Positions 1 to 64,000 of a stretch of 64,000 bases of DNA are shown one piece after another. Under the pieces are notes generated by a model. It did no database searches. It saw nothing but the letters and a program-made list of their open reading frames with translations, and was not told the origin of the DNA. The translations under genes were made by a program, and so were the position numbers. This DNA is from Hyphomicrobiales bacterium. Lineage in GTDB: Bacteria; Pseudomonadota; Alphaproteobacteria; Rhizobiales; Beijerinckiaceae. Position 1 is the stretch's first letter, and every line of letters starts with the position of its first letter. The DNA lies in assembly GCA_900470095.1 (NCBI GenBank), contig UBZM01000005.1, forward strand, positions 199,583 to 263,582, written 5' to 3'.

Positions 1-167
1 TAGGTGCTGCGCCCCATCACCACGGTGCGCATGCGCTTGAGGAAGATGCGGTAGTCGTGCTCGCCGAGGTCCATGTCGCCGTATTTGAAAAGCCAGTCGA
101 GATTGTCGTCCTCGGTGGCGATCCGCCCATCGAGGCTGGCGGCGATATATCCCAGAATCCTGGCCAT
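1..167 (-). CDS. Dihydrofolate reductase-like (RibD C-terminal domain) protein, 3' part cut by window edge
   Basis: The reverse strand encodes an N-terminus starting MARILGYIAASLDGRIA, followed by a GRSTY motif at the window edge. This is the usual opening of RibD_C/dihydrofolate reductase-family proteins, NADPH-dependent reductases of the cytosol. About 55 codons are visible and the rest lies outside the window. The start is the ATG whose complement ends at 167, preceded by GGAGAAG as ribosome binding site. It is divergent from the TetR gene at 216, with a palindrome between them, which suggests TetR controls it. The substrate cannot be told; many such stand-alone proteins are only loosely related to true DHFR. 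Confidence 0.8.
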   Translation of the reverse strand, partial: MARILGYIAASLDGRIATEDDNLDWLFKYGDMDLGEHDYRIFLKRMRTVVMGRST

Positions 168-189
168 GGCGGCTTCTCCATTGAATAAT

Positions 190-206
190 AAACGAACGTA
201 CGTTTA
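190..206. promoter_or_regulatory. Putative TetR operator between divergent genes
   Basis: The 48-base gap between the reductase-like gene and the TetR gene is AT-rich and contains a perfect 10-base palindrome, AACGTACGTT (195-204), inside the near-symmetric stretch AAACGAACGTACGTTTA. Local TetR regulators usually bind such dyads in divergent promoters. Binding is inferred. Confidence 0.55.
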
Positions 207-215
207 TATATCATC

Positions 216-773
216 ATGGCAAGACGCAAAACGATCCCTGACGAGCAGGTGCTCGAGACGCTCCTCGCAACGATGCTGGCGACGGGCCCGGACGCTCTCA
301 CCTTCGCCCGCGCGGCGAAGGCCTGCGGCCTCTCACCGGCGACGCTAGTGCAGCGCTACGGCAACCGCGAGGCCCTGGTTCACGCTATTCTCCTGCACGC
401 CTGGGACCGGCTCGATGCTGAGACCGGGGCGGCGGACGCGGAGGCGCCGCCGACGCCAGAAGGCGCGATCGACCTTCTGATCCGTCTGATGCCGTCCGAA
501 ACCGCGGAACGCGATGCTACCAACGGCCTGCTGCTGCTGAGGGAAGACATCCGCAATCCCGCGCTGCGTGCCCGCGGCGCTGCCTGGGGCCGCCGCCTCG
601 CCGAAGTGCTCGGCCGCCGCCTCTCGAAGGACCGGACGCGGGGCGAGCGCTTGGGGTGGCAGATGGCGAGCCTCTGGCAGGGCGCGCACACATGGTGGGC
701 CTTCACGCGCGACGCGCCTGCGGAACAGGCGATCCGACGCGTGTTGGAGGAGTGGGTCAAAGGGGTGAAATGA
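216..773 (+). CDS. TetR/AcrR family transcriptional regulator
   Basis: The 185-residue protein has the length and layout of TetR repressors. Residues about 8-55 form the N-terminal three-helix DNA-binding domain, with the helix-turn-helix around FARAAKACGLSPATLVQRYG, followed by an all-helical ligand domain with no recognisable specificity. It is divergent from the dihydrofolate reductase-like gene and separated from it by a palindrome, so self-regulation and control of that neighbour are likely. The ATG at 216 is preceded by AT-rich sequence without a strong Shine-Dalgarno, so the message may have a very short leader. Confidence 0.85.
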   Translation: MARRKTIPDEQVLETLLATMLATGPDALTFARAAKACGLSPATLVQRYGNREALVHAILLHAWDRLDAETGAADAEAPPTPEGAIDLLIRLMPSETAERDATNGLLLLREDIRNPALRARGAAWGRRLAEVLGRRLSKDRTRGERLGWQMASLWQGAHTWWAFTRDAPAEQAIRRVLEEWVKGVK

Positions 774-857
774 CCACCGGCCGCGCGAGGGGAGGTCCCC
801 AGGCGCGGGCCGGCACCAAATCTCCGTTCTGTCCTGGCTGCAGCCTCGTCCGGAGGA

Positions 858-1304
858 TCAGCCCTGCGGCGGCTTCCAGCCGGCCGATGGAATGGTGTTG
901 ATCATCCAGGGCACGCCGAACCTGTCGACGAGCGAGCCGAAGCCGGGCGACCAGAAGGTCTCTCCGAACGGCATGACGGCCTTGCCGCCTTCCGACAATT
1001 GCTCGAACCAGCCCTTTGCCTTGGCCTTGTCGTCGCTGTGCAGGGTGACGTCGAAGCCGTTCTTGGGCTTGTCGATATTGGGAGCCCATTTGACGTCCAT
1101 GTCGGCGCCCATCAAGGCCTGGTCGCCGACCTCGAGCCAGCAATGCATCAACCAGGTCTTGAACTTCTCGTCTGCGATCGGCATGCCCGGAGGCGCGTCG
1201 CCGTAGGATATGGCGGCGGTGATCTTTCCGCCCAGGACCTTGGCGTAGAATTCGAATGCCTCGCGGCATTGGCCCTGGAAGCTCAGGCTGGTCACGATCT
1301 TCAT
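858..1304 (-). CDS. VOC superfamily protein, PhnB/glyoxalase-like
   Basis: The 148-residue protein starts MKIVTSLSFQGQCREAFEFY and contains YAKVLGGKI, typical of the PhnB-like branch of the vicinal oxygen chelate fold (often annotated glyoxalase/bleomycin resistance or 3-demethylubiquinone methyltransferase-like). The end (FGETFWSPGFGSLVDRFGVP) is also characteristic. Its biochemical role is unknown. An upstream in-frame extension exists, but the ATG at 1304 has an AGGAG Shine-Dalgarno and begins the conserved domain, so it was chosen. It stands alone between the TetR and GntR genes. Confidence 0.85.
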   Translation of the reverse strand: MKIVTSLSFQGQCREAFEFYAKVLGGKITAAISYGDAPPGMPIADEKFKTWLMHCWLEVGDQALMGADMDVKWAPNIDKPKNGFDVTLHSDDKAKAKGWFEQLSEGGKAVMPFGETFWSPGFGSLVDRFGVPWMINTIPSAGWKPPQG

Positions 1305-1623
1305 GGTCGTCTCCTTTCTGATCGTCGCTCGGACGCGCGTCATGCGGGTTTGCATCATGCGGGGGTGATGACGAGGATACGCCGAACCGGTCGGCCCCCT
1401 CCCGAGGCACTTGCTGAAACCGCAATCGTCCAGCCGCATCAGCGCCTTGCCGCCGGGCAATCATTCGCCGAAATGCCGCTCCTGATCTTCTCCTGCCGCG
1501 CAGTCCGGGAGCAATTTAGACGATTGACGGGCGAGCAGCCAATGTCCGCTGCGACCCATGTGCTTCCGAACGTCCGGCACCAATCACGGTTCCGCGGCGC
1601 AGAGCCAAGCTCTGCTCGGGCGC
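1305..1623. other. Intergenic region, 319 bases, no gene seen
   Basis: This holds the upstream region of the VOC gene and the downstream region of the GntR gene, both on the minus strand. Open frames crossing it are not supported by ribosome binding sites or recognisable protein sequence. No clear terminator hairpin was seen. Confidence 0.5.
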
Positions 1624-2436
1624 CTACCGAACCTCGTTGATGTAAGCATGTGCGCGCGTGCTGGCGCGGTGGGAGCCGAGAATGGTCGGCACTCCGGCCT
1701 GGTCATAGGCGACCTCGTCGATGGCGAGCACCGCATCGCGCCCGGCGAGAGCCAGCAGGGCGATGTCCTCGTCAGTGGCGAGCTCGGCCGTGATCTGCTC
1801 GCGCACCGCCGAGATGCGGATGCCGTAGCGCTCGAGCAGATGGAGATAGAGCAGCGGCGGCAGCTCCGCCGGCTCGCGGGGCAGATCGGGCACCCGTTCT
1901 TCCGCTAGCAGCAGCTTGTCGTGCATGACCGGGCGGCCGTCAGCATGGCGGATGCGGTGGATCGCGACCACGCCGCCCTCCCTGATCTGCAGGCGTTGGG
2001 CCTGCTCGGGCGTAGGCGCCTGCGTCTCGACCGTCAGGAACTGGCTGGTCGACCGCACCAGGCTGCCATCCGCCCGGTGCAGGCGGAAATACTGGAAGAA
2101 GAAACGCAGCGAATGATGCGGCGCGCGGCCGGTGACGACCGTGCCGGTCTTGCGCCGGCGTGACAGCAAACCCTCGGCGACCAGGTCGCTCATCGCCCGG
2201 CGCACGGTGCCGACGGCGATGCCGAATCCCTGAGCCAATGACGTTTCGCTGGGCAGCACCATGCCGGGTTGCCATTCCCCGACGAGGATCGCCTCGGACA
2301 TGTGCCGCTTCACCCGCTCATAGAGCGGCGCGGAATCGAACGAAACGAGGTTCGGCAGCGTCAGCGCCACGTCACTGCCGCCGCTGATCAATCCCGCGGC
2401 AGGCGCCGTCGCTTTTTTGGCATTGACAGGAGGCAT
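1624..2436 (-). CDS. GntR family transcriptional regulator, HutC/UTRA type
   Basis: The 270-residue protein has an N-terminal winged helix-turn-helix (about residues 35-100: YERVKRHMSEAILVGEWQPG, then LPSETSLAQGFGIAVGTVRR), followed by a C-terminal UTRA ligand domain (about 115-265). HutC-type regulators sense small molecules, often related to the imported substrate. It is divergent from the M20/ABC operon starting at 2574 and is its likely regulator. A longer frame to 2499 would run past the AT-rich control region. The ATG at 2436 gives the normal family length but has only a weak Shine-Dalgarno. Confidence 0.85.
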   Translation of the reverse strand: MPPVNAKKATAPAAGLISGGSDVALTLPNLVSFDSAPLYERVKRHMSEAILVGEWQPGMVLPSETSLAQGFGIAVGTVRRAMSDLVAEGLLSRRRKTGTVVTGRAPHHSLRFFFQYFRLHRADGSLVRSTSQFLTVETQAPTPEQAQRLQIREGGVVAIHRIRHADGRPVMHDKLLLAEERVPDLPREPAELPPLLYLHLLERYGIRISAVREQITAELATDEDIALLALAGRDAVLAIDEVAYDQAGVPTILGSHRASTRAHAYINEVR

Positions 2437-2455
2437 GAGGCTGAGTCCTATTTCT

Positions 2456-2468
2456 ATATAGTTTATAT
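2456..2468. promoter_or_regulatory. AT-rich dyad between GntR gene and ABC operon
   Basis: ATATA-GTT-TATAT is an inverted repeat with perfect 5-base arms in an otherwise GC-rich region. It lies between the divergent GntR gene and the operon beginning at 2574. It could be a regulator site and/or the -10 region of the minus-strand promoter. Inference from position only. Confidence 0.4.
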
Positions 2469-2573
2469 GAAAGCTGCTTGAGCGCCAATGGCCATGCACT
2501 CCGCTACCTCAGCCATCTCCATGGCAGATCGCGTCCGCGCCGCCCAGCCGCCGTGCCAGGGCAGGGCGGTTCG

Positions 2574-3902
2574 ATGAGCGGCGCTGGGCAAGTGGCTCGC
2601 GAGGCGGCGGGCCTGGAGCGCGCCGGCGCCTGGATCGCCGGGGCGGTCGAGGCGGCCGTCGCGGATCTAGGCGCGATGATCGCGGTCGATACCTCGTTCC
2701 CGCCGGGGCAGGGCTATGGCGACTTCGCGACGCTGATGGAGACGCTGACGCGCCCGCTCGGCTTCGAGGCCGAACGCGTCGATGTGCCGGACGACCTCTG
2801 GCGTGTGCGCAACGGCCCCGCCGCCGGGGCGCGGACGAATCTGATTGCGACCCGTGCGAGTGGCAAACCAGTCTGCGGGCTCTATTTCCATGTCGACACG
2901 GTGCCGGCCGCACCGGGCTGGACGACCGATCCGCTCTTTATGTCGCGCGAGGGCGAACGCCTGATCGGCCTCGGCGCCGCCGACATGAAAGGCTGCATCG
3001 CCGCCGTGCTGCTGGCGCTGCAGGCGGCCGAAGCCTGCAACATCGAACTCGCCTATGATCCGATGCTGCTGTTCTGTACCGACGAGGAGGGGGGCCTTTA
3101 TCCCGGCATCCGTTATCTCGCCGAGCAGGGCCGGCTCGACGGCCATATCGTCAATTTCAACGGCAGCGCCGAGGCGCGTATCTGGGCAGGCTGCTTCGGC
3201 CTCTTCAACCTTCTGGTGCGGGTTCGCGGCCAGGCAGTCCATGCCGGCGAAGGCAACCGCCGGGGGCTCGGCCTCAACGCGATCGAAGGCTCGCTGCCGC
3301 TGCTCAACGCGTTGGCAGCTCTCAAGGCGGGGGTGGCGACGCGCCTGTCCGCCCTGCCGCCGCCGCCTGGAAAACCGGCCCTGGCCGCGCAGCTCAACAT
3401 CGCAACGATCGGCGGCGGCACGGCTGGCGGGCAGGTGCCGGCCCTGCTCGAACTCACGCTGAACCGCCGCTACATGCCGGAAGAAGCTTTTGAGGACGCG
3501 CTGGCGGAGATCGAGGAGACGGTCGGCCGCGCCGTCGCCTCCGTCCCCGGCCTGACCGTCGAGACCGCGCTCGTCGGTCATCTCGCTCCGACCAGCGATC
3601 CGGCCGGCCCGCATTGGCCGCGCTGGCAGGCCGCCGTCGGCGCGGGCTTCGGCTATGCGCCGGAGGATTTCCGCCGCTGGGGTGCGGCGAGCTGCTCGGA
3701 TTTCGGCTGGGTCCAGCGCGCAACCGGGAGGTCGGAAGTGTTGCTCGGGGGGCTCGGCCGCCCCGATCGCAATATCCACGCGCCGGGCGAGTACACGACG
3801 GTGTCCGACATCATCGCGCTGGCGCGCGCTGTGCTCGCCTATCTCTCGGCTGAGTTCAGGCCCGAGCTCAACCCCGATCAGCCCAACTCAGATCCTGCCT
3901 GA
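2574..3902 (+). CDS. M20 family metallo-hydrolase (ArgE/DapE/carboxypeptidase G2-like)
   Basis: The 442-residue protein has the M20 di-zinc hydrolase layout: FHVDT (His106, Asp108), GAADMKG (bridging Asp137), CTDEEGG (Glu171/Glu172), a dimerisation domain about 205-320, and a late IHAPGE (His402). Family members cleave amide bonds of N-acyl amino acids or peptides in the cytosol. The usual EPT segment, whose acidic residue is a zinc ligand, reads FNGSAEAR (about 195-202), so one ligand is missing or displaced. The start at 2574 follows a GGGCAGGGCGG Shine-Dalgarno; a frame opening at 2478 would overlap the GntR promoter. It is the first gene of the peptide-type ABC operon and probably processes the imported compound. 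Confidence 0.82.
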   Translation: MSGAGQVAREAAGLERAGAWIAGAVEAAVADLGAMIAVDTSFPPGQGYGDFATLMETLTRPLGFEAERVDVPDDLWRVRNGPAAGARTNLIATRASGKPVCGLYFHVDTVPAAPGWTTDPLFMSREGERLIGLGAADMKGCIAAVLLALQAAEACNIELAYDPMLLFCTDEEGGLYPGIRYLAEQGRLDGHIVNFNGSAEARIWAGCFGLFNLLVRVRGQAVHAGEGNRRGLGLNAIEGSLPLLNALAALKAGVATRLSALPPPPGKPALAAQLNIATIGGGTAGGQVPALLELTLNRRYMPEEAFEDALAEIEETVGRAVASVPGLTVETALVGHLAPTSDPAGPHWPRWQAAVGAGFGYAPEDFRRWGAASCSDFGWVQRATGRSEVLLGGLGRPDRNIHAPGEYTTVSDIIALARAVLAYLSAEFRPELNPDQPNSDPA

Positions 3903-3940
3903 CCCGACTTTTTCGAATTCCGAAGCTGAAGGAGCGTTCC

Positions 3941-5497
3941 ATGCCGAGCATCCACCGTCGTGATTTCCTCGCCGCCTCCGCCGCCTTCGGCGGGCTCGGC
4001 CTGAGCGGTCTGCCGGCCTTCGCCCAGAATGCGCCCCGGCGCGGCGGCACCTTGCGCGTCAGCGTCGACCAGGCGGTCTCTAAGCTCAACCCGCTGGTCA
4101 CCCGGGTGAACCCGGAATATCTCGTCGCCGAGTTGCTCTATTCCGGCCTGACGCGCTTGAATCCAGATATGAGCGCCGAGCCGGATCTCGCTGAATCCTG
4201 GACGAATTCCGCCGATCTGACTGAATGGACCTTCGCGCTCCGCAAGGGCCTGACCTTCCATGACGGCTCTGCTTGCACGGCGGCCGATGTGGTCGCGACA
4301 TTCGAGGCCATTCTCGATGCCAAGACCGCGTCCCCCGCGCGCCAGAATGTCGGGCCGATCGCCAAGGTCGCGGCCAGGGACGACAGTACTGTCGTCTTCA
4401 CCCTGTCGGCGCCCTTCGCCGATCTGCCGGTGACGTTGGCCTATACCAACGCCAAGATCGTGCCGGCCGCCGTCATCAAGGGCGGGCTGGAGAAGCTCGA
4501 CCGCCAGGCCGTCGGCACGGGGCCGTTCAAGCTCGTCTCTTTCGAGCCGGAGCGGCAGATCGTGGTCGCCCGCAACGAGGCCTATTACGACAAGGCACGG
4601 CCCTATCTCGACAAGGTCGAGGTCGTGGTCTTCCCGGATGTCAGTGCCGAAGCCTCGGCGCTGATCGCCGGCGATACCGATCTGATCAGCACCACGCCGC
4701 CGACCGAGTTCGGCCGGCTGCAGAAGGCGTCGGGCGTCAAGGCGCTGCGCGTCCCGTCGGGCCAGTTCTGCAACGTCAATTTCGGCTGCGACCAGAAACC
4801 CTTCAACGATGTGCGCGTGCGCCAGGCGCTGGCGCTCACCGTCGACCGTGCCGCGATGGTCGATTTCGTCACCGAGGGTTTTGGCTCGATCGGCAACGAC
4901 ACCCCGCTCAGCCCGGCCTATCGCTTCTTCGCCGAGCTGCCGGCGAAGAAGGTGGACATCGCCAAGGCCAAGGCGCTGCTGGCGGAGGCCGGCTATCCCA
5001 AGGGACTGGAAGCGACGCTGATCGCCTCGGATCGGCCGGGGCAGCGCACGCAGCTCGCCGTGGCGCTGCGCGAGATGGCCAAGCCCGCCGGTTTCGACAT
5101 CAAGGTCGAGACCATGCCGCACGCGACCTATCTCGACCAGGTCTGGAAGAAGGGCTCCTTCTATGTCGGCTTCTACAACATGCAGGCGACGGCGGATGCC
5201 ATCTTCTCGCTGCTCTACACCTCGAACGCCGCCTGGAACGAGACGCGCTGGAACAATACCGCCTTCGACAAGCTGATCTTCGAGGCGCGCGCCACGGTCG
5301 ACGAGACCAAGCGCCGCGCGCTCTACGCGCAGGCGCAGAAGCTGATGTATGACGAGGTTCCCTCGATCATCCCCGCCTTCTTCGACCTGCTCGGCGGACA
5401 GCGCGATTGGGTGCAGGGCTACCAGCTCCATCCGCGCGGCGCCGTCTTCCGGCTCGATTTCGTCTCGCTCGGCGCCAACGCGCCGAAGCGCGGCTGA
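3941..5497 (+). CDS. ABC transporter substrate-binding protein, family 5 (peptide/nickel/opine type)
   Basis: The 518-residue periplasmic binding protein has a twin-arginine signal (HRRDFL at residues 6-11, cleavage after about PAFA) and the SBP_bac_5 fold, with the family pattern AESWTNSADLTEWTFALRKG near the N-terminal lobe. These proteins capture di/oligopeptides, opines, nickel chelates or glycosides for Dpp/Opp importers. It is followed by two permeases and a double ATPase, which complete the importer. Flanking hydrolase genes suggest the ligand is an acylated amino acid or similar compound. A GAAGGAG Shine-Dalgarno precedes ATG 3941. Hairpins at 5505-5597 follow the gene. Confidence 0.9.
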   Translation: MPSIHRRDFLAASAAFGGLGLSGLPAFAQNAPRRGGTLRVSVDQAVSKLNPLVTRVNPEYLVAELLYSGLTRLNPDMSAEPDLAESWTNSADLTEWTFALRKGLTFHDGSACTAADVVATFEAILDAKTASPARQNVGPIAKVAARDDSTVVFTLSAPFADLPVTLAYTNAKIVPAAVIKGGLEKLDRQAVGTGPFKLVSFEPERQIVVARNEAYYDKARPYLDKVEVVVFPDVSAEASALIAGDTDLISTTPPTEFGRLQKASGVKALRVPSGQFCNVNFGCDQKPFNDVRVRQALALTVDRAAMVDFVTEGFGSIGNDTPLSPAYRFFAELPAKKVDIAKAKALLAEAGYPKGLEATLIASDRPGQRTQLAVALREMAKPAGFDIKVETMPHATYLDQVWKKGSFYVGFYNMQATADAIFSLLYTSNAAWNETRWNNTAFDKLIFEARATVDETKRRALYAQAQKLMYDEVPSIIPAFFDLLGGQRDWVQGYQLHPRGAVFRLDFVSLGANAPKRG

Positions 5498-5504
5498 GCC
5501 CGTT

Positions 5505-5597
5505 CCAATCAGCTTGCACCGCAAGCTGATTGGAAAAACGGTCTCCATTCCAAAGTGAGAGACGGGTTCACCGATCAGATTGGTTCAATCTGATCGG
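5505..5597 (+). other. Two strong tandem RNA hairpins between binding-protein and permease genes
   Basis: The first hairpin has a perfect 13-base stem (CCAATCAGCTTGC, 5505-5517, with its complement at 5521-5533) and a 3-base loop. The second has a perfect 11-base stem (CCGATCAGATT, 5571-5581, with its complement at 5587-5597) and a 5-base loop. Neither is followed by a U-run, so simple termination is unlikely. Intercistronic hairpins after binding-protein genes are known to protect upstream mRNA and raise binding protein over permease. That role is inferred here. Confidence 0.7.
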
Positions 5598-5631
5598 ATC
5601 CGGCTCCAAGCAAAAAGCGAGGCATAAGCGC

Positions 5632-6579
5632 GTGTCGCCCGCCTATATCCTCAAGCGGATCCTGCTGATCGGCTACACGCTGCTGGTCGTGTCGCTGATC
5701 GTCTTCGCGATCACCCAGATCCTGCCGGCCGACGCTGCCGTCATGATGCTGGGTGAGAATGCGACGCCGGACGCGCTGGCGGCGCTGCGCGTCAAGATGG
5801 GGCTGAACGACTCGATCTGGCTGCAGTACCTGCACTGGCTCGCAGGCGTCCTGCACGGTGATTTCGGCCTCTCGATGCGCACCGGCCAGCCGGTCGCGCC
5901 CGCGATGTTCGAGGCGCTCGGCCGCTCGCTGCTGCTGGCCCTGTTCTCGATCGTGCTGATGTTGGTGCTCGCGATCCCGCTCGGCATCATCGCGGCGGTG
6001 CGGCGCGGCCGGGCCGTCGATCTCGGGGTGAGCTTTCTCTCCTATGTCGGTGTTTCGCTTCCGGAATTCGTCACCGCCACGCTCGTCGTTCTGGTGCTGG
6101 CGGACTGGCTGCAATGGCTGCCGGCGACAGGCTATGTCCCGCTGACCGAGGACCCACTGCGCGGCCTCAGGCATCTCGTCCTGCCGGTGCTGACCGTCTC
6201 GCTCATCCTGATCGCCCATGTCTCGCGCATGGTGCGCTCGGAACTGGTCGATGTGCTGCATTCCGACTATATCCGCGCGGCGCGCCTCAAGGGCCTGTCG
6301 AAGCGGCAGGTGCTGTTCAAGCACGCGCTGCGCAATGCGCTGCTGCCGACCATCACCATCGTCGCGCTCGATGTCGGCTATCTGCTCGGCGGCGTCATCG
6401 TCGTCGAGGAGATCTTTGCGCTGCCGGGCATCGGGCGCCAGCTCATCGTCGCGATCCAGGCGCGCGACCTGCCATCCATCCAGGCCGGCGCGCTGATCCT
6501 GGCGACGACCTATGCCGTCGCCAATTTCCTCGCCGACATCGCCTATGCCTGGCTCGACCGGAGGATCCAGTATGATTGA
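5632..6579 (+). CDS. ABC transporter permease, DppB/OppB type
   Basis: The 315-residue inner-membrane protein has about six membrane segments, an N-terminal helix (YILKRILLIGYTLLVVSLIV) and the cytoplasmic EAA-type coupling loop DYIRAARLKGLSKRQVLFKH. The GTG at 5632 was chosen because GCGAGG lies about nine bases upstream and the sequence from there matches the family start. An ATG frame at 5530 would translate through the second hairpin. It overlaps the next permease by eight bases. It forms the transmembrane channel with the DppC-type partner. Confidence 0.88.
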   Translation: MSPAYILKRILLIGYTLLVVSLIVFAITQILPADAAVMMLGENATPDALAALRVKMGLNDSIWLQYLHWLAGVLHGDFGLSMRTGQPVAPAMFEALGRSLLLALFSIVLMLVLAIPLGIIAAVRRGRAVDLGVSFLSYVGVSLPEFVTATLVVLVLADWLQWLPATGYVPLTEDPLRGLRHLVLPVLTVSLILIAHVSRMVRSELVDVLHSDYIRAARLKGLSKRQVLFKHALRNALLPTITIVALDVGYLLGGVIVVEEIFALPGIGRQLIVAIQARDLPSIQAGALILATTYAVANFLADIAYAWLDRRIQYD

Positions 6580-7396
6580 GATCCTCAAACGGATGCTGCG
6601 TTCGCCGCAAGGCGCGCTCGGCCTGGTCATCGTCGGCCTGATCCTGCTCGCCGTCATCGTCGGGCCGTGGTTTGCGCCCTACGATCCCGAGAAGATGGCG
6701 CCGCTGATGCGCTACAAGCCGCCGAGCGCGCAGTTCTGGCTCGGGACCGACCAGTATGGCCGCGATATCCTGAGCCGACTGCTGCATGGCGCGCGCGCCA
6801 CCGTCGTCATGGCGGTGATCGCAACTGCGCTCGGCACGCTGGTCGGCGCCGTGGTCGGCACGATCTCGGCCTTCCTCGGCGGGCGCAGCGACGAGGCGAT
6901 CATGCGCACCGTCGATGCCATCATGTCGATCCCGAGCCTGCTGCTGGCGCTGCTGATCGTGAACCTGCTCGGCAAGAGCAGCGTGAACGCACTTCTCGCC
7001 ATCGCGCTCGCCTTCGCGCCCGGCATGGCGCGGGTGACACGCTCGGTCGCGCTCGCCGTGCGCAAGCAGGACTATGTCAATGCCGCCATCGCGCGCGGCG
7101 AGAGCGCCGCCTACATCGTCGGGCGCGAGATGCTGCCGAATGTGGTCGCCCCGATCGTCGTCGAGATGACGATCCGCGTCGCCTTCGCGGTGATGCTGTT
7201 TGCGACGCTCTCCTTCCTCGGGCTCGGCGCCCAGCCGCCGGCCTCGGAATGGGGGCTGATGGTCGCGGAGGCCCGCCGCTTCATGCATCTGAGCCCCTGG
7301 ATGATCCTATGGCCGAGCCTCGCCGTCGCGCTGGTCGCGATCGGTTTCAATCTGCTCGGCGATGGCTTGCGCGACGCGCTGAACCCGAGGAGCTGA
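6572..7396 (+). CDS. ABC transporter permease, DppC/OppC type
   Basis: The 274-residue protein begins MIEILKRMLRSPQGALGLVI with the first membrane helix, then a periplasmic stretch with FAPYDPEKM and FWLGTDQYGRDILSRLLHGA, a DppC hallmark, then four or five helices with the coupling loop DYVNAAIARGESAAYIVGRE. The ATG at 6572 has GGAGG upstream and overlaps the end of the DppB gene. It is the second half of the membrane channel of the peptide-type importer. Confidence 0.9.
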   Translation: MIEILKRMLRSPQGALGLVIVGLILLAVIVGPWFAPYDPEKMAPLMRYKPPSAQFWLGTDQYGRDILSRLLHGARATVVMAVIATALGTLVGAVVGTISAFLGGRSDEAIMRTVDAIMSIPSLLLALLIVNLLGKSSVNALLAIALAFAPGMARVTRSVALAVRKQDYVNAAIARGESAAYIVGREMLPNVVAPIVVEMTIRVAFAVMLFATLSFLGLGAQPPASEWGLMVAEARRFMHLSPWMILWPSLAVALVAIGFNLLGDGLRDALNPRS

Positions 7397-7400
7397 GGCG

Positions 7401-9023
7401 ATGGCGACCCCGATCCTCGACATTGCCGGCTACGGCCTCGACTACGCGACGCCTGCGGGCTTTACCCGCGCGCTCGACGACGTGACGCTCTCCATCGCCC
7501 GGGGCGAGGTGCTCGGCCTCGTCGGCGAATCCGGCTCCGGCAAGACCTCGCTTGCCTGGGCGATCATGCGCCACCTGCCGAAGAGCGCGCGCGAGGCCGG
7601 CGCCATCCGGCTGACGGGCCAGGATCTGCTCAAGACGTCCGAAGCCGAGATCGAGGCAATCCGCGGCAAGCGCATCGGCATGGTGTTCCAGGATCCGAGC
7701 ACCTCGCTCAATCCGACGCTTTCACTCGGCACGCAACTGGCCGAGGTGCTGGTGCGCCATCGCGGCCTGACCCGTAAACAGGCCTGGGCCGAGGGCGAGG
7801 AACGTCTCGCCCATGTCGGCCTGAAGGTGCCCGGCCAGATGATGCGGCGCTACCCGCACGAGGCCTCGGGTGGCGAGAAGCAGCGCGTCGTGATCGCGAC
7901 CGCCTTCGCCTGCCAGCCGGAATGCATCATCTTCGACGAACCGACGACGGCACTCGATGTGATCACGGCCCGCCAGATCCTCGACCTGTTCAAGGAATTG
8001 CAGGCTGAGACCGGTGTCGCCTCGCTCTACATCTCGCATGATCTCGCGCTCGTCTCGCAGATCGCGACCAAGGTCGCGGTGATCCACCGCGGCAAGATCG
8101 TCGAGCAGGGCGCCGTCGCCGAAGTCTTCGCCCGCCCGCGCGATGCCTATACGCAAAAGCTGCTCGCTGCCGTGCCTCGGCCCGACCACCGCCTCGTCGA
8201 CACGGCTGCGCCTGCCGCGGGCAAGCCGCTGGTCGAGGTTGAGAAGGTCAGCGTCCATTACGGCCGCAAACCCTTTCTCGGCCGGCTGCTCGGGCGCGCG
8301 AACACGCAGTTCACCGGCAACCGCGAGGTCAGCCTCTGCGTGATGCCGGGCGAGATCCTCGGCATCGTCGGCGAGTCCGGTTCGGGCAAGTCGACGCTTG
8401 CCAAGGCGATGACCGGCCTCAACCGCTTCGAGGGCGAGATCCGCTTCGCCGGGCGCCGCATCGCGGGGCTCGGCGACATGGACCGCGCCTATCGCCGCGA
8501 TGTCCAGATCATCTTCCAGCACCCGGATTCCTCGCTCAACCCGCGCCAGCGCATTCGCGAGATCCTGTCGCGGCCGCTCGAACTCTATGGCGAGCCCGGC
8601 GCGCGCAAGGATGCGGCTGCGATCGGTGAGCTCTTGGAACAAGTCCGGCTGCCCGCCAGTTTTGCCGAGCGCTACCCGCATCAGCTTTCCGGCGGCGAGA
8701 AGCAGCGCGTCGCGATCGCGCGCGCCTTCGCCTCGAAGCCAAAACTGGTGATCTGCGACGAGATCACCTCGGCGCTCGATGTCTCCGTGCAGGCCTCGGT
8801 GGTCGAGCTGCTGGTCGACCTGCAGAAGCGCTTCGGCACGGCCTATCTCTTCATCACGCACGATCTCAACCTGGTCCGGCAGATCGCCCACCGGGTCGCG
8901 GTGATGTATCGCGGCGACCTCGTCGACCTCGTCGATGTCGCCGCGCTGACCGACGGAACCCTCCACCCCTATACCCGCTCCCTGCTCGACGCCGTGCCGG
9001 CTCCGGCCGCGGCGGCGGCCTGA
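7401..9023 (+). CDS. ABC transporter ATP-binding protein with two fused nucleotide-binding domains (DppD-DppF type)
   Basis: The 540-residue protein contains two complete ATPase halves. The first has Walker A GESGSGKTS, signature ASGGEKQRV and Walker B CIIFDEPTTALD. The second has Walker A GESGSGKST, signature LSGGEKQRV and Walker B LVICDEITSALD. In many Dpp/Opp systems these are separate proteins; fusion into one chain is common in Alphaproteobacteria. In the second Walker B, EI replaces the more usual EP, which keeps the catalytic Glu. It powers the importer formed with the two upstream permeases and starts four bases after the DppC stop. Confidence 0.92.
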   Translation: MATPILDIAGYGLDYATPAGFTRALDDVTLSIARGEVLGLVGESGSGKTSLAWAIMRHLPKSAREAGAIRLTGQDLLKTSEAEIEAIRGKRIGMVFQDPSTSLNPTLSLGTQLAEVLVRHRGLTRKQAWAEGEERLAHVGLKVPGQMMRRYPHEASGGEKQRVVIATAFACQPECIIFDEPTTALDVITARQILDLFKELQAETGVASLYISHDLALVSQIATKVAVIHRGKIVEQGAVAEVFARPRDAYTQKLLAAVPRPDHRLVDTAAPAAGKPLVEVEKVSVHYGRKPFLGRLLGRANTQFTGNREVSLCVMPGEILGIVGESGSGKSTLAKAMTGLNRFEGEIRFAGRRIAGLGDMDRAYRRDVQIIFQHPDSSLNPRQRIREILSRPLELYGEPGARKDAAAIGELLEQVRLPASFAERYPHQLSGGEKQRVAIARAFASKPKLVICDEITSALDVSVQASVVELLVDLQKRFGTAYLFITHDLNLVRQIAHRVAVMYRGDLVDLVDVAALTDGTLHPYTRSLLDAVPAPAAAAA

Positions 9024-9040
9024 CATTCGAGGCCCTGACG

Positions 9041-10261
9041 ATGAATCCCCGCGACCTGATCCATTCCCTCGATGAGAAGGCCTGCCTCGCGCTCCTCTCC
9101 GGCTGGGTGCAGCATAAAAGCTATTCCGAGACCGACGGCGAGCGGGCGCTCGTCCATCATGTCGTCGACCAGATGAAGGCGATGGGCATCGAGGCGGAGG
9201 CGCAGGCCTTCGACGAGGGCCGTCGGGCCAATGCCATCGGGCGCTGGAAGGGCACGGGCGGCGGCAAGAGCCTGATGTTCAACGGCCATCTCGACACGAA
9301 CCCGGCAACCGAGGGCTGGACGGTCGATCCCTGGGGCGGGCTCGTCGACGACCAGTTCATCTACGGCATCGGCGTCTCCAACATGAAGGCGGGCGACGCG
9401 GCCTCCTATTGCGCGGTGAAGACGCTGCTCGATGCCGGCGTGAAGCTGAAGGGCGACGTGGTCCTGACCTATGTCGTCGGCGAACTGCAGGGCGGCGTCG
9501 GCACGGTCGCCGCGATCCGCAACGGCATCCGGGCCGACTATTTCGTCAACAGCGAGCCGACCGACGTGCAGGCCGTGACCATGCACGCCTGCGCCTTCTC
9601 CTTCGTCATCGAACTCGTCGGCAACACGCGCCATCTCTCCAAGCGAGAGCAGGCAGTCGACGCGATCATGGCGGCCTGCGACCTGATCCCGCGGCTGAAC
9701 GGCATGACTTTCTCCGGTGCACTGACCGCCGAGCATGAATCGATCAACCGCGTCCATGTCGGCGTCGTCCATGGCGCGCTCGGCAAGGAACTGCACGAGT
9801 GGCGCGCGCCGCAGGTCGCCGACTATTGCAAGCTCAAGGGCTCCGGCCGCTATGCGCCCGGCCAGACGCAAGAAGGCGCGCTCGCCGACATGCAGCGCGA
9901 GCTCGCCGCGCTGGAGGTTCGCTTCCCCGGCCTGAAGACCACGATCCGCATCGAGAAGAAGGAAGGCCACCAGTCGATGCCGGCCTTCGAGGTCGCCAGG
10001 GATGCGCGCATCGTCAAGACGGTCAACGCGGCCTATGAGGCGGTGCGCGGCGAGAAGCAGCCGACCGGCGCGATCAAGCCGCCGGGCTTCTTCGGCACCG
10101 ATGCTGGCCATCTCTATGCGGAAGCCGGCATGGAAGGCATCGTCTGCGGTCCGGGCGGGCGCTACAACACCATGCCCGACGAGCGCGTCGAGATCCGCGA
10201 CTTCCTCGACATGGTCCGCATCTACATGCTGACCATCCTCGATATCTGCGAAGTGGCGTGA
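9041..10261 (+). CDS. M20-fold protein with degenerate metal site
   Basis: The 406-residue protein has clear M20 architecture, but key residues differ. His83 and Asp85 (NGHLDT) are present. The bridging Asp is Asn114 (GVSNMKAG), the usual DEExGG reads GELQGG (147-152), so the zinc-ligand Glu is replaced by Leu149 while Glu148 is kept, EPT is present (Glu172), and the last ligand His is Asn376 (RYNTMPDE). Three of five canonical zinc ligands are therefore lost, and a standard di-zinc peptidase is unlikely. It could be a different hydrolase, a binding protein or a partner of the M24-like protein. It sits after the ABC ATPase and overlaps the next start by four bases (GTGA). Confidence 0.82.
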   Translation: MNPRDLIHSLDEKACLALLSGWVQHKSYSETDGERALVHHVVDQMKAMGIEAEAQAFDEGRRANAIGRWKGTGGGKSLMFNGHLDTNPATEGWTVDPWGGLVDDQFIYGIGVSNMKAGDAASYCAVKTLLDAGVKLKGDVVLTYVVGELQGGVGTVAAIRNGIRADYFVNSEPTDVQAVTMHACAFSFVIELVGNTRHLSKREQAVDAIMAACDLIPRLNGMTFSGALTAEHESINRVHVGVVHGALGKELHEWRAPQVADYCKLKGSGRYAPGQTQEGALADMQRELAALEVRFPGLKTTIRIEKKEGHQSMPAFEVARDARIVKTVNAAYEAVRGEKQPTGAIKPPGFFGTDAGHLYAEAGMEGIVCGPGGRYNTMPDERVEIRDFLDMVRIYMLTILDICEVA

Positions 10262-11394
10262 GCCTGCTCTTCCCGCGCGAGGAGTTCGCGGGGCGGGTGG
10301 CGCGAGCCCGCTCTGCGATGGCGGACGCCGGCGCGGAGCTTCTGCTGGTCGACCATGCCGAGTGCCTGGCCTGGCTGACGGGCTTTACCGTCTCGGAGAC
10401 GATGTATCGCGCGGCTTTCCTGCCGCGCGACGGCGAACCCTGGTTCGTGCTGCGCGAGCTCGACGCCGGGCCCTGCCGTGACGCCTGCTGGTTTGTCGAT
10501 ATCGTCGGATTTCCCGATGGCGCCGAGCCGCATGCCGTGATGGCGGATGAAATCCGTCGCCGCGGCCTCGGCAACGCGCGGATCGGCGCCGATCATCTCT
10601 CCTACGGCTTTACGGCCGCGACGCGCGACCGGTTCGCAGCGCTGCTGCCGCAGGCGCGCTTCGTCGACCTGCCGGGGGCGAGCGACCTGCTCCGGGCGGT
10701 GAAAACGCCGGCCGAAATCGACCAGATCGCGGCAGCCGCGGCGATCGCTGACAGGGCGATGATGGCGATCGCGGAGAGGGCGCGGCCCGGGTTGTCGCCG
10801 CGGGCGGCCGCAGCCATTGCCGCCGCCTGCTTCCTGGAGAACGGCGCCGACACGGGTGAAACCGGTCCCATCCTGCCCGGCATTGGCGACCACGAATTCC
10901 TGCACGGCGTGATGACGGCGCAGCCGCTCGCCGAGGGGGACATCTTGCATGTCGAACTGATCCCGAAGCTGCGCCATTACGGCGCCCGACTGATGCGCCC
11001 CGTCCTGATTGGCGGGGACGAACGTGGGCTCACCCCGCTCGCCGAGCGCCTGGTCGCGCTCCAGGACGAGCAGTTCGCAGCCATGCGGCCGGGCGCCCTG
11101 GCCTGCCACGTCGATGCCGTGCTGCGCGACGCCGTGCTGGGCGAGAGCCTGCGTCGGGCTTACGACAACGTCACCGGTTACACGCTCGGTCTCTACGCTC
11201 GCACGCCGCGCCCCAGCGACTTCTCTCGCGTGTTCCTGCCGAATGCGCGCTGGCGGCTCGAAGAGGGCATGGTCTTCCACATGTACACGACGGCCGGTGG
11301 CTTAGGGTTCAGCGAGACCATCGTGATCGAAAGCGACGGCTGCAGGCGCCTGAGTTCGCTGCCCCGAAAGCTGCTCTCAAGCACCGTGCATTGA
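10258..11394 (+). CDS. M24-fold (creatinase/ectoine hydrolase/Xaa-Pro peptidase-like) hydrolase
   Basis: The 378-residue protein has an N-terminal creatinase-type domain (about 1-145) and a C-terminal pita-bread domain (about 150-370). Positions that bind the two metals in aminopeptidases read Glu233 (HVELIP), Ala243 (YGARLMRPV), Tyr308 (TGYTLG), Tyr343 (FHMYTT) and Glu353 (FSETIV), so four of the five differ. Creatinase also lacks the metals, and the motif around GDILHVELIPKLRHY resembles creatinase/DoeA-type enzymes, which cut C-N bonds in small molecules. Translation starts at GTG 10258, coupled to the preceding stop. It is the last gene of the operon. Confidence 0.8.
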   Translation: MSLLFPREEFAGRVARARSAMADAGAELLLVDHAECLAWLTGFTVSETMYRAAFLPRDGEPWFVLRELDAGPCRDACWFVDIVGFPDGAEPHAVMADEIRRRGLGNARIGADHLSYGFTAATRDRFAALLPQARFVDLPGASDLLRAVKTPAEIDQIAAAAAIADRAMMAIAERARPGLSPRAAAAIAAACFLENGADTGETGPILPGIGDHEFLHGVMTAQPLAEGDILHVELIPKLRHYGARLMRPVLIGGDERGLTPLAERLVALQDEQFAAMRPGALACHVDAVLRDAVLGESLRRAYDNVTGYTLGLYARTPRPSDFSRVFLPNARWRLEEGMVFHMYTTAGGLGFSETIVIESDGCRRLSSLPRKLLSSTVH

Positions 11395-12017
11395 AGCGTC
11401 GTCCGACGCCGGTTTCGGTCCCGGTGCGGATTGCGATTGGGCAGGGCGCCCGTGGCTCCAATGTGCGGCGATTGTCCGGGCTGCGACGGGCGCCGAATGT
11501 CTGCCTCTGCCGTACGGGCGAGACGTAGCCGCAGAGGCCGGGGGCAGGGGCTGGAGCAAGGGAGGCGACTGGCCGCTGATGACTGCCGAACTTCGCTAGC
11601 GTCTGCTGGGATCACGATTGCAGCGATAGGCGTCCCGGACCCGCGGGGCAGGGTGTCTCGGTGCGCGGCCGCGGCGTGCCGCTTTGGCCCTTCCTGGCGA
11701 ACAGGACCGCGCCTGCGGCAGACGGCCAGAACACGGCCACGACCTCACCACATCCAGAATTCGCTGAACTTGTGCGATGCAGCAAAAAAAAACGAATGCA
11801 TTGCAATATGTTATCCGCCGCCATCATTGTTTGACATGTTTAGCGATTGAGTGTTCACTAAACAAATCGCTGAACTTGGACGGCTCGTTCCGAGGCGGCG
11901 TGAGGAAACATCCCGCGTCGGCTGTGCCCCATATTGCGGCTGTGCCCTTCGCGGTCGCGCAGGTTCGCCCGTCACCCCCATGACGGCTGGTGACGGCACG
12001 CCAACGGAGGGAAGCAC
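11395..12017. other. Intergenic region, 623 bases, with promoter-like AT-rich block
   Basis: The first 370 bases are GC-rich with no supported gene; a short GCGTCG/CGACGC dyad near 11396 might help end the upstream transcript. From about 11776 the composition becomes AT-rich (nine consecutive A, then a perfect TTGACA at 11831) and carries the dyads described in a separate entry. The ABC/dihydroxyacetone kinase operon begins at 12018. Confidence 0.6.
11831..11878 (+). promoter_or_regulatory. Putative promoter and operator of the ABC/dihydroxyacetone kinase operon
   Basis: A perfect -35 box TTGACA (11831-11836) is followed by nested dyads: TGTTTAG (11837-11843) with CTAAACA (11858-11864), AGTG-TT-CACT (11850-11859), and AGCGATT (11842-11848) with AATCGCT (11865-11871). 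The 12-base sequence TCGCTGAACTTG occurs at 11867-11878 and again at 11762-11773. No good -10 box is evident at 17 bases, suggesting activator dependence. The regulator is unknown; the HTH protein encoded at 20694 is a candidate. Confidence 0.5.
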
Positions 12018-13346
12018 ATGACACAATTCAGGACATGGATGCTGGCCGCGACCATTGCCGGGAGCTCCGCGCTCGCTGCCACGGGAGCCGAGGCGCAGGG
12101 CAAGTCGCTGACGCTCTGCTGGGCGGCCTGGGACCCGGCCAATGCGCTGGTCGAGCTCTCCAAGGACTTCACCGCCAAGACCAATATCGCGATGAAGTTC
12201 GAGTTCGTACCCTGGCCGAATTTCGCCGACCGCATGCTCAACGAGCTCAATTCCAAGGGCAAGCTCTGCGACCTGATCATCGGTGACTCGCAGTGGATCG
12301 GCGGCTCCGCCGAGAACAAGCACTATGTGAAGCTGAACGATTTCTTCGCCAAGGAAGGCATCAAGATCGACGATTTCATGCCGGCGACCGTCACCGGCTA
12401 TGCCGAATGGCCTAAGAACACGCCGAACTACTGGGCGCTGCCGGCCATGGGGGATGCGCTCGGCTGGACCTACCGCAAGGACTGGTTCTCCAGGCCCGAG
12501 CTGCAGGCCGAATTCAAGGCCAAATACAACCGCGAGCTCGCCGCGCCGAAGTCGCAGACCGAGCTGAAGCAGATCGCCGAGTTCTTCCAGGGCCGCGACA
12601 TCGACGGCAAGAAGGTCTATGGCGCGGCGATCTTCACCGAGCGTGGCTCGGAAGGCATCACGATGGGCGTCGCCAACGCGCTCTATCCTTTCGGCTTCAA
12701 ATATGAGGACCCGAAGAAGCCCTACGCCATGGCCGGTTTCGTCAACTCCGAGGATGCCGTGAAGGGCCTGGAGTTCTACAAGTCCCTGTACAAGTGCTGC
12801 ACCCCGCCGGGCTACTCCAACGCCTATATGCAGGAGGGCCTGGACGCTTTCAAATCCGGGCAGGCTGCCCTGCAGATGAACTGGTTCGCCTTCTTTCCCG
12901 GCCTGTACAAGGATCCCAATGTCGGCGGCGACAGGATCGGCTTCTTCGTCAATCCGCCTGAGAAGGAGAAGGGCTCGCAGCTCGGCGGGCAGGGCCTCTC
13001 GGTCGTCGCCTATTCGCCGAACCAGGCCGAGGCGCTGTCCTACGTCAAATGGTTCGCCTCGCTCGACGTGCAGAAGAAGTGGTGGGAGCTTGGCGGCTAT
13101 ACTTGCCACAAGGGCGTGCTGAACGATCCTGGTTTCGCCAAATCCGCGCCCTTCGCGGCTGATTTCCTCGTCGCCATGGGCCAGGTCGTCGATTTCTGGG
13201 CCGAGCCTTCCTACGCGCAGTTGCTGCAGGCGGAACAGGCGCGCGTCCACGACTATGTCGTGGCGGAGAAGGGTACCGCCAAACAGGCGCTCGACCTGCT
13301 GATCCAGGATTGGACCAAGGTCTTCAAGGAAGACGGCAAGTTCTGA
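12018..13346 (+). CDS. ABC transporter extracellular carbohydrate-binding protein (family 1)
   Basis: The 442-residue protein has a Sec signal peptide (about residues 1-28, ending ATGAEAQG) and the SBP_bac_1 fold typical of sugar and polyol importers. Four cysteines are present in the mature chain, among them the adjacent pair YKCCTPPGY. The start ATG has GGAGGGAAG upstream. It opens an operon that continues through two permeases, a small membrane protein, two ATPases and dihydroxyacetone kinase genes. The substrate is therefore probably a polyol or sugar whose breakdown yields dihydroxyacetone, but specificity cannot be read from sequence. Confidence 0.88.
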   Translation: MTQFRTWMLAATIAGSSALAATGAEAQGKSLTLCWAAWDPANALVELSKDFTAKTNIAMKFEFVPWPNFADRMLNELNSKGKLCDLIIGDSQWIGGSAENKHYVKLNDFFAKEGIKIDDFMPATVTGYAEWPKNTPNYWALPAMGDALGWTYRKDWFSRPELQAEFKAKYNRELAAPKSQTELKQIAEFFQGRDIDGKKVYGAAIFTERGSEGITMGVANALYPFGFKYEDPKKPYAMAGFVNSEDAVKGLEFYKSLYKCCTPPGYSNAYMQEGLDAFKSGQAALQMNWFAFFPGLYKDPNVGGDRIGFFVNPPEKEKGSQLGGQGLSVVAYSPNQAEALSYVKWFASLDVQKKWWELGGYTCHKGVLNDPGFAKSAPFAADFLVAMGQVVDFWAEPSYAQLLQAEQARVHDYVVAEKGTAKQALDLLIQDWTKVFKEDGKF

Positions 13347-13378
13347 CGCAAGCGGGCCTTCGCCCCCAGCCGAACCGG

Positions 13379-13407
13379 GGCTGCGCCGCATCGCAGGTGG
13401 CGCAGCC
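13379..13407 (+). other. RNA hairpin between binding-protein and permease genes
   Basis: GGCTGCGCC (13379-13387) pairs perfectly with GGCGCAGCC (13399-13407) around an 11-base loop. No U-run follows. It occupies the same place as the hairpins at 5505-5597 in the peptide-type operon: directly after a binding-protein gene and before its first permease. Confidence 0.6.
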
Positions 13408-13441
13408 AGTCCCCGACCTTGCCTTTGAACGGTGCTGAGTC

Positions 13442-14404
13442 ATGAATGCGAGCGACGTCACCGGCATCAGGAGCGCGGCAGCGATGCGCGCAGCCTATCC
13501 CCCGATCGCCCACCGGGTCCGGGGCCTCAGCGACAAGGCCATCGCCTGGATCTTCATCGCGCCGACGATGATCCTCCTGCTCGCGATCAACCTGTTCCCG
13601 CTGATCTGGACGATCCAGCTCTCCTTCACCAATTACCGCGCCAATCGCCCCAATGCACCGCTGCGCAATGTCGGGCTCGAGCACTACCAGACGATCCTGT
13701 CGGATCCGGAAATCTGGCAGCGCATGCAGGCGACGGCGCATTTCGTGTTCTGGACGATCCTGCTGCAGACCGTCATCGGCTTCGCGCTGGCCTACCTGAT
13801 CGACCGCAAATTCCGCGGCCATGGCTTCTGGACCACGCTGATCCTGATCCCGATGATGCTGTCGCCGGCGGTGGTCGGCAATTTCTGGACCTTCCTGTAC
13901 CAGCCGCAGATCGGCCTGTTCAATTATGTGGTCTCGTTCTTCTCCGGCATTCCGCCGTCCTCCTTCCAGATGCTCGGCGATGTGAACCTGAGCCCCTGGG
14001 CGATCATCATCGTCGATACCTGGATGTGGGCGCCCTACGTGATGCTGATCTGCCTCGCCGGCCTGCGCTCGATCCCGGACTACATCTACGAGGCGGCCGA
14101 GGTCGACCGGGCCAGCAACTGGCGGCAATTCATCTCGATCACACTGCCGATGTGCCTGCCCTTCATCATGCTGGCCGTGCTCTTCCGCGGCATCGAGAAC
14201 TTCAAGATGTTCGACATGGTCAATCTCCTGACCTCGGGCGGGCCGGGCTCGACCACCGAACTCGCCTCGATCACGCTGAAGCGCGCCGCCTTCGAGGCCT
14301 GGCGTACCGGCTATTCCTCCGCCTTCGCGATCATCCTGTTCGTCGCCGTGTTCGGGCTGGCGAACATCTATGTGAAGGCGCTGAACAAGGTGAAGGCACG
14401 ATGA
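13442..14404 (+). CDS. ABC transporter permease, MalF/UgpA type
   Basis: The 320-residue protein has six predicted membrane helices after a 35-residue cytoplasmic lead, and the coupling loop YEAAEVDRASNWRQFISITL, a good match to carbohydrate uptake family EAA loops. It forms the membrane channel with the next permease, which it overlaps by ATGA at 14401-14404. An overlapping open frame starting at 13432 is an out-of-frame extension of the second permease and is not real. Confidence 0.9.
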   Translation: MNASDVTGIRSAAAMRAAYPPIAHRVRGLSDKAIAWIFIAPTMILLLAINLFPLIWTIQLSFTNYRANRPNAPLRNVGLEHYQTILSDPEIWQRMQATAHFVFWTILLQTVIGFALAYLIDRKFRGHGFWTTLILIPMMLSPAVVGNFWTFLYQPQIGLFNYVVSFFSGIPPSSFQMLGDVNLSPWAIIIVDTWMWAPYVMLICLAGLRSIPDYIYEAAEVDRASNWRQFISITLPMCLPFIMLAVLFRGIENFKMFDMVNLLTSGGPGSTTELASITLKRAAFEAWRTGYSSAFAIILFVAVFGLANIYVKALNKVKAR

Positions 14405-15369
14405 GTGGCGCTCTCTCCACGGCCCATTCCGTCGTCGCGCCGAGCGGACGCGTCAAGCTGCTGGCCGGCACCATCGTCGTTCTCTACGCGCTGGTGGCGA
14501 TCGTGCCGCTGCTCTGGATCGGCCTGACCAGCATCAAGACGCCGCCGGATTCGATCTCCTACCCGCCCAAGGTCGTGCCCTTCCTGCATTTCGAGCCTTC
14601 GATCGAAGGCTATTGCAACCTGTTCAACACGCGCTCGCGCCAGACGGCGGATTATCTCGCCTCGCTCCCGCCAGCGAATTCCGCCTGCGAAGAGATCACG
14701 CGCTCGCGCAGCATGGTGGTCGTCGGCCCGTCGAATTATGTGCCGCGCTTCGTCAATTCGCTGATCATCGCTTTCGGCTCGACGCTGCTCTCGGTGGGGC
14801 TGGGCACCTGCGCGGCCTATGCCTTCTCGCGCTTCAAGGTGCCGCTGAAGGACGACCTGCTGTTCTTCATCCTGTCGACACGGATGATGCCGCCGATCGC
14901 CGTCGCGATCCCGATCTTCCTGATGTATCGCGAGCTCGGCCTCTCCGACACGCGGCTGGGAATGATCCTGCTCTACACCTCGGTCAACGTCTCGCTGGCC
15001 GTCTGGCTGCTCAAGGGCTTCATCGACGAGATCCCACGCGAATATGAGGAAGCGGCGATGATCGACGGCTATACGCGGCTGCAGGCCTTCCGCAAGGTCG
15101 TGCTGCCGCAGGCCACGACCGGCATCGTCGCGACCGCGATCTTCTGCCTGATCTTCGCCTGGAATGAATATGCCTTCGCCGTGCTGCTCACCTCGGGCAC
15201 GGCGCAGACCGCGCCGCCCTTCATCCCGATCATCATCGGCGAGGGCGGCCAGGATTGGCCGGCCGTGGCGGCCGGAACGACGCTGTTCCTGATCCCGATC
15301 CTGGTTTTCACCGTGCTGCTGCGCAAGCACCTCCTGCGCGGCATCACCTTCGGTGCGGTGCGCAAATGA
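14401..15369 (+). CDS. ABC transporter permease, MalG/UgpE type
   Basis: The 322-residue protein has six predicted helices and the coupling loop YEEAAMIDGYTRLQAFRKVV. Between helix 1 and helix 2 is a long periplasmic segment (about residues 45-115) with two cysteines (GYCNLF and SACEEIT) that could form a disulfide; this loop is longer than in many MalG-type permeases. The ATG at 14401 overlaps the upstream stop. Its own stop overlaps the start of the small membrane protein. Confidence 0.9.
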   Translation: MSGALSTAHSVVAPSGRVKLLAGTIVVLYALVAIVPLLWIGLTSIKTPPDSISYPPKVVPFLHFEPSIEGYCNLFNTRSRQTADYLASLPPANSACEEITRSRSMVVVGPSNYVPRFVNSLIIAFGSTLLSVGLGTCAAYAFSRFKVPLKDDLLFFILSTRMMPPIAVAIPIFLMYRELGLSDTRLGMILLYTSVNVSLAVWLLKGFIDEIPREYEEAAMIDGYTRLQAFRKVVLPQATTGIVATAIFCLIFAWNEYAFAVLLTSGTAQTAPPFIPIIIGEGGQDWPAVAAGTTLFLIPILVFTVLLRKHLLRGITFGAVRK

Positions 15370-15614
15370 ACCTGCAAGTGAACCGGCAAGGGAACCGGTA
15401 TCCGAGCCATCCCCGGGAGCCGCAAGGTGCGGCCGCATCGCGCTGGCCAAAGGCGCTGCGACGCGGACCGATGGAGATACTGGCGACGGTGCTGATCTCG
15501 GCCGGGGTGCTGATGCTGCTGCAGCCCTTCTCGCTGACGCTCTACGGCTATTCCTTCGTCACGACCTTGATCGGCGTCGTCATGTTCACCTTCGTCACCA
15601 AATTCCCGGAGTGA
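15366..15614 (+). CDS. Small two-helix membrane protein in ABC operon
   Basis: This 82-residue protein has a basic N-terminal half (about 1-35, rich in Arg and Pro) and two hydrophobic segments (about 38-55 and 60-78) ending TFVTKFPE. I do not recognise a named family. The ATG overlaps the permease stop, and the next ATPase starts four bases after its stop, so it is translated as part of the transporter operon. It may be a minor subunit or stabiliser of the permease pair. An internal start at 15471 would give just the hydrophobic part; neither start has a strong Shine-Dalgarno. Confidence 0.7.
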   Translation: MNLQVNRQGNRYPSHPREPQGAAASRWPKALRRGPMEILATVLISAGVLMLLQPFSLTLYGYSFVTTLIGVVMFTFVTKFPE

Positions 15615-15617
15615 GCC

Positions 15618-16739
15618 ATGGCCGAGATCCGGGTCGATAATCTGGTGAAACGGTTCGGCGCCTTCATGGCGGTGCGCGATACCAGTTTCACGGTCGAGAA
15701 CGGCGATTTCTTCTGCCTGCTGGGTCCCTCCGGCTGCGGCAAGACCACGACGTTGCGCATGGTTGCGGGGTTGGAGCTGCCATCCTCCGGCAGCATCCAG
15801 CTCGACGGTGAGGACGTCACCTTCAAGCGGGCGCGCGAACGCGACATCGCGATGGTGTTCCAGCTCTTTGCGCTCTACCCGCATATGAACGTGCGCAAGA
15901 ACATCAGTTTTCCGCTGGTCTCGATGGGCGTGCCCAGGGACGAGACGAGACGGCGCGTCGAGGAAGCGGCGCGCGTGCTGCGCATCGAGCATCTGCTCGA
16001 CAAATCGATCTCCGGTCTGTCCGGCGGCGACCGGCAGCGGGTCGCACTCGGACGCGCCATCGTGCGCGAACCGAAGGCCTTCATGATGGACGAGCCGCTG
16101 GGCGCGCTCGACGCCGAATTCCGCCATCTGATGTGCGGCGAGCTGCGCGCGCTGCACGACCGGCTGAAGGCGACGACGGTCTATGTCACCCATGACCAAC
16201 TCGAGGCCATGTCGATGGCCGACAAGATCGCGGTGATGAATGATGGCGTGATCGAGCAGCTCGGCTCGCCACAGGAGATTTATGACCGGCCGAATTCGAT
16301 GTTCGTCGGGGATTTCATCGGCTCGCCCGCGATGAACTTCATCCATTTCGACGGCGCAGCGATTGCGGGTTCGACCTCGGTCAGCATCGATGCAGCCTGC
16401 GTGACCCTGCCGGAACTGCGCGAGAGCCATGCACCCGGGCCGCTGGCGCTGGGGGTGCGGCCCGAGCAGATCGTCATCGGCGATCCCGGCCGGCAGGGCA
16501 GCGCCCTTCCGGGCGAGATTTTTGGCACCGAATATCTCGGCACGACCCAGATCGTGACGGTCGCCACCCCGCGCGGCAAGCTCAAGGCGCGCTTGCCCGC
16601 CCATCTGCCAGTGGCAGCCGGCGACCGCGTCAGTCTGTCGTTCAGGCCGGAGCGGCTGTCGCTGTTCGATGCGGCGACGGGAAAGGCGATCCGCTCCGCC
16701 TTGCATGAGGCCAGCACGACGAGGCGCACCCATGGCTGA
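15618..16739 (+). CDS. ABC transporter ATP-binding protein, UgpC/MalK type (first of two)
   Basis: The 373-residue protein has Walker A GPSGCGKTTT, signature LSGGDRQRV (Asp where Gln is usual), Walker B AFMMDEPLGALD, the switch His in VYVTHDQ, and a C-terminal regulatory OB domain (about 240-350). Paired with the next, different ATPase, it resembles the GlpS/GlpT pair of rhizobial glycerol importers, which are believed to act as a heterodimer. It overlaps the next gene by eight bases. Confidence 0.9.
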   Translation: MAEIRVDNLVKRFGAFMAVRDTSFTVENGDFFCLLGPSGCGKTTTLRMVAGLELPSSGSIQLDGEDVTFKRARERDIAMVFQLFALYPHMNVRKNISFPLVSMGVPRDETRRRVEEAARVLRIEHLLDKSISGLSGGDRQRVALGRAIVREPKAFMMDEPLGALDAEFRHLMCGELRALHDRLKATTVYVTHDQLEAMSMADKIAVMNDGVIEQLGSPQEIYDRPNSMFVGDFIGSPAMNFIHFDGAAIAGSTSVSIDAACVTLPELRESHAPGPLALGVRPEQIVIGDPGRQGSALPGEIFGTEYLGTTQIVTVATPRGKLKARLPAHLPVAAGDRVSLSFRPERLSLFDAATGKAIRSALHEASTTRRTHG

Positions 16740-17745
16740 GGTCACGCTGACTCAGGTCTCGAAGCGGTTCGGCGCGGTGCAGGCCGCGAGCGATCTGTCG
16801 CTCACCATCGCCGATGGCGAGTTCGTCGTGCTGCTGGGGCCGACGGGCGCGGGCAAGACGACAGCCTTGCGCCTCATTGCCGGGCTGGAGGCCCCGGATG
16901 ACGGCCGCATCTTCATCGGCGGCGCCGATGTCACGGCGCTGCCGCCGGCCGCGCGCGACGTCACCTTCGTGTTCCAGCAATATTCGCTCTATCCGCATCT
17001 GAGCGTCTTCGACAATCTCGCCTTCCCCTTGCGTTCGCCGACACGGCGCACGCCCGAGGACGAGATCCGGCGCGCGGTCGGCCATGTCGCAAAGCTCCTC
17101 AAGATCGAGGACAAGCTGCAGAACCGCGCGACGCAGCTCTCCGGCGGCCAGATGCAGCGCGTCGCGATCGGCCGTGCTTTGGTGCGCAGCCCGTCGATCT
17201 ATTTGATGGATGAGCCGCTCTCCTCGCTCGATGCCAAGCTGCGCGCGGAATTGCGCATCGAGTTGAAGCATATCCAGCAGGATCTGGGCGCGACCATCCT
17301 CTACGTCACGCATGACCAGACCGAAGCGATGACGCTGGCCTCTCGCATCGGCGTGATCAACCAGGGCCGCCTCGTGCAGATCGGAACGCCGCGCAGCATC
17401 TATGAGGACCCGACCGACATCTATGTCGCGACCCGCCTCGGCAGCCCCGGCATCAATCTGTTGCCGCGCGCGCTCTTCCCCGATCTGGAGGCGCCGGCGA
17501 GCACGACCACGATCGGCGTGCGCACCGAACATCTCGCCATCGCCAAGGCGGGGAATGGTGCGGTGACGGGCAAGGTCAACTGGATCGAGCGGCTCGGCGA
17601 CCAGAACCACCTGCATATCGCGGTGAACCAGCAGCAAATCGTCAGCCTGGTCGATCCCGATGAAGGCCTGGATGTTAGCGACGAGGTGAGCGTGAGCCTG
17701 CTCAAGCCGCTGTTCTTCGATGCCGACGGCCAGCGGGTGAGGTGA
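16732..17745 (+). CDS. ABC transporter ATP-binding protein, UgpC/MalK type (second of two)
   Basis: The 337-residue protein has Walker A GPTGAGKTTA, signature LSGGQMQRV, Walker B IYLMDEPLSSLD and switch region LYVTHDQTEAM, followed by a C-terminal TOBE/OB domain. The ATG at 16732 lies inside the end of the first ATPase gene; an earlier ATG at 16669 would give an unsupported extension. The two ATPases differ in the signature motif, suggesting a heterodimeric motor. The dhaL gene starts four bases downstream, tying transport to dihydroxyacetone phosphorylation. Confidence 0.9.
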   Translation: MAEVTLTQVSKRFGAVQAASDLSLTIADGEFVVLLGPTGAGKTTALRLIAGLEAPDDGRIFIGGADVTALPPAARDVTFVFQQYSLYPHLSVFDNLAFPLRSPTRRTPEDEIRRAVGHVAKLLKIEDKLQNRATQLSGGQMQRVAIGRALVRSPSIYLMDEPLSSLDAKLRAELRIELKHIQQDLGATILYVTHDQTEAMTLASRIGVINQGRLVQIGTPRSIYEDPTDIYVATRLGSPGINLLPRALFPDLEAPASTTTIGVRTEHLAIAKAGNGAVTGKVNWIERLGDQNHLHIAVNQQQIVSLVDPDEGLDVSDEVSVSLLKPLFFDADGQRVR

Positions 17746-17748
17746 GCC

Positions 17749-18351
17749 ATGGATGACGCGTTGAAGAAGAAGCTGATCGAGGCCATGACCGGGGCGATCG
17801 TGAGCCATACCGATGAACTGACGGCGCTCGACCAGGCCATCGGCGACGGTGACCACGGCCTGAATATGAAGCGCGGTTTCGAAGCCGTGCTGGCGGACAT
17901 GGGACCGATCTCGGCAAAGCCCTTGCCCGACGCCCTGCAGGCAATCGGCACGACATTGGTGATGAAGGTCGGTGGCGCGTCGGGCCCGCTCTACGGCACA
18001 CTGTTCATGGCGCTCGGCAAGGAGCTGCCGCCGGAACCGACGGTCACGGATCTGGCGCGGGCGCTGGCCGCGGCGATCGAAGCCGTGAAGGCGCGCGGCA
18101 AGTCCGATCTCGGCCAGAAGACCATGCTCGACGTGCTGGCGCCGCTCCAGGTCGCACTCGCCCATGGCGGCACCGACCTCACGAAGCGCCTTCCCGAGGT
18201 CGTGAAGGATGCGGCCGAGGCGACGGTGCCGCTCAGGGCCATTCGCGGACGCGCCTCGTTTCTGGGCGAACGTTCGGTCGGCCATATGGACCCAGGGGCA
18301 CGCTCATCGGCGCTGCTCGCCACCGCAATCTGCAACACCATCGGAGCTTGA
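17749..18351 (+). CDS. dhaL: Dihydroxyacetone kinase subunit DhaL (ADP-binding)
   Basis: The 200-residue protein contains the nucleotide/magnesium-binding motif AIGDGDHGLNM (residues 30-40) and the later motifs GGASGPLYGTLF and DLGQKTMLDVL, diagnostic of DhaL. In PTS-dependent kinases DhaL holds a permanently bound ADP that is re-phosphorylated by DhaM, and passes the phosphate to dihydroxyacetone bound on DhaK. The gene sits four bases after the second ABC ATPase and five bases before dhaM. The presence of DhaM, HPr and enzyme I argues for the PEP-dependent rather than ATP-dependent type. Confidence 0.93.
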   Translation: MDDALKKKLIEAMTGAIVSHTDELTALDQAIGDGDHGLNMKRGFEAVLADMGPISAKPLPDALQAIGTTLVMKVGGASGPLYGTLFMALGKELPPEPTVTDLARALAAAIEAVKARGKSDLGQKTMLDVLAPLQVALAHGGTDLTKRLPEVVKDAAEATVPLRAIRGRASFLGERSVGHMDPGARSSALLATAICNTIGA

Positions 18352-18355
18352 AAGC

Positions 18356-18754
18356 ATGCCAGCCAGCAAGAATGTCGGCATCGTCATCGTGTCGCACTCG
18401 GCCAAGGTCGCCGAAGGCGCCGCCGACATGGTCCGCCAGATGGTCGGCGACAATGTCCCGCTCGCCGCGGCCGGGGGGAATGCCGAAGGCGGCCTCGGCA
18501 CTGATGTCGCCGCCATCATGGCAGCGATCGACAAGGCATGGTCGGAAGCGGGCGTCGCCATCCTGGTCGATCTCGGCGGGGCCGAGACCAATAGCGAGAT
18601 GGCGGTGGAAATGATGCCGGAGGAGCGGCGGGAGCGCATCGTCATCTGTAATGCACCGATTGTGGAAGGCGCCGTGATGGCCGCGACCGAAGCGTCCGGC
18701 GGTTCGCCGCTGGCGGTCGTGCAGGCGACCGCCGAGGAACTCATGTCGGCATGA
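18356..18754 (+). CDS. dhaM: DhaM-type EIIA component, phospho-donor to DhaL
   Basis: The 132-residue protein is a stand-alone mannose-family EIIA domain. It begins with NVGIVIVSHSAKVAEGAADM, in which His14 is the expected phosphorylated residue, and has AAAGGNAEGGLGTD, matching DhaM. It would take phosphate from HPr and hand it to DhaL-ADP. In E. coli DhaM this domain is fused to HPr and an enzyme I-like part; here the same modules follow as separate genes in the same order. Its stop overlaps an ATG (18751) that could start an extended HPr. Confidence 0.92.
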   Translation: MPASKNVGIVIVSHSAKVAEGAADMVRQMVGDNVPLAAAGGNAEGGLGTDVAAIMAAIDKAWSEAGVAILVDLGGAETNSEMAVEMMPEERRERIVICNAPIVEGAVMAATEASGGSPLAVVQATAEELMSA

Positions 18755-18807
18755 ACGAGATGTCGGCCAATGGTAGCCAGAGGCAAGGTAGCGAGAGGAA
18801 TCAAGGG

Positions 18808-19086
18808 ATGCAGGAGGTGACGGCCAGCGCCCTGCTCACCAACAAGATCGGGCTTCATGCCCGGCCGTCGGTGAAGCTCACCCAGACCGCCAAGCGCTTC
18901 GGCTCGCGTATCGAGGTCGCCACCAGCGCGGCCGGCCCGTGGACCGATGCCAAGAGCCCGGTGAAGATCATGCGCGTCAAGGCGGCCAAAGGCGAAGTGC
19001 TGCATTTCAAGGCCAGCGGCGAAGATGCGTCCGCGGCGCTCGCCGCGCTCGTCGATATCGTCGCCCGCAAGTTCGATGAGGAGTGA
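18808..19086 (+). CDS. HPr family phosphocarrier protein
   Basis: The 92-residue protein has the HPr active-site motif GLHARPSVKL with His17 (equivalent of HPr His15). It accepts phosphate from enzyme I and donates it to the DhaM EIIA domain. The start at 18808 has GAGAGGA eight bases upstream and gives the normal HPr length. An earlier ATG at 18751, overlapping the dhaM stop, would add 19 low-complexity residues and has a weaker ribosome site; translation from there cannot be excluded. The helix-1 and Ser46-like region (DAKSPVKIMRV) is degenerate, so HPr-kinase control is unclear. Confidence 0.9.
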   Translation: MQEVTASALLTNKIGLHARPSVKLTQTAKRFGSRIEVATSAAGPWTDAKSPVKIMRVKAAKGEVLHFKASGEDASAALAALVDIVARKFDEE

Positions 19087-19092
19087 GGCGTG

Positions 19093-20697
19093 ATGGAACG
19101 CCGCCTTTCCGGCCTCGCCGCATCGACCGGGCTCGCCTTCGGCCCGGCGGTGGCCTTTCGCGCCGTCGGCGAGATGCGGCGCGAGACGGGCCCGGTCGCA
19201 AGCGAGCGCCAGGCCCTGGCGGATGCCGTTGCCGCGTCGCTCCAGGCCGTCACGGATTTGGCGGCCAGCCTTCACGGCGAGGCTGCCGATATCGTGGGCT
19301 TCCAGGTAGCGCTGCTCGAGGACGACGCCCTGACCGAGGGCGCCTATGAATCAATCGCGCGCGGCGTGCCGGCCGACGCGGCTTGGCGACAGGCGCTGGC
19401 GGACGAGATCGCCGGCTATGAGGCGGCCGATGACGCCTATTTCCGCGCCCGCGCCGCTGATCTGGCCGATATCCGGGACCGGGTTCTGCGCCAGCTTTTC
19501 GGCTTGCCCGAACTGGCGGATGCGCCGCCCGGCGCCGTCATCCTGGCGCAGGACCTGCCGCCCTCCGCCTTCCTCGGCATCGATTGGTCGCAAGGCGGCG
19601 GCATCGTGCTCGGGGCCGGCAGCCCGACCAGCCATGTCGCCATGCTGGCGCGCGGGCGTGGCGTGCCGATGGTGGTCGGCATCGGCTCCGACTGGGAGGC
19701 GGTCTCGGGGACGGTCGTCGTCGACGGCATGGCAGGCCTCGTCCTGACCGGCCCGTCGCGCGCGAGCATCGATGCGGCGCGGCGGCGGGCTGACGAGCTC
19801 GGCCAGGTGCGGAGCCAGGCGGAAACCCGCAAGCGCGAGCCTGCGCTGACCCGCGACGGGACCCCGATCGCCGTGCTGGTCAATGTCGCGGGGATGGCCG
19901 ATGTCGCCGGCTTCCTGGTCGAGGCCTGCGACGGCATCGGCCTGACCCGCACGGAGTTTCTGGTCGAGCAGGCCTTGCAGGATGAGGCGCACCAGTTCGA
20001 GGCCTATGCCGCCTTGCTGCGCTGGGCTGCCGGCCGACCGGTGACGATCCGCACGCTCGATGCTGGCGGCGACAAGCCCATCGCCGGCTACACGATCGAT
20101 GGCGAGACGAATCCCTTTCTCGGCCTGCGTGGCATCAGGCTGTCGCTGCGCCATCCCGAGATCTTCCGTGTACAATTGCGCGCCTTGGCCCGGGCGGCGA
20201 GCCTCGGTCCGCTCAAGGTCATGCTGCCCATGGTCACCGTAGCGCGCGAACTGGAACAGGCGAGGGGGCTGCTGGACAGCGTTCTGGGGGAACTCGCGGC
20301 GGAAGGCGTGCCGCATGCAGCGCCTGCGCTCGGCATCATGGTCGAGGTCCCGGCCGCCGCCATGGCGGTCGCGAGTTTCGATGCCGCCTTTTTCTCGATC
20401 GGCTCCAACGATCTGACGCAATACGCGACCGCCGCCGCGCGCGATGGCTCGGAGGTCGCGGCCTATGCCGACGTGCTGCATCCCGGCGTGCTCGCGATGA
20501 TCGCCCATGTCGCGCGCCATGGGGTGGAGCGTGGTCGGGAGGTCAGTCTCTGCGGTGACGCGGGAGGCGATCCGCGCGCCATCGCCGCCTTGCTGCGGGC
20601 CGGAATCCGGGCCGTATCGGTCTCCCCCGGGCTGCTGGCGCTGGCGAAGGACGCGATCCGCGCGGTCGATCTCTCGCAGCCAGGGGTGGACGCATGA
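19093..20697 (+). CDS. PTS enzyme I (phosphoenolpyruvate-protein phosphotransferase)
   Basis: The 534-residue protein carries all enzyme I motifs: the phospho-histidine segment GSPTSHVAMLARGRGVP (His181), DGIGLTRTEFL, RTLDAGGDKP, the PEP-binding IMVEVPAAA, GSNDLTQYA and CGDAGGDP. It uses PEP to phosphorylate HPr in the cytosol. It is a full-length enzyme, unlike the truncated EI-like module at the end of E. coli DhaM. A GTG at 19090 directly before the ATG is an alternative start. It overlaps the following HTH gene by four bases. No sugar-permease EII gene is seen, so its job here is to feed DhaKLM. Confidence 0.93.
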   Translation: MERRLSGLAASTGLAFGPAVAFRAVGEMRRETGPVASERQALADAVAASLQAVTDLAASLHGEAADIVGFQVALLEDDALTEGAYESIARGVPADAAWRQALADEIAGYEAADDAYFRARAADLADIRDRVLRQLFGLPELADAPPGAVILAQDLPPSAFLGIDWSQGGGIVLGAGSPTSHVAMLARGRGVPMVVGIGSDWEAVSGTVVVDGMAGLVLTGPSRASIDAARRRADELGQVRSQAETRKREPALTRDGTPIAVLVNVAGMADVAGFLVEACDGIGLTRTEFLVEQALQDEAHQFEAYAALLRWAAGRPVTIRTLDAGGDKPIAGYTIDGETNPFLGLRGIRLSLRHPEIFRVQLRALARAASLGPLKVMLPMVTVARELEQARGLLDSVLGELAAEGVPHAAPALGIMVEVPAAAMAVASFDAAFFSIGSNDLTQYATAAARDGSEVAAYADVLHPGVLAMIAHVARHGVERGREVSLCGDAGGDPRAIAALLRAGIRAVSVSPGLLALAKDAIRAVDLSQPGVDA

Positions 20698-21152
20698 GCA
20701 GCTCCGAAACCCTTGCCAGCGAGCCTTCGCCCCTGGCCGGGTACAAGGCGATCCTGCGGGCGGTCATCGAGAACCGCCCCTCCGGCACACGGCAGCGGCT
20801 GGCGGAAGCCCTCGGCAAGAACCGCAGCTTCATCTCGCAGATCGTCAACCCGGCCTATGTCACGCCCGTGCCGGTCCAGCATCTGGAGACGATCTTCCAT
20901 GTCTGCCATTTCGCGCCGCCGGAACGCGAGGCCTTCCTCGCCGCCTATCGGGCCGCCCATCCCGGGCGCTTGGAGGTGGTCGACACCGCCCGGCCGATGC
21001 GCCGGCTGGTGGTCGAATTGCCGGATTTCGGCAGTGCCGACCTGAATGCCCGGGCCGACCATATCGTGCTGGGGGTGGCGCGCGGCCTGGTCTCGCTGAT
21101 CCCGGCCGGGGCCGATGACGATGAAGCCGAGATGCGGGGGGAGAGCCCATGA
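20694..21152 (+). CDS. Small helix-turn-helix protein within the dihydroxyacetone kinase operon
   Basis: The 152-residue protein has a lambda-repressor-like helix-turn-helix at about residues 32-52 (RQRLAEALGKNRSFISQIVN), a helical middle (EREAFLAAYRAAHPG) and a C-terminal region, LVVELPDFG then DHIVLGVARGLVSLIPAG, with no recognised domain. It overlaps the enzyme I gene and dhaK by ATGA on both sides, so it is made together with the kinase. It may be a transcriptional regulator of the operon that reads the phosphorelay state or binds DhaK/DhaL; that is inference. I cannot name a family. Confidence 0.8.
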   Translation: MSSSETLASEPSPLAGYKAILRAVIENRPSGTRQRLAEALGKNRSFISQIVNPAYVTPVPVQHLETIFHVCHFAPPEREAFLAAYRAAHPGRLEVVDTARPMRRLVVELPDFGSADLNARADHIVLGVARGLVSLIPAGADDDEAEMRGESP

Positions 21153-22135
21153 AGAAGCTGATCAACGCGGTCGACAGCATCCTGTCGGAGAGCCTCCAGG
21201 GACTTGCCGCCATCCATGGCGATATCCTGGTGCTCGGCGACGAAGAGAAGTTCGTTCGGCGCAAGGCGCTGACGCCCGACAAGGTCGCGCTGATCTCGGG
21301 CGGGGGCTCAGGCCATGAACCCCTGCATGCCGGCTTCGTCGGCACCGGCATGCTCGATGCCGCCTGCCCGGGCCAGGTCTTCACCTCACCGACGCCCGAC
21401 CAGATGCTCGCCGCCGTCAATGCCGTCGCCACGGCGGCGGGCTCGCTCTTCATCGTCAAGAACTATGAAGGCGACGTGATGAATTTCGAGATGGCGGCCG
21501 AGATGGCCGAAACCCCGGTCGCGACCGTCATCACCGATGACGACGTCGCGGTCCCGGCCTCGACCTATTCCACCGGCAGGCGTGGTGTTGCCGGCACGCT
21601 GATCGTCGAGAAGATGGTCGGCGCCGCCGCCGAGCAGGGTCGCGAGCTGAATGCGCTGAAATCTCTGGGCGACGAGGTCAACCGGCGCACCCGCTCGATG
21701 GGCGTGGCGCTGACCTCCTGCACCGTGCCCGCAGCCGGCAAGCCGACCTTCACGCTCGCCGAGGACGAGATGGAGATGGGCGTCGGCATCCACGGCGAGC
21801 CGGGCCGGCGGCGCGTGAAGCTGGCAACGGCGGACGCAATCGCCGACGAGATGATGGGCGCGATCCTCGACGATCTCGCCCTGAAGAGCGGCACGCCCTG
21901 CCTGCTGCTTGTCAACGGCTTCGGCGGGACGCCCGCCATGGAGCTTTTCCTGATGGCCAATGCGGCAAGACGCGTCATGGCAGGGCGCGGTCTCTCGATC
22001 GCCCGCGGGCTGGTCGGGTCCTACGTCACCTCTCTGGACATGGCGGGCTGTTCGCTGACCGTGACGGCGCTGGACGACAGCCTGATCCAGCTCTGGGACG
22101 CGCCGGTCCATACGGCTGCGCTCCGCTGGGGGTAG
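21149..22135 (+). CDS. dhaK: Dihydroxyacetone kinase substrate-binding subunit DhaK
   Basis: The 328-residue protein has the DhaK motif GGGSGHEP (51-58) and His215 in GVGIHGEPG, the residue that binds dihydroxyacetone covalently as a hemiaminal in E. coli DhaK (His218). With DhaL and phospho-DhaM it makes dihydroxyacetone phosphate, which enters glycolysis. It is the last gene of the operon that begins at 12018. It starts with an ATGA overlap with the HTH gene. Its unusual position at the end, after dhaL, dhaM, HPr and enzyme I, differs from the dhaKLM order of E. coli. Confidence 0.94.
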   Translation: MKKLINAVDSILSESLQGLAAIHGDILVLGDEEKFVRRKALTPDKVALISGGGSGHEPLHAGFVGTGMLDAACPGQVFTSPTPDQMLAAVNAVATAAGSLFIVKNYEGDVMNFEMAAEMAETPVATVITDDDVAVPASTYSTGRRGVAGTLIVEKMVGAAAEQGRELNALKSLGDEVNRRTRSMGVALTSCTVPAAGKPTFTLAEDEMEMGVGIHGEPGRRRVKLATADAIADEMMGAILDDLALKSGTPCLLLVNGFGGTPAMELFLMANAARRVMAGRGLSIARGLVGSYVTSLDMAGCSLTVTALDDSLIQLWDAPVHTAALRWG

Positions 22136-22231
22136 GCGCCGTACCGTTCGCATGCCAGCCATCGGTGCGGGGCCTGATGTCTGGTTGCGGCGCACGGCCC
22201 GGCAGGCTGCCCAAGGCAACCCCGCCCCGGA

Positions 22232-23500
22232 TCAGATCTGGATGCCGTCCGGCAATCCGCCCAGTTCCTTGAGCGTGATCGGTCGCCCCTGCTTGACGCT
22301 GGCCATCGCGGCGGCGCCGCACAGCATCGACATGGCGCCGGCCAGCGCCCCGGCGCGTTGGCCGAGCGGATCCTTGAGGCCGGGGCGCAACAGCATGTCG
22401 CGCAGGCGGTCGTCGCCGCCGAAATGGCCGCCGCTCGCATGCGGCACGCGGATGCGCTCGGCCTTGCCGAAATTCCGCATCAGCATGATCTCGTCGTGGT
22501 CGGGCACCTCGAAGGCCTGGCGCTCGTACTGGCGGATCTCGATGCGGCCCTTGGTGCCGTTGAAGGCGAGATGGTGACCTTCGATCGGCATGAAGGTGTT
22601 GAGCGAGTAGGAGGCGATCACGCCGTTTTCGTAGCGCAGCATCGCCGTCATCGTGTCGGGGATGTCGATGTCCTCGCGATAGACGCAGCCATCGCGGAAA
22701 TAGCCGTCGACCTCGGCGGGCTCGTCATAGAGCGCCGTCAGCCAGGGGTCCTTGCGGATGTCGAGATAGAAGTCGCATGCGCCGGTATGCGCGCAGGTCT
22801 GACAGCGCTCGCCACGGAACGGGCCATTGCGGCCGTAATGGCGCTGCGTGCCGAAGGCCGAGACCTCGAGCGCAGTCGAGTCCAGATACCAGTTCAGCAG
22901 GTCGAAATGATGGGTCGACTTGTGCACGAACAGGCTGCCGGAGTTCTTTTCATAGGCGTGCCAGCGCCGGAAGTAGTCGGCCCCGTGCTTGGTATCGAGA
23001 TACCAGTGGAAATCGACCGAGGTGATGGTGCCGATGGCGTTCTCGAGCAGCAACTGCTTGATCCGGGCGGCGGTCGGCGCGAAGCGGTAGTTGAAGGTCA
23101 CGTCGATCTGCCGTCCGGTGCGGATCTCGGCCTCGAGGATGCGGCGGCATTTCTCCGGCGTCGTGGTCATCGGCTTTTCCGTGATGACCCGGCAGCCGGC
23201 TTCCAGCGCCTTGATGATGATGTCGTCATGGGTGTCGTCGCGGCTGCAGACGATGACGATCTCGGGCCTGGCCACGGCGAGCATCGTGTCGACATCGGTG
23301 TAGATCGGCGCATTGGTGCCGATCTCCTGGCGGGCATGGCTGGCGCGCAGTTCGTTGACGTCGCAGATCGCGACGAACTCGGTGCAATCGCGCCAGCCGG
23401 CAAGGAGCTCCCGCCCCCACATGCCGGCGCCGCGATGGCCGGTGCCGACCAGGGCCACGCGATGGCGTTCGTCACTCAAGGTCATCGCCGCATCCGTCAT
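22232..23500 (-). CDS. Gfo/Idh/MocA family oxidoreductase with cysteine cluster
   Basis: The 422-residue protein has an N-terminal Rossmann fold (VALVGTGHRGAGMWG, 15-29), the catalytic EKPM motif (Lys109) and a substrate domain with HKSTHHFD (193-200). An insertion has C-x2-C-x5-C (Cys233, 236, 242) and a later Cys272, which could bind zinc. Members oxidise or otherwise transform sugars, inositols and glycosides with NAD(P). It is convergent with dhaK and runs head-to-tail behind the GntR gene at 23586, so it probably belongs to the sugar pathway of the operon starting at 24742. A second ATG five codons in is also possible as start. Confidence 0.87.
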   Translation of the reverse strand: MTDAAMTLSDERHRVALVGTGHRGAGMWGRELLAGWRDCTEFVAICDVNELRASHARQEIGTNAPIYTDVDTMLAVARPEIVIVCSRDDTHDDIIIKALEAGCRVITEKPMTTTPEKCRRILEAEIRTGRQIDVTFNYRFAPTAARIKQLLLENAIGTITSVDFHWYLDTKHGADYFRRWHAYEKNSGSLFVHKSTHHFDLLNWYLDSTALEVSAFGTQRHYGRNGPFRGERCQTCAHTGACDFYLDIRKDPWLTALYDEPAEVDGYFRDGCVYREDIDIPDTMTAMLRYENGVIASYSLNTFMPIEGHHLAFNGTKGRIEIRQYERQAFEVPDHDEIMLMRNFGKAERIRVPHASGGHFGGDDRLRDMLLRPGLKDPLGQRAGALAGAMSMLCGAAAMASVKQGRPITLKELGGLPDGIQI

Positions 23501-23585
23501 GTCTGCATTTCCTCGTCAGTCTCTTGTTGTTTGAAACCTCCGGATCATCGCGCCGGGCTTGAGCGCCGGCTGCAATGGCCGGCCG

Positions 23586-24326
23586 TCAGACGAAATAGTC
23601 GGGATGGGCGACGCGCAGCCGGGCCAGATCGGGGATGACCACGTTGAGATGGCTCTGCATGGCCTCCCTCGCGGCCTCGACATCATGCCTCGCGATGGCC
23701 TCGCGGATGATCTCGTGCTCGCCGATGACCTGGTGCATGCGGCCGGCGACCGGCAGCGTCAGCCGGCGTGCCCGGTTGATCTGGACCTTCACCTGCCGCA
23801 GCAGCTTCCAGATGCTGGGATAGCCGGCGATCAGCGCGATCGCCTCGTGGAAGGCTTCGTCCGCCGCGTGGAAGGCGTCCATGTCGCCGATATCGGCCAG
23901 CATCCGCTGGCTCGCCAGCTTGGCGTCGAGCTGGGCGATGTCGGCCACGGTGGCGATTTCGGCCGTGCGCTTGATCGCCGTGTCTTCAAGAGCCAGCCGG
24001 ATGACCTGCGCCTCGGGGATCGCGCTGAGCGGCACATGCGAGACGAAGGTGCCCGATTGCGGGAAGATATCGACGAGTCCGTCCTCCGAGAGGCGGATCA
24101 GCGCTTCGCGCACCGGCGTCTTGCTGACCCCGAATTGCTGCGTCAGCGCCTTCTCCTGCAGGGGGGTCCCGGGGGCGAGATGCATGTTGACGATGGCCTC
24201 GTAGAGCTCGTCGTAGATCACCGTCGCCGTGGTGACGCGCCGCTGCGGCGGACGATGGCCGGACTTCGCCGACCGCCCCCGCGGGGCGGATCCCTCCGCA
24301 ATCTCATGCTCGCCCTGGCGTTCCAT
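23586..24326 (-). CDS. GntR family transcriptional regulator, FadR/FCD type
   Basis: The 246-residue protein has a winged helix (about 35-100: VIYDELYEAIVNMHLAPGTP and KTPVREALIRLSEDGLV) followed by an all-helical FCD domain (about 110-235) with the acidic/histidine residues that usually bind a metal and ligand. FCD regulators often sense sugar acids. It is divergent from the sugar ABC operon (24742) and precedes the oxidoreductase at 22232 on the same strand. A typical GntR palindrome, ATACTAGTAT, lies at 24375-24384, 48 bases upstream of its start. Confidence 0.9.
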   Translation of the reverse strand: MERQGEHEIAEGSAPRGRSAKSGHRPPQRRVTTATVIYDELYEAIVNMHLAPGTPLQEKALTQQFGVSKTPVREALIRLSEDGLVDIFPQSGTFVSHVPLSAIPEAQVIRLALEDTAIKRTAEIATVADIAQLDAKLASQRMLADIGDMDAFHAADEAFHEAIALIAGYPSIWKLLRQVKVQINRARRLTLPVAGRMHQVIGEHEIIREAIARHDVEAAREAMQSHLNVVIPDLARLRVAHPDYFV

Positions 24327-24369
24327 TGCTCTCGCCTGTTCGGCCTGTGCAGCACCGCTCGATGCGGTT

Positions 24370-24397
24370 TTGACATACTAGTATCTTAGTGTATCAG
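24370..24397 (+). promoter_or_regulatory. Putative promoter with GntR operator for sugar ABC operon
   Basis: TTGACA (24370-24375) and TATCAG (24392-24397) are spaced 16 bases apart as -35 and -10 boxes. The perfect palindrome ATACTAGTAT (24375-24384) sits between them, overlapping the -35 box. FadR/FCD-type GntR proteins bind similar dyads, so repression by the divergent regulator is likely. Confidence 0.6.
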
Positions 24398-24605
24398 TTT
24401 ATCAAGGCTCAAAGGAAGGCGCTTGGTTGGAACGCCACGAAACCAGCTCGCTACCGCTCGAAACGCATGCCCGTCCGCGTTCGTCCGTCTGTTGGGCATG
24501 ACGGGGCAGGGGGCGCTGCGCCTGCGGGCTGGGATCGGGGCCGCGCTCGTGCAAGCATGGGCGGGTGCAGCTCGCCGCCTGATACCAGCTCCGACGACTG
24601 CAGAA

Positions 24606-24659
24606 GCTTCGACGCCTGAAGTAGCCTTGATGTCTGAAGTAGCTTTGACGCCTGAATAC
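24606..24659. repeat. Three-copy 18-base imperfect tandem repeat
   Basis: Units GCTTCGACGCCTGAAGTA, GCCTTGATGTCTGAAGTA and GCTTTGACGCCTGAATAC follow each other directly in the leader of the sugar ABC operon. They differ at a few positions. Each unit holds a TGAAG core. No function is known. Confidence 0.75.
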
Positions 24660-24741
24660 TTCCGCGCGCACCGGCGCGCCAAGAGCAACATGTTCAAACA
24701 AAAACAAAATCTGGAAACGCACCAATCGAGGGAGAAAGTCG

Positions 24742-26028
24742 ATGAGCGCCTATTCTGTTAGCCGTCGGGGGTTGCTCGGCGCCGGCGCCGGCATTGCGGC
24801 TGCTTCGCTGCTGGGCCTCAGGCCCGCAGCGGCGCAGCAAAAGGACATCAGGGTGTTCTGGTGGGGCTCGCAAGAGCGTGCCGACCGCACCAACCGGGCC
24901 GTCGATGCCTACAAGAAGGCGAATGCCGGCATCGACGCCAAGACCGAGTTCGCCGGCTGGAGCGATTACTGGCCGCGCCTCGCCACACGGGTCGCCGGAC
25001 GCAATGCGCCGGATCTGCTCCAGATGGACTACCGGTACATGTTCGAATACGCCCGCCGCGGCGCGATCGTGCCGCTGGACCAGTACCTGGGCAATGCACT
25101 CAAGATCGAGGATTTCGGCAAGGCCAACCTCGAATCCTGCAGCGTCGACGGCAAGCTCTACGGCATCAATCTCGGCGTGAACTCATCCTGCGCCGTGTTC
25201 GATCCGGCGGCATGGGAGGCCGCTGGCGTCGCGCCGCTGGCGTTCGGCAACAGCTGGGACGAGTTCGTCAGCAAATGCGCGGCCTTCGCAAAGGGCAATA
25301 AGCGCAAGAAATTCTACGCCACCATGGATGCCAGCGGCCATGAGCCGGGCTTCGAGCTCTGGCTCGTGCAGAACGGCAGGGCGCTCTACGGCGAGGATGG
25401 AAAGCTCGCCTTCGACGAGAAGGACGCCGGCAACTGGTTCAAGCTCTGGGCCGAACTGCGCAAATCGGGCGGTTGCGTGCCACCCGATGTCCAGGCCCTC
25501 GACAAATCGACGCTCGACACCTCGACCCTGACGCTCGGCTATGCGGCGACCGCGTTCCCGCATTCCAATCAGTTCGTCGGCCTCCAGCAGCTCAACAAGG
25601 CCAAGCTCGACATCACCGCCTTCCCGGTGACGGCGGGTGGCAAGCCGGGGCAGTATCTGAAGCCGTCGCAGATGTGGTCGATCGCTTCGGATTCGAAGAA
25701 CCCCGAGATCGCGGTCAAACTGGCGAACTTCACCGTGGCGGAGGCGGCCGGCGCGAAGATCCTGGGCGTCGAGCGTGGCGTGCCGGCATCGTCCGGCATG
25801 CGCGAACTCCTCGGGCCGGACCTGGATGAGGTCAGCAAGAAGGTCGTCGATTATATCGGCAAGCTCGGCCCCTACACGGCCAAGCTGCCGCCGTCTCCAC
25901 CCAAGGGCGCCGGCGAAGTCGCCTTCGTCCTGGAGCGGGTCAGCCAGGAAGTCGCCTTCGGTGTCTCACCGGAAGAGGGCGGCAAGAAGTTCGTCACCGA
26001 GGCCGCGTCGATCCTCAAGCGCGGGTGA
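24742..26028 (+). CDS. ABC transporter extracellular sugar-binding protein (family 1), Tat-exported
   Basis: The 428-residue protein has a twin-arginine signal (SRRGLLGAG at 7-15, cleavage after about RPAAA) and the SBP_bac_1 fold; it opens DIRVFWWGSQERADRTNRAV, typical of sugar-binding proteins. The start has GAGGGAG upstream. It is the first gene of an operon with two permeases, two Gfo/Idh/MocA oxidoreductases and an ATPase. The ligand is probably a sugar or sugar derivative that the oxidoreductases then modify. Confidence 0.9.
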   Translation: MSAYSVSRRGLLGAGAGIAAASLLGLRPAAAQQKDIRVFWWGSQERADRTNRAVDAYKKANAGIDAKTEFAGWSDYWPRLATRVAGRNAPDLLQMDYRYMFEYARRGAIVPLDQYLGNALKIEDFGKANLESCSVDGKLYGINLGVNSSCAVFDPAAWEAAGVAPLAFGNSWDEFVSKCAAFAKGNKRKKFYATMDASGHEPGFELWLVQNGRALYGEDGKLAFDEKDAGNWFKLWAELRKSGGCVPPDVQALDKSTLDTSTLTLGYAATAFPHSNQFVGLQQLNKAKLDITAFPVTAGGKPGQYLKPSQMWSIASDSKNPEIAVKLANFTVAEAAGAKILGVERGVPASSGMRELLGPDLDEVSKKVVDYIGKLGPYTAKLPPSPPKGAGEVAFVLERVSQEVAFGVSPEEGGKKFVTEAASILKRG

Positions 26029-26032
26029 CGCG

Positions 26033-26977
26033 ATGGTGAGCTTTACCGCAGGTGACGCGGTAGCCAGGCGCCCGGCCAAGCCCGGGCGTCTCAGCCGCTT
26101 CTTTTTCGCCGGCAACGGCGCGGGCTACATGTTCCTCGCGCCCTGGCTGATCGGCTTTCTCGGCCTGACGCTCGGCCCGGCGCTGGCCTCGCTCTATTTG
26201 TCCTTCACCGATTACGACCTGCTGCAGTCGCCCAGATTCGTCGGCATGGACAATTACGTGCGCATGGCCACGGGGGACGCAAAATTCGCTGCGGCGATGA
26301 AGGTGACCTTCATCTATGTCATCCTCTCCGTGCCGCTGAAGCTGATCTTCGCGCTGGCGCTGGCGATGGCATTCAACCGCGGTATCAAGGGGCTGCCGTT
26401 CTACCGCGCGGTGTTCTACCTGCCGTCGCTGCTCGGCGGTTCGGTCGCGATCGCGGTGCTCTGGCGCCAGCTCTTCGCTGCCGACGGCCTGGTGAACTCG
26501 GTGCTCTCGGTCTTCGGTATCGACGGTCCGAGCTGGATCTCCAACCCGAACTACTCGCTCTACACGCTGGTCGTGCTCTCGGTCTGGCAGTTCGGCTCGC
26601 CGATGATCATCTTCCTCGCCGGCCTGCGCCAGATTCCGCAGGACATGTACGAGGCGGCGAATATGGACGGCGCCTCGAAGGCGCGGCAATTCTTCAGGAT
26701 CACCCTGCCGCTGCTGACGCCGGTGATCTTCTTCAACTTCGTCATCCAGACGATCGACGCGTTCAAGGCCTTCACGCCATCCTTCATCATCTCGGCCGGC
26801 ACGGGCGGGCCGATCAACTCGACCCTGTTCTACACGCTCTACCTCTATCAGGAGGCCTTCGGCTTCTTCCGCATGGGCTATGCCTCGGCGCTCGCCTGGG
26901 TGCTGGTGCTGATCATTGCCGTCTTCACGGCCTTCTCCTTCCTCACGGCGCGCTACTGGGTGCACTACGATGAATGA
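26033..26977 (+). CDS. ABC transporter permease, MalF type
   Basis: The 314-residue protein starts MVSFTAGDAVARRPAKPGRL, followed by a membrane helix in GYMFLAPWLIGFLGLTLGPA and five more. The coupling loop is MYEAANMDGASKARQFFRIT. It begins four bases after the binding-protein stop, with no hairpin gap here, unlike the other two importers. It overlaps the next permease by eight bases. Confidence 0.9.
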   Translation: MVSFTAGDAVARRPAKPGRLSRFFFAGNGAGYMFLAPWLIGFLGLTLGPALASLYLSFTDYDLLQSPRFVGMDNYVRMATGDAKFAAAMKVTFIYVILSVPLKLIFALALAMAFNRGIKGLPFYRAVFYLPSLLGGSVAIAVLWRQLFAADGLVNSVLSVFGIDGPSWISNPNYSLYTLVVLSVWQFGSPMIIFLAGLRQIPQDMYEAANMDGASKARQFFRITLPLLTPVIFFNFVIQTIDAFKAFTPSFIISAGTGGPINSTLFYTLYLYQEAFGFFRMGYASALAWVLVLIIAVFTAFSFLTARYWVHYDE

Positions 26978-27848
26978 CGCCGCGCATGCCGCCCCGCCCG
27001 GCGATACGCCGGAGCGGCCCATCCTGCACTCCGTGCTGATCCACTCGGCGCTGATCGGCGTCTCGTTCCTGATGCTCTATCCGCTGCTCTGGATGGTTTC
27101 GGGCTCGGTGCGCCCGGCCGACGACATGTTCGGCGGGCAGACCTCGCTGATCCCGTCGCAGGTGACTCTGCAGGCCTACAAGACCGGCTGGTTCGGCCTG
27201 CAGGTCAGCTTCGGCACGTTTTTCCTGAATTCGCTGGCGATTTCCGTGCTGGCGACGATCGGCAACGTCATGGCCGCCTCGGTCACCGCCTTTGCCTTCT
27301 CGCGGCTCGAGTTCTTCGGCAAGAGCTTCTGGTTCGCGCTGATGCTGGGCACGCTGATGCTGCCCTATCACGTGACCCTGATCCCGCAATATGTCCTCTT
27401 CCTGAAGATGGACTGGGTGAACACCTGGCTGCCTCTGGTCGTGCCGAAATATTTCGCGGTCGACGCCTTCTTCATCTTTCTGATGGTCCAGTTCTTCCGT
27501 GGCCTGCCGCGTGAACTCGACGAGGCGGCGATGATGGATGGCTGCAGCGCCTGGCGGATCTACTGGAAGATCGTGCTGCCGCTCTCGCTGCCGGTTCTGG
27601 CGACCGCCGCGATCTTCTCCTTCATCTGGACCTGGGAGGATTTCTTCGGGCCGCTGATCTATCTCGGCGACATTCACAGCTACACCGTGCAGATCGGCCT
27701 GCGCTCGCTGATCGACTCGAGCGGCACCTCCGATTGGGGCGCGCTGTTTGCGATGTCGGTGCTGTCGCTGATCCCGATCTTCCTGATCTTCCTGTTCTTC
27801 CAGCGGCTGCTGATCGAAGGCATTGCCACCACCGGGATGAAGCGCTGA
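26970..27848 (+). CDS. ABC transporter permease, MalG type
   Basis: The 292-residue protein has six helices and the EAA loop LDEAAMMDGCSAWRIYWKIV. The ATG at 26970 lies within the end of the preceding permease, and a longer frame upstream is unsupported. It completes the membrane channel with the MalF-type partner; the ATPase lies two genes further on at 30055. Confidence 0.9.
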   Translation: MNDAAHAAPPGDTPERPILHSVLIHSALIGVSFLMLYPLLWMVSGSVRPADDMFGGQTSLIPSQVTLQAYKTGWFGLQVSFGTFFLNSLAISVLATIGNVMAASVTAFAFSRLEFFGKSFWFALMLGTLMLPYHVTLIPQYVLFLKMDWVNTWLPLVVPKYFAVDAFFIFLMVQFFRGLPRELDEAAMMDGCSAWRIYWKIVLPLSLPVLATAAIFSFIWTWEDFFGPLIYLGDIHSYTVQIGLRSLIDSSGTSDWGALFAMSVLSLIPIFLIFLFFQRLLIEGIATTGMKR

Positions 27849-27859
27849 GGATGCCTGCG

Positions 27860-28900
27860 ATGAGAGTGCTGACCTTCGCCGTGATCGGCATCAACCACGA
27901 CCACATCCATGGTCAGATCGGCGCGCTCCGGCGCGCCGGTGCGACCTGCGCCGGCTTCTACGCCGCCGAGGACGATCTCGCGGCCGCGTTCATGGCCAGA
28001 TACCCGGAGATCCCGCGTGTCACTGAGGCGGCCCGGCTCCATGAGGACCGGGCGATCGACCTGGTGGTGAGCGCTGCTGTTCCGGGTGACCGCGCCGCGA
28101 TCGCGATCACGGCGATGCGCCACGGCAAGGACGTGATGCTGGACAAGCCGGGGGTGACCAGCCTGGCCCAGCTGCATGAGGTCAAGGCGGTGCAGGCCGA
28201 GACCAGGCGCCTCGTCTCGATCATGTATTCCGAGCATTTCGAGGTGGCGGCGACGGTGAGGGCCGGCGAGCTGGTGGCGGCCGGTGCGATCGGCGAGGTC
28301 GTCAACCTGATCGGCATGGGCCCGCACCGGCTGCGCAAGCCCGAGCGTCCGGGGTGGTTCTTCGAGCGCGAGCGCTATGGCGGCATCCTGACCGACATCG
28401 CCTCGCATCAATGCGAGCAGTTCCTGTTCTTCACCGCGGCCGACGACGCCGAGATCCTCTCCGCTTCCGTCGGCAACCGCGCCAATGCCGACCGTCCGGG
28501 CCTGCAGGATGTCGGCGACATGCACCTGCGCACGCCAAATGGCGTCACCGGCTATATCCGCGTCGACTGGTTCACGCCCGAGGGGCTGCCGACCTGGGGC
28601 GATGGCCGGCTGACCATCATCGGAACGCAGGGCACGATCGAGCTGCGCAAGTATGTCGACATCGCCGGCCGCCCCGGCAAAGACCATCTTTTCCTCGTCG
28701 ACCGCAGCGGCATGCAGCATATCGACTGCTCGGCCGTGGAGCTGCCCTATGGCCGCCAGCTCGTTGCCGACGTCTTCGACCGGACCGAGACGGCGATGCC
28801 GCAGGCGCGCTGCTTCAAGGCGATGGAGATCGCCCTCAAGGCTCAGCACCTTGCCGAGACCGGCAGGCTGCCGAGCGCATCGTCCCAAGAGGCTGCCTGA
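27860..28900 (+). CDS. Gfo/Idh/MocA family oxidoreductase
   Basis: The 346-residue protein begins MRVLTFAVIGINHDHIHGQI. The dinucleotide loop GINHDHIHG departs from the common GxGxxG. The catalytic Lys is in LDKPG rather than EKP. The second domain includes a Cys/His-containing DIASHQCEQF. Such proteins act on sugars or sugar acids with NAD(P). An ATG nine bases earlier (27851) has no room for a ribosome site, whereas GAGG lies nine bases before 27860. Its stop overlaps the next start (TGATG), so it is translationally coupled to a second oxidoreductase. Confidence 0.85.
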   Translation: MRVLTFAVIGINHDHIHGQIGALRRAGATCAGFYAAEDDLAAAFMARYPEIPRVTEAARLHEDRAIDLVVSAAVPGDRAAIAITAMRHGKDVMLDKPGVTSLAQLHEVKAVQAETRRLVSIMYSEHFEVAATVRAGELVAAGAIGEVVNLIGMGPHRLRKPERPGWFFERERYGGILTDIASHQCEQFLFFTAADDAEILSASVGNRANADRPGLQDVGDMHLRTPNGVTGYIRVDWFTPEGLPTWGDGRLTIIGTQGTIELRKYVDIAGRPGKDHLFLVDRSGMQHIDCSAVELPYGRQLVADVFDRTETAMPQARCFKAMEIALKAQHLAETGRLPSASSQEAA

Positions 28901-29976
28901 TGAGTGAAGTGAAATCCGTCGCGGTGGTCGGCTGCAATATCGGCCGCTCGCATATCCTCGAAGGCTATGCGCCGCGCCCCGAGCGCTGGCGCCTTGCCGC
29001 CGTCTGCGACCTCAACCAGGAGCGGCTCGACAAGGTCGCCGACGAGTTCTCAGTCGAAAGCCGCACGCAGTATTTCGATGAGCTGCTCGGCCGCGACGAT
29101 ATCGACGTCATCGATATCTCGACCCCGCCGGCGACCCATCTCGAGCTCGTCAGCAGGGCGCTCGCCGCCGGCAAGCATGTCGTCTGCGAAAAGCCGCTGG
29201 TCGGTTCGCTCTTCGACGCCGACCGCCTGCTCACGGCGGAGGCGGAGAGCGGGCGCATTCTGATGCCGGTCTTCCAGTACCGCTATGGCGACGGGGTGCA
29301 GAAGGCCAAGCGCATCATCGATTCCGGCATTGCCGGCATACCCTATCTCGGCACGGTCGAGACCCATTGGAAGCGCACGGCCGCCTATTACGACGTGCCA
29401 TGGCGCGGCAAATGGGAGACCGAGCTCGGCGGCGTGTTGATGACCCATGCCATCCATATCCACGACATGCTGACCTATCTGATGGGGCCGGTGGCGAAGC
29501 TGTTCGCCCGCGCCGTGACGCGGGTCAACGCGATCGAGGTCGAGGATTGCGTCGCCGCCTCGCTGGAGATGCAGAGCGGCGCCCTGGTCGCGGCCAGCGC
29601 GACGCTGGGAGCGCAGAACGAGATCAGCCGCTTCCGGCTCTGCTTCGAGAACGTGACCTTCGAGAGCGGCGGCGGCTGCTATTCGCCGGGCGACGATCCC
29701 TGGACGGTCCTGCCGGCCAATGACGCAGTGGCTGCCCGGATCGAGGCGCTGCTGGCCGACTACCAACCGGTCGGCCGTCGCTTCCTCGGCCAGATGGATG
29801 CGTTCCACGAGGCCTTGAACGGGCGCGCGCCGGTTCCGGTGACGATCGCCGATGCGCGCCGGGCACTGGAGCTGGCGACAGCCTTCTACCAGTCGGCGCA
29901 GACCGGCGCGGATGTCTCGCTGCCGATCGGGCCGGATCACCCGAAATACACGAGCTGGCGCCCGAACGGGCACTGA
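28900..29976 (+). CDS. Gfo/Idh/MocA family oxidoreductase
   Basis: The 358-residue protein starts MSEVKSVAVVGCNIGRSHIL (Rossmann loop) and has VVCEKPLVGS with the catalytic Lys and the substrate-side motif MTHAIHIHDMLTYLMG. It is translationally coupled to the oxidoreductase before it. Two neighbouring family members in one sugar operon usually catalyse successive oxidation/reduction steps on the same sugar, or form a hetero-oligomer. It is followed after 78 bases by the transporter ATPase. Confidence 0.88.
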   Translation: MSEVKSVAVVGCNIGRSHILEGYAPRPERWRLAAVCDLNQERLDKVADEFSVESRTQYFDELLGRDDIDVIDISTPPATHLELVSRALAAGKHVVCEKPLVGSLFDADRLLTAEAESGRILMPVFQYRYGDGVQKAKRIIDSGIAGIPYLGTVETHWKRTAAYYDVPWRGKWETELGGVLMTHAIHIHDMLTYLMGPVAKLFARAVTRVNAIEVEDCVAASLEMQSGALVAASATLGAQNEISRFRLCFENVTFESGGGCYSPGDDPWTVLPANDAVAARIEALLADYQPVGRRFLGQMDAFHEALNGRAPVPVTIADARRALELATAFYQSAQTGADVSLPIGPDHPKYTSWRPNGH

Positions 29977-30054
29977 ACCGGGACAAGAACACCAGGACCA
30001 ATCGCTGTCACAAGGCCGGAACGGCGGGGCGATCGGCAAGATGGGGAGAACGAG

Positions 30055-31131
<1,077 letters not shown>

Positions 31132-31245
31132 GCGAGGCGCCCAGTGGGCAAACCGGAGACGGAGCGCGGTCGTCTGCAATCTGTCTCGGTGCGTATGGCT
31201 TGCCGGCCCGGCAGCCGATGATCGTGGCCAGGGAGGAGCCTGACG

Positions 31246-31899
31246 ATGGCCATCACGATTACCGCCTTTGAACGGTCCCCCGATGGCGGCAAGGGACTGG
31301 CGCGCGATACGCGCGTTCGCTGGGCGCTGGAAGAAGTGGGCCAACCCTACGAAGTTCGTCTCGTTTCGTTCAGCGCGATGCAGGAACCGGCCCATCTGGC
31401 GCTGCACCCTTTCGGGCAGATTCCGACCTATGAAGACGGCGATCTCGGCCTGTTCGAGACGGGCGCGATCGTGTTCCATATTGCGGAGCGCCATGCGGGC
31501 CTGTTTCCGGATGATGCGAATGCCCGGGCGCGCGCGATCACCTGGATGTTCGCCGCGCTCAGCACGGTGGAGCCGCCGATCCTTGAACTGGGAAACGCCA
31601 GGCTGCTTGAAGGCGACAAGTCGTGGACCGCGCAACGCATGCCTCTCGTCAAGGATCGCGTCCATAATCGGCTGGGCCAACTGTCCCGTCGCCTTGGCGA
31701 TGCCGACTGGCTCGATGGCGCCTTCAGCGCAGGCGACCTGATGATGGTGTCGGTGCTGCTCAGGTTGAAAGCGTCGGGTCTGCTGGACGCGTATCCGAAC
31801 CTCTCCGCCTATCTGGCCCGCGGCGAAGCGCGGCCCGCCTACAAGCGCGCGTTTGAGGCTCAATGGGCGGTCAACACCGGCAAGCCACCGACCGGCTGA
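31246..31899 (+). CDS. Glutathione S-transferase family protein
   Basis: The 217-residue protein has an N-terminal thioredoxin-like domain (about 1-80), with the cis-Pro region HPFGQIPTYEDGD and the glutathione-contact motif LFETGAIVFHIAER, and a helical C-terminal domain (about 90-210) with FSAGDLMMVSVLLRL. Such enzymes conjugate or reduce small electrophiles using glutathione in the cytosol. Its substrate is unknown. A GGAGG Shine-Dalgarno precedes ATG 31246. It looks monocistronic, 115 bases after the ABC operon. Confidence 0.87.
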   Translation: MAITITAFERSPDGGKGLARDTRVRWALEEVGQPYEVRLVSFSAMQEPAHLALHPFGQIPTYEDGDLGLFETGAIVFHIAERHAGLFPDDANARARAITWMFAALSTVEPPILELGNARLLEGDKSWTAQRMPLVKDRVHNRLGQLSRRLGDADWLDGAFSAGDLMMVSVLLRLKASGLLDAYPNLSAYLARGEARPAYKRAFEAQWAVNTGKPPTG

Positions 31900-32356
31900 T
31901 GGAGGTCCGGCTCGCCATCGCCATCCCCCGTGTTTCCTTCGGTCCATGGGGCTGGTCCCAGGGCCGGTTGCGGAGATGGCCGAGCCCGGACGCGGGATGT
32001 CCCTGCTCTCTGTGGCCGAGCCCGATCGAAGGCAACCGCGTTTTTTCGCAGCCTCGTCTCATTGCCGATGCAGAGACTGTCGGCGCGAGGCGAAATCCTG
32101 GCGCCGACCCGGCCGCAGCACCCCAACGCGAGAGCGGTTTAGCCCACTGGCGCATTCCCCAAGGCGCGATAGCGCTGATCTTGGCCCTGATCCGAAGCCA
32201 CCCGAACCGGCGAATGCGGAGACGTACCGATGCCGGCAGCCCCTTCGCGGCTTCCGGGCGTGGCGCGTCCGGCTCGGCGTCTTGGGTATGGCGGCGAGCC
32301 GCTCAGGTTAATCGGGAGAACCGACAGCGCCATGAACGAAAGGCAGCCAACGCCTC
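31900..32356. other. Intergenic region between convergent genes, 457 bases
   Basis: It lies between the GST gene (+) and the diguanylate cyclase gene (-), which converge here. No supported gene, clear terminator or repeat copy was found. Longer open frames through it have no ribosome site and no recognisable sequence. Confidence 0.5.
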
Positions 32357-34963
32357 TCATGCCATTCGGAGCAACTCGCGGGGGACCCGATCGGCATCAT
32401 CGAGCGGAGCCGTGATGCGGTCGCTGACGACAAGGCGGTCGCGCCCCTGTCTCTTTGCCTGGTAGAGCGCCGCGTCGGCGGCGGCGATCAGGCCGTCGCC
32501 CTGGCTGTCGTGCATGGGCAGAACCGCGAGGCCGATCGAGGCGGTGATGCCGTTCAGCGGCTCGCCGGACCAGGTCACGCGCATGCCGCGAACCGCATCG
32601 AGCACTTCGCCTATGCGCTTGGTGGCCACGTCCAGCCCCGCCTCGGGGAGCAACAGCAGAAACTCCTCACCGCCGAAGCGGCCGACAATGTCGCTCTTGC
32701 GGGTCGTCTTGCGCAGGATCTCGCCGATGTCGCGCAGGACGGCATCTCCGGCTTCGTGACTATAGGTGTCGTTGATGCGCTTGAAATGGTCGAGGTCGAG
32801 AATGGCCAGGGAAAGCGGCTTGCCGCTGCGGGCGCTGCGGGCGATCTCCCGTGAGAGAGCATCCTCGAGAAAACGTCGATTATGCAGGCCAGTAAGCGGA
32901 TCGCGGAGGGCCTGGCTGCGCAACTGCTCGCGCAGCTCGATATTGGCGATGGCCAGCGAGACCTGTTCGGCGAGCATCGTCGCGAGCTGCTGGGCCGAGC
33001 CGTCGATGGCGGCCTTGCCGGTCTCACGATAGAGCAGACCAAGCAGGTTGTTCTGGGCGATGAGCGGCTGGCAAACGACGTTCGATGGCGGTGCCGAGCA
33101 GCAGGCGGCGACATGGCCGCAGCTCAGGCCGCGGCTTGCTTCCGAGAGCGGAAAGGTTTGGCCCCGTCGCAGGGCCCAGCACTCATCCGGATGGAACGAT
33201 GCTGCATCAGCCTTGAGATCGCCCCAACGCGCGCCGCGGGTGACCAGATCGCGTGTTTCGTTGATCACGTAGAGCGCGCCGGCCTCGGCCGGGAAAAGGC
33301 GGCTGGCATAGCTCTGCACCGCCGCGAAGACCTCGTCCGACTTCTGGCAGGATTGCAGGATGCCGCTGAGCTCCGTGAGCAGCTCGATTTCCTCGGTACG
33401 CGCTTCGGCGGCGTAGAGCGATGCGGTCAGGCGTTCATTGGCGATCTGCAGCTCGAGAGCGTGACTGCGGCGCTCCTCTTCGACCAGCAGGGCGTCGGTC
33501 TTGTCCTGAATGACCCACAGAATTCCGCTTGGGCTGTTGCGCACGCCGGCAATGAGAGGCCTGCCATAGGCATCGACGAGAAAGGTCGTGCCGTCAGCGC
33601 GACGCAGGTGCAATTCCGCACCGGCTGCGCCGTTGCTGCGAATCTTGGCGAGCGCCATGTCGAACGCTGCCTCGCTGTCCGATCCGGCAACAAGGGCCCC
33701 GATCTCGAGGCCGCTCAGATTTTCGGCCGCAAGCCCGCAGAGTTCGGCGATCCGGCGATTGCCGCGCAGGACCTTGCGACCATCGGTGAACAGGATGCCG
33801 GCCAGCGGATTCTCGACGAGGGCGCGCTGCTCGGCGTCCAGTTCGGTGAGATTGCCCGAGAGGAGGCGGGAACGCAGCACGATCAAGGCCAGCAGCGCAG
33901 CCAGCAGGCTGATAATCGATCCGCTCGCCAGCACGAGATTGGGAACGATCCGATCGGACTCGTAGCCCGAACCCGGCCGGGCAGCGAACTGCACCAGCCA
34001 TACCCTCTCGCCAACCACGAGCGAGCGTTCCGCGGAAATCCCGGGTGCTGTGGTCGCGACCGGCGTGACCAGCCTGAGATTGGGTTCAAGGCTGTCATAC
34101 ATCAGCGTCGCGGCGCTGGACGGATCCTCCGGCTCGTCAGTGATGACGCCCTCCGGCGTCGCCTTGGCATAGCCGCGGTCGACGACACGGATATGCATCT
34201 GCTGCAGGCTCTTCATGTCGAGCACGCCACGCATCAAATCGTTCACCCGATAGACGGCGGCGGCGAAGCCGCGCAGCGCCGCACGGCGCTGGGCTGCGGT
34301 CTGCACGGGTTCGCCGACGCGGTAGATCGGCGCGCGCAGGATGAAGCCCTGTCCTCCGGAGGTGTCTTGAACGAGCATGACCGGCGGTGTCGCAACGATA
34401 CGCCCGCTTTCAGCAGCGCGGCGCAGGGAATCGAGTTGTATGGGGCTGGCGCCGGCGTCGAAGCCGAGGGAGCTCTCGTTGCCTTGCGGAGGCTCGACGG
34501 CTTCGACGACATTGTATGTCGGGCGATGTCCTTCGGGATGGACGGCGAAGTCCGGCTGCCCGCGCGGATCGAGGCTCGTATCCAATCTCACCTCGGCGAC
34601 GAACCGGTCCAGTGCCTCCGGGGTTACATGGCGCAACGCCTGCAGCCCCTGGAAGCCCGGATAGCGTCGCTTCAGATCAAGGACATCGACATAACGTCGA
34701 AACTGAGCGCGGTCGACGCGTCCAACCGAGGCATAGAGACCCTGCATGCTGACCAGCACTTCGGCGTGGGCGCGCAGGCGCTCGCCGATCGCGCTGGTTG
34801 TCTCGGCCGCGTCGGTCGTGAAGCGTCGCTGCATCTCGGTGGCGATCAGGCGCTCTGCCGCTGTCTGGGCCATGAAGGTTGCCACCAACCCGGCGACAAG
34901 CACTGCAGCCGCAATGACGACTGTCCGCCTCATCGGAGGCGTCAGCAGATTCCGGAGGTTCAT
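32357..34963 (-). CDS. Membrane CHASE-PAS-GAF-GGDEF diguanylate cyclase
   Basis: The 868-residue protein has a membrane helix (about 12-32), a periplasmic CHASE sensor (about 75-290, with QFRRYVDVLDLKRRYPGFQG), a second helix (about 340-365), a PAS domain (about 380-500), a GAF-like domain (about 540-690) and a C-terminal GGDEF domain. The active site GGEEF is at about 764-768, and the inhibitory I-site RKSD lies five residues before it. It should make c-di-GMP from two GTP with product inhibition, in response to an extracellular signal. There is no EAL domain. Cysteines in SCGHVAACCSAP within the GAF domain may matter for sensing. The gene stands alone. Confidence 0.92.
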   Translation of the reverse strand: MNLRNLLTPPMRRTVVIAAAVLVAGLVATFMAQTAAERLIATEMQRRFTTDAAETTSAIGERLRAHAEVLVSMQGLYASVGRVDRAQFRRYVDVLDLKRRYPGFQGLQALRHVTPEALDRFVAEVRLDTSLDPRGQPDFAVHPEGHRPTYNVVEAVEPPQGNESSLGFDAGASPIQLDSLRRAAESGRIVATPPVMLVQDTSGGQGFILRAPIYRVGEPVQTAAQRRAALRGFAAAVYRVNDLMRGVLDMKSLQQMHIRVVDRGYAKATPEGVITDEPEDPSSAATLMYDSLEPNLRLVTPVATTAPGISAERSLVVGERVWLVQFAARPGSGYESDRIVPNLVLASGSIISLLAALLALIVLRSRLLSGNLTELDAEQRALVENPLAGILFTDGRKVLRGNRRIAELCGLAAENLSGLEIGALVAGSDSEAAFDMALAKIRSNGAAGAELHLRRADGTTFLVDAYGRPLIAGVRNSPSGILWVIQDKTDALLVEEERRSHALELQIANERLTASLYAAEARTEEIELLTELSGILQSCQKSDEVFAAVQSYASRLFPAEAGALYVINETRDLVTRGARWGDLKADAASFHPDECWALRRGQTFPLSEASRGLSCGHVAACCSAPPSNVVCQPLIAQNNLLGLLYRETGKAAIDGSAQQLATMLAEQVSLAIANIELREQLRSQALRDPLTGLHNRRFLEDALSREIARSARSGKPLSLAILDLDHFKRINDTYSHEAGDAVLRDIGEILRKTTRKSDIVGRFGGEEFLLLLPEAGLDVATKRIGEVLDAVRGMRVTWSGEPLNGITASIGLAVLPMHDSQGDGLIAAADAALYQAKRQGRDRLVVSDRITAPLDDADRVPRELLRMA

Positions 34964-35507
34964 GGTTTGTGATCAGTCCCGGTCGGGGCCGCCTGGATGC
35001 GGCGATGCAGCAATTTGCCGGCAACATCCCTCACGACGATTGAAACTTGGTTGCCAAATGGGCGCGTTCCACTGCTGCCGCAGTGTTTGAGCCATTTCAG
35101 CTTGCAACTCAAATACTGATGCACTGCATCACCGCAGCGCGTCGAAGCGCAGCTCTTTCGGCGGGTCAGCGTCGTGACCCGGTCCGGGCCCGGCTCGCCA
35201 TCTCCATCGGAAGGGGGCACCAACAACGCCGCGCCGCCGATCTGCGGCTGGCGCGTGTCCTCGTCGGTCGTGATCGTCTCTCCTGCGCGGTCGTGGGGAG
35301 GGTTGGTGAGGAGGCTGGCCGCGAAGGCGCGCTTGCGGCCGGCCCGCTGACCGACTGGACTGCCAGGAGAGTGCGGTCACCGGTCAGGCGCGGTGTTCAC
35401 GCTGTTCCGAAAGGCGTAAAGTGTCCCAGAGGGCCGTTGATCCCATGGGACGAGCGGGCTTGTTCTCCGCTGGTTCGTTCCCGAGGAAGACCAGGGAGGA
35501 TCGCGCA
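34964..35507. other. Divergent intergenic region, 544 bases
   Basis: It lies between the diguanylate cyclase gene (-) and the DUF2092-type gene (+). It contains a small perfect dyad GATGCA-C-TGCATC (35118-35130) and TTTGAG/CTCAAA (35086-35091 with 35108-35113). No supported gene is seen; both promoters must lie here. Confidence 0.45.
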
Positions 35508-36317
35508 ATGAACCGAAGGATCTGTTTGCATCCGCGCGCTGCGCTCACGAAGTCCGTGCTCGGCCTTCTCGCCGCCATGGCCGTCACAGGCGTTCCGGCG
35601 CCTGTCGCCTCGGCGGAAGGGGACGCCCGGAGCATCGTGAAGGCCATGGCGGACTATCTCAGCCGCCAGGAGAACCTGTCCTTGAAGTTCGATGCCGACG
35701 TCGAGGTGGTGACCCCAGCCGTCGAGAAGATCCAGTTCAGCGCCTCGGGTGAGGTCACCATGAGCCGCCCGAACAAGTTTCGCATCAGCCGAACCGGCGG
35801 CTATGCCGATGTCGAATTGATCTCCGACGGCTCGAACGTGACGGTCTTTGACCGCGGCGGAAACAGGTTCGCACAGGTTCCTGCCGTCGGTTCCTTCGAC
35901 ACTTTGGTCGACAAGCTCCGCACCGAAACCATGCTCGAGCTTCCAGGTGCAGACCTTCTTCTATCGAAGCCCTACGAGGAGCTGATGGCAGGCGTGCTGG
36001 AGGCCAAGCATCTCGGCCGCGGCGTCGTCGGGGGCGTTGAGTGCGAACATCTCGCTTTCCGTAATCTCGACACCGACTGGCAGATCTGGGTCGAGGTCGG
36101 TGACCGGCCGCTGCCGTGCAAATACGTCATCACGAGCAAGGCGGTTGGCGCCGCGCCTCAGTACACGCTCCGGTTCAGGGACTGGAAGACCGGCGTCAGT
36201 CCGGCGCCGGAAGCGTTCGCATTCAAGCCGCCGGAAGGCGCCAGCGGCGTCGCGATCACGCTGCTTAAGGACATTGACGAAATTCCAGCCGGCGTCGTTC
36301 CCGGAGGTCCGAAATGA
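35508..36317 (+). CDS. Exported DUF2092-type protein
   Basis: The 269-residue protein has a Sec signal peptide (about 1-38, ending VASAEG) and then a beta-rich domain with MADYLSRQENLSLKFDADVE, ISDGSNVTVFDRGGNRFAQV and CEHLAFRNLDTDWQIWVEVG. This matches DUF2092 proteins, which have a LolA/LolB-like half-barrel and are predicted periplasmic. Function is not established. The start at 35508 follows AGGGAGGA; an upstream ATG at 35421 would place extra residues before the signal peptide. The next small gene overlaps its stop (ATGA). Confidence 0.85.
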   Translation: MNRRICLHPRAALTKSVLGLLAAMAVTGVPAPVASAEGDARSIVKAMADYLSRQENLSLKFDADVEVVTPAVEKIQFSASGEVTMSRPNKFRISRTGGYADVELISDGSNVTVFDRGGNRFAQVPAVGSFDTLVDKLRTETMLELPGADLLLSKPYEELMAGVLEAKHLGRGVVGGVECEHLAFRNLDTDWQIWVEVGDRPLPCKYVITSKAVGAAPQYTLRFRDWKTGVSPAPEAFAFKPPEGASGVAITLLKDIDEIPAGVVPGGPK

Positions 36318-36613
36318 ACAAGTTGGCATCGAAGTTCATGTCCCGCGCCGCGCTCGCAGTGTTGGCCGGTGGCGCGGCCCTGCTTTGGAGCGGCGACGTT
36401 CCACCGGGCTCGTTCACCAGTCAGGCGGAGGCCAGGGTCGGGCGGCCGTTGACACCCATGAGCTACGCCGGCGTGGCCCGCCGGACCACCCGCAGAGGTG
36501 CCGCCTACGGGGCGGCGGCCGGAGCTGCGGCGGCTGGGGGCTATTATTACGCCAACCCGGGCTGCCAGCAGGTTGTGAACTCCTACGGCCAGATCGTCTA
36601 CCAATGTCCGTAG
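36314..36613 (+). CDS. Small exported Ala/Gly-rich protein with GRPxTPxSxAGVARR motif
   Basis: The 99-residue protein has a signal-like N-terminus (to about residue 40), then VGRPLTPMSYAGVARRTTRR, an Ala/Gly-rich hydrophobic stretch and a short tail with two cysteines (NPGCQQ and YQCP). Translation is coupled to the DUF2092-type gene by ATGA overlap, so they probably act together in the envelope. A closely similar segment ends the protein encoded at 63045-63743. I do not know a named family. Confidence 0.8.
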   Translation: MNKLASKFMSRAALAVLAGGAALLWSGDVPPGSFTSQAEARVGRPLTPMSYAGVARRTTRRGAAYGAAAGAAAAGGYYYANPGCQQVVNSYGQIVYQCP

Positions 36614-36789
36614 TCAACCTGCTCGATCCCTGGGCGGCGGGGCGGCGTAGGCGCTGAGGTTCGAAAAAGAGGGGCCGATCCGCAAGCCTCTTGGCCAGCG
36701 CCGCCAACCGGGAATCCCGAGCCGGATGAGGACCGTGGCGCAACGTCCAGCAGATTCCATTTTTCAGCCGGATGGTCTAATCAGCCGTG

Positions 36790-37377
36790 ATGGAGACCGC
36801 CGCGTCGCACGAACTCTTCCCCCATGTCCGCATCGTCATGGGCATGATCATCGGTCTCGGCATCACCCGGATGCTGACGGGCATCGCCGGTTTCATCCAG
36901 CACCCCGATCGCTATCGCGTCTCGATGCTTCACATGCTCTGGGTCGGCTCCATTCTCCTGGAGCTCGTGCTGTTCTGGTGGTGGGAGTTCGGGCTGTCGC
37001 GCATCGCCACCTGGAGCTTCAGCGTCTACATCTTCCTGATCGGCTATGCGATCGTGCTCTATCTGCTGGCGGCGCTGCTCTTTCCCGACAATGTCGCGGA
37101 ATATGCCGGCTACGAGGATTTCTTCATCAACCGGCGCCGCTGGTTCTTCGGCCTCATGGCGGCTTCCTTCGTTCTCGACATGGTCGATACCCTGATCAAG
37201 GGCCCGGAGCGGTGGACCCAGCTCAGCGGCGATTATCTGATCCAGGTGCCGATTGGCCTGGTTCTATGCCTGATTGGTTCTGTTTTCGCGCAGCGTTGGC
37301 TCCAGATGTCGGTGGCTGCCGTGCATCTTGCCTATCAGGCCTATTGGGTCGGGCGCATCGTCTACAGCATGCAGTGA
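36790..37377 (+). CDS. Hypothetical multi-pass membrane protein
   Basis: The 195-residue protein has about six hydrophobic helices, for example MGMIIGLGITRMLTGIAGFI, MLHMLWVGSILLELVLFWWW and IFLIGYAIVLYLLAALLF, and little soluble sequence. I recognise no family. A GTG directly before the ATG (36787) is an alternative start, and neither has a strong Shine-Dalgarno. It is 176 bases downstream of the small exported gene and faces the MFS gene on the opposite strand. Confidence 0.75.
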   Translation: METAASHELFPHVRIVMGMIIGLGITRMLTGIAGFIQHPDRYRVSMLHMLWVGSILLELVLFWWWEFGLSRIATWSFSVYIFLIGYAIVLYLLAALLFPDNVAEYAGYEDFFINRRRWFFGLMAASFVLDMVDTLIKGPERWTQLSGDYLIQVPIGLVLCLIGSVFAQRWLQMSVAAVHLAYQAYWVGRIVYSMQ

Positions 37378-37455
37378 CGGCGCCGGCCGACGCGGTCTTT
37401 GCGGTTTTCCGCGCAGCCTGCGCCGATCATCGCGATTGCGCGCTTTTCCCGCCCG

Positions 37456-38790
37456 TCATCTCCCGAACGGCGCCCTGAGCAGGCTGCCGCTCGCGAGCAG
37501 GGTGATCAGGCTGATGGCCGCCGCCAGCATGACGTACCAGGCCGGTGCGAGGGAACTTCCCGTCTGCAGGATGAGCCAGGTCGTGATGAAGGGCGCGAAC
37601 CCGCCGAAGATCGTGACGGCGAGGTTGTAGGCGATCGACAGGCCCGTCGAGCGCATCGCAGGCGGATAGAGTTCCGCCATGGCAGCCGGGGCCGGTCCGC
37701 TGAAGGCGGCGATCAGCACGGAAATGACGATCTGCGCGAGGATGAGGTTGACGACGCCGGGATGCGTGCTCAGCCAGAACAGCAGCGGCCAGCACGAGAC
37801 GAGGAGCCCGAATGCCGCGACGAGCATGATCGGGCGCCGCCCGACCTTGTCCGACCAGCCGCCGAAGATCGGCGCCAGGACGACGATCAGCACGAGGCCG
37901 ATGCTGTTGGCGAGCAAGCTCGCGCTTTGCGGCACGCCGAGCTGGCGCACGGCATAGGTCGGCATCGTCACGAGGAAGAAATAGGTGCACACGGTCCAGG
38001 CGATGGTGATGCCGAAGCCGGCGAGCACTGCGGTGCGGTGCTGGCCCAGCGTCTCGCGCAGCGGCGAGAAGGCGGCCTCAGGCCGGGCTGCGCGCTCGCG
38101 CAGGATCGCCTTGAAGGCATCCGTCTCGCTGACGCGGAAGCGGATATAGAGGCCGACCGGCGCGATCAGCAGTCCGATCAGGAACGGGATCCGCCAGCCC
38201 CAGGCTTCGAGATCGGCCTGGGGCAGGAGGCCGGTCAGCAAGGCGCCGGTCAGCGAGCCCAGGAGCAGGGCCCCGGCCTGGCTCGCCTGCTGCCAGCTCG
38301 CATAGAGCCCGCGGCGCTCCGGCGGAGCGTGCTCGACCAGGAAGGCGGTCGCGCCGCCGATCTCGCCGCCGGCCGAGAAGCCCTGGATCAGCCGCGCCAG
38401 CACGATGATCGCAGGCGCCCAGGCGCCAGCCGTCGCATAGGTCGGCGCGAAGCCGATCATCGCCGTCCCCAGCGCCATCAGCAGGATCGTCAGGGAGAGC
38501 GCCAGCTTGCGTCCGCGCCGATCGGCCAGCGTCCCCAGGACGAGCGCGCCGACCGGGCGCATGATGAAGCCGACGCCGAAGGTGGCGACGGTGAGGAGCA
38601 GCGAGGTGGTGGCATCGCCCGCCGGGAAGAAGAGCTTGGCAAGCGTCAGGGCAAAGAAGCCGTAGACCGCGAAATCGTACCATTCCAGCGTGTTGCCGGC
38701 GACGGCGGCGATCACCGCCCGGCGGCCAGAGAGCATGCCGGAGGTCGATGCGACATCCCGGTCGGGATGCGTGCTGGCAAGTTGCGTCAT
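37456..38790 (-). CDS. MFS transporter, metabolite:H+ symporter (MHS/ProP-like) type
   Basis: The 444-residue protein has twelve predicted helices and MHS signatures: NTLEWYDFAVYGFFALTLAK in helix 1, GTLADRRGRKLAL after helix 2, and FSAGGEIGGATAFLVEHAP. MHS carriers import organic acids, betaine/proline or related compounds by proton symport. It is the last gene of a minus-strand group with ArgE-like deacylase, amino-acid dehydrogenase, EamA exporter and AlaX genes, so an N-acyl amino acid or amino acid substrate is plausible. The gap to the ArgE-like gene is 45 bases. Confidence 0.9.
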   Translation of the reverse strand: MTQLASTHPDRDVASTSGMLSGRRAVIAAVAGNTLEWYDFAVYGFFALTLAKLFFPAGDATTSLLLTVATFGVGFIMRPVGALVLGTLADRRGRKLALSLTILLMALGTAMIGFAPTYATAGAWAPAIIVLARLIQGFSAGGEIGGATAFLVEHAPPERRGLYASWQQASQAGALLLGSLTGALLTGLLPQADLEAWGWRIPFLIGLLIAPVGLYIRFRVSETDAFKAILRERAARPEAAFSPLRETLGQHRTAVLAGFGITIAWTVCTYFFLVTMPTYAVRQLGVPQSASLLANSIGLVLIVVLAPIFGGWSDKVGRRPIMLVAAFGLLVSCWPLLFWLSTHPGVVNLILAQIVISVLIAAFSGPAPAAMAELYPPAMRSTGLSIAYNLAVTIFGGFAPFITTWLILQTGSSLAPAWYVMLAAAISLITLLASGSLLRAPFGR

Positions 38791-38835
38791 GGTGATCCCC
38801 TCATTGCAATGGACCGTGGCGGAGGCCGTGGCCCT

Positions 38836-39948
38836 TCAGGATTGACGGCGAGCTGCGAAGCCCGCGAGGCGGACGAGGAACGCGTCGGCGGCCGCGAGCT
38901 GCGAGCGCTCGATCCATTCGTCCGGCTGGTGCGCCTGCGCGATCGAGCCCGGCCCGCAGACCACCGCGGAGATGCCGGCGGCCTGGAAGAAGCCAGCCTC
39001 CGTGCCGAAGGGCATGGCGAAGGGCGGGCCGATGCCGCCGAGCAGGGCCGCCACGACCAGCGCCGGCGCGTCAGGGGTGGTCGAAAGCGGCGGAACATGG
39101 ACATGCCTGCGCGTCGACTGGCGGATCTCCGGCGGCGTCGCGCGGGCGAGATAGGAGGCGATCAGCTGCTCGGTCTCGTCGGCGTCCTCAGCCGTCACCG
39201 GCCTAAACTCCCAGAGCAGCTCGCAGGCGGAGGGCACGATGTTGATCGCCGAGCCACCTTCGATCCGGCCGAGATTGACGGTCGTGCGGTCGATTGCCCC
39301 GGCGCGGTGCCCGACAGCCCGGAGGAAGCCGGCGAATTCGGCGGCCGGATAGATCGCGCTTGCCCCCGCGCTCGGATCGCTCGAATGCGCCGCTCGGCCC
39401 TCGAAACGCGTGCGGAAACCGAGGAAGCCGCGATGGCGGTCCCCGAGCCGCATCAGCGTCGGCTCGCCGATGATGGCGAGCTCCGGCTTTTCCTCTTGGG
39501 CGAGCAGCTCGTCGATCAGGCCTTGTACGCCGAGACAGCCGACCTCCTCGTCATAGGACAGCGCGATATGGATCGGCCGGGCGAGATCGGCGGTTGCAAA
39601 ACCCTCCGCCGCGGCGAGGCAGGCTGCAATGAAGCCCTTCATGTCTGCGGCGCCGCGAGCATGAAGCTTGCCGTCGCGCTCGCTCAGGCGGAACGGGTCT
39701 GAGGACCAGTTCTGGTCGTTGACCGGAACGGTGTCGGTATGGCCGGAGAGGATGACGCCGCCCGGCGCGCGGGGCCCGAAGCTCGCGAGGATATTGGCCT
39801 TGCTGCGACCCTCGTCATGGCTCAGCCGGACCCGAGCGCCGATGCCGTCGAGCCGGTCGGCGATGCGTTCGACGAGCGCCAGGTTCGAGCGGCTCGACGT
39901 CGTGTCGAAACCGACCAGTTCCTCGAGCAGGGCGATGGTTGCGTTCAT
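38836..39948 (-). CDS. Acetylornithine deacetylase (ArgE)-like M20 deacylase
   Basis: The 370-residue protein has all M20 metal motifs intact: SGHTDTVP, GAADMKG, SYDEEVGCLG, IIGEPT and a final His in AQAHQPDEWI. The sequence follows ArgE more closely than carboxypeptidase G2. ArgE removes the acetyl group from N-acetylornithine; family relatives deacylate other N-acyl amino acids. It starts six bases after the dehydrogenase gene. In this catabolic setting, hydrolysis of an imported N-acyl amino acid is more likely than arginine synthesis, but that is inference. Confidence 0.87.
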   Translation of the reverse strand: MNATIALLEELVGFDTTSSRSNLALVERIADRLDGIGARVRLSHDEGRSKANILASFGPRAPGGVILSGHTDTVPVNDQNWSSDPFRLSERDGKLHARGAADMKGFIAACLAAAEGFATADLARPIHIALSYDEEVGCLGVQGLIDELLAQEEKPELAIIGEPTLMRLGDRHRGFLGFRTRFEGRAAHSSDPSAGASAIYPAAEFAGFLRAVGHRAGAIDRTTVNLGRIEGGSAINIVPSACELLWEFRPVTAEDADETEQLIASYLARATPPEIRQSTRRHVHVPPLSTTPDAPALVVAALLGGIGPPFAMPFGTEAGFFQAAGISAVVCGPGSIAQAHQPDEWIERSQLAAADAFLVRLAGFAARRQS

Positions 39949-39954
39949 CGCCGT

Positions 39955-41022
39955 TCACGCCGCCAGTGCCGCCTGCACGGCCCGCGCCTGGCTGAGACGG
40001 GCCTGTGCGAGCTGGAGCGCAGCCGTCTCTGTCGGGATGCTGTCCGCTTCGGCCCCCTGGAAGATAGCGAGCAGCGTGTCGCCGATGCCCGCGACGCCGC
40101 GATCGACGAGCCCCTCGTCGAAGCCATCCCGCTCGGAGGCGACGCGGATCATGCCGCCGGCATTGATGACAAAATCCGGTGCATAGAGGATGCCGCGCGT
40201 GCGCAGCTGCTCGCCATGCTCCTCGCGGGCGAGCTGGTTATTGGCCGCACCGCCGACGATGGCGCAGCGCAGCTGTGCCACCGTCTCGTCGTTGAGCACC
40301 GCGCCCATGGCGCAGGGCGCGAAGATCTCGGCCTCCGTGGCATAGATCGCGTCAGGAGAGACGACCCGCGCGGCGAAACTCGCGACGGCCTTCGCCGCAC
40401 GGCTGGCGTCGACATCGCTAACCGTCAGCGCGGCCCCGGCCTGATGCAGCAGCTGGCAGAGGTGCCAGCCGACATTGCCAAGGCCCTGCACCGCGACATG
40501 ACTGCCCGCGAGGCTCGCTGCACCCCAGCGGTGGTGCGCGGCGGCGGCAAGACCGTGGAAGACGCCGAGCGCCGTGGTCGGGGAGGGGTCTCCGGTGCCG
40601 CCGAGTTCGACGGGAAGGCCGACGACATGGCGCGTCGCCTTTCTCACCTCGGCGAAGTCGGCGACCGTCGTGCCGACATCCTCGGCCGTGATGTAGCGCC
40701 CGGCGAGCCTCTCGACCGCCCGGCCCATTGCTTGCAGCAGCGCCGGCGTCTTCTGGCTCCGGGGATCGCCGATGATCACTGCCTTGCCGCCGCCGAGATC
40801 AAGGCCCGACGCCGCGGCCTTCCAGGTCATGCCGCGCGAGAGACGCAGCACGTCGCGCAGCGCCGCCGCCTCATCGGCATAGGGATACATGCGGCACCCG
40901 CCGAGCGCGGGCCCGAGCGTGGTGTCGTGGATCGCGATCAGAGCCTTCAGCCCCGCTGCCGCGTCCGAGACGAAGACCACCTGCTCGTGATCGGCGAAAT
41001 CCTCCTGCGCAAACACGGTCAT
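39955..41022 (-). CDS. Glu/Leu/Phe/Val dehydrogenase family amino-acid dehydrogenase
   Basis: The 355-residue protein has the leucine/valine dehydrogenase-type motif ASGLDLGGGKAVIIGDP, with the substrate-binding and catalytic lysines, the NAD-binding loop VQGLGNVGWHL and FVINAGGMI near the end. It reversibly deaminates branched or aromatic L-amino acids to 2-oxo acids using NAD. Its start overlaps the EamA stop by four bases. It sits between an exporter and a deacylase, consistent with amino-acid catabolism. Confidence 0.9.
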   Translation of the reverse strand: MTVFAQEDFADHEQVVFVSDAAAGLKALIAIHDTTLGPALGGCRMYPYADEAAALRDVLRLSRGMTWKAAASGLDLGGGKAVIIGDPRSQKTPALLQAMGRAVERLAGRYITAEDVGTTVADFAEVRKATRHVVGLPVELGGTGDPSPTTALGVFHGLAAAAHHRWGAASLAGSHVAVQGLGNVGWHLCQLLHQAGAALTVSDVDASRAAKAVASFAARVVSPDAIYATEAEIFAPCAMGAVLNDETVAQLRCAIVGGAANNQLAREEHGEQLRTRGILYAPDFVINAGGMIRVASERDGFDEGLVDRGVAGIGDTLLAIFQGAEADSIPTETAALQLAQARLSQARAVQAALAA

Positions 41023-41954
41023 GATCTGGCTTCTCCGGGGCGTCGGGATACGCGCGAGCGGCCGGCAGTCGCGGCAAGGCCGAAGCCACCGAGGATCAGG
41101 GCTGCGCCAACGAGATGGAACGGTTGCACGGGCTCGCCGAGCAGCAGGAAGGCGAGCGCGGCGGTGAAGAGGGCGACGAGATGGAAGGAGGCGCCCGTCA
41201 CGCTCGGCCCGAGCGCGGTGACGCAGCGGTTCCAGATGATGAAGGCGAGCAGCGAGGCGAAGACGCCGATATAGAGCACGGCGGCGATCGGTCCGGGCGA
41301 TGTCGGGATCACCGCACCCCGGGCGAGCTCCCAGATCCAGAACGGCAGCAGCACCAGAAGCCCCGCGGCCATAGTCGCGGCCAGGAAAACGAGCGGGTCG
41401 AGATCCTCCGGGCGGCGGCGCAGCAGCACCGAATAGAGTGCGTAATTCGCGACCGCGATCAGCACCAGCGGCTCGCCCCCGGTGAGGCTGAACCCTGAGA
41501 ACGTCGAGGGCACGCCACGGGCGACGATGCAGCTCACGCCGACAAAGGAGATGGCGATGCCGGCCAGCGTGCGGGCCGAGACCCGCTCGACGCCGAGCAG
41601 GAAGGCGGCGAGCGGCACCATCAGCGGCAGGGTCGAATTCAGGAAGGCGACGCTCGCTGCCGGTGCGCTCTGCAGCGCGAGATAGCCGAGCGCATTGTAT
41701 CCAGCGATGCCGAAGGCGCCGCAGGCGAAGACAAGGCCGCGGGCCCGGATGAGCGCCTGGCGCTGCGCCCCGAGCGAGCCCAGAACGAAGGGGAGCAGGC
41801 AGGCGAACGCGACGAGCCAGCGGCCGACCGCGAGCGAGACCGGCGGAAAGGAGCCCGCAAGCGCCCGCCCGAGCACGAGATTTCCCGCCCAGAACAGCGG
41901 CGGCAGCGGCAGGAGCAGCAGGGGCTGCGCCCAGAGGCGCTGGAGGATCTTCAT
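41019..41954 (-). CDS. EamA/DMT family transporter
   Basis: The 311-residue protein has two repeats of about five helices each, the 10-TMS DMT (EamA) arrangement, with PPLFWAGNLVLGRALAGSFP at the start and EPVQPFHLVGAALILGGFGL at the end. Many EamA proteins export amino acids or related metabolites. It overlaps the dehydrogenase gene and follows the AlaX gene by ten bases. Export of a toxic or excess amino acid is a reasonable guess. Confidence 0.9.
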   Translation of the reverse strand: MKILQRLWAQPLLLLPLPPLFWAGNLVLGRALAGSFPPVSLAVGRWLVAFACLLPFVLGSLGAQRQALIRARGLVFACGAFGIAGYNALGYLALQSAPAASVAFLNSTLPLMVPLAAFLLGVERVSARTLAGIAISFVGVSCIVARGVPSTFSGFSLTGGEPLVLIAVANYALYSVLLRRRPEDLDPLVFLAATMAAGLLVLLPFWIWELARGAVIPTSPGPIAAVLYIGVFASLLAFIIWNRCVTALGPSVTGASFHLVALFTAALAFLLLGEPVQPFHLVGAALILGGFGLAATAGRSRVSRRPGEARS

Positions 41955-41964
41955 CGCGCCGACC

Positions 41965-42690
41965 TCACGCGAGGCCGGCGAGGCCGATGCGCAGCCGGCG
42001 ATTATGCCGGCCCTTGTTCTCGATCTTCAGGATGCTGATCGGCGGCGAGGCCCCGGTCGACGCGAGATGCGTGCCGCCGCAGGCCTGCCGGTCGAGCCCG
42101 ACGATCTCGACGATCCGGACCTGCCCGTCCGAGGTCGGCGGCGGCGCGACCGAGCGCGAGCGGATCAGGCCGGGCTCCGCGAAGGCTGCGGCTTCCGCGA
42201 CATGGCTCTGCCACACCGCCAGGTCCTGCCGGATCAGCTGGTTGACCGTGGCTTCGATGGCGCGCAGGCGCTCGTTATCGGCCTCGGGCAAATCGAAATC
42301 GATGCGCGCCGTGCCGTCCTCATTCATCTGCACCCCGGTGACGAGCGCACCATTGAAATCCTGGTAGACCACGGCGTTGACGATGTGCAGGTCGGTATGA
42401 AGCGCCCGCATCAGCTGCCGGAACGGGCCGTCGACCCGCGCTTCGACGGGCGCCGACGGCAGTTCGAGCGGCTCGGCGAACCGATGCCAGAGCCGGCCGC
42501 CCTCGCTTTCGAAACCCGTGATCGCGACCTCGCCGCCCGTCCAGGCGAGCGTGCCGCGATCGGGCAACTGGCCACCGCCACCGGGATAGAAGGGGCTTTG
42601 CGAGAGAACGACCCGGCCAGGTTGCGCGTCCACGACCTCGGTCGTCAGCGTCAGGACGTCGGGATGGTCGAGGCAGTAATAGCGGGTCAT
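41965..42690 (-). CDS. AlaX-type alanyl-tRNA editing protein
   Basis: The 241-residue protein contains the AlaRS editing-domain metal motifs HTDLH (His98, His102) and CGGTH (Cys204, His208), and the N-terminal SPFYPGGGGQLPDRG, so it should be a stand-alone trans-editing enzyme that hydrolyses mischarged aminoacyl-tRNA(Ala) in the cytosol. The ATG at 42690 has AAGGTGAG upstream; a GTG three codons earlier is possible. It is first in a minus-strand operon with amino-acid exporter, dehydrogenase and deacylase genes, an unusual neighbourhood for a tRNA-editing gene. Confidence 0.9.
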   Translation of the reverse strand: MTRYYCLDHPDVLTLTTEVVDAQPGRVVLSQSPFYPGGGGQLPDRGTLAWTGGEVAITGFESEGGRLWHRFAEPLELPSAPVEARVDGPFRQLMRALHTDLHIVNAVVYQDFNGALVTGVQMNEDGTARIDFDLPEADNERLRAIEATVNQLIRQDLAVWQSHVAEAAAFAEPGLIRSRSVAPPPTSDGQVRIVEIVGLDRQACGGTHLASTGASPPISILKIENKGRHNRRLRIGLAGLA

Positions 42691-42787
42691 GGGTCTCACC
42701 TTGCGGGCAGCCCCGACGGGGCTGTTGGCTGCAGGCGAGAGTGGCGCGGCGCGGCGCGCGTCTATTGGTGAAAATTGAGAAACCGCT

Positions 42788-42892
42788 CAGATCATCGGAT
42801 CGGAGGTCATATCCGGTCCGATCATCCGACCTTTTCGTGTTTGCATCGGCTTCCTCTGAAGACCACAGCCCAGGTTTCGGGCCGAGGCTTCA
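42788..42892 (+). repeat. Dispersed palindromic repeat, full-length copy A
   Basis: The left half is a hairpin (ATCGGATCGGA at 42794-42804 with TCCGGTCCGAT at 42812-42822, one G-T pair). The right half, from TTGCATCGGCTT to GTTTCGGGCCGAGGCTTCA, matches the right halves at 51936-51986 and, reversed, at 58628-58732. The order and spacing of the halves are the same as in copy B. The repeat reaches into the stop codon of the AraC gene at 42890. Confidence 0.7.
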
Positions 42893-43783
42893 GCCAGCCG
42901 CAGCGCGCACCCATTGCAGCGGCGTGATGCCATAGGCGCGCTTGAAATGCCGCGTCAGCGCACTCTGGTCGTAGAAGCCGGCGTCCTGCGCCGCAGCAGC
43001 GATCGGCGCACCGCGCCCGAGCGCCTCGGTCGCGGCCCTCAGGCGCAGCTGCGTCAGATAGGCATGCGGGGTGAGCCCCGTGCTGCGCTTGAACAGGGCG
43101 ATGAGCTGGAATGGGGTCAGCCCGACCTCTTCCCCCAATTGCTCCAGCGTGACGTCCCCGGCATGACGCTCCCGCATGATCTCGCGGATGCGGGCGGCCT
43201 TGGTGCGGTCCCGTGTCGGCAGCGCCAGCCGGGGTTCGCCTGCGGCATGGCGCCGGATCAGGGCGCCGAAGCTGCGCAGCAGAAGTTCGCGTTCCTCAAG
43301 CGGATCATCCCCCTTGTCGAGGATGCGGTGCAGGGCGAGGAAGGCCTCGATCAGATCGGGATCATGGACGGTGTTGCGGGTGAAATAGGCGGTGTCATCG
43401 AGGCCGAGCGCGGTCTTCAGCGTCTCGATCGCCGGCGGCGTCAGGTAGAGGCCGCGATAGAGCCAGCGCCGGCTCCAGCCCATCCGCCCGGAATGAGGCT
43501 CGTCAGGATTGAACACCAACAGGCTCGAGGTCTTGGCCTCGTCGCTGCGCCCCCGACTCTTGAACTCGGCGCCGCCGGCCTCGGTGACGGCGACGACGAA
43601 GGCCTCGTGGCTATGGGGCGCGTAATCATGGCTGGTGAAATCGGCAACGAGACAGCTCAGGCCCGGAACCCGCGGGTCGCGCCAGTAACGGGAGGAGTTG
43701 CGGTGGTCGATGCGAGCCAAGGTGGGGTCCGGATGGTCAGGGCGACGGCGATGGTGCGACGATCCATGCAAGATCGCAACCAT
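42890..43783 (-). CDS. AraC family transcriptional regulator
   Basis: The 297-residue protein has an N-terminal cupin-like sensing domain (about 35-170, with HDYAPHSHEAFVVAVTEAGG) and two C-terminal helix-turn-helix motifs (about 195-290, ending AAQDAGFYDQSALTRHFKRA). It lies upstream of, and on the same strand as, the AlaX-EamA-dehydrogenase operon, with copy A of the dispersed repeat between them. AraC proteins of this type often control adjacent EamA exporters. A longer frame to 43906 is possible, but the ATG at 43783 gives normal family length. Neither start has a strong ribosome site. Confidence 0.87.
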   Translation of the reverse strand: MVAILHGSSHHRRRPDHPDPTLARIDHRNSSRYWRDPRVPGLSCLVADFTSHDYAPHSHEAFVVAVTEAGGAEFKSRGRSDEAKTSSLLVFNPDEPHSGRMGWSRRWLYRGLYLTPPAIETLKTALGLDDTAYFTRNTVHDPDLIEAFLALHRILDKGDDPLEERELLLRSFGALIRRHAAGEPRLALPTRDRTKAARIREIMRERHAGDVTLEQLGEEVGLTPFQLIALFKRSTGLTPHAYLTQLRLRAATEALGRGAPIAAAAQDAGFYDQSALTRHFKRAYGITPLQWVRAAAG

Positions 43784-44259
43784 GCTGCACCGCCGAAGGC
43801 ACGGCATCGGCAGCTCCGCGGAGCTGTTCCTCGACGCTTGGCCTGATCGAAGCCACGCCTTGTGAAGAGCGGGAATCTGTTCAGTATCGAAACGGCCCGC
43901 TCTCAAGAGAGCCGCGTGACGGGAGCATCGTCATAGATCAGGCCCAGAGTGCCACGATCCGCACCGATCCGGTCAGCAGGCGAGGGGGCGCACATGACGG
44001 TGAAACAGTTTCCGGAGCGATATCAAGCTGTTGCCACCATTGCCCATGGGCATCTCACAGGACGGTTTGAGGAGACTCTGTCGCGGCATTTGGGGTAATG
44101 TTGACGCGGTGCGCTCCCGGCAAACGGGCGGCCGGCTTCGATGTCGAAAAGTCGCCGCTGCGGCGAGCCAGGAGAGGCGGGCCGCACTGCGGAGATGGTG
44201 CAGCGATGCGTGAGGGGCAGCGCTGCAGGGCCGGGGGGGACGTCAGGGAGGCGCGCCCC
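43784..44259. other. Divergent intergenic region, 476 bases
   Basis: It lies between the AraC gene (-) and the PEBP-like gene (+). Apart from the possible 34-codon gene at 43994, no coding, repeat or terminator signal is evident. A GCCCATGGGC palindrome at about 44043-44052 falls within that small frame. Confidence 0.45.
43994..44098 (+). CDS. Possible 34-residue small protein
   Basis: A short frame starts MTVKQFPERYQAVATIAHGH and ends LSRHLG. It is preceded by GAGGGGG at ideal spacing (CACATG), which is the only strong ribosome site in this gap. The peptide is amphipathic with no membrane segment. There is no family recognition, so it may be chance. Confidence 0.3.
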   Translation: MTVKQFPERYQAVATIAHGHLTGRFEETLSRHLG

Positions 44260-44718
44260 ATGAAACTCGGATCAAGCAGTTTCGCGGACGGCGCAACGAT
44301 GCCGCTGCGCTTTACCTGCGACGGAGACGATCTTTCGCCTCCTCTCGACTGGAGCGGCGCTCCGGCGGGAACCCGCAGCTTCGTTCTTCTCTGTGATGAT
44401 CCCGATGCTCCCGCGGGAACCTGGCACCACTGGGCGATCTATGACATGTCGGCCGATCGCGCAGGGCTGGCGGAAGGCGAGGCCAGCCGCTCCGGCAAGG
44501 GCGGTTTCAAGCAGGCGATCAATGATTTCCGGCGGCCGGGTTATGGCGGGCCCTGTCCGCCGCGTCGCCACGGTCCTCACCACTATCACTTCCGGCTGCT
44601 TGCGCTGTCGATCGATCATTTGGCCTTCGGCCACACCCCGTCGTGCCAGGAGGTTGAAAAGGAGGCCCGCAAGCACCTGCTCGCCGAGGCGATTCTGGTC
44701 GGGGTCTTTGAGCGGTGA
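44260..44718 (+). CDS. YbhB/YbcL family Raf kinase inhibitor-like (PEBP) protein
   Basis: The 152-residue protein has the PEBP motifs LLCDDPDAPAGTWHHWAIYD and GGPCPPRRHGPHHYHFRLLA, which line the conserved anion pocket. Bacterial members (YbhB, YbcL) are cytosolic or periplasmic; no signal peptide is visible here. Function is not established. A good AGGGAGG Shine-Dalgarno precedes ATG 44260, and an upstream frame opening at 44098 is rejected as an extension. Confidence 0.9.
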   Translation: MKLGSSSFADGATMPLRFTCDGDDLSPPLDWSGAPAGTRSFVLLCDDPDAPAGTWHHWAIYDMSADRAGLAEGEASRSGKGGFKQAINDFRRPGYGGPCPPRRHGPHHYHFRLLALSIDHLAFGHTPSCQEVEKEARKHLLAEAILVGVFER

Positions 44719-44805
44719 TGATCATGCCTCCTCTTTTCGGCACGGTGAGGCAGGCGCGGGGCACGGCATTCTGAGCGGCCGCCGTGGCTCCGCCTGGACG
44801 GCGCG

Positions 44806-45903
44806 ATGCGAATTGTTCTCTGCGGGGACGTGATGACGGGGCGCGGCATAGATCAGGCGCTGCCCTGTCCCTGCGCCCCGCGCCTTCACGAGGCCTATGT
44901 GCAATCGGCCATCGACTACCTGCGGTTGGCGGAGGAGGCACACGGACCAATACCCGCACCCGTCAGTCCGACCTATATTTGGGGGGCGGCGCTGCAGGAA
45001 CTGAACCAGGCCGATGCGCGGATCATCAACCTTGAGACCAGCATCACGCGCAGCGACGCTTATGTCGCCAAGGGCATCAACTACAGGATGAGCCCCGAGA
45101 ATGCCGATTGTCTGACCGCCGCAGGGATCGATTGCTGCGTGCTCGGCAACAATCACGTCCTCGATTGGGGCCGCGCCGGGCTGCGCGAGACGCTCGCATC
45201 GCTGGAGCGATTGCGGATCAGGACCACGGGGGCAGGGCGTGATGCAGCGCAGGCGAGCGCCCCGGCGTTCTTGGCTGGCGCCGATGCGAGGCGGGTGCTC
45301 GTCTTCTCGTACGCATCGGAGACAAGCGGCGTACCCCGGCAATGGGCGGCGAGCCAGACTGAGGCCGGGGTGAACCTTCTGCCCGGACTGTCCAGCGCGA
45401 CCGCCGCGGCGATCGCCGATCTGGTGGCTGCAGCGAGATGCGCCAACGATGTGGTGGTGATGTCTGTCCATTGGGGAGGAAACTGGGGCTACCGCATCCC
45501 GGATGAGCAGAGACGGTTCGCCCATGAACTGATCGACCGGGCGGACATTGCCGTCATTCACGGCCATTCATCGCATCACCCCAAAGCCATCGAAATCTAC
45601 AGGAATCGGCTGATTCTCTATGGCTGCGGCGATTTCCTGAACGATTATGAAGGCATCCGGGGCCACGAGACATTCCGGCCCGACCTGGCGGTGATGTATA
45701 TTGCCACTCTCGAGCCCGGGAACGCGGATCTGCTCGCGCTCGAGCTTGTACCGTTTCGGATCCGCAGCTTCCGGCTCGCACGGCCCGCAGAGAAGGACGT
45801 TGCTTGGTTGCAGCAGACACTGGACCGGGAGAGTCGGCCGTTTGGTACGCGCATCGGGCCGGCGTCACGAGGCAGGCTCGTGTTATCCTGGCCGACACCA
45901 TGA
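44806..45903 (+). CDS. CapA family (poly-gamma-glutamate synthesis protein-like) protein
   Basis: The 365-residue protein shows the CapA metallophosphatase-like motifs GDVMTGRGID, IINLETSITRS, GNNHVLDWGRAGL, SVHWGGNWGY and IHGHSSHHPKAIE, whose Asp, Asn and His would bind metals. CapA in Bacillus belongs to capsule synthesis, but most proteobacterial homologues are not linked to polyglutamate, and no capBC genes are present here. No signal peptide or anchor is obvious. It follows the PEBP-like gene by 87 bases on the same strand. Confidence 0.88.
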   Translation: MRIVLCGDVMTGRGIDQALPCPCAPRLHEAYVQSAIDYLRLAEEAHGPIPAPVSPTYIWGAALQELNQADARIINLETSITRSDAYVAKGINYRMSPENADCLTAAGIDCCVLGNNHVLDWGRAGLRETLASLERLRIRTTGAGRDAAQASAPAFLAGADARRVLVFSYASETSGVPRQWAASQTEAGVNLLPGLSSATAAAIADLVAAARCANDVVVMSVHWGGNWGYRIPDEQRRFAHELIDRADIAVIHGHSSHHPKAIEIYRNRLILYGCGDFLNDYEGIRGHETFRPDLAVMYIATLEPGNADLLALELVPFRIRSFRLARPAEKDVAWLQQTLDRESRPFGTRIGPASRGRLVLSWPTP

Positions 45904-46046
45904 AGTGAGCGCCTCCGAGGCCGGCGGACTGCCCACCGCGGGCAGGGTGATCAGCTCGAAGGCGTGCCAGGCCGTGCGGGATTGCGGCATGGGGATGACC
46001 GGACCGAGAGCCGTGAGGCGGCCCTGGCATGAAAGGGGAGGTTGTG

Positions 46047-46385
46047 ATGACTGAAGACATTGCCCGGAAAACCTGCACGCCGTGCCGCGGCGGCGTCCCG
46101 CCGCTGACGCGGGAGGAAGCTGCAGCCTATCTGCCACAGACACCAGGGTGGGAACTTGCGGAGGATGGGCACCTGCTGCGTCGCAGGTTCACATTCTCGG
46201 ATTTTCGCAAGCCGCTCGATTTCATCGACAGGATCGGCGAGTTGGCGGAAGACGAGGGGCATCATCCCGACATTTGCTTCGGCTGGGGCTACGCCGCCAT
46301 TGCGCTGCACACCCACAAGATCAAAGGCCTGCACGAGAACGACTTCATCATGGCGGCGAAAATCAATCAGCTCGTCGCTTCGTAA
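46047..46385 (+). CDS. phhB: 4a-hydroxytetrahydrobiopterin dehydratase (pterin-4a-carbinolamine dehydratase)
   Basis: The 112-residue protein has the dehydratase signature EDEGHHPDICFGWGYAAIAL with the catalytic His pair, plus GWELAEDGHLLRRRFTFSDF. It recycles the pterin cofactor of aromatic amino-acid hydroxylases, although no hydroxylase is in the window and many bacteria use the protein otherwise. The N-terminus ARKTCTPCRGGVPPL is the usual bacterial extension. The start at 46047 has AAAGGGGAGG upstream; an ATG at 46029 is less well placed. It is monocistronic. Confidence 0.9.
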   Translation: MTEDIARKTCTPCRGGVPPLTREEAAAYLPQTPGWELAEDGHLLRRRFTFSDFRKPLDFIDRIGELAEDEGHHPDICFGWGYAAIALHTHKIKGLHENDFIMAAKINQLVAS

Positions 46386-46578
46386 CGCTGCCGGCTTTTC
46401 AGTTGCTCCGGGGCAGGGTCGTCAGCTCGGCCCTGGCGCCGGCTGCGGTTACGGTGCGATCGAGCCAGCGTGCAGGATGTCTGGCGCACGGGCGGAAGCG
46501 GTCCGGAGAAAGCCGTCGGTGGAACAGCCGACCCAACGCGCGTAGGGTGATCGTCGGTCTGATGGCCAAGGCAATCGC

Positions 46579-47562
46579 ATGAACAGGCGCGATATCCTTG
46601 CTCTTCTCGCTGGACTGTCCACGGCCCCACGCAGCCTGGCACAGGCGAAGGGCGGTATGCCTGTCGTGTGCTTCCTCGGTCTTGCCTCGGAATCGGCCGA
46701 CCGGCCCCTGCTTGTCGCATTCAGGCTAGGGCTCAGGGAGCGCGGTCATGTCGAGGGCCGGACGATCCTGTTGGAGGCACGCCACGCCGCTGGTGATTTG
46801 CGCCTGGCTGCTCAGTTCATCGACGACATGGTGCGCCGGCCGGTCGATGTGTTCGTCGCGCCCGGACCGGCCGCGGCCCGGGCCATTCACCGCGCCACGC
46901 GCATCCCGATCGTCGCACTCGGCCTGCCCCCTGTCGCCGACGATCAGGGCCTCTTTGCAAGCCTGGCAAAGCCCGGAGGCAGCGTGACGGGCTTCTCCTA
47001 TTTCGGAGAGGCGTTGTCGGCGAAGCGGATCGAGGCCCTGCGCGAGATCCTGCCAGGGTCCACCGTGCTCGGCATCCTGCACAATGTCGCTGACCCGGTG
47101 TTCAGGGAGTGGGGCGCCCAAACGGATATCACAGCCCGGGCACAGGGCTTGGAAACCATGCGCCTCGGCTTGTGGAGCAGCTCGGCTGGAGACGTCACCG
47201 AACATCTGCGGGCCTTGAGGAGCCGGGGCGGTGACGCCGTCATCGTGATCACTGATTTCCTGACCGTGAGCCTCAGGGACGAGATCATCCGCGCAGCCAC
47301 CGAGTTGAGGATCGCGGTGATTTCGGAGTGGCCGACATTCGTCGAGTCCGGCGCCTTGATGTTCTACGGGGCTGATATCCCCGAACTCTTCCGGCAAGCG
47401 GCGGACTATGTCGATCGGATCGTCAAAGGCGAGCGCGCTGGCGACCTTCCGATCCAGCTCGCCACCAAATTTCGGATGAGCATCAATCTCAGGGCGGCAA
47501 GGATGTTGAACATCTCCGTCCCGCAGAGCCTCATCGCCAGCAGCGACGAGGTTCTTGAGTAG
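46579..47562 (+). CDS. ABC transporter substrate-binding protein of the ABC_sub_bind (TrpX-like) family
   Basis: The 327-residue protein begins with a short Tat-like signal, MNRRDILALLAGLST, and has the family pattern GLRERGHVEGRTILLEARHA, VDVFVAPGPAAARAI and LAKPGGSVTGFSY. Orphan proteins of this family are very numerous in Bradyrhizobium and Bosea-like genomes and usually stand without permease genes, as here. The ligand is unknown. Confidence 0.87.
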   Translation: MNRRDILALLAGLSTAPRSLAQAKGGMPVVCFLGLASESADRPLLVAFRLGLRERGHVEGRTILLEARHAAGDLRLAAQFIDDMVRRPVDVFVAPGPAAARAIHRATRIPIVALGLPPVADDQGLFASLAKPGGSVTGFSYFGEALSAKRIEALREILPGSTVLGILHNVADPVFREWGAQTDITARAQGLETMRLGLWSSSAGDVTEHLRALRSRGGDAVIVITDFLTVSLRDEIIRAATELRIAVISEWPTFVESGALMFYGADIPELFRQAADYVDRIVKGERAGDLPIQLATKFRMSINLRAARMLNISVPQSLIASSDEVLE

Positions 47563-47696
47563 GCGCAGACCTGCCGGCGACCTTGCGCAGGGCGGCTTCG
47601 ATCTGCCCGCCACGACGGGCGCCACCGCAATCCGCGCAGGCTTTGTTGCGTTCTTGCAATGATGCCGAGCGACAGGATGCGTAAGGCGAAACGCGC

Positions 47697-48698
47697 TTAT
47701 CCCAGCCGCGATTGCTCACGGAACTGACGCGGCGTTACGCCGGCAATGCGGCGGAAGGCGCGGCTGAAATGGGCTGGATCCGTATATCCGGAGGAAAAAG
47801 CGACCTCGATGATCCTGCAATCCGTGTCGCGCAAAAGCCTGGCCGCATTCTCATACCTGACCGTGTCGAGGATGTCGGAATAGGTCAGGCCGACATGCGA
47901 GAGCTTGCGCTGAAAGGTGCGCGCGCTGACGCCCGCCATCTCCGCGACCTCGGCCAAAGCCGGCGTTCGCTCATCCAGATAGGCCGGCAACATCAGTTTG
48001 AGCAGGTCGACGATGTCAAAGGCGGAGGGACCATCCGCGTGATCGTGCGGCGGAGCAGATGAGCCGGTCGAACGGTTGGAAAGACTGAGATGCGAGATCG
48101 GCAGGCTGATCCAGGCCGCATGCTGGCCTGACAGGAACCGCACATTGGGCCAGGAGGATCGCGTCGCGGGACCAGGCCTGTACCGCGTTTCAAAGGCAAT
48201 CGTCGTCGGCATCCAGTCGGGCCCTGCAAATTGCCGGATGATGTAGATCGGGAAAATGTTCTGGATCCATTGCGCGTATTCCAGGTTCAGCAGTCCATTC
48301 GTCCCGGCGAGCCTGCTGCAGACCCGCGCGTGATCGTCGTGGTGTTCGATCCACATGCTCAGGATCGTATCCTCCCGTGACGCCCAGCGGCAGGCGTGCC
48401 TGAGGGCAACGAGCAGGGTCGGGGAGTGAGCGATCAGGGCCCGGGTCCTTTCTCTCAAATGCGAGAAATGCAGGCGCTGGGTCGCGAGGAAGCCGAAATC
48501 CTCGATGCCCTGGGTTCTCCCGGCGGTTGCCGCGAAGCGCAGCACCGGCAGGAGGGGGAGATAGAAATCGCTCTTCTCCTCCAGGGACGAGGGAAGCCGG
48601 AACTTCTCCAGGAGCGAATGTGTCGGCGCACCCATCTCGTCGAGAATTCCGACGAAGGGCAGAAGGAACTGGCCGCGCGTCAAAGGGATATCAGCCAT
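47697..48698 (-). CDS. AraC family transcriptional regulator with arabinose-binding-like domain
   Basis: The 333-residue protein has an N-terminal ligand domain (about 20-210, with IAHSPTLLVALRHACRWASR) and a C-terminal double helix-turn-helix (about 235-330: VAEMAGVSARTFQRKLSHVG and EVAFSSGYTDPAHFSRAFRR). It converges on the ABC_sub_bind gene and is divergent from the outer-membrane protein gene at 48991, which it may regulate. The inducer is unknown. Confidence 0.9.
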   Translation of the reverse strand: MADIPLTRGQFLLPFVGILDEMGAPTHSLLEKFRLPSSLEEKSDFYLPLLPVLRFAATAGRTQGIEDFGFLATQRLHFSHLRERTRALIAHSPTLLVALRHACRWASREDTILSMWIEHHDDHARVCSRLAGTNGLLNLEYAQWIQNIFPIYIIRQFAGPDWMPTTIAFETRYRPGPATRSSWPNVRFLSGQHAAWISLPISHLSLSNRSTGSSAPPHDHADGPSAFDIVDLLKLMLPAYLDERTPALAEVAEMAGVSARTFQRKLSHVGLTYSDILDTVRYENAARLLRDTDCRIIEVAFSSGYTDPAHFSRAFRRIAGVTPRQFREQSRLG

Positions 48699-48990
48699 CG
48701 GATCTCGCAGTGATCATCGGGGCGCTGCGTTTCCTGGGGAGGGGCTTCCCTGGGATTCGCCAACGACGCGCAGAATAGCCGGTCGTGATTGGCGCGAAAT
48801 GGCAAGACTGCGATCTGCCCATGCACGAAATGCTCGGAACGGAGTTCGCCTGCCGGTCGGGACATGATCGGCGGTGCGGGGGCGTCGGCTTCCGCGGACG
48901 GTCCGCTTGCACGAAGGGTCGGCAACGCTGGCGCTCCGCCCGTGCGGCGGCTCGAAACAGGCTGCGGACAGGCCACGAGACCAGAGATCA

Positions 48991-49788
48991 ATGTCAGGGG
49001 AAACGGTGCGCTCTCTCATCATCGCGTTGACGTCGGCAGCATTATGCATGCCGGCCTGGGCGTCCGATCTCCCACAGCCTGCCCCGCCGCTAGCTCCCGT
49101 CATTGCTTCAGGGCCAAGCTTTTCCATCACGAGCTATCTCTGGGCGACGGCGATCGACGGAAAGAGCGCAACCTTCCCGCCGCTGCCGGCCGCGGATATC
49201 CACCTGCGCTTTCGCGATGTGCTGAAGGAATTGAACGGTGCGATGATGGCATCCGCCGAGATGCGTATCGACCGCTGGGGCTTCCTGGTCGACGGCCAGT
49301 TTTCGCAGGTGACCTCCGGCGGCAACCTGCCCGGGCCCTTCTTTTCCGCGCTGAAGCTGCGCTCGCAGAGCACGATCGTGCAGGGCTCCGCCCTTTATCG
49401 CGTCTATGAGGACGCGGCCGTTTCGCTGGACCTGGGCGGCGGTGTCCGGTTCTGGAACCTGAACAATAAGCTGGAGGTCCTGCCGGGCCTCGCCAATCTC
49501 CGCATCGACCACCGCGACTCCGAGATCTGGGCCGACCCCATCCTCGGTGCCCGGCTTGGGATCAAGCTCGGCGGCCCATGGAGCGTGACGGTTGCTGGCG
49601 ATGTCGGCGGTTTCGGCGTCGGTTCACACCTGACCTGGCAAGGGCTGGGCAGCGTCAACTACGCCTGGAGCGAGAGCCTGACGTTGAAAGCCGGTTACAG
49701 GGCGCTCCATGTCGATTATCGCAGGGGCGGTTTCTCCTACGATGTGACGCAGCACGGTCCCGCGGTCGCGGCAACATACCGGTTTTGA
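48991..49788 (+). CDS. Outer-membrane beta-barrel protein
   Basis: The 265-residue protein has a signal peptide (about 1-24, ending MPAWA) and then alternating beta strands (FSITSYLWATAIDGKSATFP and YAWSESLTLKAGYRALHVDY), ending AVAATYRF with a terminal Phe, as in outer-membrane barrels. Function is unknown. An ATG at 48991 and a GTG at 49006 are both possible; AGGGGA lies just before the GTG, so the shorter start is credible. The acid phosphatase gene follows closely on the same strand. Confidence 0.78.
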   Translation: MSGETVRSLIIALTSAALCMPAWASDLPQPAPPLAPVIASGPSFSITSYLWATAIDGKSATFPPLPAADIHLRFRDVLKELNGAMMASAEMRIDRWGFLVDGQFSQVTSGGNLPGPFFSALKLRSQSTIVQGSALYRVYEDAAVSLDLGGGVRFWNLNNKLEVLPGLANLRIDHRDSEIWADPILGARLGIKLGGPWSVTVAGDVGGFGVGSHLTWQGLGSVNYAWSESLTLKAGYRALHVDYRRGGFSYDVTQHGPAVAATYRF

Positions 49789-49829
49789 CCGGGCAGCTTA
49801 TGAGTTCGGCGATGTCGAAAGGAATGGGA

Positions 49830-50660
49830 ATGTCTATGACGGTGAACGCGGTTCGGGCCACAGGTGTTTCGATGGTTGCGCTCATCGCGCTCTGCGGGCA
49901 GGCCTTTGCACAAGCGGGTGACGCCCAGTCCAAGGTCACCGATCCGCATTTCAAGATCGCGCCGGGCTATCTCAAGCCATCCGACCTGCCCAACAGCCTG
50001 GTCCTGCTGGGGCCGCCGCCCGAGAAGGATTCGGCTGCCTTGGCCAGGGACGAAGAAGCGCGCAAGGCGACGCTCCCGCTGCGGAACACCAGCCGCTGGA
50101 AGCTCGCCTCTACCGATGCCGATCTCGCCTTTCCACAAGCGGCCGACAATTTTTCCTGCGCGATGGGTGTCCGGATCGACAAGAAGCAGACCCCCCGCCT
50201 CTATGCGATGACGCAGAAGATGCTGTCGGATTTCGGCCTCTCCACCTATGGCGTGAAGAACAAGTACAATCGCGTCCGTCCCTTCGTCGTTCACAATGAA
50301 TCAACCTGCAGGGCGGATCAGGAGGCGATTCTGCGGAGCGATGGCTCCTATCCGTCCGGCCACACCGCCGCGGGCTGGGGATGGGCCCTCGTCTTCGCGC
50401 AGATCAATCCGGAGCGCTCGAACGAGCTGCTCAAGCGCGGCATCGAATTCGGGCAGAGCCGCGTGATCTGCGACGCGCATTGGCAGAGCGATGTCGATGC
50501 GGGGCGGATCATGGGCGCGGCGACCGTCGCGCGGCTCCAGACCAATGCGGCCTTCCTTGCCGATCTCAGAGCGGCGAAGGCGGAGGTTCGGGCTGCGAAG
50601 GCGAAGCGCTTGAACCCGCCGGATTGCGCTGCCGAAACTGCGGCCCTGGCGGGGCAGTAA
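49830..50660 (+). CDS. Class A (PAP2-type) acid phosphatase, periplasmic
   Basis: The 276-residue protein has a Sec signal peptide (to about AFAQA) and the full class A acid phosphatase signature: K-x6-RP in KNKYNRVRP, SYPSGHTA and SRVICDAHWQSD. It should hydrolyse phosphomonoesters outside the cytoplasm through a phospho-histidine intermediate. Several in-frame ATGs exist; the one at 49830 has AAGGA at suitable distance, while 49800 would also be in frame. It follows the outer-membrane protein gene by about 40 bases and may be co-transcribed. Confidence 0.92.
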   Translation: MSMTVNAVRATGVSMVALIALCGQAFAQAGDAQSKVTDPHFKIAPGYLKPSDLPNSLVLLGPPPEKDSAALARDEEARKATLPLRNTSRWKLASTDADLAFPQAADNFSCAMGVRIDKKQTPRLYAMTQKMLSDFGLSTYGVKNKYNRVRPFVVHNESTCRADQEAILRSDGSYPSGHTAAGWGWALVFAQINPERSNELLKRGIEFGQSRVICDAHWQSDVDAGRIMGAATVARLQTNAAFLADLRAAKAEVRAAKAKRLNPPDCAAETAALAGQ

Positions 50661-50713
50661 CGCCCCCGGTTGGGCGGCCGCCACGCGCCTGCACAAGCCG
50701 GCGCCGGCCGCCG

Positions 50714-51826
50714 CTACACCGCCGCCCAGCGTCCCTCGCGGAAGCTCCGGGCGGCGGCCTCGACCGTGCGTTCGATGCGCAGACCGGTCTCGAAATCGAT
50801 GAGATGGGCCGGCTCGCCGGCGATGCTCCGCATCAGCTCGCGGCATTCGATGATCTTGAGCTCGTTGAAGCCGAGCCCGTGGCCGGGCGCAGGGACGAAG
50901 TGGTCATAGGGCTCGTGCGCCGGGGCCGTCAGGATGCGGCGGAAGCCCTGCAGGTCGCTGCGCCCGTCGGCCGTGTACAGCTCGATTTCGTTCATCCTCT
51001 CCTGGTCGAAGCTGATCGTTCCCTTCGCCCCGAAAACCTGCACGAAGATCCGGCCCTTGCGGCCCCAGGCGCAGCGATTGAGCGCGACGAGCCCGGACGC
51101 GCCCGAGGCGAGGCGCAGCAGGAGGGTCGCGATGTCGTGCGTCTCGACCGGTCGCGCGCCGCCCTCCGGCCGCGGACGCGTCGGATAGGGCCTGGCCATG
51201 TCGGCCATGACCTGCGCCACCTCGCCGACCAGCACCTTGAGCAGCGAGAAGGCGTGCACGCCGAAATCGTCGAGCGCGCCATGGCCCGATTGTGCCGCGC
51301 TCTTCCAGGAGAAATGGGCTTCGGCATCGGCCATGAAATCCTCGTCCATCTCGACGCGGACATGGTTGACCGGCCCGATGGCGCCTTCGCCGATCAGCCG
51401 CGCCGCCAGCCGGATGGCCGGGTTCTGGATGTAGTTGTAGCCCAGCACCGCGACCGTTCCGGCCGCCCGGGCGGAAGCCAGCATCGCTTGCGCATCGGCG
51501 AGGCTCGTCGCCATCGGCTTCTCGCACCAGACATGTTTGCCGGCCTCGAGCGCTGCGATCGCCATCTCGGCATGGAAGGCGTTGGGCGTGGTGATCGAGA
51601 CGATGTCGACATCGGGATGGGCGACGAGCGCTCGCCAGTCGGCGGTGGACTGGGCGAAGCCGAACTCGCGTGCCCGTCTTGCAGCCAGCGCATCGTCCAG
51701 CTCGCACAGCATGGCGAGCCTCGGGCGCGCCACATCGCCGAAGACCGGGGCAACCGCGTTCCAGGCCAGGGCATGGCACTTGCCCATATAACCGGTGCCG
51801 ATGAGGCCGACGCCGAGTGCGCGCAT
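50714..51826 (-). CDS. Gfo/Idh/MocA family oxidoreductase
   Basis: The 370-residue protein has GLIGTGYMGKCHALAW (NAD loop), VWCEKPMATS (catalytic Lys) and ALDDFGVHAFSLLKVLVGEV in the substrate domain. It is the fourth member of this family in the window. No transporter adjoins it, so the substrate is open; sugar or inositol derivatives are usual. It converges on the acid phosphatase gene. Repeat copy B lies just upstream of its start. Confidence 0.9.
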   Translation of the reverse strand: MRALGVGLIGTGYMGKCHALAWNAVAPVFGDVARPRLAMLCELDDALAARRAREFGFAQSTADWRALVAHPDVDIVSITTPNAFHAEMAIAALEAGKHVWCEKPMATSLADAQAMLASARAAGTVAVLGYNYIQNPAIRLAARLIGEGAIGPVNHVRVEMDEDFMADAEAHFSWKSAAQSGHGALDDFGVHAFSLLKVLVGEVAQVMADMARPYPTRPRPEGGARPVETHDIATLLLRLASGASGLVALNRCAWGRKGRIFVQVFGAKGTISFDQERMNEIELYTADGRSDLQGFRRILTAPAHEPYDHFVPAPGHGLGFNELKIIECRELMRSIAGEPAHLIDFETGLRIERTVEAAARSFREGRWAAV

Positions 51827-52163
51827 GCAAGTTCTCCCGAGCTTGGGGGATGGTTGTTCAGGTCAGGGTAGAGGTTGGGCTCTAGATCATCGGGTCGGAT
51901 ATCGTATCCGATCCGATGATCTAACCTTTTGTGTCTGCATCGGCTTTCTCGAAAACCGCAATCCACGTTTCGGGCCGGTGCTTTAGACCGTGCCGCCGAA
52001 CCCCGCCGAGAGCGTGCAGTTCCTGGCCGCCAGCCATCAGGTTCTGCAGTTCGTCCATGGCAATGTCGGATTTTGTACGGAATGGCGAAAGGCTGCGCAG
52101 CGCCCCTGCATTGTGATGACATCGACCTTTGGCGGCGCCCACGCGCGCGCCTCGGCCACGTCT
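51827..52163. other. Intergenic region, 337 bases, holding repeat copy B
   Basis: Besides the palindromic repeat (51881-51986), the rest of this gap shows no supported gene. It lies between the oxidoreductase gene and the PepSY-like gene, both on the minus strand. Confidence 0.5.
51881..51986 (+). repeat. Dispersed palindromic repeat, full-length copy B
   Basis: The left half is an almost perfect 18-base hairpin (51884-51901 with 51905-51922, loop TCG, one G-T pair). After CTTTTGTGTC comes the right half, TGCATCGGC (51936-51944) to GCCGGTGCTTTA (51974-51985), whose ends are inverted. Similar sequence occurs at 42788-42892 (same orientation) and, right half only, twice at 58628-58732 (opposite orientation). 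Confidence 0.75.
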
Positions 52164-52607
52164 TCAGTCGTCCCTGTCGAAATCGATCAGCTGCCCATCG
52201 GCTGCAAATTCGGCATCGAACTTGGTCCCGTCGGCAAGGCGGCCTTCGATCTTGATGCGTCCGCCTCGCTCGAACTCAATCCGTTCGAGCGTAGCACCGG
52301 CGGGCCAGGACGGGTTCTGCAGCACTGGGGCCGGAACCAGCGAGCGGATCTGGTCAATGGGAAAGAGAGCGCGCCCTCGTGCTTCGATTTCATCGATTTC
52401 CCCGTTCTGCTCCAGCTCGACCTTGATGCGCGCGCCGCCCGGCAGGGTGCCGTAGACATATCTGCCATAGGCGATGTGCGGCTTCGGGCGGGTCTGAATG
52501 TCGGTCAGGCCGAGCTCCAAAATGGATCGCGGGAGGTCTTGGGCGGCAAGCATGCCGGGGTAGGCGAAGCTTGCCGCAAGCGCCGTGGCTACGAAGATTC
52601 GCTTCAT
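52164..52607 (-). CDS. Small exported protein, PepSY-like
   Basis: The 147-residue protein has a signal peptide (about 1-22, AYPGMLAAQ) and a beta-rich domain with VYGTLPGGARIKVELEQNGE and GRIKIEGRLADGTKFDAEFA, reminiscent of PepSY-type modules. The family assignment is tentative. The start at 52607 has GAGAGGA nine bases upstream; an in-frame ATG three codons earlier is too close to that site. It follows the cytochrome c gene on the minus strand. Confidence 0.7.
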   Translation of the reverse strand: MKRIFVATALAASFAYPGMLAAQDLPRSILELGLTDIQTRPKPHIAYGRYVYGTLPGGARIKVELEQNGEIDEIEARGRALFPIDQIRSLVPAPVLQNPSWPAGATLERIEFERGGRIKIEGRLADGTKFDAEFAADGQLIDFDRDD

Positions 52608-52786
52608 CGTTTGCATTCCTCTCCGCTGTCGATCTCGCAGCAGGCCGGCTGCCGACGTCGCGACACCGCGCCGACAGTGCCAGAGTCGGGCGGCAAGCAG
52701 AAGTCGTCCCAACCGGGGGGCAGACCCGCCCGGCGGCTCCGGCACATGTCGGCACCATGGCCGAAGGCCGTCGCCGCCGGCAGGTC

Positions 52787-53101
52787 CTATTGCTGGGACA
52801 GAATCCACTTCACCAGACCTTCGGCCTCCTCTGGCGAAACGCCGGGTTGAGGCGGCATCGGCATCTGACCCCAATTGCCGCCGCCGCCCTTCACGACCTT
52901 TTCGCTCAAGGCCTTGAGCGCGGTTTCGTCCTTGGCGTAGCGCTCGGCCACGGCCTTGTAGGCCGGGCCGATCATCTTCCGTTCGATGGAATGGCAGGCC
53001 ACGCAGTTTTTGCTCCTGGCCAGTTCCGCGCTGGCGAAGGCGCCCGACGAGGACAGAATCGCGACGAAAGCGGCTGCGGTGAGGTGGCGAAAGTCAAGCA
53101 T
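52787..53101 (-). CDS. Class I c-type cytochrome
   Basis: The 104-residue protein has a signal peptide (to about AFASA) and one heme-binding CVACH motif after NCVACHSIERKMIGPAYKAV, with the distal Met ligand probably in MPMPP. The sequence resembles cytochrome c551/c552-type carriers. It should be periplasmic. It lies 223 bases downstream of the PQQ-type sugar dehydrogenase on the same strand and could accept its electrons. A putative terminator lies between them, so it may have its own promoter. Confidence 0.9.
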   Translation of the reverse strand: MLDFRHLTAAAFVAILSSSGAFASAELARSKNCVACHSIERKMIGPAYKAVAERYAKDETALKALSEKVVKGGGGNWGQMPMPPQPGVSPEEAEGLVKWILSQQ

Positions 53102-53282
53102 GGGCAGGTTTCCCATCATGCGCGATCCGGCTCGGGCGGTATCGCAGGCCAGTGATCGAAACAAAGCGACCGGCAACAGCGCAGCACCATCATCGGCTCG
53201 GCGGGCGGACCCGAACCGGACATCCGGTGCCGGAAGCGGCTGCGAAATCCGGTCGCGTCCTCTGCGGGCGCGGGCGAAAGCT

Positions 53283-53314
53283 CAGCCGCGTCGCCCCTGC
53301 GGGAGACGCGGCTG
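53283..53314 (-). terminator. Putative terminator after the sugar dehydrogenase gene
   Basis: A perfect 10-base stem (CAGCCGCGTC at 53283-53292 with GACGCGGCTG at 53305-53314) is followed, on the minus strand, by AGCTTTC. The T-run is short, so termination may be weak. Position just past the stop codon at 53325 supports the call. Confidence 0.55.
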
Positions 53315-53324
53315 CCGATCAGGC

Positions 53325-54602
53325 TCAGTTGGGCTTGAGCTGGTAGACGTCGCCCTGGTCGGTGGCCACGTACATGCTGCCGTCCGGCGCCTGCACGACG
53401 GAGCGGAAGCGTCCGGCCGGCATCGGCAGGGACACCGTGCTGCGCGTCGCGGACGCACCGTCGGGCGTGATGTTGAGCACGTCGAGACGGTTGCCGACCG
53501 GTGTGCCATGGATGCCGATGCCCATGAAGGTCACGACCATCCGGCCGTTCCAGTCCTTCCATTGCGGGCCGTTCAGGAACACGCATGACGACATGCCCTG
53601 CGAGAGCGTGTCGTTGTTCCACGCCGGCTTCATTGCGTTGGGATAGGTCTTGGTGTCGGTCATCGGCATGAAGGCCGAGCGCTCCTTCGGATCGACCGCG
53701 CCCATCTGGTTCGGCGAGTATCCGCAATATTTGTCGGGGCAGTCGGCGCGGCCGGCCATGTTCGGGCGCGGATCCCAGCCGCCATTGCCGCCGGCGGTCA
53801 GGGCCGTCACCTCGTCGCTATGCCAGGGGCCGTTCTCCGCCGTGTAGGGCTGATTGGTGCCGGGGCGGAAACAGATGCCTTGCGGATTGCGATGGCCGTA
53901 GGTGAAGACGCGGGCATCGAAGCCCTGCGGCGGGTTGTTGCCCGGCGCGGCCTTGCCGTCCCGGTCGATGCGCAGCACCTTTCCGCCCATGCGGGTCGGG
54001 CTTTGCGGCACCTCGCCATTATGGGTGTCGCCCGTCGTCACGTAGAGGAAGCCGTCGGCGGGGCCAAAGCGCAGGCGCCCGCCATTATGCGCGCCGGCAT
54101 CGCCGAAGGGATGGTTGCTGGGCGCCGCCTTGTAGACGATGTCGGTGACGATATCCTGCCGGTTCGAGACCTTGGTCAGATCGGGATTGACCGTCAGCCG
54201 CAGCACCCGATTGGTTCCTGGCGCGGTCATGTTCGATGCCGAGGACACGTAGATGAAGCGGTTGGTGGCGAAGTCAGGGTCGATCGCCACACCGCTCATG
54301 CCGGCCTGGCCGCTGCAGAACAGGTCGGATGCGGTCTCAGGGTAGTTCTTGGAATCCTTGATGCCGAGCAGGGCGTTGATCTTGCTCGACGGCAGCCGGA
54401 CCGAGAGCCCGCCGCATTTCTCGGTGAAGAACATCGTGCCGTCGGGCAGGAAGGCCATGTCCCAGGTCAGCTCGCGTCCGGACATCACGGTGGTGCTGGT
54501 GAGTCCGGGCGTTCCACTTGGGCTTTGGGCCGCCGCCGCCCCGGGCAGGGCGAGTGAGGCCAGTAACGTATAGGGCAACACGAAGCGAATACGTCGAGTC
54601 AT
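53325..54602 (-). CDS. PQQ-dependent sugar dehydrogenase (soluble glucose dehydrogenase-like, Gdh-B/Ylii family)
   Basis: The 425-residue protein has a signal peptide (about 1-25, GAAAAQ) and the six-bladed beta-propeller motifs of the PQQ-sugar dehydrogenase family: LTWDMAFLPDGTMFFTEKCG, GAHNGGRLRFGPADGFLYVT, the cofactor-contact GDTHNG and YGHRNPQGICFRP. It should oxidise a sugar in the periplasm and pass electrons onward. The start at 54602 has GGAGGAG upstream; longer frames are less likely. No pqq synthesis gene is in the window, so the cofactor must come from elsewhere or outside. Confidence 0.9.
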   Translation of the reverse strand: MTRRIRFVLPYTLLASLALPGAAAAQSPSGTPGLTSTTVMSGRELTWDMAFLPDGTMFFTEKCGGLSVRLPSSKINALLGIKDSKNYPETASDLFCSGQAGMSGVAIDPDFATNRFIYVSSASNMTAPGTNRVLRLTVNPDLTKVSNRQDIVTDIVYKAAPSNHPFGDAGAHNGGRLRFGPADGFLYVTTGDTHNGEVPQSPTRMGGKVLRIDRDGKAAPGNNPPQGFDARVFTYGHRNPQGICFRPGTNQPYTAENGPWHSDEVTALTAGGNGGWDPRPNMAGRADCPDKYCGYSPNQMGAVDPKERSAFMPMTDTKTYPNAMKPAWNNDTLSQGMSSCVFLNGPQWKDWNGRMVVTFMGIGIHGTPVGNRLDVLNITPDGASATRSTVSLPMPAGRFRSVVQAPDGSMYVATDQGDVYQLKPN

Positions 54603-55107
54603 CGATGTCTCCTCCGAGTTATCGAGCATCCTTGAACGGTCAGCGATCTGCCGGACCTGGGCCGAAAGCATTGTTCGACAGATCGATTGTTATGCGAGCG
54701 TCAAGGATCGCGCAACATCGTTTCGCGGGGGTGGAGGATGCCGATCGCGTACGTCGGACTTTGGGTCAAGGCTGATCTTGGCTGCCAACCGCCCGTTCCG
54801 ATATTGGCGATGACGAGACAGCTTCCGCAAGAGGATAGGTACCGGGGGTGCAGCGCGAAATGCCGTCATCCGAGAGCATACCCATAGGTCATGCCGGGGT
54901 TACCGTGCGTGACCTGGTGATCGATCAGCCAAGGGGCGAACTTATTGTCTAGGCCAAGAAAGCCGGGGAGATGTAATCCAGAACATGTCTGGATTATTCT
55001 CGGCTTCCGTCCGGCAGCTGCTTTACGCAGCACAAGACCAGCGTCCCCCTAGCAATTTGCCCCGAACGTTCGCAGATTATGTGTTGGGTTGCAGTTGGGA
55101 TCGAACC
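54603..55107. other. Divergent intergenic region, 505 bases
   Basis: It lies between the sugar dehydrogenase gene (-) and kup (+). A dyad AATCCAG (54975-54981) with CTGGATT (54989-54995) stands about 110 bases before kup. No coding frame is supported, and no known potassium riboswitch could be recognised by eye. Confidence 0.45.
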
Positions 55108-57015
55108 ATGACTGCCAACAGCGTTCAGGTGACGAGACCGCCCGCAACCCTGCCGATCGCAGCCACGCTCGGCGCTCTCGGCGTCGTCTATGGCGATATC
55201 GGGACAAGTCCGCTCTATGCCTTGCGGGAAGCGGCGAGGGCGGCGAGCCAGGGCGGCAGCCTCGGCCAGGATGCGGTGCTCGGCATCGTCTCGCTCATCC
55301 TGTGGGCGCTGATCCTGATCATTTCCATGAAATATGCGCTGCTGATCCTGCGCGCCGATAATCGCGGAGAGGGCGGCATCGTCGCCATGCTGGCCCTGCT
55401 CTCGGCCCGCAACGCCGAGCCTGGAAGCTGGCGCGCCTATCTTCTGGTCGTCGGCCTGATCGGTGCGGCGCTGCTTTACGGCGACGGCGCCATCACCCCG
55501 GCGATCTCGGTGCTGAGCGCCGTCGAAGGCCTGAAGCTCGACGCACCGGCGCTGCAGCATGTCGTGGTGCCATTGACCGTGGTCATTCTGATCGGCCTGT
55601 TCGCCGTCCAGAAGAAGGGCACCGGCTTCATCGGCGCGATCTTCGGGCCGGTCATGCTCTGCTGGTTCATCATCATCGCGCTGCTTGGCCTCCACGGCAT
55701 CGCCCGGGCGCCCGGCGTGCTCGCGGCGCTCAGCCCGCTCTACGCCGTCACATTCCTGATCCACCAGGATTTCCATGTCAGTTTCGCCATTCTCGGCGCA
55801 GCATTCCTGGCCGTTACCGGCGGCGAAGCCATGTATGCCGACATGGGACATTTCGGCCGCCTGCCGATCAGGCTCGCCTGGTTCGGCATTGCCCTGCCGG
55901 CGCTCGTGCTGAACTATTTTGGCCAGGCCGGGCTCCTGATCACCGACACTGCCGCGCTGGATAATCCATTCTACCAGCTGGCGCCGGACTGGGCGCATTA
56001 TCCGCTCGTCGCCTTTGCCACGGTGGCGACGGTGATCGCCTCGCAAGCCATCATTTCCGGGGTTTTCTCCCTGACCCAGCAGGCGATCCAGCTCGGCTTC
56101 CTGCCCCGCATGCATATTGCGCACACCGCGAGCCACGAGATCGGCCAGATCTATGTGCCGCTGGTCAACTGGCTGCTGGCGGCAGCGACGCTCGGCGCGG
56201 TGGTCGGCTTCGGCTCGTCCGACGCGCTGGCCGGCGCCTATGGCATTGCCGTCTCCCTGCTGATGGCGATCACCACCCTGCTGGCCGCGCTCGTCGCGCT
56301 GCACTGGGGCTATCCGCCGGTGATCGTGATTGCGGTCAACGGCTTCTTCTTCGTCATCGACTGCATCTTCTTCGCAGCGAACACGACCAAGCTGTTTGAA
56401 GGCGGCTGGTTTCCGCTGCTGCTCGCCGGAGCCGCCGCCTTCGTGATGCTGACTTGGCGCGCCGGCGTTAAACTGGTCGAGCGGGCGCGCCGCAAACTGC
56501 GCCAGCCGGAGGAGGAACTGATCGAGAGCGCGGTCGCCACCTGCCGTTCGCGGCTACCCGGAACCGCCGTCTTCATGGCGTCTGCTCCCCATGGCGTGCC
56601 GCTGGCGCTGACGCAGTTCGTCCGCCACAACCGCGTCCTGCATGAGCGCATCCTGCTGGTGACGGTCGTCATCGCAGAGGTTCCCCGCGTCGAGGAGGAC
56701 GGCCGGGTCGAGGTGATCGAACTCCATGAAAGCATCACCCGGATCATCCTGCATTTCGGCTTCATGCAGTATCCAAACATCGCCGACGGACTTCGGATGG
56801 CCTGCGAACAGGGCAGGCTGCCCGGAGTGGACCCTGCAGAGATCACCTATTTCATCAGCCGCGAGACGATCATCCCGAGCGAGGAGGTCGCCGGCATGGC
56901 GGTCTGGCGGGAGACGCTGTTTGCTTTCCTGCAGCGCAATGCCGAGCGTTCGGCTGCGTTCTTCGGCGTGCCGACCAAGCAGGTGGTCGAGCTCGGAACC
57001 GAGATCGAGATCTGA
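55108..57015 (+). CDS. kup: Potassium uptake protein Kup (KUP/HAK/KT family)
   Basis: The 635-residue protein has the family signature GVVYGDIGTSPLYALRE at the start of helix 1, about twelve helices to residue 450, and a C-terminal cytosolic domain of about 170 residues. It imports K+ by proton symport. Length fits the usual 620-640. The ATG at 55108 was chosen; an open frame back to 54985 adds residues with no family match and crosses the dyad. It is monocistronic. Confidence 0.95.
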   Translation: MTANSVQVTRPPATLPIAATLGALGVVYGDIGTSPLYALREAARAASQGGSLGQDAVLGIVSLILWALILIISMKYALLILRADNRGEGGIVAMLALLSARNAEPGSWRAYLLVVGLIGAALLYGDGAITPAISVLSAVEGLKLDAPALQHVVVPLTVVILIGLFAVQKKGTGFIGAIFGPVMLCWFIIIALLGLHGIARAPGVLAALSPLYAVTFLIHQDFHVSFAILGAAFLAVTGGEAMYADMGHFGRLPIRLAWFGIALPALVLNYFGQAGLLITDTAALDNPFYQLAPDWAHYPLVAFATVATVIASQAIISGVFSLTQQAIQLGFLPRMHIAHTASHEIGQIYVPLVNWLLAAATLGAVVGFGSSDALAGAYGIAVSLLMAITTLLAALVALHWGYPPVIVIAVNGFFFVIDCIFFAANTTKLFEGGWFPLLLAGAAAFVMLTWRAGVKLVERARRKLRQPEEELIESAVATCRSRLPGTAVFMASAPHGVPLALTQFVRHNRVLHERILLVTVVIAEVPRVEEDGRVEVIELHESITRIILHFGFMQYPNIADGLRMACEQGRLPGVDPAEITYFISRETIIPSEEVAGMAVWRETLFAFLQRNAERSAAFFGVPTKQVVELGTEIEI

Positions 57016-57327
57016 CGCCTGCCAGGCGAGGCACGCCATCCCCGGCGTGGCATGGAAGCCCAGCTCCTCCAGTGGGCTGGCCCGCGAGGCGACGCGGGGC
57101 ATTGGCGCCGCGCGAGGCCCGTGTCCTGGGCTGGACCGGCCCGCCATCCCCCAGGCCAAACGTCCACGCGAAAATTCACCCCCCCCTGCGGAGTATCGCG
57201 ACGTCCGCTGTCAGGGGCCCGGGGTGGCTGGAGAATGCCCCCTGAACCGGACAGCATCCGAGTTCCGACTTCGAGGGGAAACGGCTAATGAGGCGGGCGA
57301 CATCAGCAAATCCCAGGGAATGCCAGG
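57016..57327. other. Intergenic region, 312 bases, no gene seen
   Basis: After kup there is a short dyad (CACGCC at 57032-57037 with GGCGTG at 57044-57049) that might form part of a terminator, without a U-run. The remainder has C-rich sequence and no supported gene. Confidence 0.4.
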
Positions 57328-57702
57328 ATGACAGAGCCCGCCACGATCCTCTTGAGCCGCGTCAATGGCCACGGCGCCTCCGCGAGCGGGCAAAGTAGCT
57401 GCCTCGATTTGACGGACAGCAATGGACGTCGCTTCATCCTTCACATTCCGCGCCTGCTCGAAGGGGATTTCCTGTCGCGGTTCGAAGCTGCCGCCATGCA
57501 CGCCGCCGAACTGCGCGGCTCTCCTTCACATGCCGATGTTGTCAACGCCGTCCTGGCCGAACAGACCAGTTTCGTGAAGGCGGAGGATGGAACCTTGATC
57601 CTGAGGACGAAAACCCGCTCCGGCGTGGATATCGATATCAGCTTCGACGAGACCACCGTTCTTGGACTTCGCGCATTGTTGAAAACCCGACCAGCGCGCT
57701 GA
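57328..57702 (+). CDS. Hypothetical 124-residue protein
   Basis: The protein is soluble with no signal peptide. It has an N-terminal polar region (to about 30), then LDLTDSNGRRFILHIPRLLE and a C-terminal part, TLILRTKTRSGVDIDISFDE, that looks beta-rich. I recognise no family. The ATG at 57328 has AGGG about 12 bases upstream. The stop lies within a GC hairpin (GCGCGC at 57694 and 57704) followed by CTTT, a possible weak terminator. Confidence 0.65.
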   Translation: MTEPATILLSRVNGHGASASGQSSCLDLTDSNGRRFILHIPRLLEGDFLSRFEAAAMHAAELRGSPSHADVVNAVLAEQTSFVKAEDGTLILRTKTRSGVDIDISFDETTVLGLRALLKTRPAR

Positions 57703-57839
57703 GGCGCGCCTTTCGCCGAGACGGCGCTGAACCTGCGGCGATGCCGCCTCAGGATGTGGCGTTCCTGACGCCAGGCGTCTCGGCGCTGTGTTCAGGCGAT
57801 GCCTGGTCGAGCAGAGACGGCAGTCTCGGCCTTGCGCCT

Positions 57840-58592
57840 CTATTGTCCCGGCAGGGTCAGGACCAGCGGTCCGTGGCGCGAGGCAATGACGGTGTGCTCG
57901 TATTGGACCGTGAGGGCTCGCGGCTGGCTGTAGAGGGTCCAGGGGTCGTCGCCATCTTCGGCGAATTCGGCGCCGAGGGACAGGAAGGGCTCGATGGTGA
58001 AGACCAGCCCCTCCTGCATGACCCGGCGCTCGGAGGCATCGGGCCAGGTTGCGATCTCGGTCGGCTCTTCATGCAGCGACAGGCCCACGCCGTGGCTGGC
58101 GAGGTTGCGCACCAGCGTGTAGCCGTTCTTTCGCGCGAAGGTGCCGACAGCCTGTCCGATGCCGGCAAGTGGCTTGCCGGCGCCGACCTGGCGCAATCCT
58201 GTCCACATCGCCCGGCGCCCGTCCCGGCACAGCCGCTCGACCGCGCGCGTCACGGGCGGCACGGCAAACGACGCCCCGGTATCGGCGAAGTAGCCGTCCT
58301 TCTCCGCGGAGACATCGATATTGACCAGGTCACCCGGATTGATCCTGCGGGCACCCGGGATGCCATGCGCGATCTCTTCGTTGACGCTGATGCAGGTCGC
58401 TCCGGGAAAGGCGTAGGCCAGTTCCGGAGCCGGGCGGGCCCCGGCGGCTTCCATGAACGCGCGCCCGATCTGATCGAGTTCGAGCGTGGTCATGCCGGGC
58501 TCGACGGCCTTGCCCATCACCTCGAGCGTGTTGGCAACGATGCGCCCGATCTGCTTCAGCCCGGTCAAATCGTCGTCGTTCGTCACCGTCAT
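57840..58592 (-). CDS. map: Type I methionine aminopeptidase
   Basis: The 250-residue protein has all five metal ligands of methionine aminopeptidase: NIDV, FADTGASF, ASHGVGLSLHEEP, FTIEP and YEHTVI. It removes the initiator Met from nascent proteins in the cytosol. It is a compact form without the N-terminal SH3-binding extension. The start at 58592 has AGGGGAA upstream. A longer frame to 58676 would read into the dispersed repeat and is rejected. It is probably a second copy beside an essential map elsewhere, but that cannot be seen here. Confidence 0.93.
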   Translation of the reverse strand: MTVTNDDDLTGLKQIGRIVANTLEVMGKAVEPGMTTLELDQIGRAFMEAAGARPAPELAYAFPGATCISVNEEIAHGIPGARRINPGDLVNIDVSAEKDGYFADTGASFAVPPVTRAVERLCRDGRRAMWTGLRQVGAGKPLAGIGQAVGTFARKNGYTLVRNLASHGVGLSLHEEPTEIATWPDASERRVMQEGLVFTIEPFLSLGAEFAEDGDDPWTLYSQPRALTVQYEHTVIASRHGPLVLTLPGQ

Positions 58593-58627
58593 GTCGTTTC
58601 CCCTGGCAAAGCCGGATGAGGCTCTAC

Positions 58628-58732
58628 AGCATCGGCCCGAAAAGTGGAGCGCGGTTTTCGGAAAGAGCCGATGCAAAGAAGGCTAAAGCATCGGCCCGAA
58701 AAGTGGAGCGCGGTTTTCGGGGGCGATGCAAG
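58628..58732 (-). repeat. Dispersed palindromic repeat, two tandem half-copies (C and D)
   Basis: Two nearly identical units, AGCATCGGCCCGAAAAGTGG onward (58628-58678) and again from 58686 to 58732, lie in direct repeat. Reversed, each reads GCATCGGC...CGAAAACCGCGCTCCAC...TTTCGGGCCGATGC and matches the right half of copies A and B. They lie upstream of the methionine aminopeptidase gene. Confidence 0.8.
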
Positions 58733-58800
58733 ACCCAGGCTGTCGGCCGCGGCTTAAGCTACTCCCGATCTCTGTAGAATCGGCGGGGACCGGCTTGCCG

Positions 58801-59022
58801 TCAGCGGCAGACGCGCCTGCCGTTGATGATCGTGCAGCCGCGTCGCACGGGCGCGACAACCACGGCACGCGGGGCGACCGGGCGACGCACTGCGACCGCA
58901 CCGTTCGGCCCCGCACAACCAGCTCGCACGACGCCGCGTGCGCAGACCACGGCGCTGGCCTCCGTCGGAGAGAGGGCAGCGGCCAAGGCCAAGGCTCCGA
59001 GGCCGAAGATGGCATATTTCAT
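58801..59022 (-). CDS. Small secreted four-cysteine protein
   Basis: The 73-residue protein has a signal peptide (about 1-23, PTEASA), then VVCARGVVRAGCAGPNGAVA and an ending with GCTIINGRRVCR, giving four cysteines that could form two disulfides. Proteins with this spacing are common and uncharacterised in Hyphomicrobiales. Predicted periplasmic or secreted. A GGGACC-type ribosome site precedes the start. Confidence 0.8.
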   Translation of the reverse strand: MKYAIFGLGALALAAALSPTEASAVVCARGVVRAGCAGPNGAVAVRRPVAPRAVVVAPVRRGCTIINGRRVCR

Positions 59023-59090
59023 GTCGTGGTCCCTTTTGGAGTTTAAGAGTGGGAAGGTTCCCAGAGGATCAAAGCTTGGCGATGAGAGGA

Positions 59091-59816
59091 TCAGAACTTG
59101 TAGAGCAAGCGCCCGACAACCTGATTGGTGCTCAATTGCTGCTTGAAACCGACGATCCCGAGCCCGCCGACGCTAACCGGGTAGGTGTAGGTATCCTCCT
59201 GGAATTGTGAGTACCGATACTCCAGGCCGGCGATCCAGTTGTTCGTGATGGCGTATTCGGCGCCGGCGCCGAGCGTCCAGCCAAGGCGGGTGCTGTCGCC
59301 TGCGCCATAGGAATAACCCGTGCCCGTCACCGTCGACTTGGCGTCGGCCAATGCGAGGCCGCCGGTTGCGTAGATCATGAACCGGTCGAAGGCATAACCG
59401 ACGCGCAGCCTGGCCGAGCCGGCCCAGTTGGTATGGGCGGTGATGAAATCGCCGGTCAGCGCGGTGAACCGCTGCTTGCCGGTGATCAGGGCTGCGCCGT
59501 CGATCTCGCCACCGAGGACAAGCTGGCCGATCTGGTAGTTGTAGCCCGCCAGCAGACCGACCGTAGCGCCGTCCCTGTTCAGGCTCGGCAATGAAGCAAC
59601 GGCGGCCCGACCGGCAATCACGGCGCCCGGCGTCAGTTCGGTTCTGGTCTGCGCCCAGCCGGCCTGGGCCCCGACATAGAAACCGGTCCATGTGAAGGCC
59701 GGCGGCATGGGAATGGCAGGTTCGATCCGCCGCGACGGCAGATCGGCAGCCTGAGCGGCGAGCGAGAACAGTGCGAAAGCAAGTCCGGCACCGAATACTG
59801 TAGATGAGGTAGACAT
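59091..59816 (-). CDS. Outer-membrane beta-barrel protein, porin family (Omp25/Omp31-like)
   Basis: The 241-residue protein has a signal peptide (to about AAQAAD), the motif FTWTGFYVGAQAGWAQ typical of Omp25/Omp31-like surface proteins of Hyphomicrobiales, repeating amphipathic strands, and a terminal LLYKF. It is an eight-stranded barrel by family. Role in envelope integrity is likely; pore function is uncertain. The start at 59816 fits the signal peptide; longer reading frames are not supported. Confidence 0.9.
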   Translation of the reverse strand: MSTSSTVFGAGLAFALFSLAAQAADLPSRRIEPAIPMPPAFTWTGFYVGAQAGWAQTRTELTPGAVIAGRAAVASLPSLNRDGATVGLLAGYNYQIGQLVLGGEIDGAALITGKQRFTALTGDFITAHTNWAGSARLRVGYAFDRFMIYATGGLALADAKSTVTGTGYSYGAGDSTRLGWTLGAGAEYAITNNWIAGLEYRYSQFQEDTYTYPVSVGGLGIVGFKQQLSTNQVVGRLLYKF

Positions 59817-59931
59817 CTTCAACGCGCCCTTCGTGAATGTCGGATCGATTGCGTGCACCGGCCCGCAAATGGATGCGGGCGATCAGCTTTCATGGAGTTC
59901 GGGTTTATTCAGTTCAGATTCGACATCGATT

Positions 59932-60327
59932 TCAGTACATGAATGGTCCTGGCCCACCCCAGGGCCCGAAATCGAAGGCGTCCTGGTTCATCACTGCTGT
60001 CATCTGTTGCTCGTTGGCCAATTTCTGCGCGAAGACCATCTGGCGAAATTGGGCGTAAGCCGCCTGGCTGCCGAAGTAGACGCACTGGCAGACGATGGGA
60101 TCGGCGTAGACGTAGACGATTTCAGCGTTTTTCGCCTGTTGAACGAATTTATTGGGGGGCAGCTTCTTCATGGCCGCAAGGCGCTGTGGCGTGTTTGCGG
60201 GCTGTGGAACGAAGCCGGCCGCCGAGAGCAGGTCTTCCTTCTGCTGCACGGCCTGGGGCGTGGACTGGCAACCGGCCAGGGCCAGCCCGAGCGAGACTGC
60301 AAGCGCAGCGACGACGCGCGATGTCAT
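59932..60327 (-). CDS. Lipoprotein of unknown function
   Basis: The 131-residue protein has a lipobox, LALAGCQS, at about residues 13-20, so it should be lipid-anchored. The mature part includes IVYVYADPIVCQCVYFGSQA, with a CQC pair, and ends in a Gly/Pro/Phe-rich tail. No family is recognised with certainty. It has the same LAGCQS opening as the lipoprotein at 60437. The start at 60327 was chosen to begin the signal; a frame to 60570 runs through the next gene. Confidence 0.8.
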   Translation of the reverse strand: MTSRVVAALAVSLGLALAGCQSTPQAVQQKEDLLSAAGFVPQPANTPQRLAAMKKLPPNKFVQQAKNAEIVYVYADPIVCQCVYFGSQAAYAQFRQMVFAQKLANEQQMTAVMNQDAFDFGPWGGPGPFMY

Positions 60328-60436
60328 GACATTCTCCAGAGATAGGTTCGACTTAGGCGACGTGTTGACGCCGGCACGCGGCGGCATTCGCCGCGCATGT
60401 CGGGCGCCAAACGGGCGAGGGGAGGAGTTCCGGGAC

Positions 60437-60658
60437 CTAGTTGCCGACGGCGGAGCCGAGCAGATAATCCTTCTGCAATGCCTGGTCCGACGACGGATAA
60501 AGCGTCTGGCATTCCGACCAGTAGAAGGTCTTGGGCTGCCGATTGGCGGGATCTGCACAGATTGCGGCAAGCTGCGCCTGCCGCGATTGCGACGACTGGC
60601 AGCCTGCCAGGATCAGTCCGATCGATAACGCAATCCCTGCCAGGATAGACCTATTCAT
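60437..60658 (-). CDS. Small lipoprotein of unknown function
   Basis: The 73-residue protein has a lipobox, LILAGCQS, at about 16-23, and a short mature part with two cysteines (AAICADP and SECQTLYP) and FYWSECQ. It lies upstream of and in the same direction as the lipoprotein gene at 59932, and the two share the signal/lipobox pattern SxGLxLAGCQS. Function is unknown. Confidence 0.8.
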   Translation of the reverse strand: MNRSILAGIALSIGLILAGCQSSQSRQAQLAAICADPANRQPKTFYWSECQTLYPSSDQALQKDYLLGSAVGN

Positions 60659-60823
60659 GTCGCCCTCTGTTTGCCTGCAGTACTGGAGCTTGCCGGTTCG
60701 ATGAGAGGCGGACGCCCCGTTCGGGCGGCCGCCATGTCGCCTCGGAAGGCCGGTCTGACCGGCCTTGGCGTCGTTGATCCGATCGGCCGCAAGCTGCCCG
60801 CCTGCGAACCCACCGGCAGGCGC

Positions 60824-61180
60824 TCATTTCATCTGGATGCCCAGCTTGGCGCGCTCATCCTTGAACACGACTGCCAGCGCCTCGATGATCTTCTTACCCG
60901 GATTGGCCTTGCAGTAGAGGATGACCTCGTGCTCGACGACCTTGCCCTTCTTCAGGTCGAGGAAATGCTTCTTGGCGAGGCCGTTATACCAGCCGCTATA
61001 CCATGCCGAGAGCGCATCGGCGTCCTCTTGGAAGGTCCCCGCCAGCTGGGCGCAGGTCAGGGCCTGGACGTCGATGAAGCCGTTGGCATCGGCATAGCTC
61101 GTCAGCGGAACCTGGGCGGTCGCGGCAGTCGAGGCTGCGCAAACGACCGATACCGCCATGGCGGCAAGAATTTTTGACAT
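60824..61180 (-). CDS. HdeA/HdeB family acid-stress chaperone-like protein
   Basis: The 118-residue protein has a signal peptide (about 1-22, ATAQ) and the HdeA pattern: a Cys in LTCAQLAGTF and a Cys in EVILYCKANPGKKII that should form the conserved disulfide, with helices and SAWYSGWYNG between. HdeA binds unfolding periplasmic proteins at low pH. Family assignment is from the motif; acid function is inferred. Confidence 0.85.
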   Translation of the reverse strand: MSKILAAMAVSVVCAASTAATAQVPLTSYADANGFIDVQALTCAQLAGTFQEDADALSAWYSGWYNGLAKKHFLDLKKGKVVEHEVILYCKANPGKKIIEALAVVFKDERAKLGIQMK

Positions 61181-61380
61181 GATGATCTCCTGTTCTGAAC
61201 TGTGGGAAGCGTGACTAAAGAGCTGGAATCGCGCGCTGATCGCGCCGGCGGCCCGGTTCCGGACCGCCCTGGAGAGATCGCGCGGTGCGTCCTTTGCCGG
61301 CGCTATGGGCGCACAGCAGGAGAACCGGCGACGTTATCGCAACGCGCTTGCGATGGAGAGGCGGAGGAAGCTTTCGTCTT

Positions 61381-62823
61381 CTATGAAACCCGTTTCACAC
61401 CCGGTGGCCGCCATGTCCCTTCGCCCGCCGGCAGGATCGAGGGCGGCGTCGGCTTCGGCCAATAGAGGCGCATCACGAGATAGATCTTGTCATCCGGCGC
61501 CGGAAGCCAATTGGCTTCCTTGTCGGCTCCCGGGCTGTCCTTCTGGATGTACAGCGTCAGCGAGCCATCCGCGTCCTTCTTCATCGCCGAAAGCATCGGA
61601 GAGTTGATGAGGTAGCGATCGATCGGGTTCTTGACCAAGAGCTGGCTCTTGCCGTCATACATCGTCACGGACCAGAACGCATTGACCGGCGGCAACTGGC
61701 CGGGTGCGAAGGTGATGGTGTATTTGTGCCTGCTGCCGTCGAGCGGCTCACCGGCCGCGTCGACTCGGGTATAGGGGTACGTGGCTTCCACGGCATCGTT
61801 GCCATAGATACCACCCTTGGCGGCGCCGGCCCGCATCAGCCAATCGCCGTTGTAGAAGGCCTCGTCGCCAAAGAACGAGCCGATATTCCAGCCGTTGATG
61901 GTCTTCATTCCGCTGGCCAGCCATTTCGCGACCTTGTCGTCGCCCTGTTTCATGGCGATCAGGATTGCGGCCTTGTGTTCGAGCGAGAGATCCTTGAACG
62001 CGAAGGTCTTGCCGGGGCCGATGCCGATCTTCGCAAGTTTCGCACGAACCGCCTTGTCCCTTGGCGTCTCGGGGACGAATTGCAGGGCCGCGTCGAGATA
62101 TTCGAAGAAGTTGTCCTTGATCCCGGCCGTGGTGGCAGGAACGAAGGCGATCTTCGGCGCGGCAGGCGGGGCGGGTTGTTTGAGGAAGGCGGAAAGCGGG
62201 TCCGCCTTGTAGCCGGCCTGGATCTTCTCGACATTGGCAATGTCGCCGGGGTTGAAGAGCTGGGTGCGGATCAGCGCGAGCGTGAACGGCGTCGTCGAGC
62301 GGAAGACCTGCTTGATCCCGGTCGGCTTTTCCCCCTTCCAGTCGGGGCCGACCACCAGATAGTCGCCAGGCTCGGTGCCCGTGGCGCGCGTGCCGATATA
62401 GCCGTAATTATAGGTATTGCCGTCGATGAGCTGGATCGAGTAGTAGCGCTCCCTTTCGATCGCCGGCACCGAGATGACCATCGGTTCAGCGCGCAAATCC
62501 AGCCAGAGCATCGAGTAAGGGGTGTCGCTGTTCGGCGTGATGACGGCCGTATCCTGCGGGGTAGCGACGTGGTGCTGATTGTTGATGTCGTTGAACGGTG
62601 CCTTGAACTGCCCCGAACTCCTGTTCACGGCAAACTCTTGCATGACCGCATAGTTCATCACGAGTGGCAGGCCGTAGATGAAGCCCTCTTCGGCGATGTC
62701 CTTGGCCTCGAAGACGTTGGGCCATTCGGGCTTGGTCTGCGCAAAGGTGGGGCTGGACTTCACTGTGGCGGCGGCGAATGCGGCCATCGCGGCAGAGCCA
62801 AGCAGATCGCGTTTCGTCAGCAT
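61381..62823 (-). CDS. DUF1254/DUF1214 domain protein, exported
   Basis: The 480-residue protein has a Tat-like leader (TKRDLLGSAAMAAFAAA), an N-terminal DUF1254 domain (about 40-170, with GLPLVMNYAVMQEF and TPNSDTPYSMLWLDLRAEPM) and a C-terminal DUF1214 domain (about 330-460, with VDAAGEPLDGSRHKYTITFA and NAFWSVTMYDGKSQLLVKNP). Such proteins are abundant in Alphaproteobacteria and uncharacterised; they are predicted periplasmic. The exported protein gene at 63045 and an outer-membrane protein gene lie upstream on the same strand. Confidence 0.9.
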   Translation of the reverse strand: MLTKRDLLGSAAMAAFAAATVKSSPTFAQTKPEWPNVFEAKDIAEEGFIYGLPLVMNYAVMQEFAVNRSSGQFKAPFNDINNQHHVATPQDTAVITPNSDTPYSMLWLDLRAEPMVISVPAIERERYYSIQLIDGNTYNYGYIGTRATGTEPGDYLVVGPDWKGEKPTGIKQVFRSTTPFTLALIRTQLFNPGDIANVEKIQAGYKADPLSAFLKQPAPPAAPKIAFVPATTAGIKDNFFEYLDAALQFVPETPRDKAVRAKLAKIGIGPGKTFAFKDLSLEHKAAILIAMKQGDDKVAKWLASGMKTINGWNIGSFFGDEAFYNGDWLMRAGAAKGGIYGNDAVEATYPYTRVDAAGEPLDGSRHKYTITFAPGQLPPVNAFWSVTMYDGKSQLLVKNPIDRYLINSPMLSAMKKDADGSLTLYIQKDSPGADKEANWLPAPDDKIYLVMRLYWPKPTPPSILPAGEGTWRPPGVKRVS

Positions 62824-63044
62824 TTGAACAGCTTCCTTCTGGTTCGCAACTTGTGATCAAGTGCGCCTGGGTCGCAGGCGAACGCTACGCGACCTCGGCG
62901 ATGATTGGCGATGCGGAAATGGCCGATCCAGACCCGCTTGCATGTCTGCCTTTGGCCCTTCGGTGGCCTCCGGCGAGTTCCGCTCTTGCCCTGCCTGGGG
63001 CGGACGAGCGGACGTTGGATCTAACTCCGCCAATGCGCGCGAGG

Positions 63045-63743
63045 TCAGTAACAGGGCGGGTAGGGATAGTATCCGCAGACCGGTCGATAGGCGTATGGCG
63101 CGTAGTACGCTGCGGCACCCAGTGCGCCGGCGGCCACCGCGCCCCTGTAATAGGCTCCGCGAAATGCGCTGCGGCGCGCCACGCCGGCGAAGGACAATGG
63201 CGTAAAGGGCCGGCCAATCAGGTCGATGAAGATCGATGCAGGGCCGTCGCCGCCCGCAAGGTCGCCCTCCATCACGTCGACGTCGAATGTGACCTGGTCG
63301 CCTTCGAGCTTCGGTGTCTTCAGGACCACGACCGCGTCGCGAATACCCGAGCCATCCCTTGTGAAAACTGACACGGTCGCATTCGGCGGGTCCTTGTAGA
63401 AGCTGTCGGGGCTCTGGTTGCCCGGCAGCCACTCCTCGAGGATATGCGCCGTGAGCTCGTGACCAGCGGACCTCACGGGACGGTCGGCGAACACAATGGA
63501 ATTCGGCGACAGGCCGCTCAGCACCAGCTTACCACCCTGCAAGGTCGCGCCGCGAGCGCTCAGGACAAAGAGTGAAGGCACGAGTTCGGGCTTTGCGGGC
63601 GTGCCGATCGCTTTCTGCAGCGGCACATGCGGGGGAACGGCCGGCGTCGCCTGAGCTGACGCAGAGTTGGACATCAATGTCAGGGCAGAAACCGCGACAG
63701 CATGAAGAAAGAACAGGGCAATTGTATTTCGCGCGGTTTTCAT
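63045..63743 (-). CDS. Exported protein with GRPxTPxSxAGVARR C-terminal module
   Basis: The 232-residue protein has a signal peptide (about 1-31, NSASAQ), a beta-rich middle (ATVSVFTRDGSGIRDAVVVL and LEGDQVTFDVDVMEGDLAGG) and a C-terminal module, IGRPFTPLSFAGVARRSAFR, followed by an Ala/Tyr-rich stretch and PVCGYYPYPPCY. The module closely resembles the 99-residue protein at 36314. Function is unknown. The start has AAGGAAG upstream. Confidence 0.8.
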   Translation of the reverse strand: MKTARNTIALFFLHAVAVSALTLMSNSASAQATPAVPPHVPLQKAIGTPAKPELVPSLFVLSARGATLQGGKLVLSGLSPNSIVFADRPVRSAGHELTAHILEEWLPGNQSPDSFYKDPPNATVSVFTRDGSGIRDAVVVLKTPKLEGDQVTFDVDVMEGDLAGGDGPASIFIDLIGRPFTPLSFAGVARRSAFRGAYYRGAVAAGALGAAAYYAPYAYRPVCGYYPYPPCY

Positions 63744-63787
63744 GGCGCACTTCCTTCGTTTCAATTCGCTGGTGCGTTTGACTGGCT

Positions 63788-64000
63788 CTATTTCGGGAAC
63801 AGGAACTGGAGCTGGGCCCTGAGCTGCCAGTCGGCGGCTCCGCTGGGCTTTGCCACATTGTAATAGGCTGCGAGCTGCGCGTTGACCGGCTGATGGCCGA
63901 TCTTGAACACCCGCCCGAAGCCGCCTCCGATCGGCACCGTCCAGCGGTCGCCGTGGCCGGTTTCCCAGTTGGCGGTGATGATCGGGGACGAGGTCAGGTA
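63788..64000 (-). CDS. C-terminal end of an outer-membrane protein (neuromedin U/transporter-like), cut by window edge
   Basis: The last 70 residues are visible: YLTSSPIITANWETGHGDRW, TVPIGGGFGRVFKIGHQPVN and the ending WQLRAQLQFLFPK. This pattern is typical of the uncharacterised barrel proteins often labelled neuromedin U or transporter, which commonly neighbour DUF1254 genes. The N-terminal part lies beyond the window. Confidence 0.75.
   Translation of the reverse strand, partial: YLTSSPIITANWETGHGDRWTVPIGGGFGRVFKIGHQPVNAQLAAYYNVAKPSGAADWQLRAQLQFLFPK

Follow-up and report, generated by a model that had tools for sequence, protein, structure and literature searches.

Results

The locus encodes an ABC importer together with the proteins of a DHA phosphorelay

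The window analyzed here is a 64,000-nt stretch from a Bosea-like Hyphomicrobiales bacterium (assembly GCA_900470095.1, contig UBZM01000005.1, forward strand, positions 199,583–263,582). From position 12018 to 22135 it carries 12 plus-strand genes that encode a solute-binding protein, two permeases, a small protein, two ATPases, DhaL, DhaM (EIIA), HPr, enzyme I, a predicted helix-turn-helix (HTH) protein, and DhaK, all in the place, in the order, and on the strand that a preliminary description had listed. The periplasmic solute-binding protein (12018–13346) belongs to family 1 (PF01547 and PF13416). It is followed by permease A (13442–14404; MalF/UgpA-like, PF00528), which scores under the equivalog cut-offs of named permeases, and by permease B (14401–15369; MalG/UgpE-like, PF00528). 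A small hydrophobic protein of 82 aa (15366–15614) had no match in Pfam and NCBIfam at 0.001; most relatives have it too, at the same place between the permease B and ATPase 1 genes. Next come ATPase 1 (15618–16739; UgpC/MalK-like, PF00005, PF08402, and PF17912) and ATPase 2 (16732–17745; PF00005 and PF08402). The binding-protein, permease, and ATPase families are shared with the CUT1-type Ugp and Mal importers; however, the window importer falls under all equivalog cut-offs and has two distinct ATPases as well as the extra small protein.

The intergenic junctions measure −8 to +4 nt throughout, with the sole exception of a 95-nt gap that separates the binding-protein gene from the first permease gene. 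An identically ordered set of these 12 annotated functions has already been published as blr3566–blr3577 of Bradyrhizobium diazoefficiens USDA110, and according to the parts of PMC5017801 on this cluster, all 12 genes respond jointly on arrays, with increases of 4.2- to 24.3-fold in one mutant and levels of 0.17- to 0.60-fold in wild-type bacteroids. Both the tight junctions and these array data support the earlier view of the locus as a single unit, and the 12 genes are probably one operon for the import and phosphorylation of dihydroxyacetone (DHA). The likeness to blr3566–blr3577 is one of annotation, and the Bradyrhizobium sequences that we compared were loci L013 and L022. The same parts of PMC5017801 call the genes ABC and PTS sugar transport genes, give no role to the gene preceding dhaK, and propose no substrate, operator, or kinase exchange. 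Gene order and active sites were found again in the loci of relatives.

The kinase subunits and the relay proteins retain their active sites

DhaL, the nucleotide-binding subunit of DHA kinase (17749–18351), scores 210.3 bits with TIGR02365 (cut-off 138.3) and matches PDB 2btd at E 6e-34, whereas DhaK, the DHA-binding subunit (21149–22135), scores 469.5 with TIGR02363 (cut-off 406.25) and matches E. coli DhaK (4lrx/1oi2) at E ~1e-97. DhaM is a stand-alone EIIA (18356–18754; TIGR02364, 135.7 bits versus 98.25; structures 3b48, 3ct6, and 3cr3), and HPr (18751–19086) matches PF00381 and TIGR01003 (61.5 versus 47.9). Enzyme I (19090–20697; 535 aa, 2hro at E 3e-76) contains all three Pfam enzyme I domains (PF05524, PF00391, and PF02896) and narrowly passes TIGR01417 (344.1 versus 341.7). 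Its PEP-binding C domain spans residues 243–527, so the N, phosphohistidine, and PEP-binding domains are all in place, as is the full length that the preliminary description had claimed.

The active-site residues are conserved as well. The Mg-nucleotide-binding cluster of DhaL, Asp 28/33/35, is kept in 43/43 rows at a sequence identity of at least 45%, and the active His14 of DhaM is kept in 42/42 rows. Likewise, His17 and Ser50 of HPr (numbering of the 92-aa form) and six active-site residues of enzyme I, among which are the active histidine, the PEP-binding residues, and the cysteine, are kept in 43/43. For DhaK, rows at a sequence identity of at least 50% keep Asp109 in 43/43, His215 in 42/43, and His56 in 41/43, the remainder being unaligned. 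The substrate-binding histidine of DhaK and its partners, the aspartate cluster of DhaL, and the EIIA histidine of DhaM are thus all present, and with families over their cut-offs and active sites intact, the operon holds a complete PEP-to-DHA gene set.

The DhaK, DhaL, and DhaM families and their active sites are shared with the PTS-dependent DhaKLM systems of E. coli and Lactococcus lactis. E. coli DhaM is a fusion of EIIA, HPr, and part of enzyme I and relies on the general enzyme I and HPr, whereas the window operon has a separate EIIA, a separate HPr, and a full-length enzyme I, joined to an ABC importer. The fused-DhaM profile NF008478 covers the three proteins in order (profile positions 2–128, 158–241, and 273–455), which bears out the earlier statement that the E. 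coli modules occur here as separate genes in the same order. Each scores far under the whole-protein cut-off, as expected since each is a single module.

From family knowledge, DhaK would bind DHA and DhaL with its nucleotide would phosphorylate it to DHAP, which would enter glycolysis, and DhaL would regain its phosphate from PEP by way of the operon's own enzyme I, HPr, and DhaM. The gene set and active sites are observed here, this phosphate flow is a prediction from the families, and a link to the PEP/pyruvate ratio would be expected for enzymes of this class. The description of the relay as private holds only in part. While every step is encoded in the operon, a genome search found a second enzyme I (a 763-aa frame, on C69), a second HPr (on C99), and a second EIIA, so cross-talk is possible.

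A DHA kinase follows the importer whatever the kinase type

We selected a class sample by the binding protein alone. It matched in 22/385 genomes (21 besides that of the window), and 20 loci were fetched. A DHA kinase directly follows ATPase 2 in 20/20, including nine PTS blocks, seven fused DAK kinases, one locus with both, and three with DhaL-DhaK alone. In the order sample, the binding-protein orthologue is present in 76/297 genomes, that of the window counted, and 46 of these 76 also have the HTH gene, which lies 7.2–9.3 kb downstream on the same strand in 44/46 and on a separate contig in the other two. In order loci picked for absence of the HTH gene, a fused DAK adjoins the importer in 24/24 readable loci. 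In both samples the importer is linked to a DHA kinase, whichever type the kinase is. The binding protein has orthologues at 61–94% identity. It also has orthologues on betaproteobacterial plasmids, and 51 plasmid records contain one at a minimum of 60% identity. Among 17 paralogue loci near 45% identity, the 10 fetched (L101–L110) had no adjacent Dha genes.

In a quick binding-protein tree of 69 rows, restricted to matches of at least 60% identity and 70% length with a kinase within reach, 30 rows have a fused DAK of the Citrobacter 1un8/1un9 type, which is absent from the window, and seven more have both kinases. The kinase label needs eight changes on this tree (shuffled mean 29.9), and the PTS/no-PTS label needs five. 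Three of the relatives' fused proteins matched TIGR02361 over the full length with scores under the cut-off, and the fused DAK is probably an ATP-dependent kinase. In relatives, it mostly has a LacI-type gene alongside. Both the phosphoryl donor and the regulator thus appear to be modules that can be swapped behind one constant importer. The exchange of regulators is not clean, however, as LacI-type genes also adjoin 4/9 class PTS loci.

DHA is the proposed substrate of the importer

Among solved structures, even the best match to the binding protein (5iai, E 9e-15) is a distant relative, and DHA as its ligand is therefore inferred from the gene neighborhood. The locus had earlier been described as a polyol/sugar importer, a view that we revise: a DHA kinase comes next to the importer in every class locus and every readable order locus sampled, the operon has no dehydrogenase gene, and the fetched stretches show none as a steady neighbor of the orthologous importer. 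On these grounds DHA is favored over a polyol, DHA itself is the simplest substrate, and the ABC importer would bring it in. We consider it fairly likely that the locus is a DHA-import operon with a relay and a local HTH regulator, and that the kinase is exchanged behind a constant importer in relatives.

The earlier view, in which glycerol or another polyol is imported, oxidized to DHA by an enzyme encoded elsewhere, and phosphorylated as DHA by the operon, is the strongest alternative and appears unlikely. The importer does belong to the sugar/glycerol-phosphate ABC type, and its layout of two ATPases and a small protein is reminiscent of the glycerol importer GlpSTPQV, which has a DUF2160 small protein and linkage to glpD. 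A genome search for DUF2160 (PF09928), run without a working positive control, gave no match. The operon itself lacks a dehydrogenase, however. Among 83 fetched loci, the other neighbor families found most widely were LacI-type regulators, present in 26, and Gfo/Idh genes, present in 13. Moreover, glycerol kinase is encoded on another contig (676.2 versus 590.35 bits), and a 19.5-kb stretch around it has no match to the importer proteins of the window.

Still less probably, the imported substrate would be a different short ketose (erythrulose, for instance) on which the DhaK-like kinase acts. Erythrulose kinases of the DAK family are known, and in L029 and L114 the genes for ATPase 2 and DhaL are separated by one that is sugar-epimerase-like; nevertheless, DhaK, DhaL, and DhaM exceed DHA equivalog cut-offs, and no isomerase gene is widely common in the fetched loci.

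The least probable reading, which we regard as rather remote, is a larger sugar or glycoside that a Gfo/Idh and IolE-like pair would degrade to products including DHA. It is kept in view by the enrichment of the IolE-like gene (39/50 importer-bearing versus 7/30 other genomes, counted with the window's genome and against controls unmatched for relatedness) and by the position of the pair, which a minority of loci carry beside the importer, with Gfo/Idh near it in 7/20 and IolE-like in 8/20 class loci. However, the IolE-like gene is missing from 11/50 importer-bearing genomes, and elsewhere the pair adjoins other sugar transporters; it thus resembles a sugar module of general use and was rejected as an obligatory partner. 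The window's own Gfo/Idh gene (22232–23500) was also rejected as a member of the system, as it lies on the opposite strand, shares only 22% local identity with the recurrent gene, and has a GntR regulator and a further sugar ABC cluster as neighbors.

A predicted operator precedes the operon in 29 of 60 HTH-bearing genomes

The predicted HTH regulator (20694–21152, weakly XRE/Cro-like) is encoded next to a block-type enzyme I in 58/60 genomes. None of the HTH models searched matched the window protein itself. Among 22 relatives, HTH_19 was found in 10 (best E 0.05), HTH_3 in seven (0.017), and HTH_31 in two (0.0031), all weak matches, whereas a zinc-finger model in eight reached E 0.00032, better than any HTH model. 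The family profile matched Cro/XRE structures weakly (E 0.066 and 0.1).

The inverted repeat GTTTAG-N14-CTAAAC at 11838–11863, our predicted operator, is the only exact site in the window and its genome. TTGACA stands immediately 5' of the dyad, and a degenerate third half-site follows ~12 nt further on. The exact dyad occurs once per genome in 29/60 HTH-bearing genomes, each time before this operon, and is absent from the other 31; in importer-bearing genomes without the HTH gene it was found in 0/20. These counts include the three loci where the dyad was first noticed (the window, L112, and L113). The dyad read backward, as a control, gave 11 sites in 10/80 genomes. Among loci with at least 150 nt upstream, more than two of the 12 dyad positions are mismatched in 11/34 PTS loci, nine of which are no better than shuffles. 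Because the dyad is found before the operon in 29 HTH-bearing genomes and in none of the 20 without, it is probably the operator of the HTH protein, which may act as a local regulator by binding the dyad over a predicted promoter; the binding and the sign of control we infer from the site and the co-occurrence. A simple sigma-70 scan of 11200–22700 found no promoter (shuffle mean 1.3), so the promoter predicted over the dyad is based on a TTGAC-like element spotted by eye. The predicted operator sits upstream of 12018, where the preliminary description began. A candidate leader hairpin at 11969–11996 is also visible by eye in L008–L012.

Discussion

We know of no dedicated bacterial DHA importer. 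A literature search on DHA transport gave, judged by titles and abstract openings, no paper about a bacterial ABC importer for DHA; papers on the haloarchaeon Haloquadratum do contain "dihydroxyacetone uptake". In the parts of PMC3863723 on these systems, DhaKLM of Haloferax volcanii and Haloquadratum walsbyi is a haloarchaeal PEP-dependent DHA kinase; the three-gene DHA "uptake system" cited for H. walsbyi consists of the kinase subunits, and no ABC importer is named there. Our comparison suggests two new elements, a linkage of importer and DHA kinase that is independent of the kinase type and a predicted operator dyad tied to HTH-bearing genomes.

In a wider reading, which has about an even chance of being correct, a dedicated DHA ABC importer would be found in Alphaproteobacteria and Betaproteobacteria as well as in some alphaproteobacterial genomes of 1.4 Mb, with several exchanges between the fused DAK and the PEP relay with an enzyme I and HPr of its own. 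In loci of the PEP type, a small HTH family (no significant Pfam/NCBIfam match) would control a single operon via GTTTAG-N14-CTAAAC, possibly sensing the relay state of DhaL/DhaK. If true, this would assign a substrate to the binding protein of the 76 order genomes and the 51 plasmid records, account for the complete additional enzyme I and HPr that this genome keeps, and yield a regulator that seemingly has a single target and acts through a defined operator. PEP-driven and probably ATP-driven phosphorylation behind one importer would form a natural comparison. PTS blocks also exist apart from this importer, in L018 and L090–L099.

Organization of the operon and completeness of the relay

Comparison of related neighborhoods suggests that the 12-gene operon at 12018 to 22135 (plus strand) serves the import and phosphorylation of dihydroxyacetone (DHA) instead of polyol use, and that it is a dedicated system, though perhaps not a private one. 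The gene cluster seen in the preliminary description was confirmed, as Pfam and NCBIfam assign families to the binding protein, two permeases, two ATPases, DhaL, DhaM-type EIIA, HPr, enzyme I (EI), and DhaK, and neither assigns a family at E 0.001 to the 82-aa small protein or to the 152-aa predicted HTH protein encoded before DhaK (20694 to 21152, plus strand). Gaps or overlaps between the genes range from -8 to +4 nt, except for 95 nt 3′ of the binding-protein gene. Genes for a dipeptide-type ABC ATPase and two peptidases lie upstream, and a Gfo/Idh oxidoreductase gene follows DhaK on the opposite strand. The host genome is a 7.17-Mb draft, and its nearest named relatives at the operon are Bosea (90–92% identity for HPr and 92–94% for the binding protein). 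Positions 22232 to 28900 hold a separate sugar cluster, in which a minus-strand pair (Gfo/Idh and a GntR/FCD regulator) is followed on the plus strand by genes for a family 1 binding protein, a permease-like protein, and a second Gfo/Idh.

The PEP-to-DHA relay is predicted to be complete. Comparison with solved structures paired DhaK with its E. coli counterpart (E about 1e-97), DhaL with 2btd, DhaM with 3b48, 3ct6, and 3cr3, and EI with 2hro and 2hwg. The fused DhaM profile NF008478 covers EIIA, HPr, and EI in that order, which bears out the earlier proposal that the three match the modules of a fused DhaM. Residues with roles known from the E. coli enzymes were counted in tblastn relatives from loci L008–L030 and L061–L120; the minimum identity was set at 50% for DhaK rows and 45% for DhaL rows. 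The active His is kept in DhaM (42/42), HPr (43/43), and EI (43/43). EI also keeps its Cys and four PEP-site residues, and DhaL its three Asp (each in 43/43); in DhaK, Asp109 is kept in 43/43, His215 in 42/43, and His56 in 41/43, the remaining rows being unaligned there.

The relay had also been called private. It is indeed encoded by a dedicated gene set, but a search of the whole genome matched two EI, two HPr, two EIIA-man, and one DhaK, so that the block may not be insulated. The second EI has a 763-aa frame, as PtsP does; the second EIIA and HPr genes are flanked by hprK-like and ahcY-like genes and preceded by a two-component pair (names assigned by eye). Among 297 genomes of the order, 64 have an EI that we judged to be of the block type. 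The HTH match begins at most 99 nt after it in 58 of 60 HTH-bearing genomes (exceptions, G231 and G266), and four genomes (G029, G040, G052, and G115) have this EI without the HTH gene.

Kinases associated with the importer

The binding protein, whose closest matches of known structure are distantly related sugar-binding proteins, has orthologs (at least 62% identity; one partial) in 76 of the 297 order genomes, including that of the window. The HTH gene occurs in 46 of these 76; in 44 it shares the binding protein's strand, 7.2–9.3 kb farther downstream, and in two it is on another contig. We fetched 29 of the 30 HTH-less loci; ATPase 2 is absent from three and marks the end of two, and in all 24 readable loci the gene next after ATPase 2 encodes a fused DhaK-DhaL kinase (538–579 aa where complete), followed in one by DhaL-DhaM-HPr-EI-DhaK. 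Two proteins from HTH-less loci and one from a double locus matched TIGR02361 (glycerone kinase) end to end, with scores (493.5, 490.3, and 550.8) under the cutoff of 574.95.

A class-level sample chosen by the binding protein alone comprised 22 of 385 genomes, including that of the window. In all 20 loci fetched from the 21 others (G553 was left out), a DHA kinase directly follows ATPase 2: the PTS block in nine, the fused kinase in seven, both in one, and DhaL-DhaK in three, in which no DhaM, HPr, or EI was seen, one (L139) ending shortly after DhaK. Among 23 loci chosen by HPr, and thus not independent of the block, the kinase is next in 20, a sugar-epimerase-like gene comes first in one, and two lack ATPase 2. 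Nine of the 45 other HTH-bearing order loci, hand-picked partly for longer spacing, gave eight with the kinase next and one with a sugar-epimerase-like gene first. In the betaproteobacterium Paraburkholderia phymatum, the importer is accompanied by a LacI-type gene, DhaL, and DhaK. On a Phyllobacterium plasmid, the importer stands in tandem with a fused kinase and the PTS block, for which the annotation lists two DhaK, DhaL, DhaM, HPr, and a PEP-binding protein.

In a quick binding-protein tree of 69 rows (30 fused kinase, 29 PTS, seven both, and three DhaL-DhaK; weak support at 18 of the 66 inner branches), the kinase label requires eight changes versus a shuffled mean of 29.9, and the PTS/no-PTS split requires five. 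Well-supported branches by themselves force at least three changes for the fused kinase and four for PTS. These data suggest one importer that has undergone several kinase exchanges, with DHA as the common denominator.

Separate DhaL and DhaK genes follow the importer in L139 (from 11054), L146 (from 10939), L147 (from 7185), and L163 (from 19572), and DhaM was seen neither between the two nor in the vicinity (L139 ends soon after DhaK); the L146 and L147 genomes are just 1.4 Mb, which may be a SAR11-like size. G080 and G115 share a genus code. The G115 locus (L082) has a fused kinase plus DhaL-DhaM-HPr-EI-DhaK without HTH, and its sister in G080 (L081) has, besides a fused kinase, just a single PTS-type DhaK, which would fit ongoing loss of the PTS block.

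Substrate of the importer

Gene clustering over 83 loci gave the LacI-type regulator (26 loci) and Gfo/Idh (13) as the commonest other families, and no enzyme standing regularly between uptake and kinase was found among the clustered genes. Because the importer is constant, its kinases appear to be exchanged, and no intermediate enzyme is regular, the neighborhoods favor DHA itself over the polyol of the preliminary description. They leave room for a larger substrate, with a Gfo/Idh and IolE-like pair involved: near the importer, the 20 class loci hold Gfo/Idh in seven and an IolE-like gene in eight, and an IolE-like gene occurs anywhere in the genome in 39/50 importer-bearing versus 7/30 other genomes (Fisher p 2e-6, ignoring relatedness). 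The window's genome has one on a 3.3-kb contig, adjoining a Gfo/Idh relative. In several other genomes the pair sits by other sugar transporters, and we consider it a general sugar module.

PTS blocks also exist apart from the importer. Fourteen order genomes have the HTH gene and lack the binding-protein ortholog; 11 were fetched, and 10 (L090–L099) hold an intact six-gene block. Such blocks may therefore also phosphorylate DHA made within the cell.

The order search also found a distinct binding-protein clade near 45% identity. These paralogous importers (L101–L110) have two ATPases and no Dha genes beside them; recurrent neighbors, by eye, are TetR, Tm-1/UPF0261, PEP-hydrolase, and Gfo/Idh-like proteins. 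The PTS block at 377–3184 of L018 has no ABC genes directly upstream, where genes for a xylose-isomerase-like TIM barrel, an alpha/beta hydrolase, and a ribulose-phosphate-epimerase-like protein lie instead.

Predicted operator and regulator

Inspection of upstream sequences and inverted repeats suggested a CTAAAC/GTTTAG half-site. It lies in the 500 nt preceding the first gene in 35/35 loci with importer, DhaM, and EI (counting the HTH-less L082), in 11/11 ABC-less PTS blocks, and in 3/38 importer loci without DhaM and EI; the 35 loci hold 90 half-sites versus 2.8 expected from their own rate and 5.3 from base shuffles. The dyad GTTTAG-N14-CTAAAC (11838–11863 in the window) recurs with exact spacing in 23 other fetched HTH loci, any other arrangement reaching at most six. 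At up to 2/12 mismatches, it is found in 23/34 PTS loci, 9/11 ABC-less blocks, and 0/39 HTH-less loci. Whole-genome searches covered 60 HTH-bearing genomes, of which 29 hold the exact dyad, once each, and 20 importer-bearing genomes that lack HTH, of which none does; as a control, the pattern in reversed letter order gave 11 sites in 10/80 genomes. Of the 29 dyads, 23 lie 130–304 nt before the binding-protein match; the other six, which belong to ABC-less blocks, lie 1310–1559 nt before EI, immediately 5′ of dhaL.

Since dyad and HTH gene co-occur, we propose the dyad as the candidate operator of the HTH protein. A TTGAC-like element stands 5′ of most dyads and a third half-site 3′ of many (by eye); the former indicates that the predicted operator probably overlaps the promoter. 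The HTH protein is only weakly Cro/XRE-like, and unrelated models match its relatives equally weakly. Our guess is that it would repress the operon, with repression relieved by DHA or the state of the relay. A LacI-type gene accompanies the fused kinase at 23/24 order and 6/7 class loci, yet is also present at 4/9 class PTS loci.

HTH-family members also occur away from dha blocks, at L100 (6468–6983; the eleventh importer-less locus fetched, with no Dha genes adjoining) and L119 (10024–10446), with a DUF1028 gene adjoining and a glgB-like gene nearby; the family may have further targets. A perfect 8-nt inverted repeat, CCGTCACC-N12-GGTGACGG, at 11969–11996 a short distance 5′ of the first gene's ribosome-binding site, was recognized by eye in L008–L012 too.

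Published expression of the cluster

The 12-gene cluster as such is already published: PMC5017801 tabulates blr3566–blr3577 of Bradyrhizobium diazoefficiens USDA110 as binding protein, two permeases, small hypothetical, two ATPases, DhaL-domain hypothetical, EIIA, HPr, EI, hypothetical, and DhaK. A search on six blr locus tags, within the text accessible to it, otherwise found blr3566 named just in an ortholog table. Relative to that cluster, the substrate inference, the kinase exchange, and the predicted operator appear to be new, with no mention in the accessible portions of the literature searched for them. The likeness to the window's operon is one of annotated order; the sequences compared were those of Bradyrhizobium L013 and L022, whose order is identical. 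According to PMC5017801, all 12 genes were up when a tetR-family gene was mutated (24.3-, 22.2-, 19.5-, 16.7-, 9.7-, 17.4-, 9.0-, 5.1-, 7.6-, 12.6-, 5.9-, and 4.2-fold from blr3566 to blr3577) and stood at 0.17- to 0.60-fold in wild-type bacteroids.
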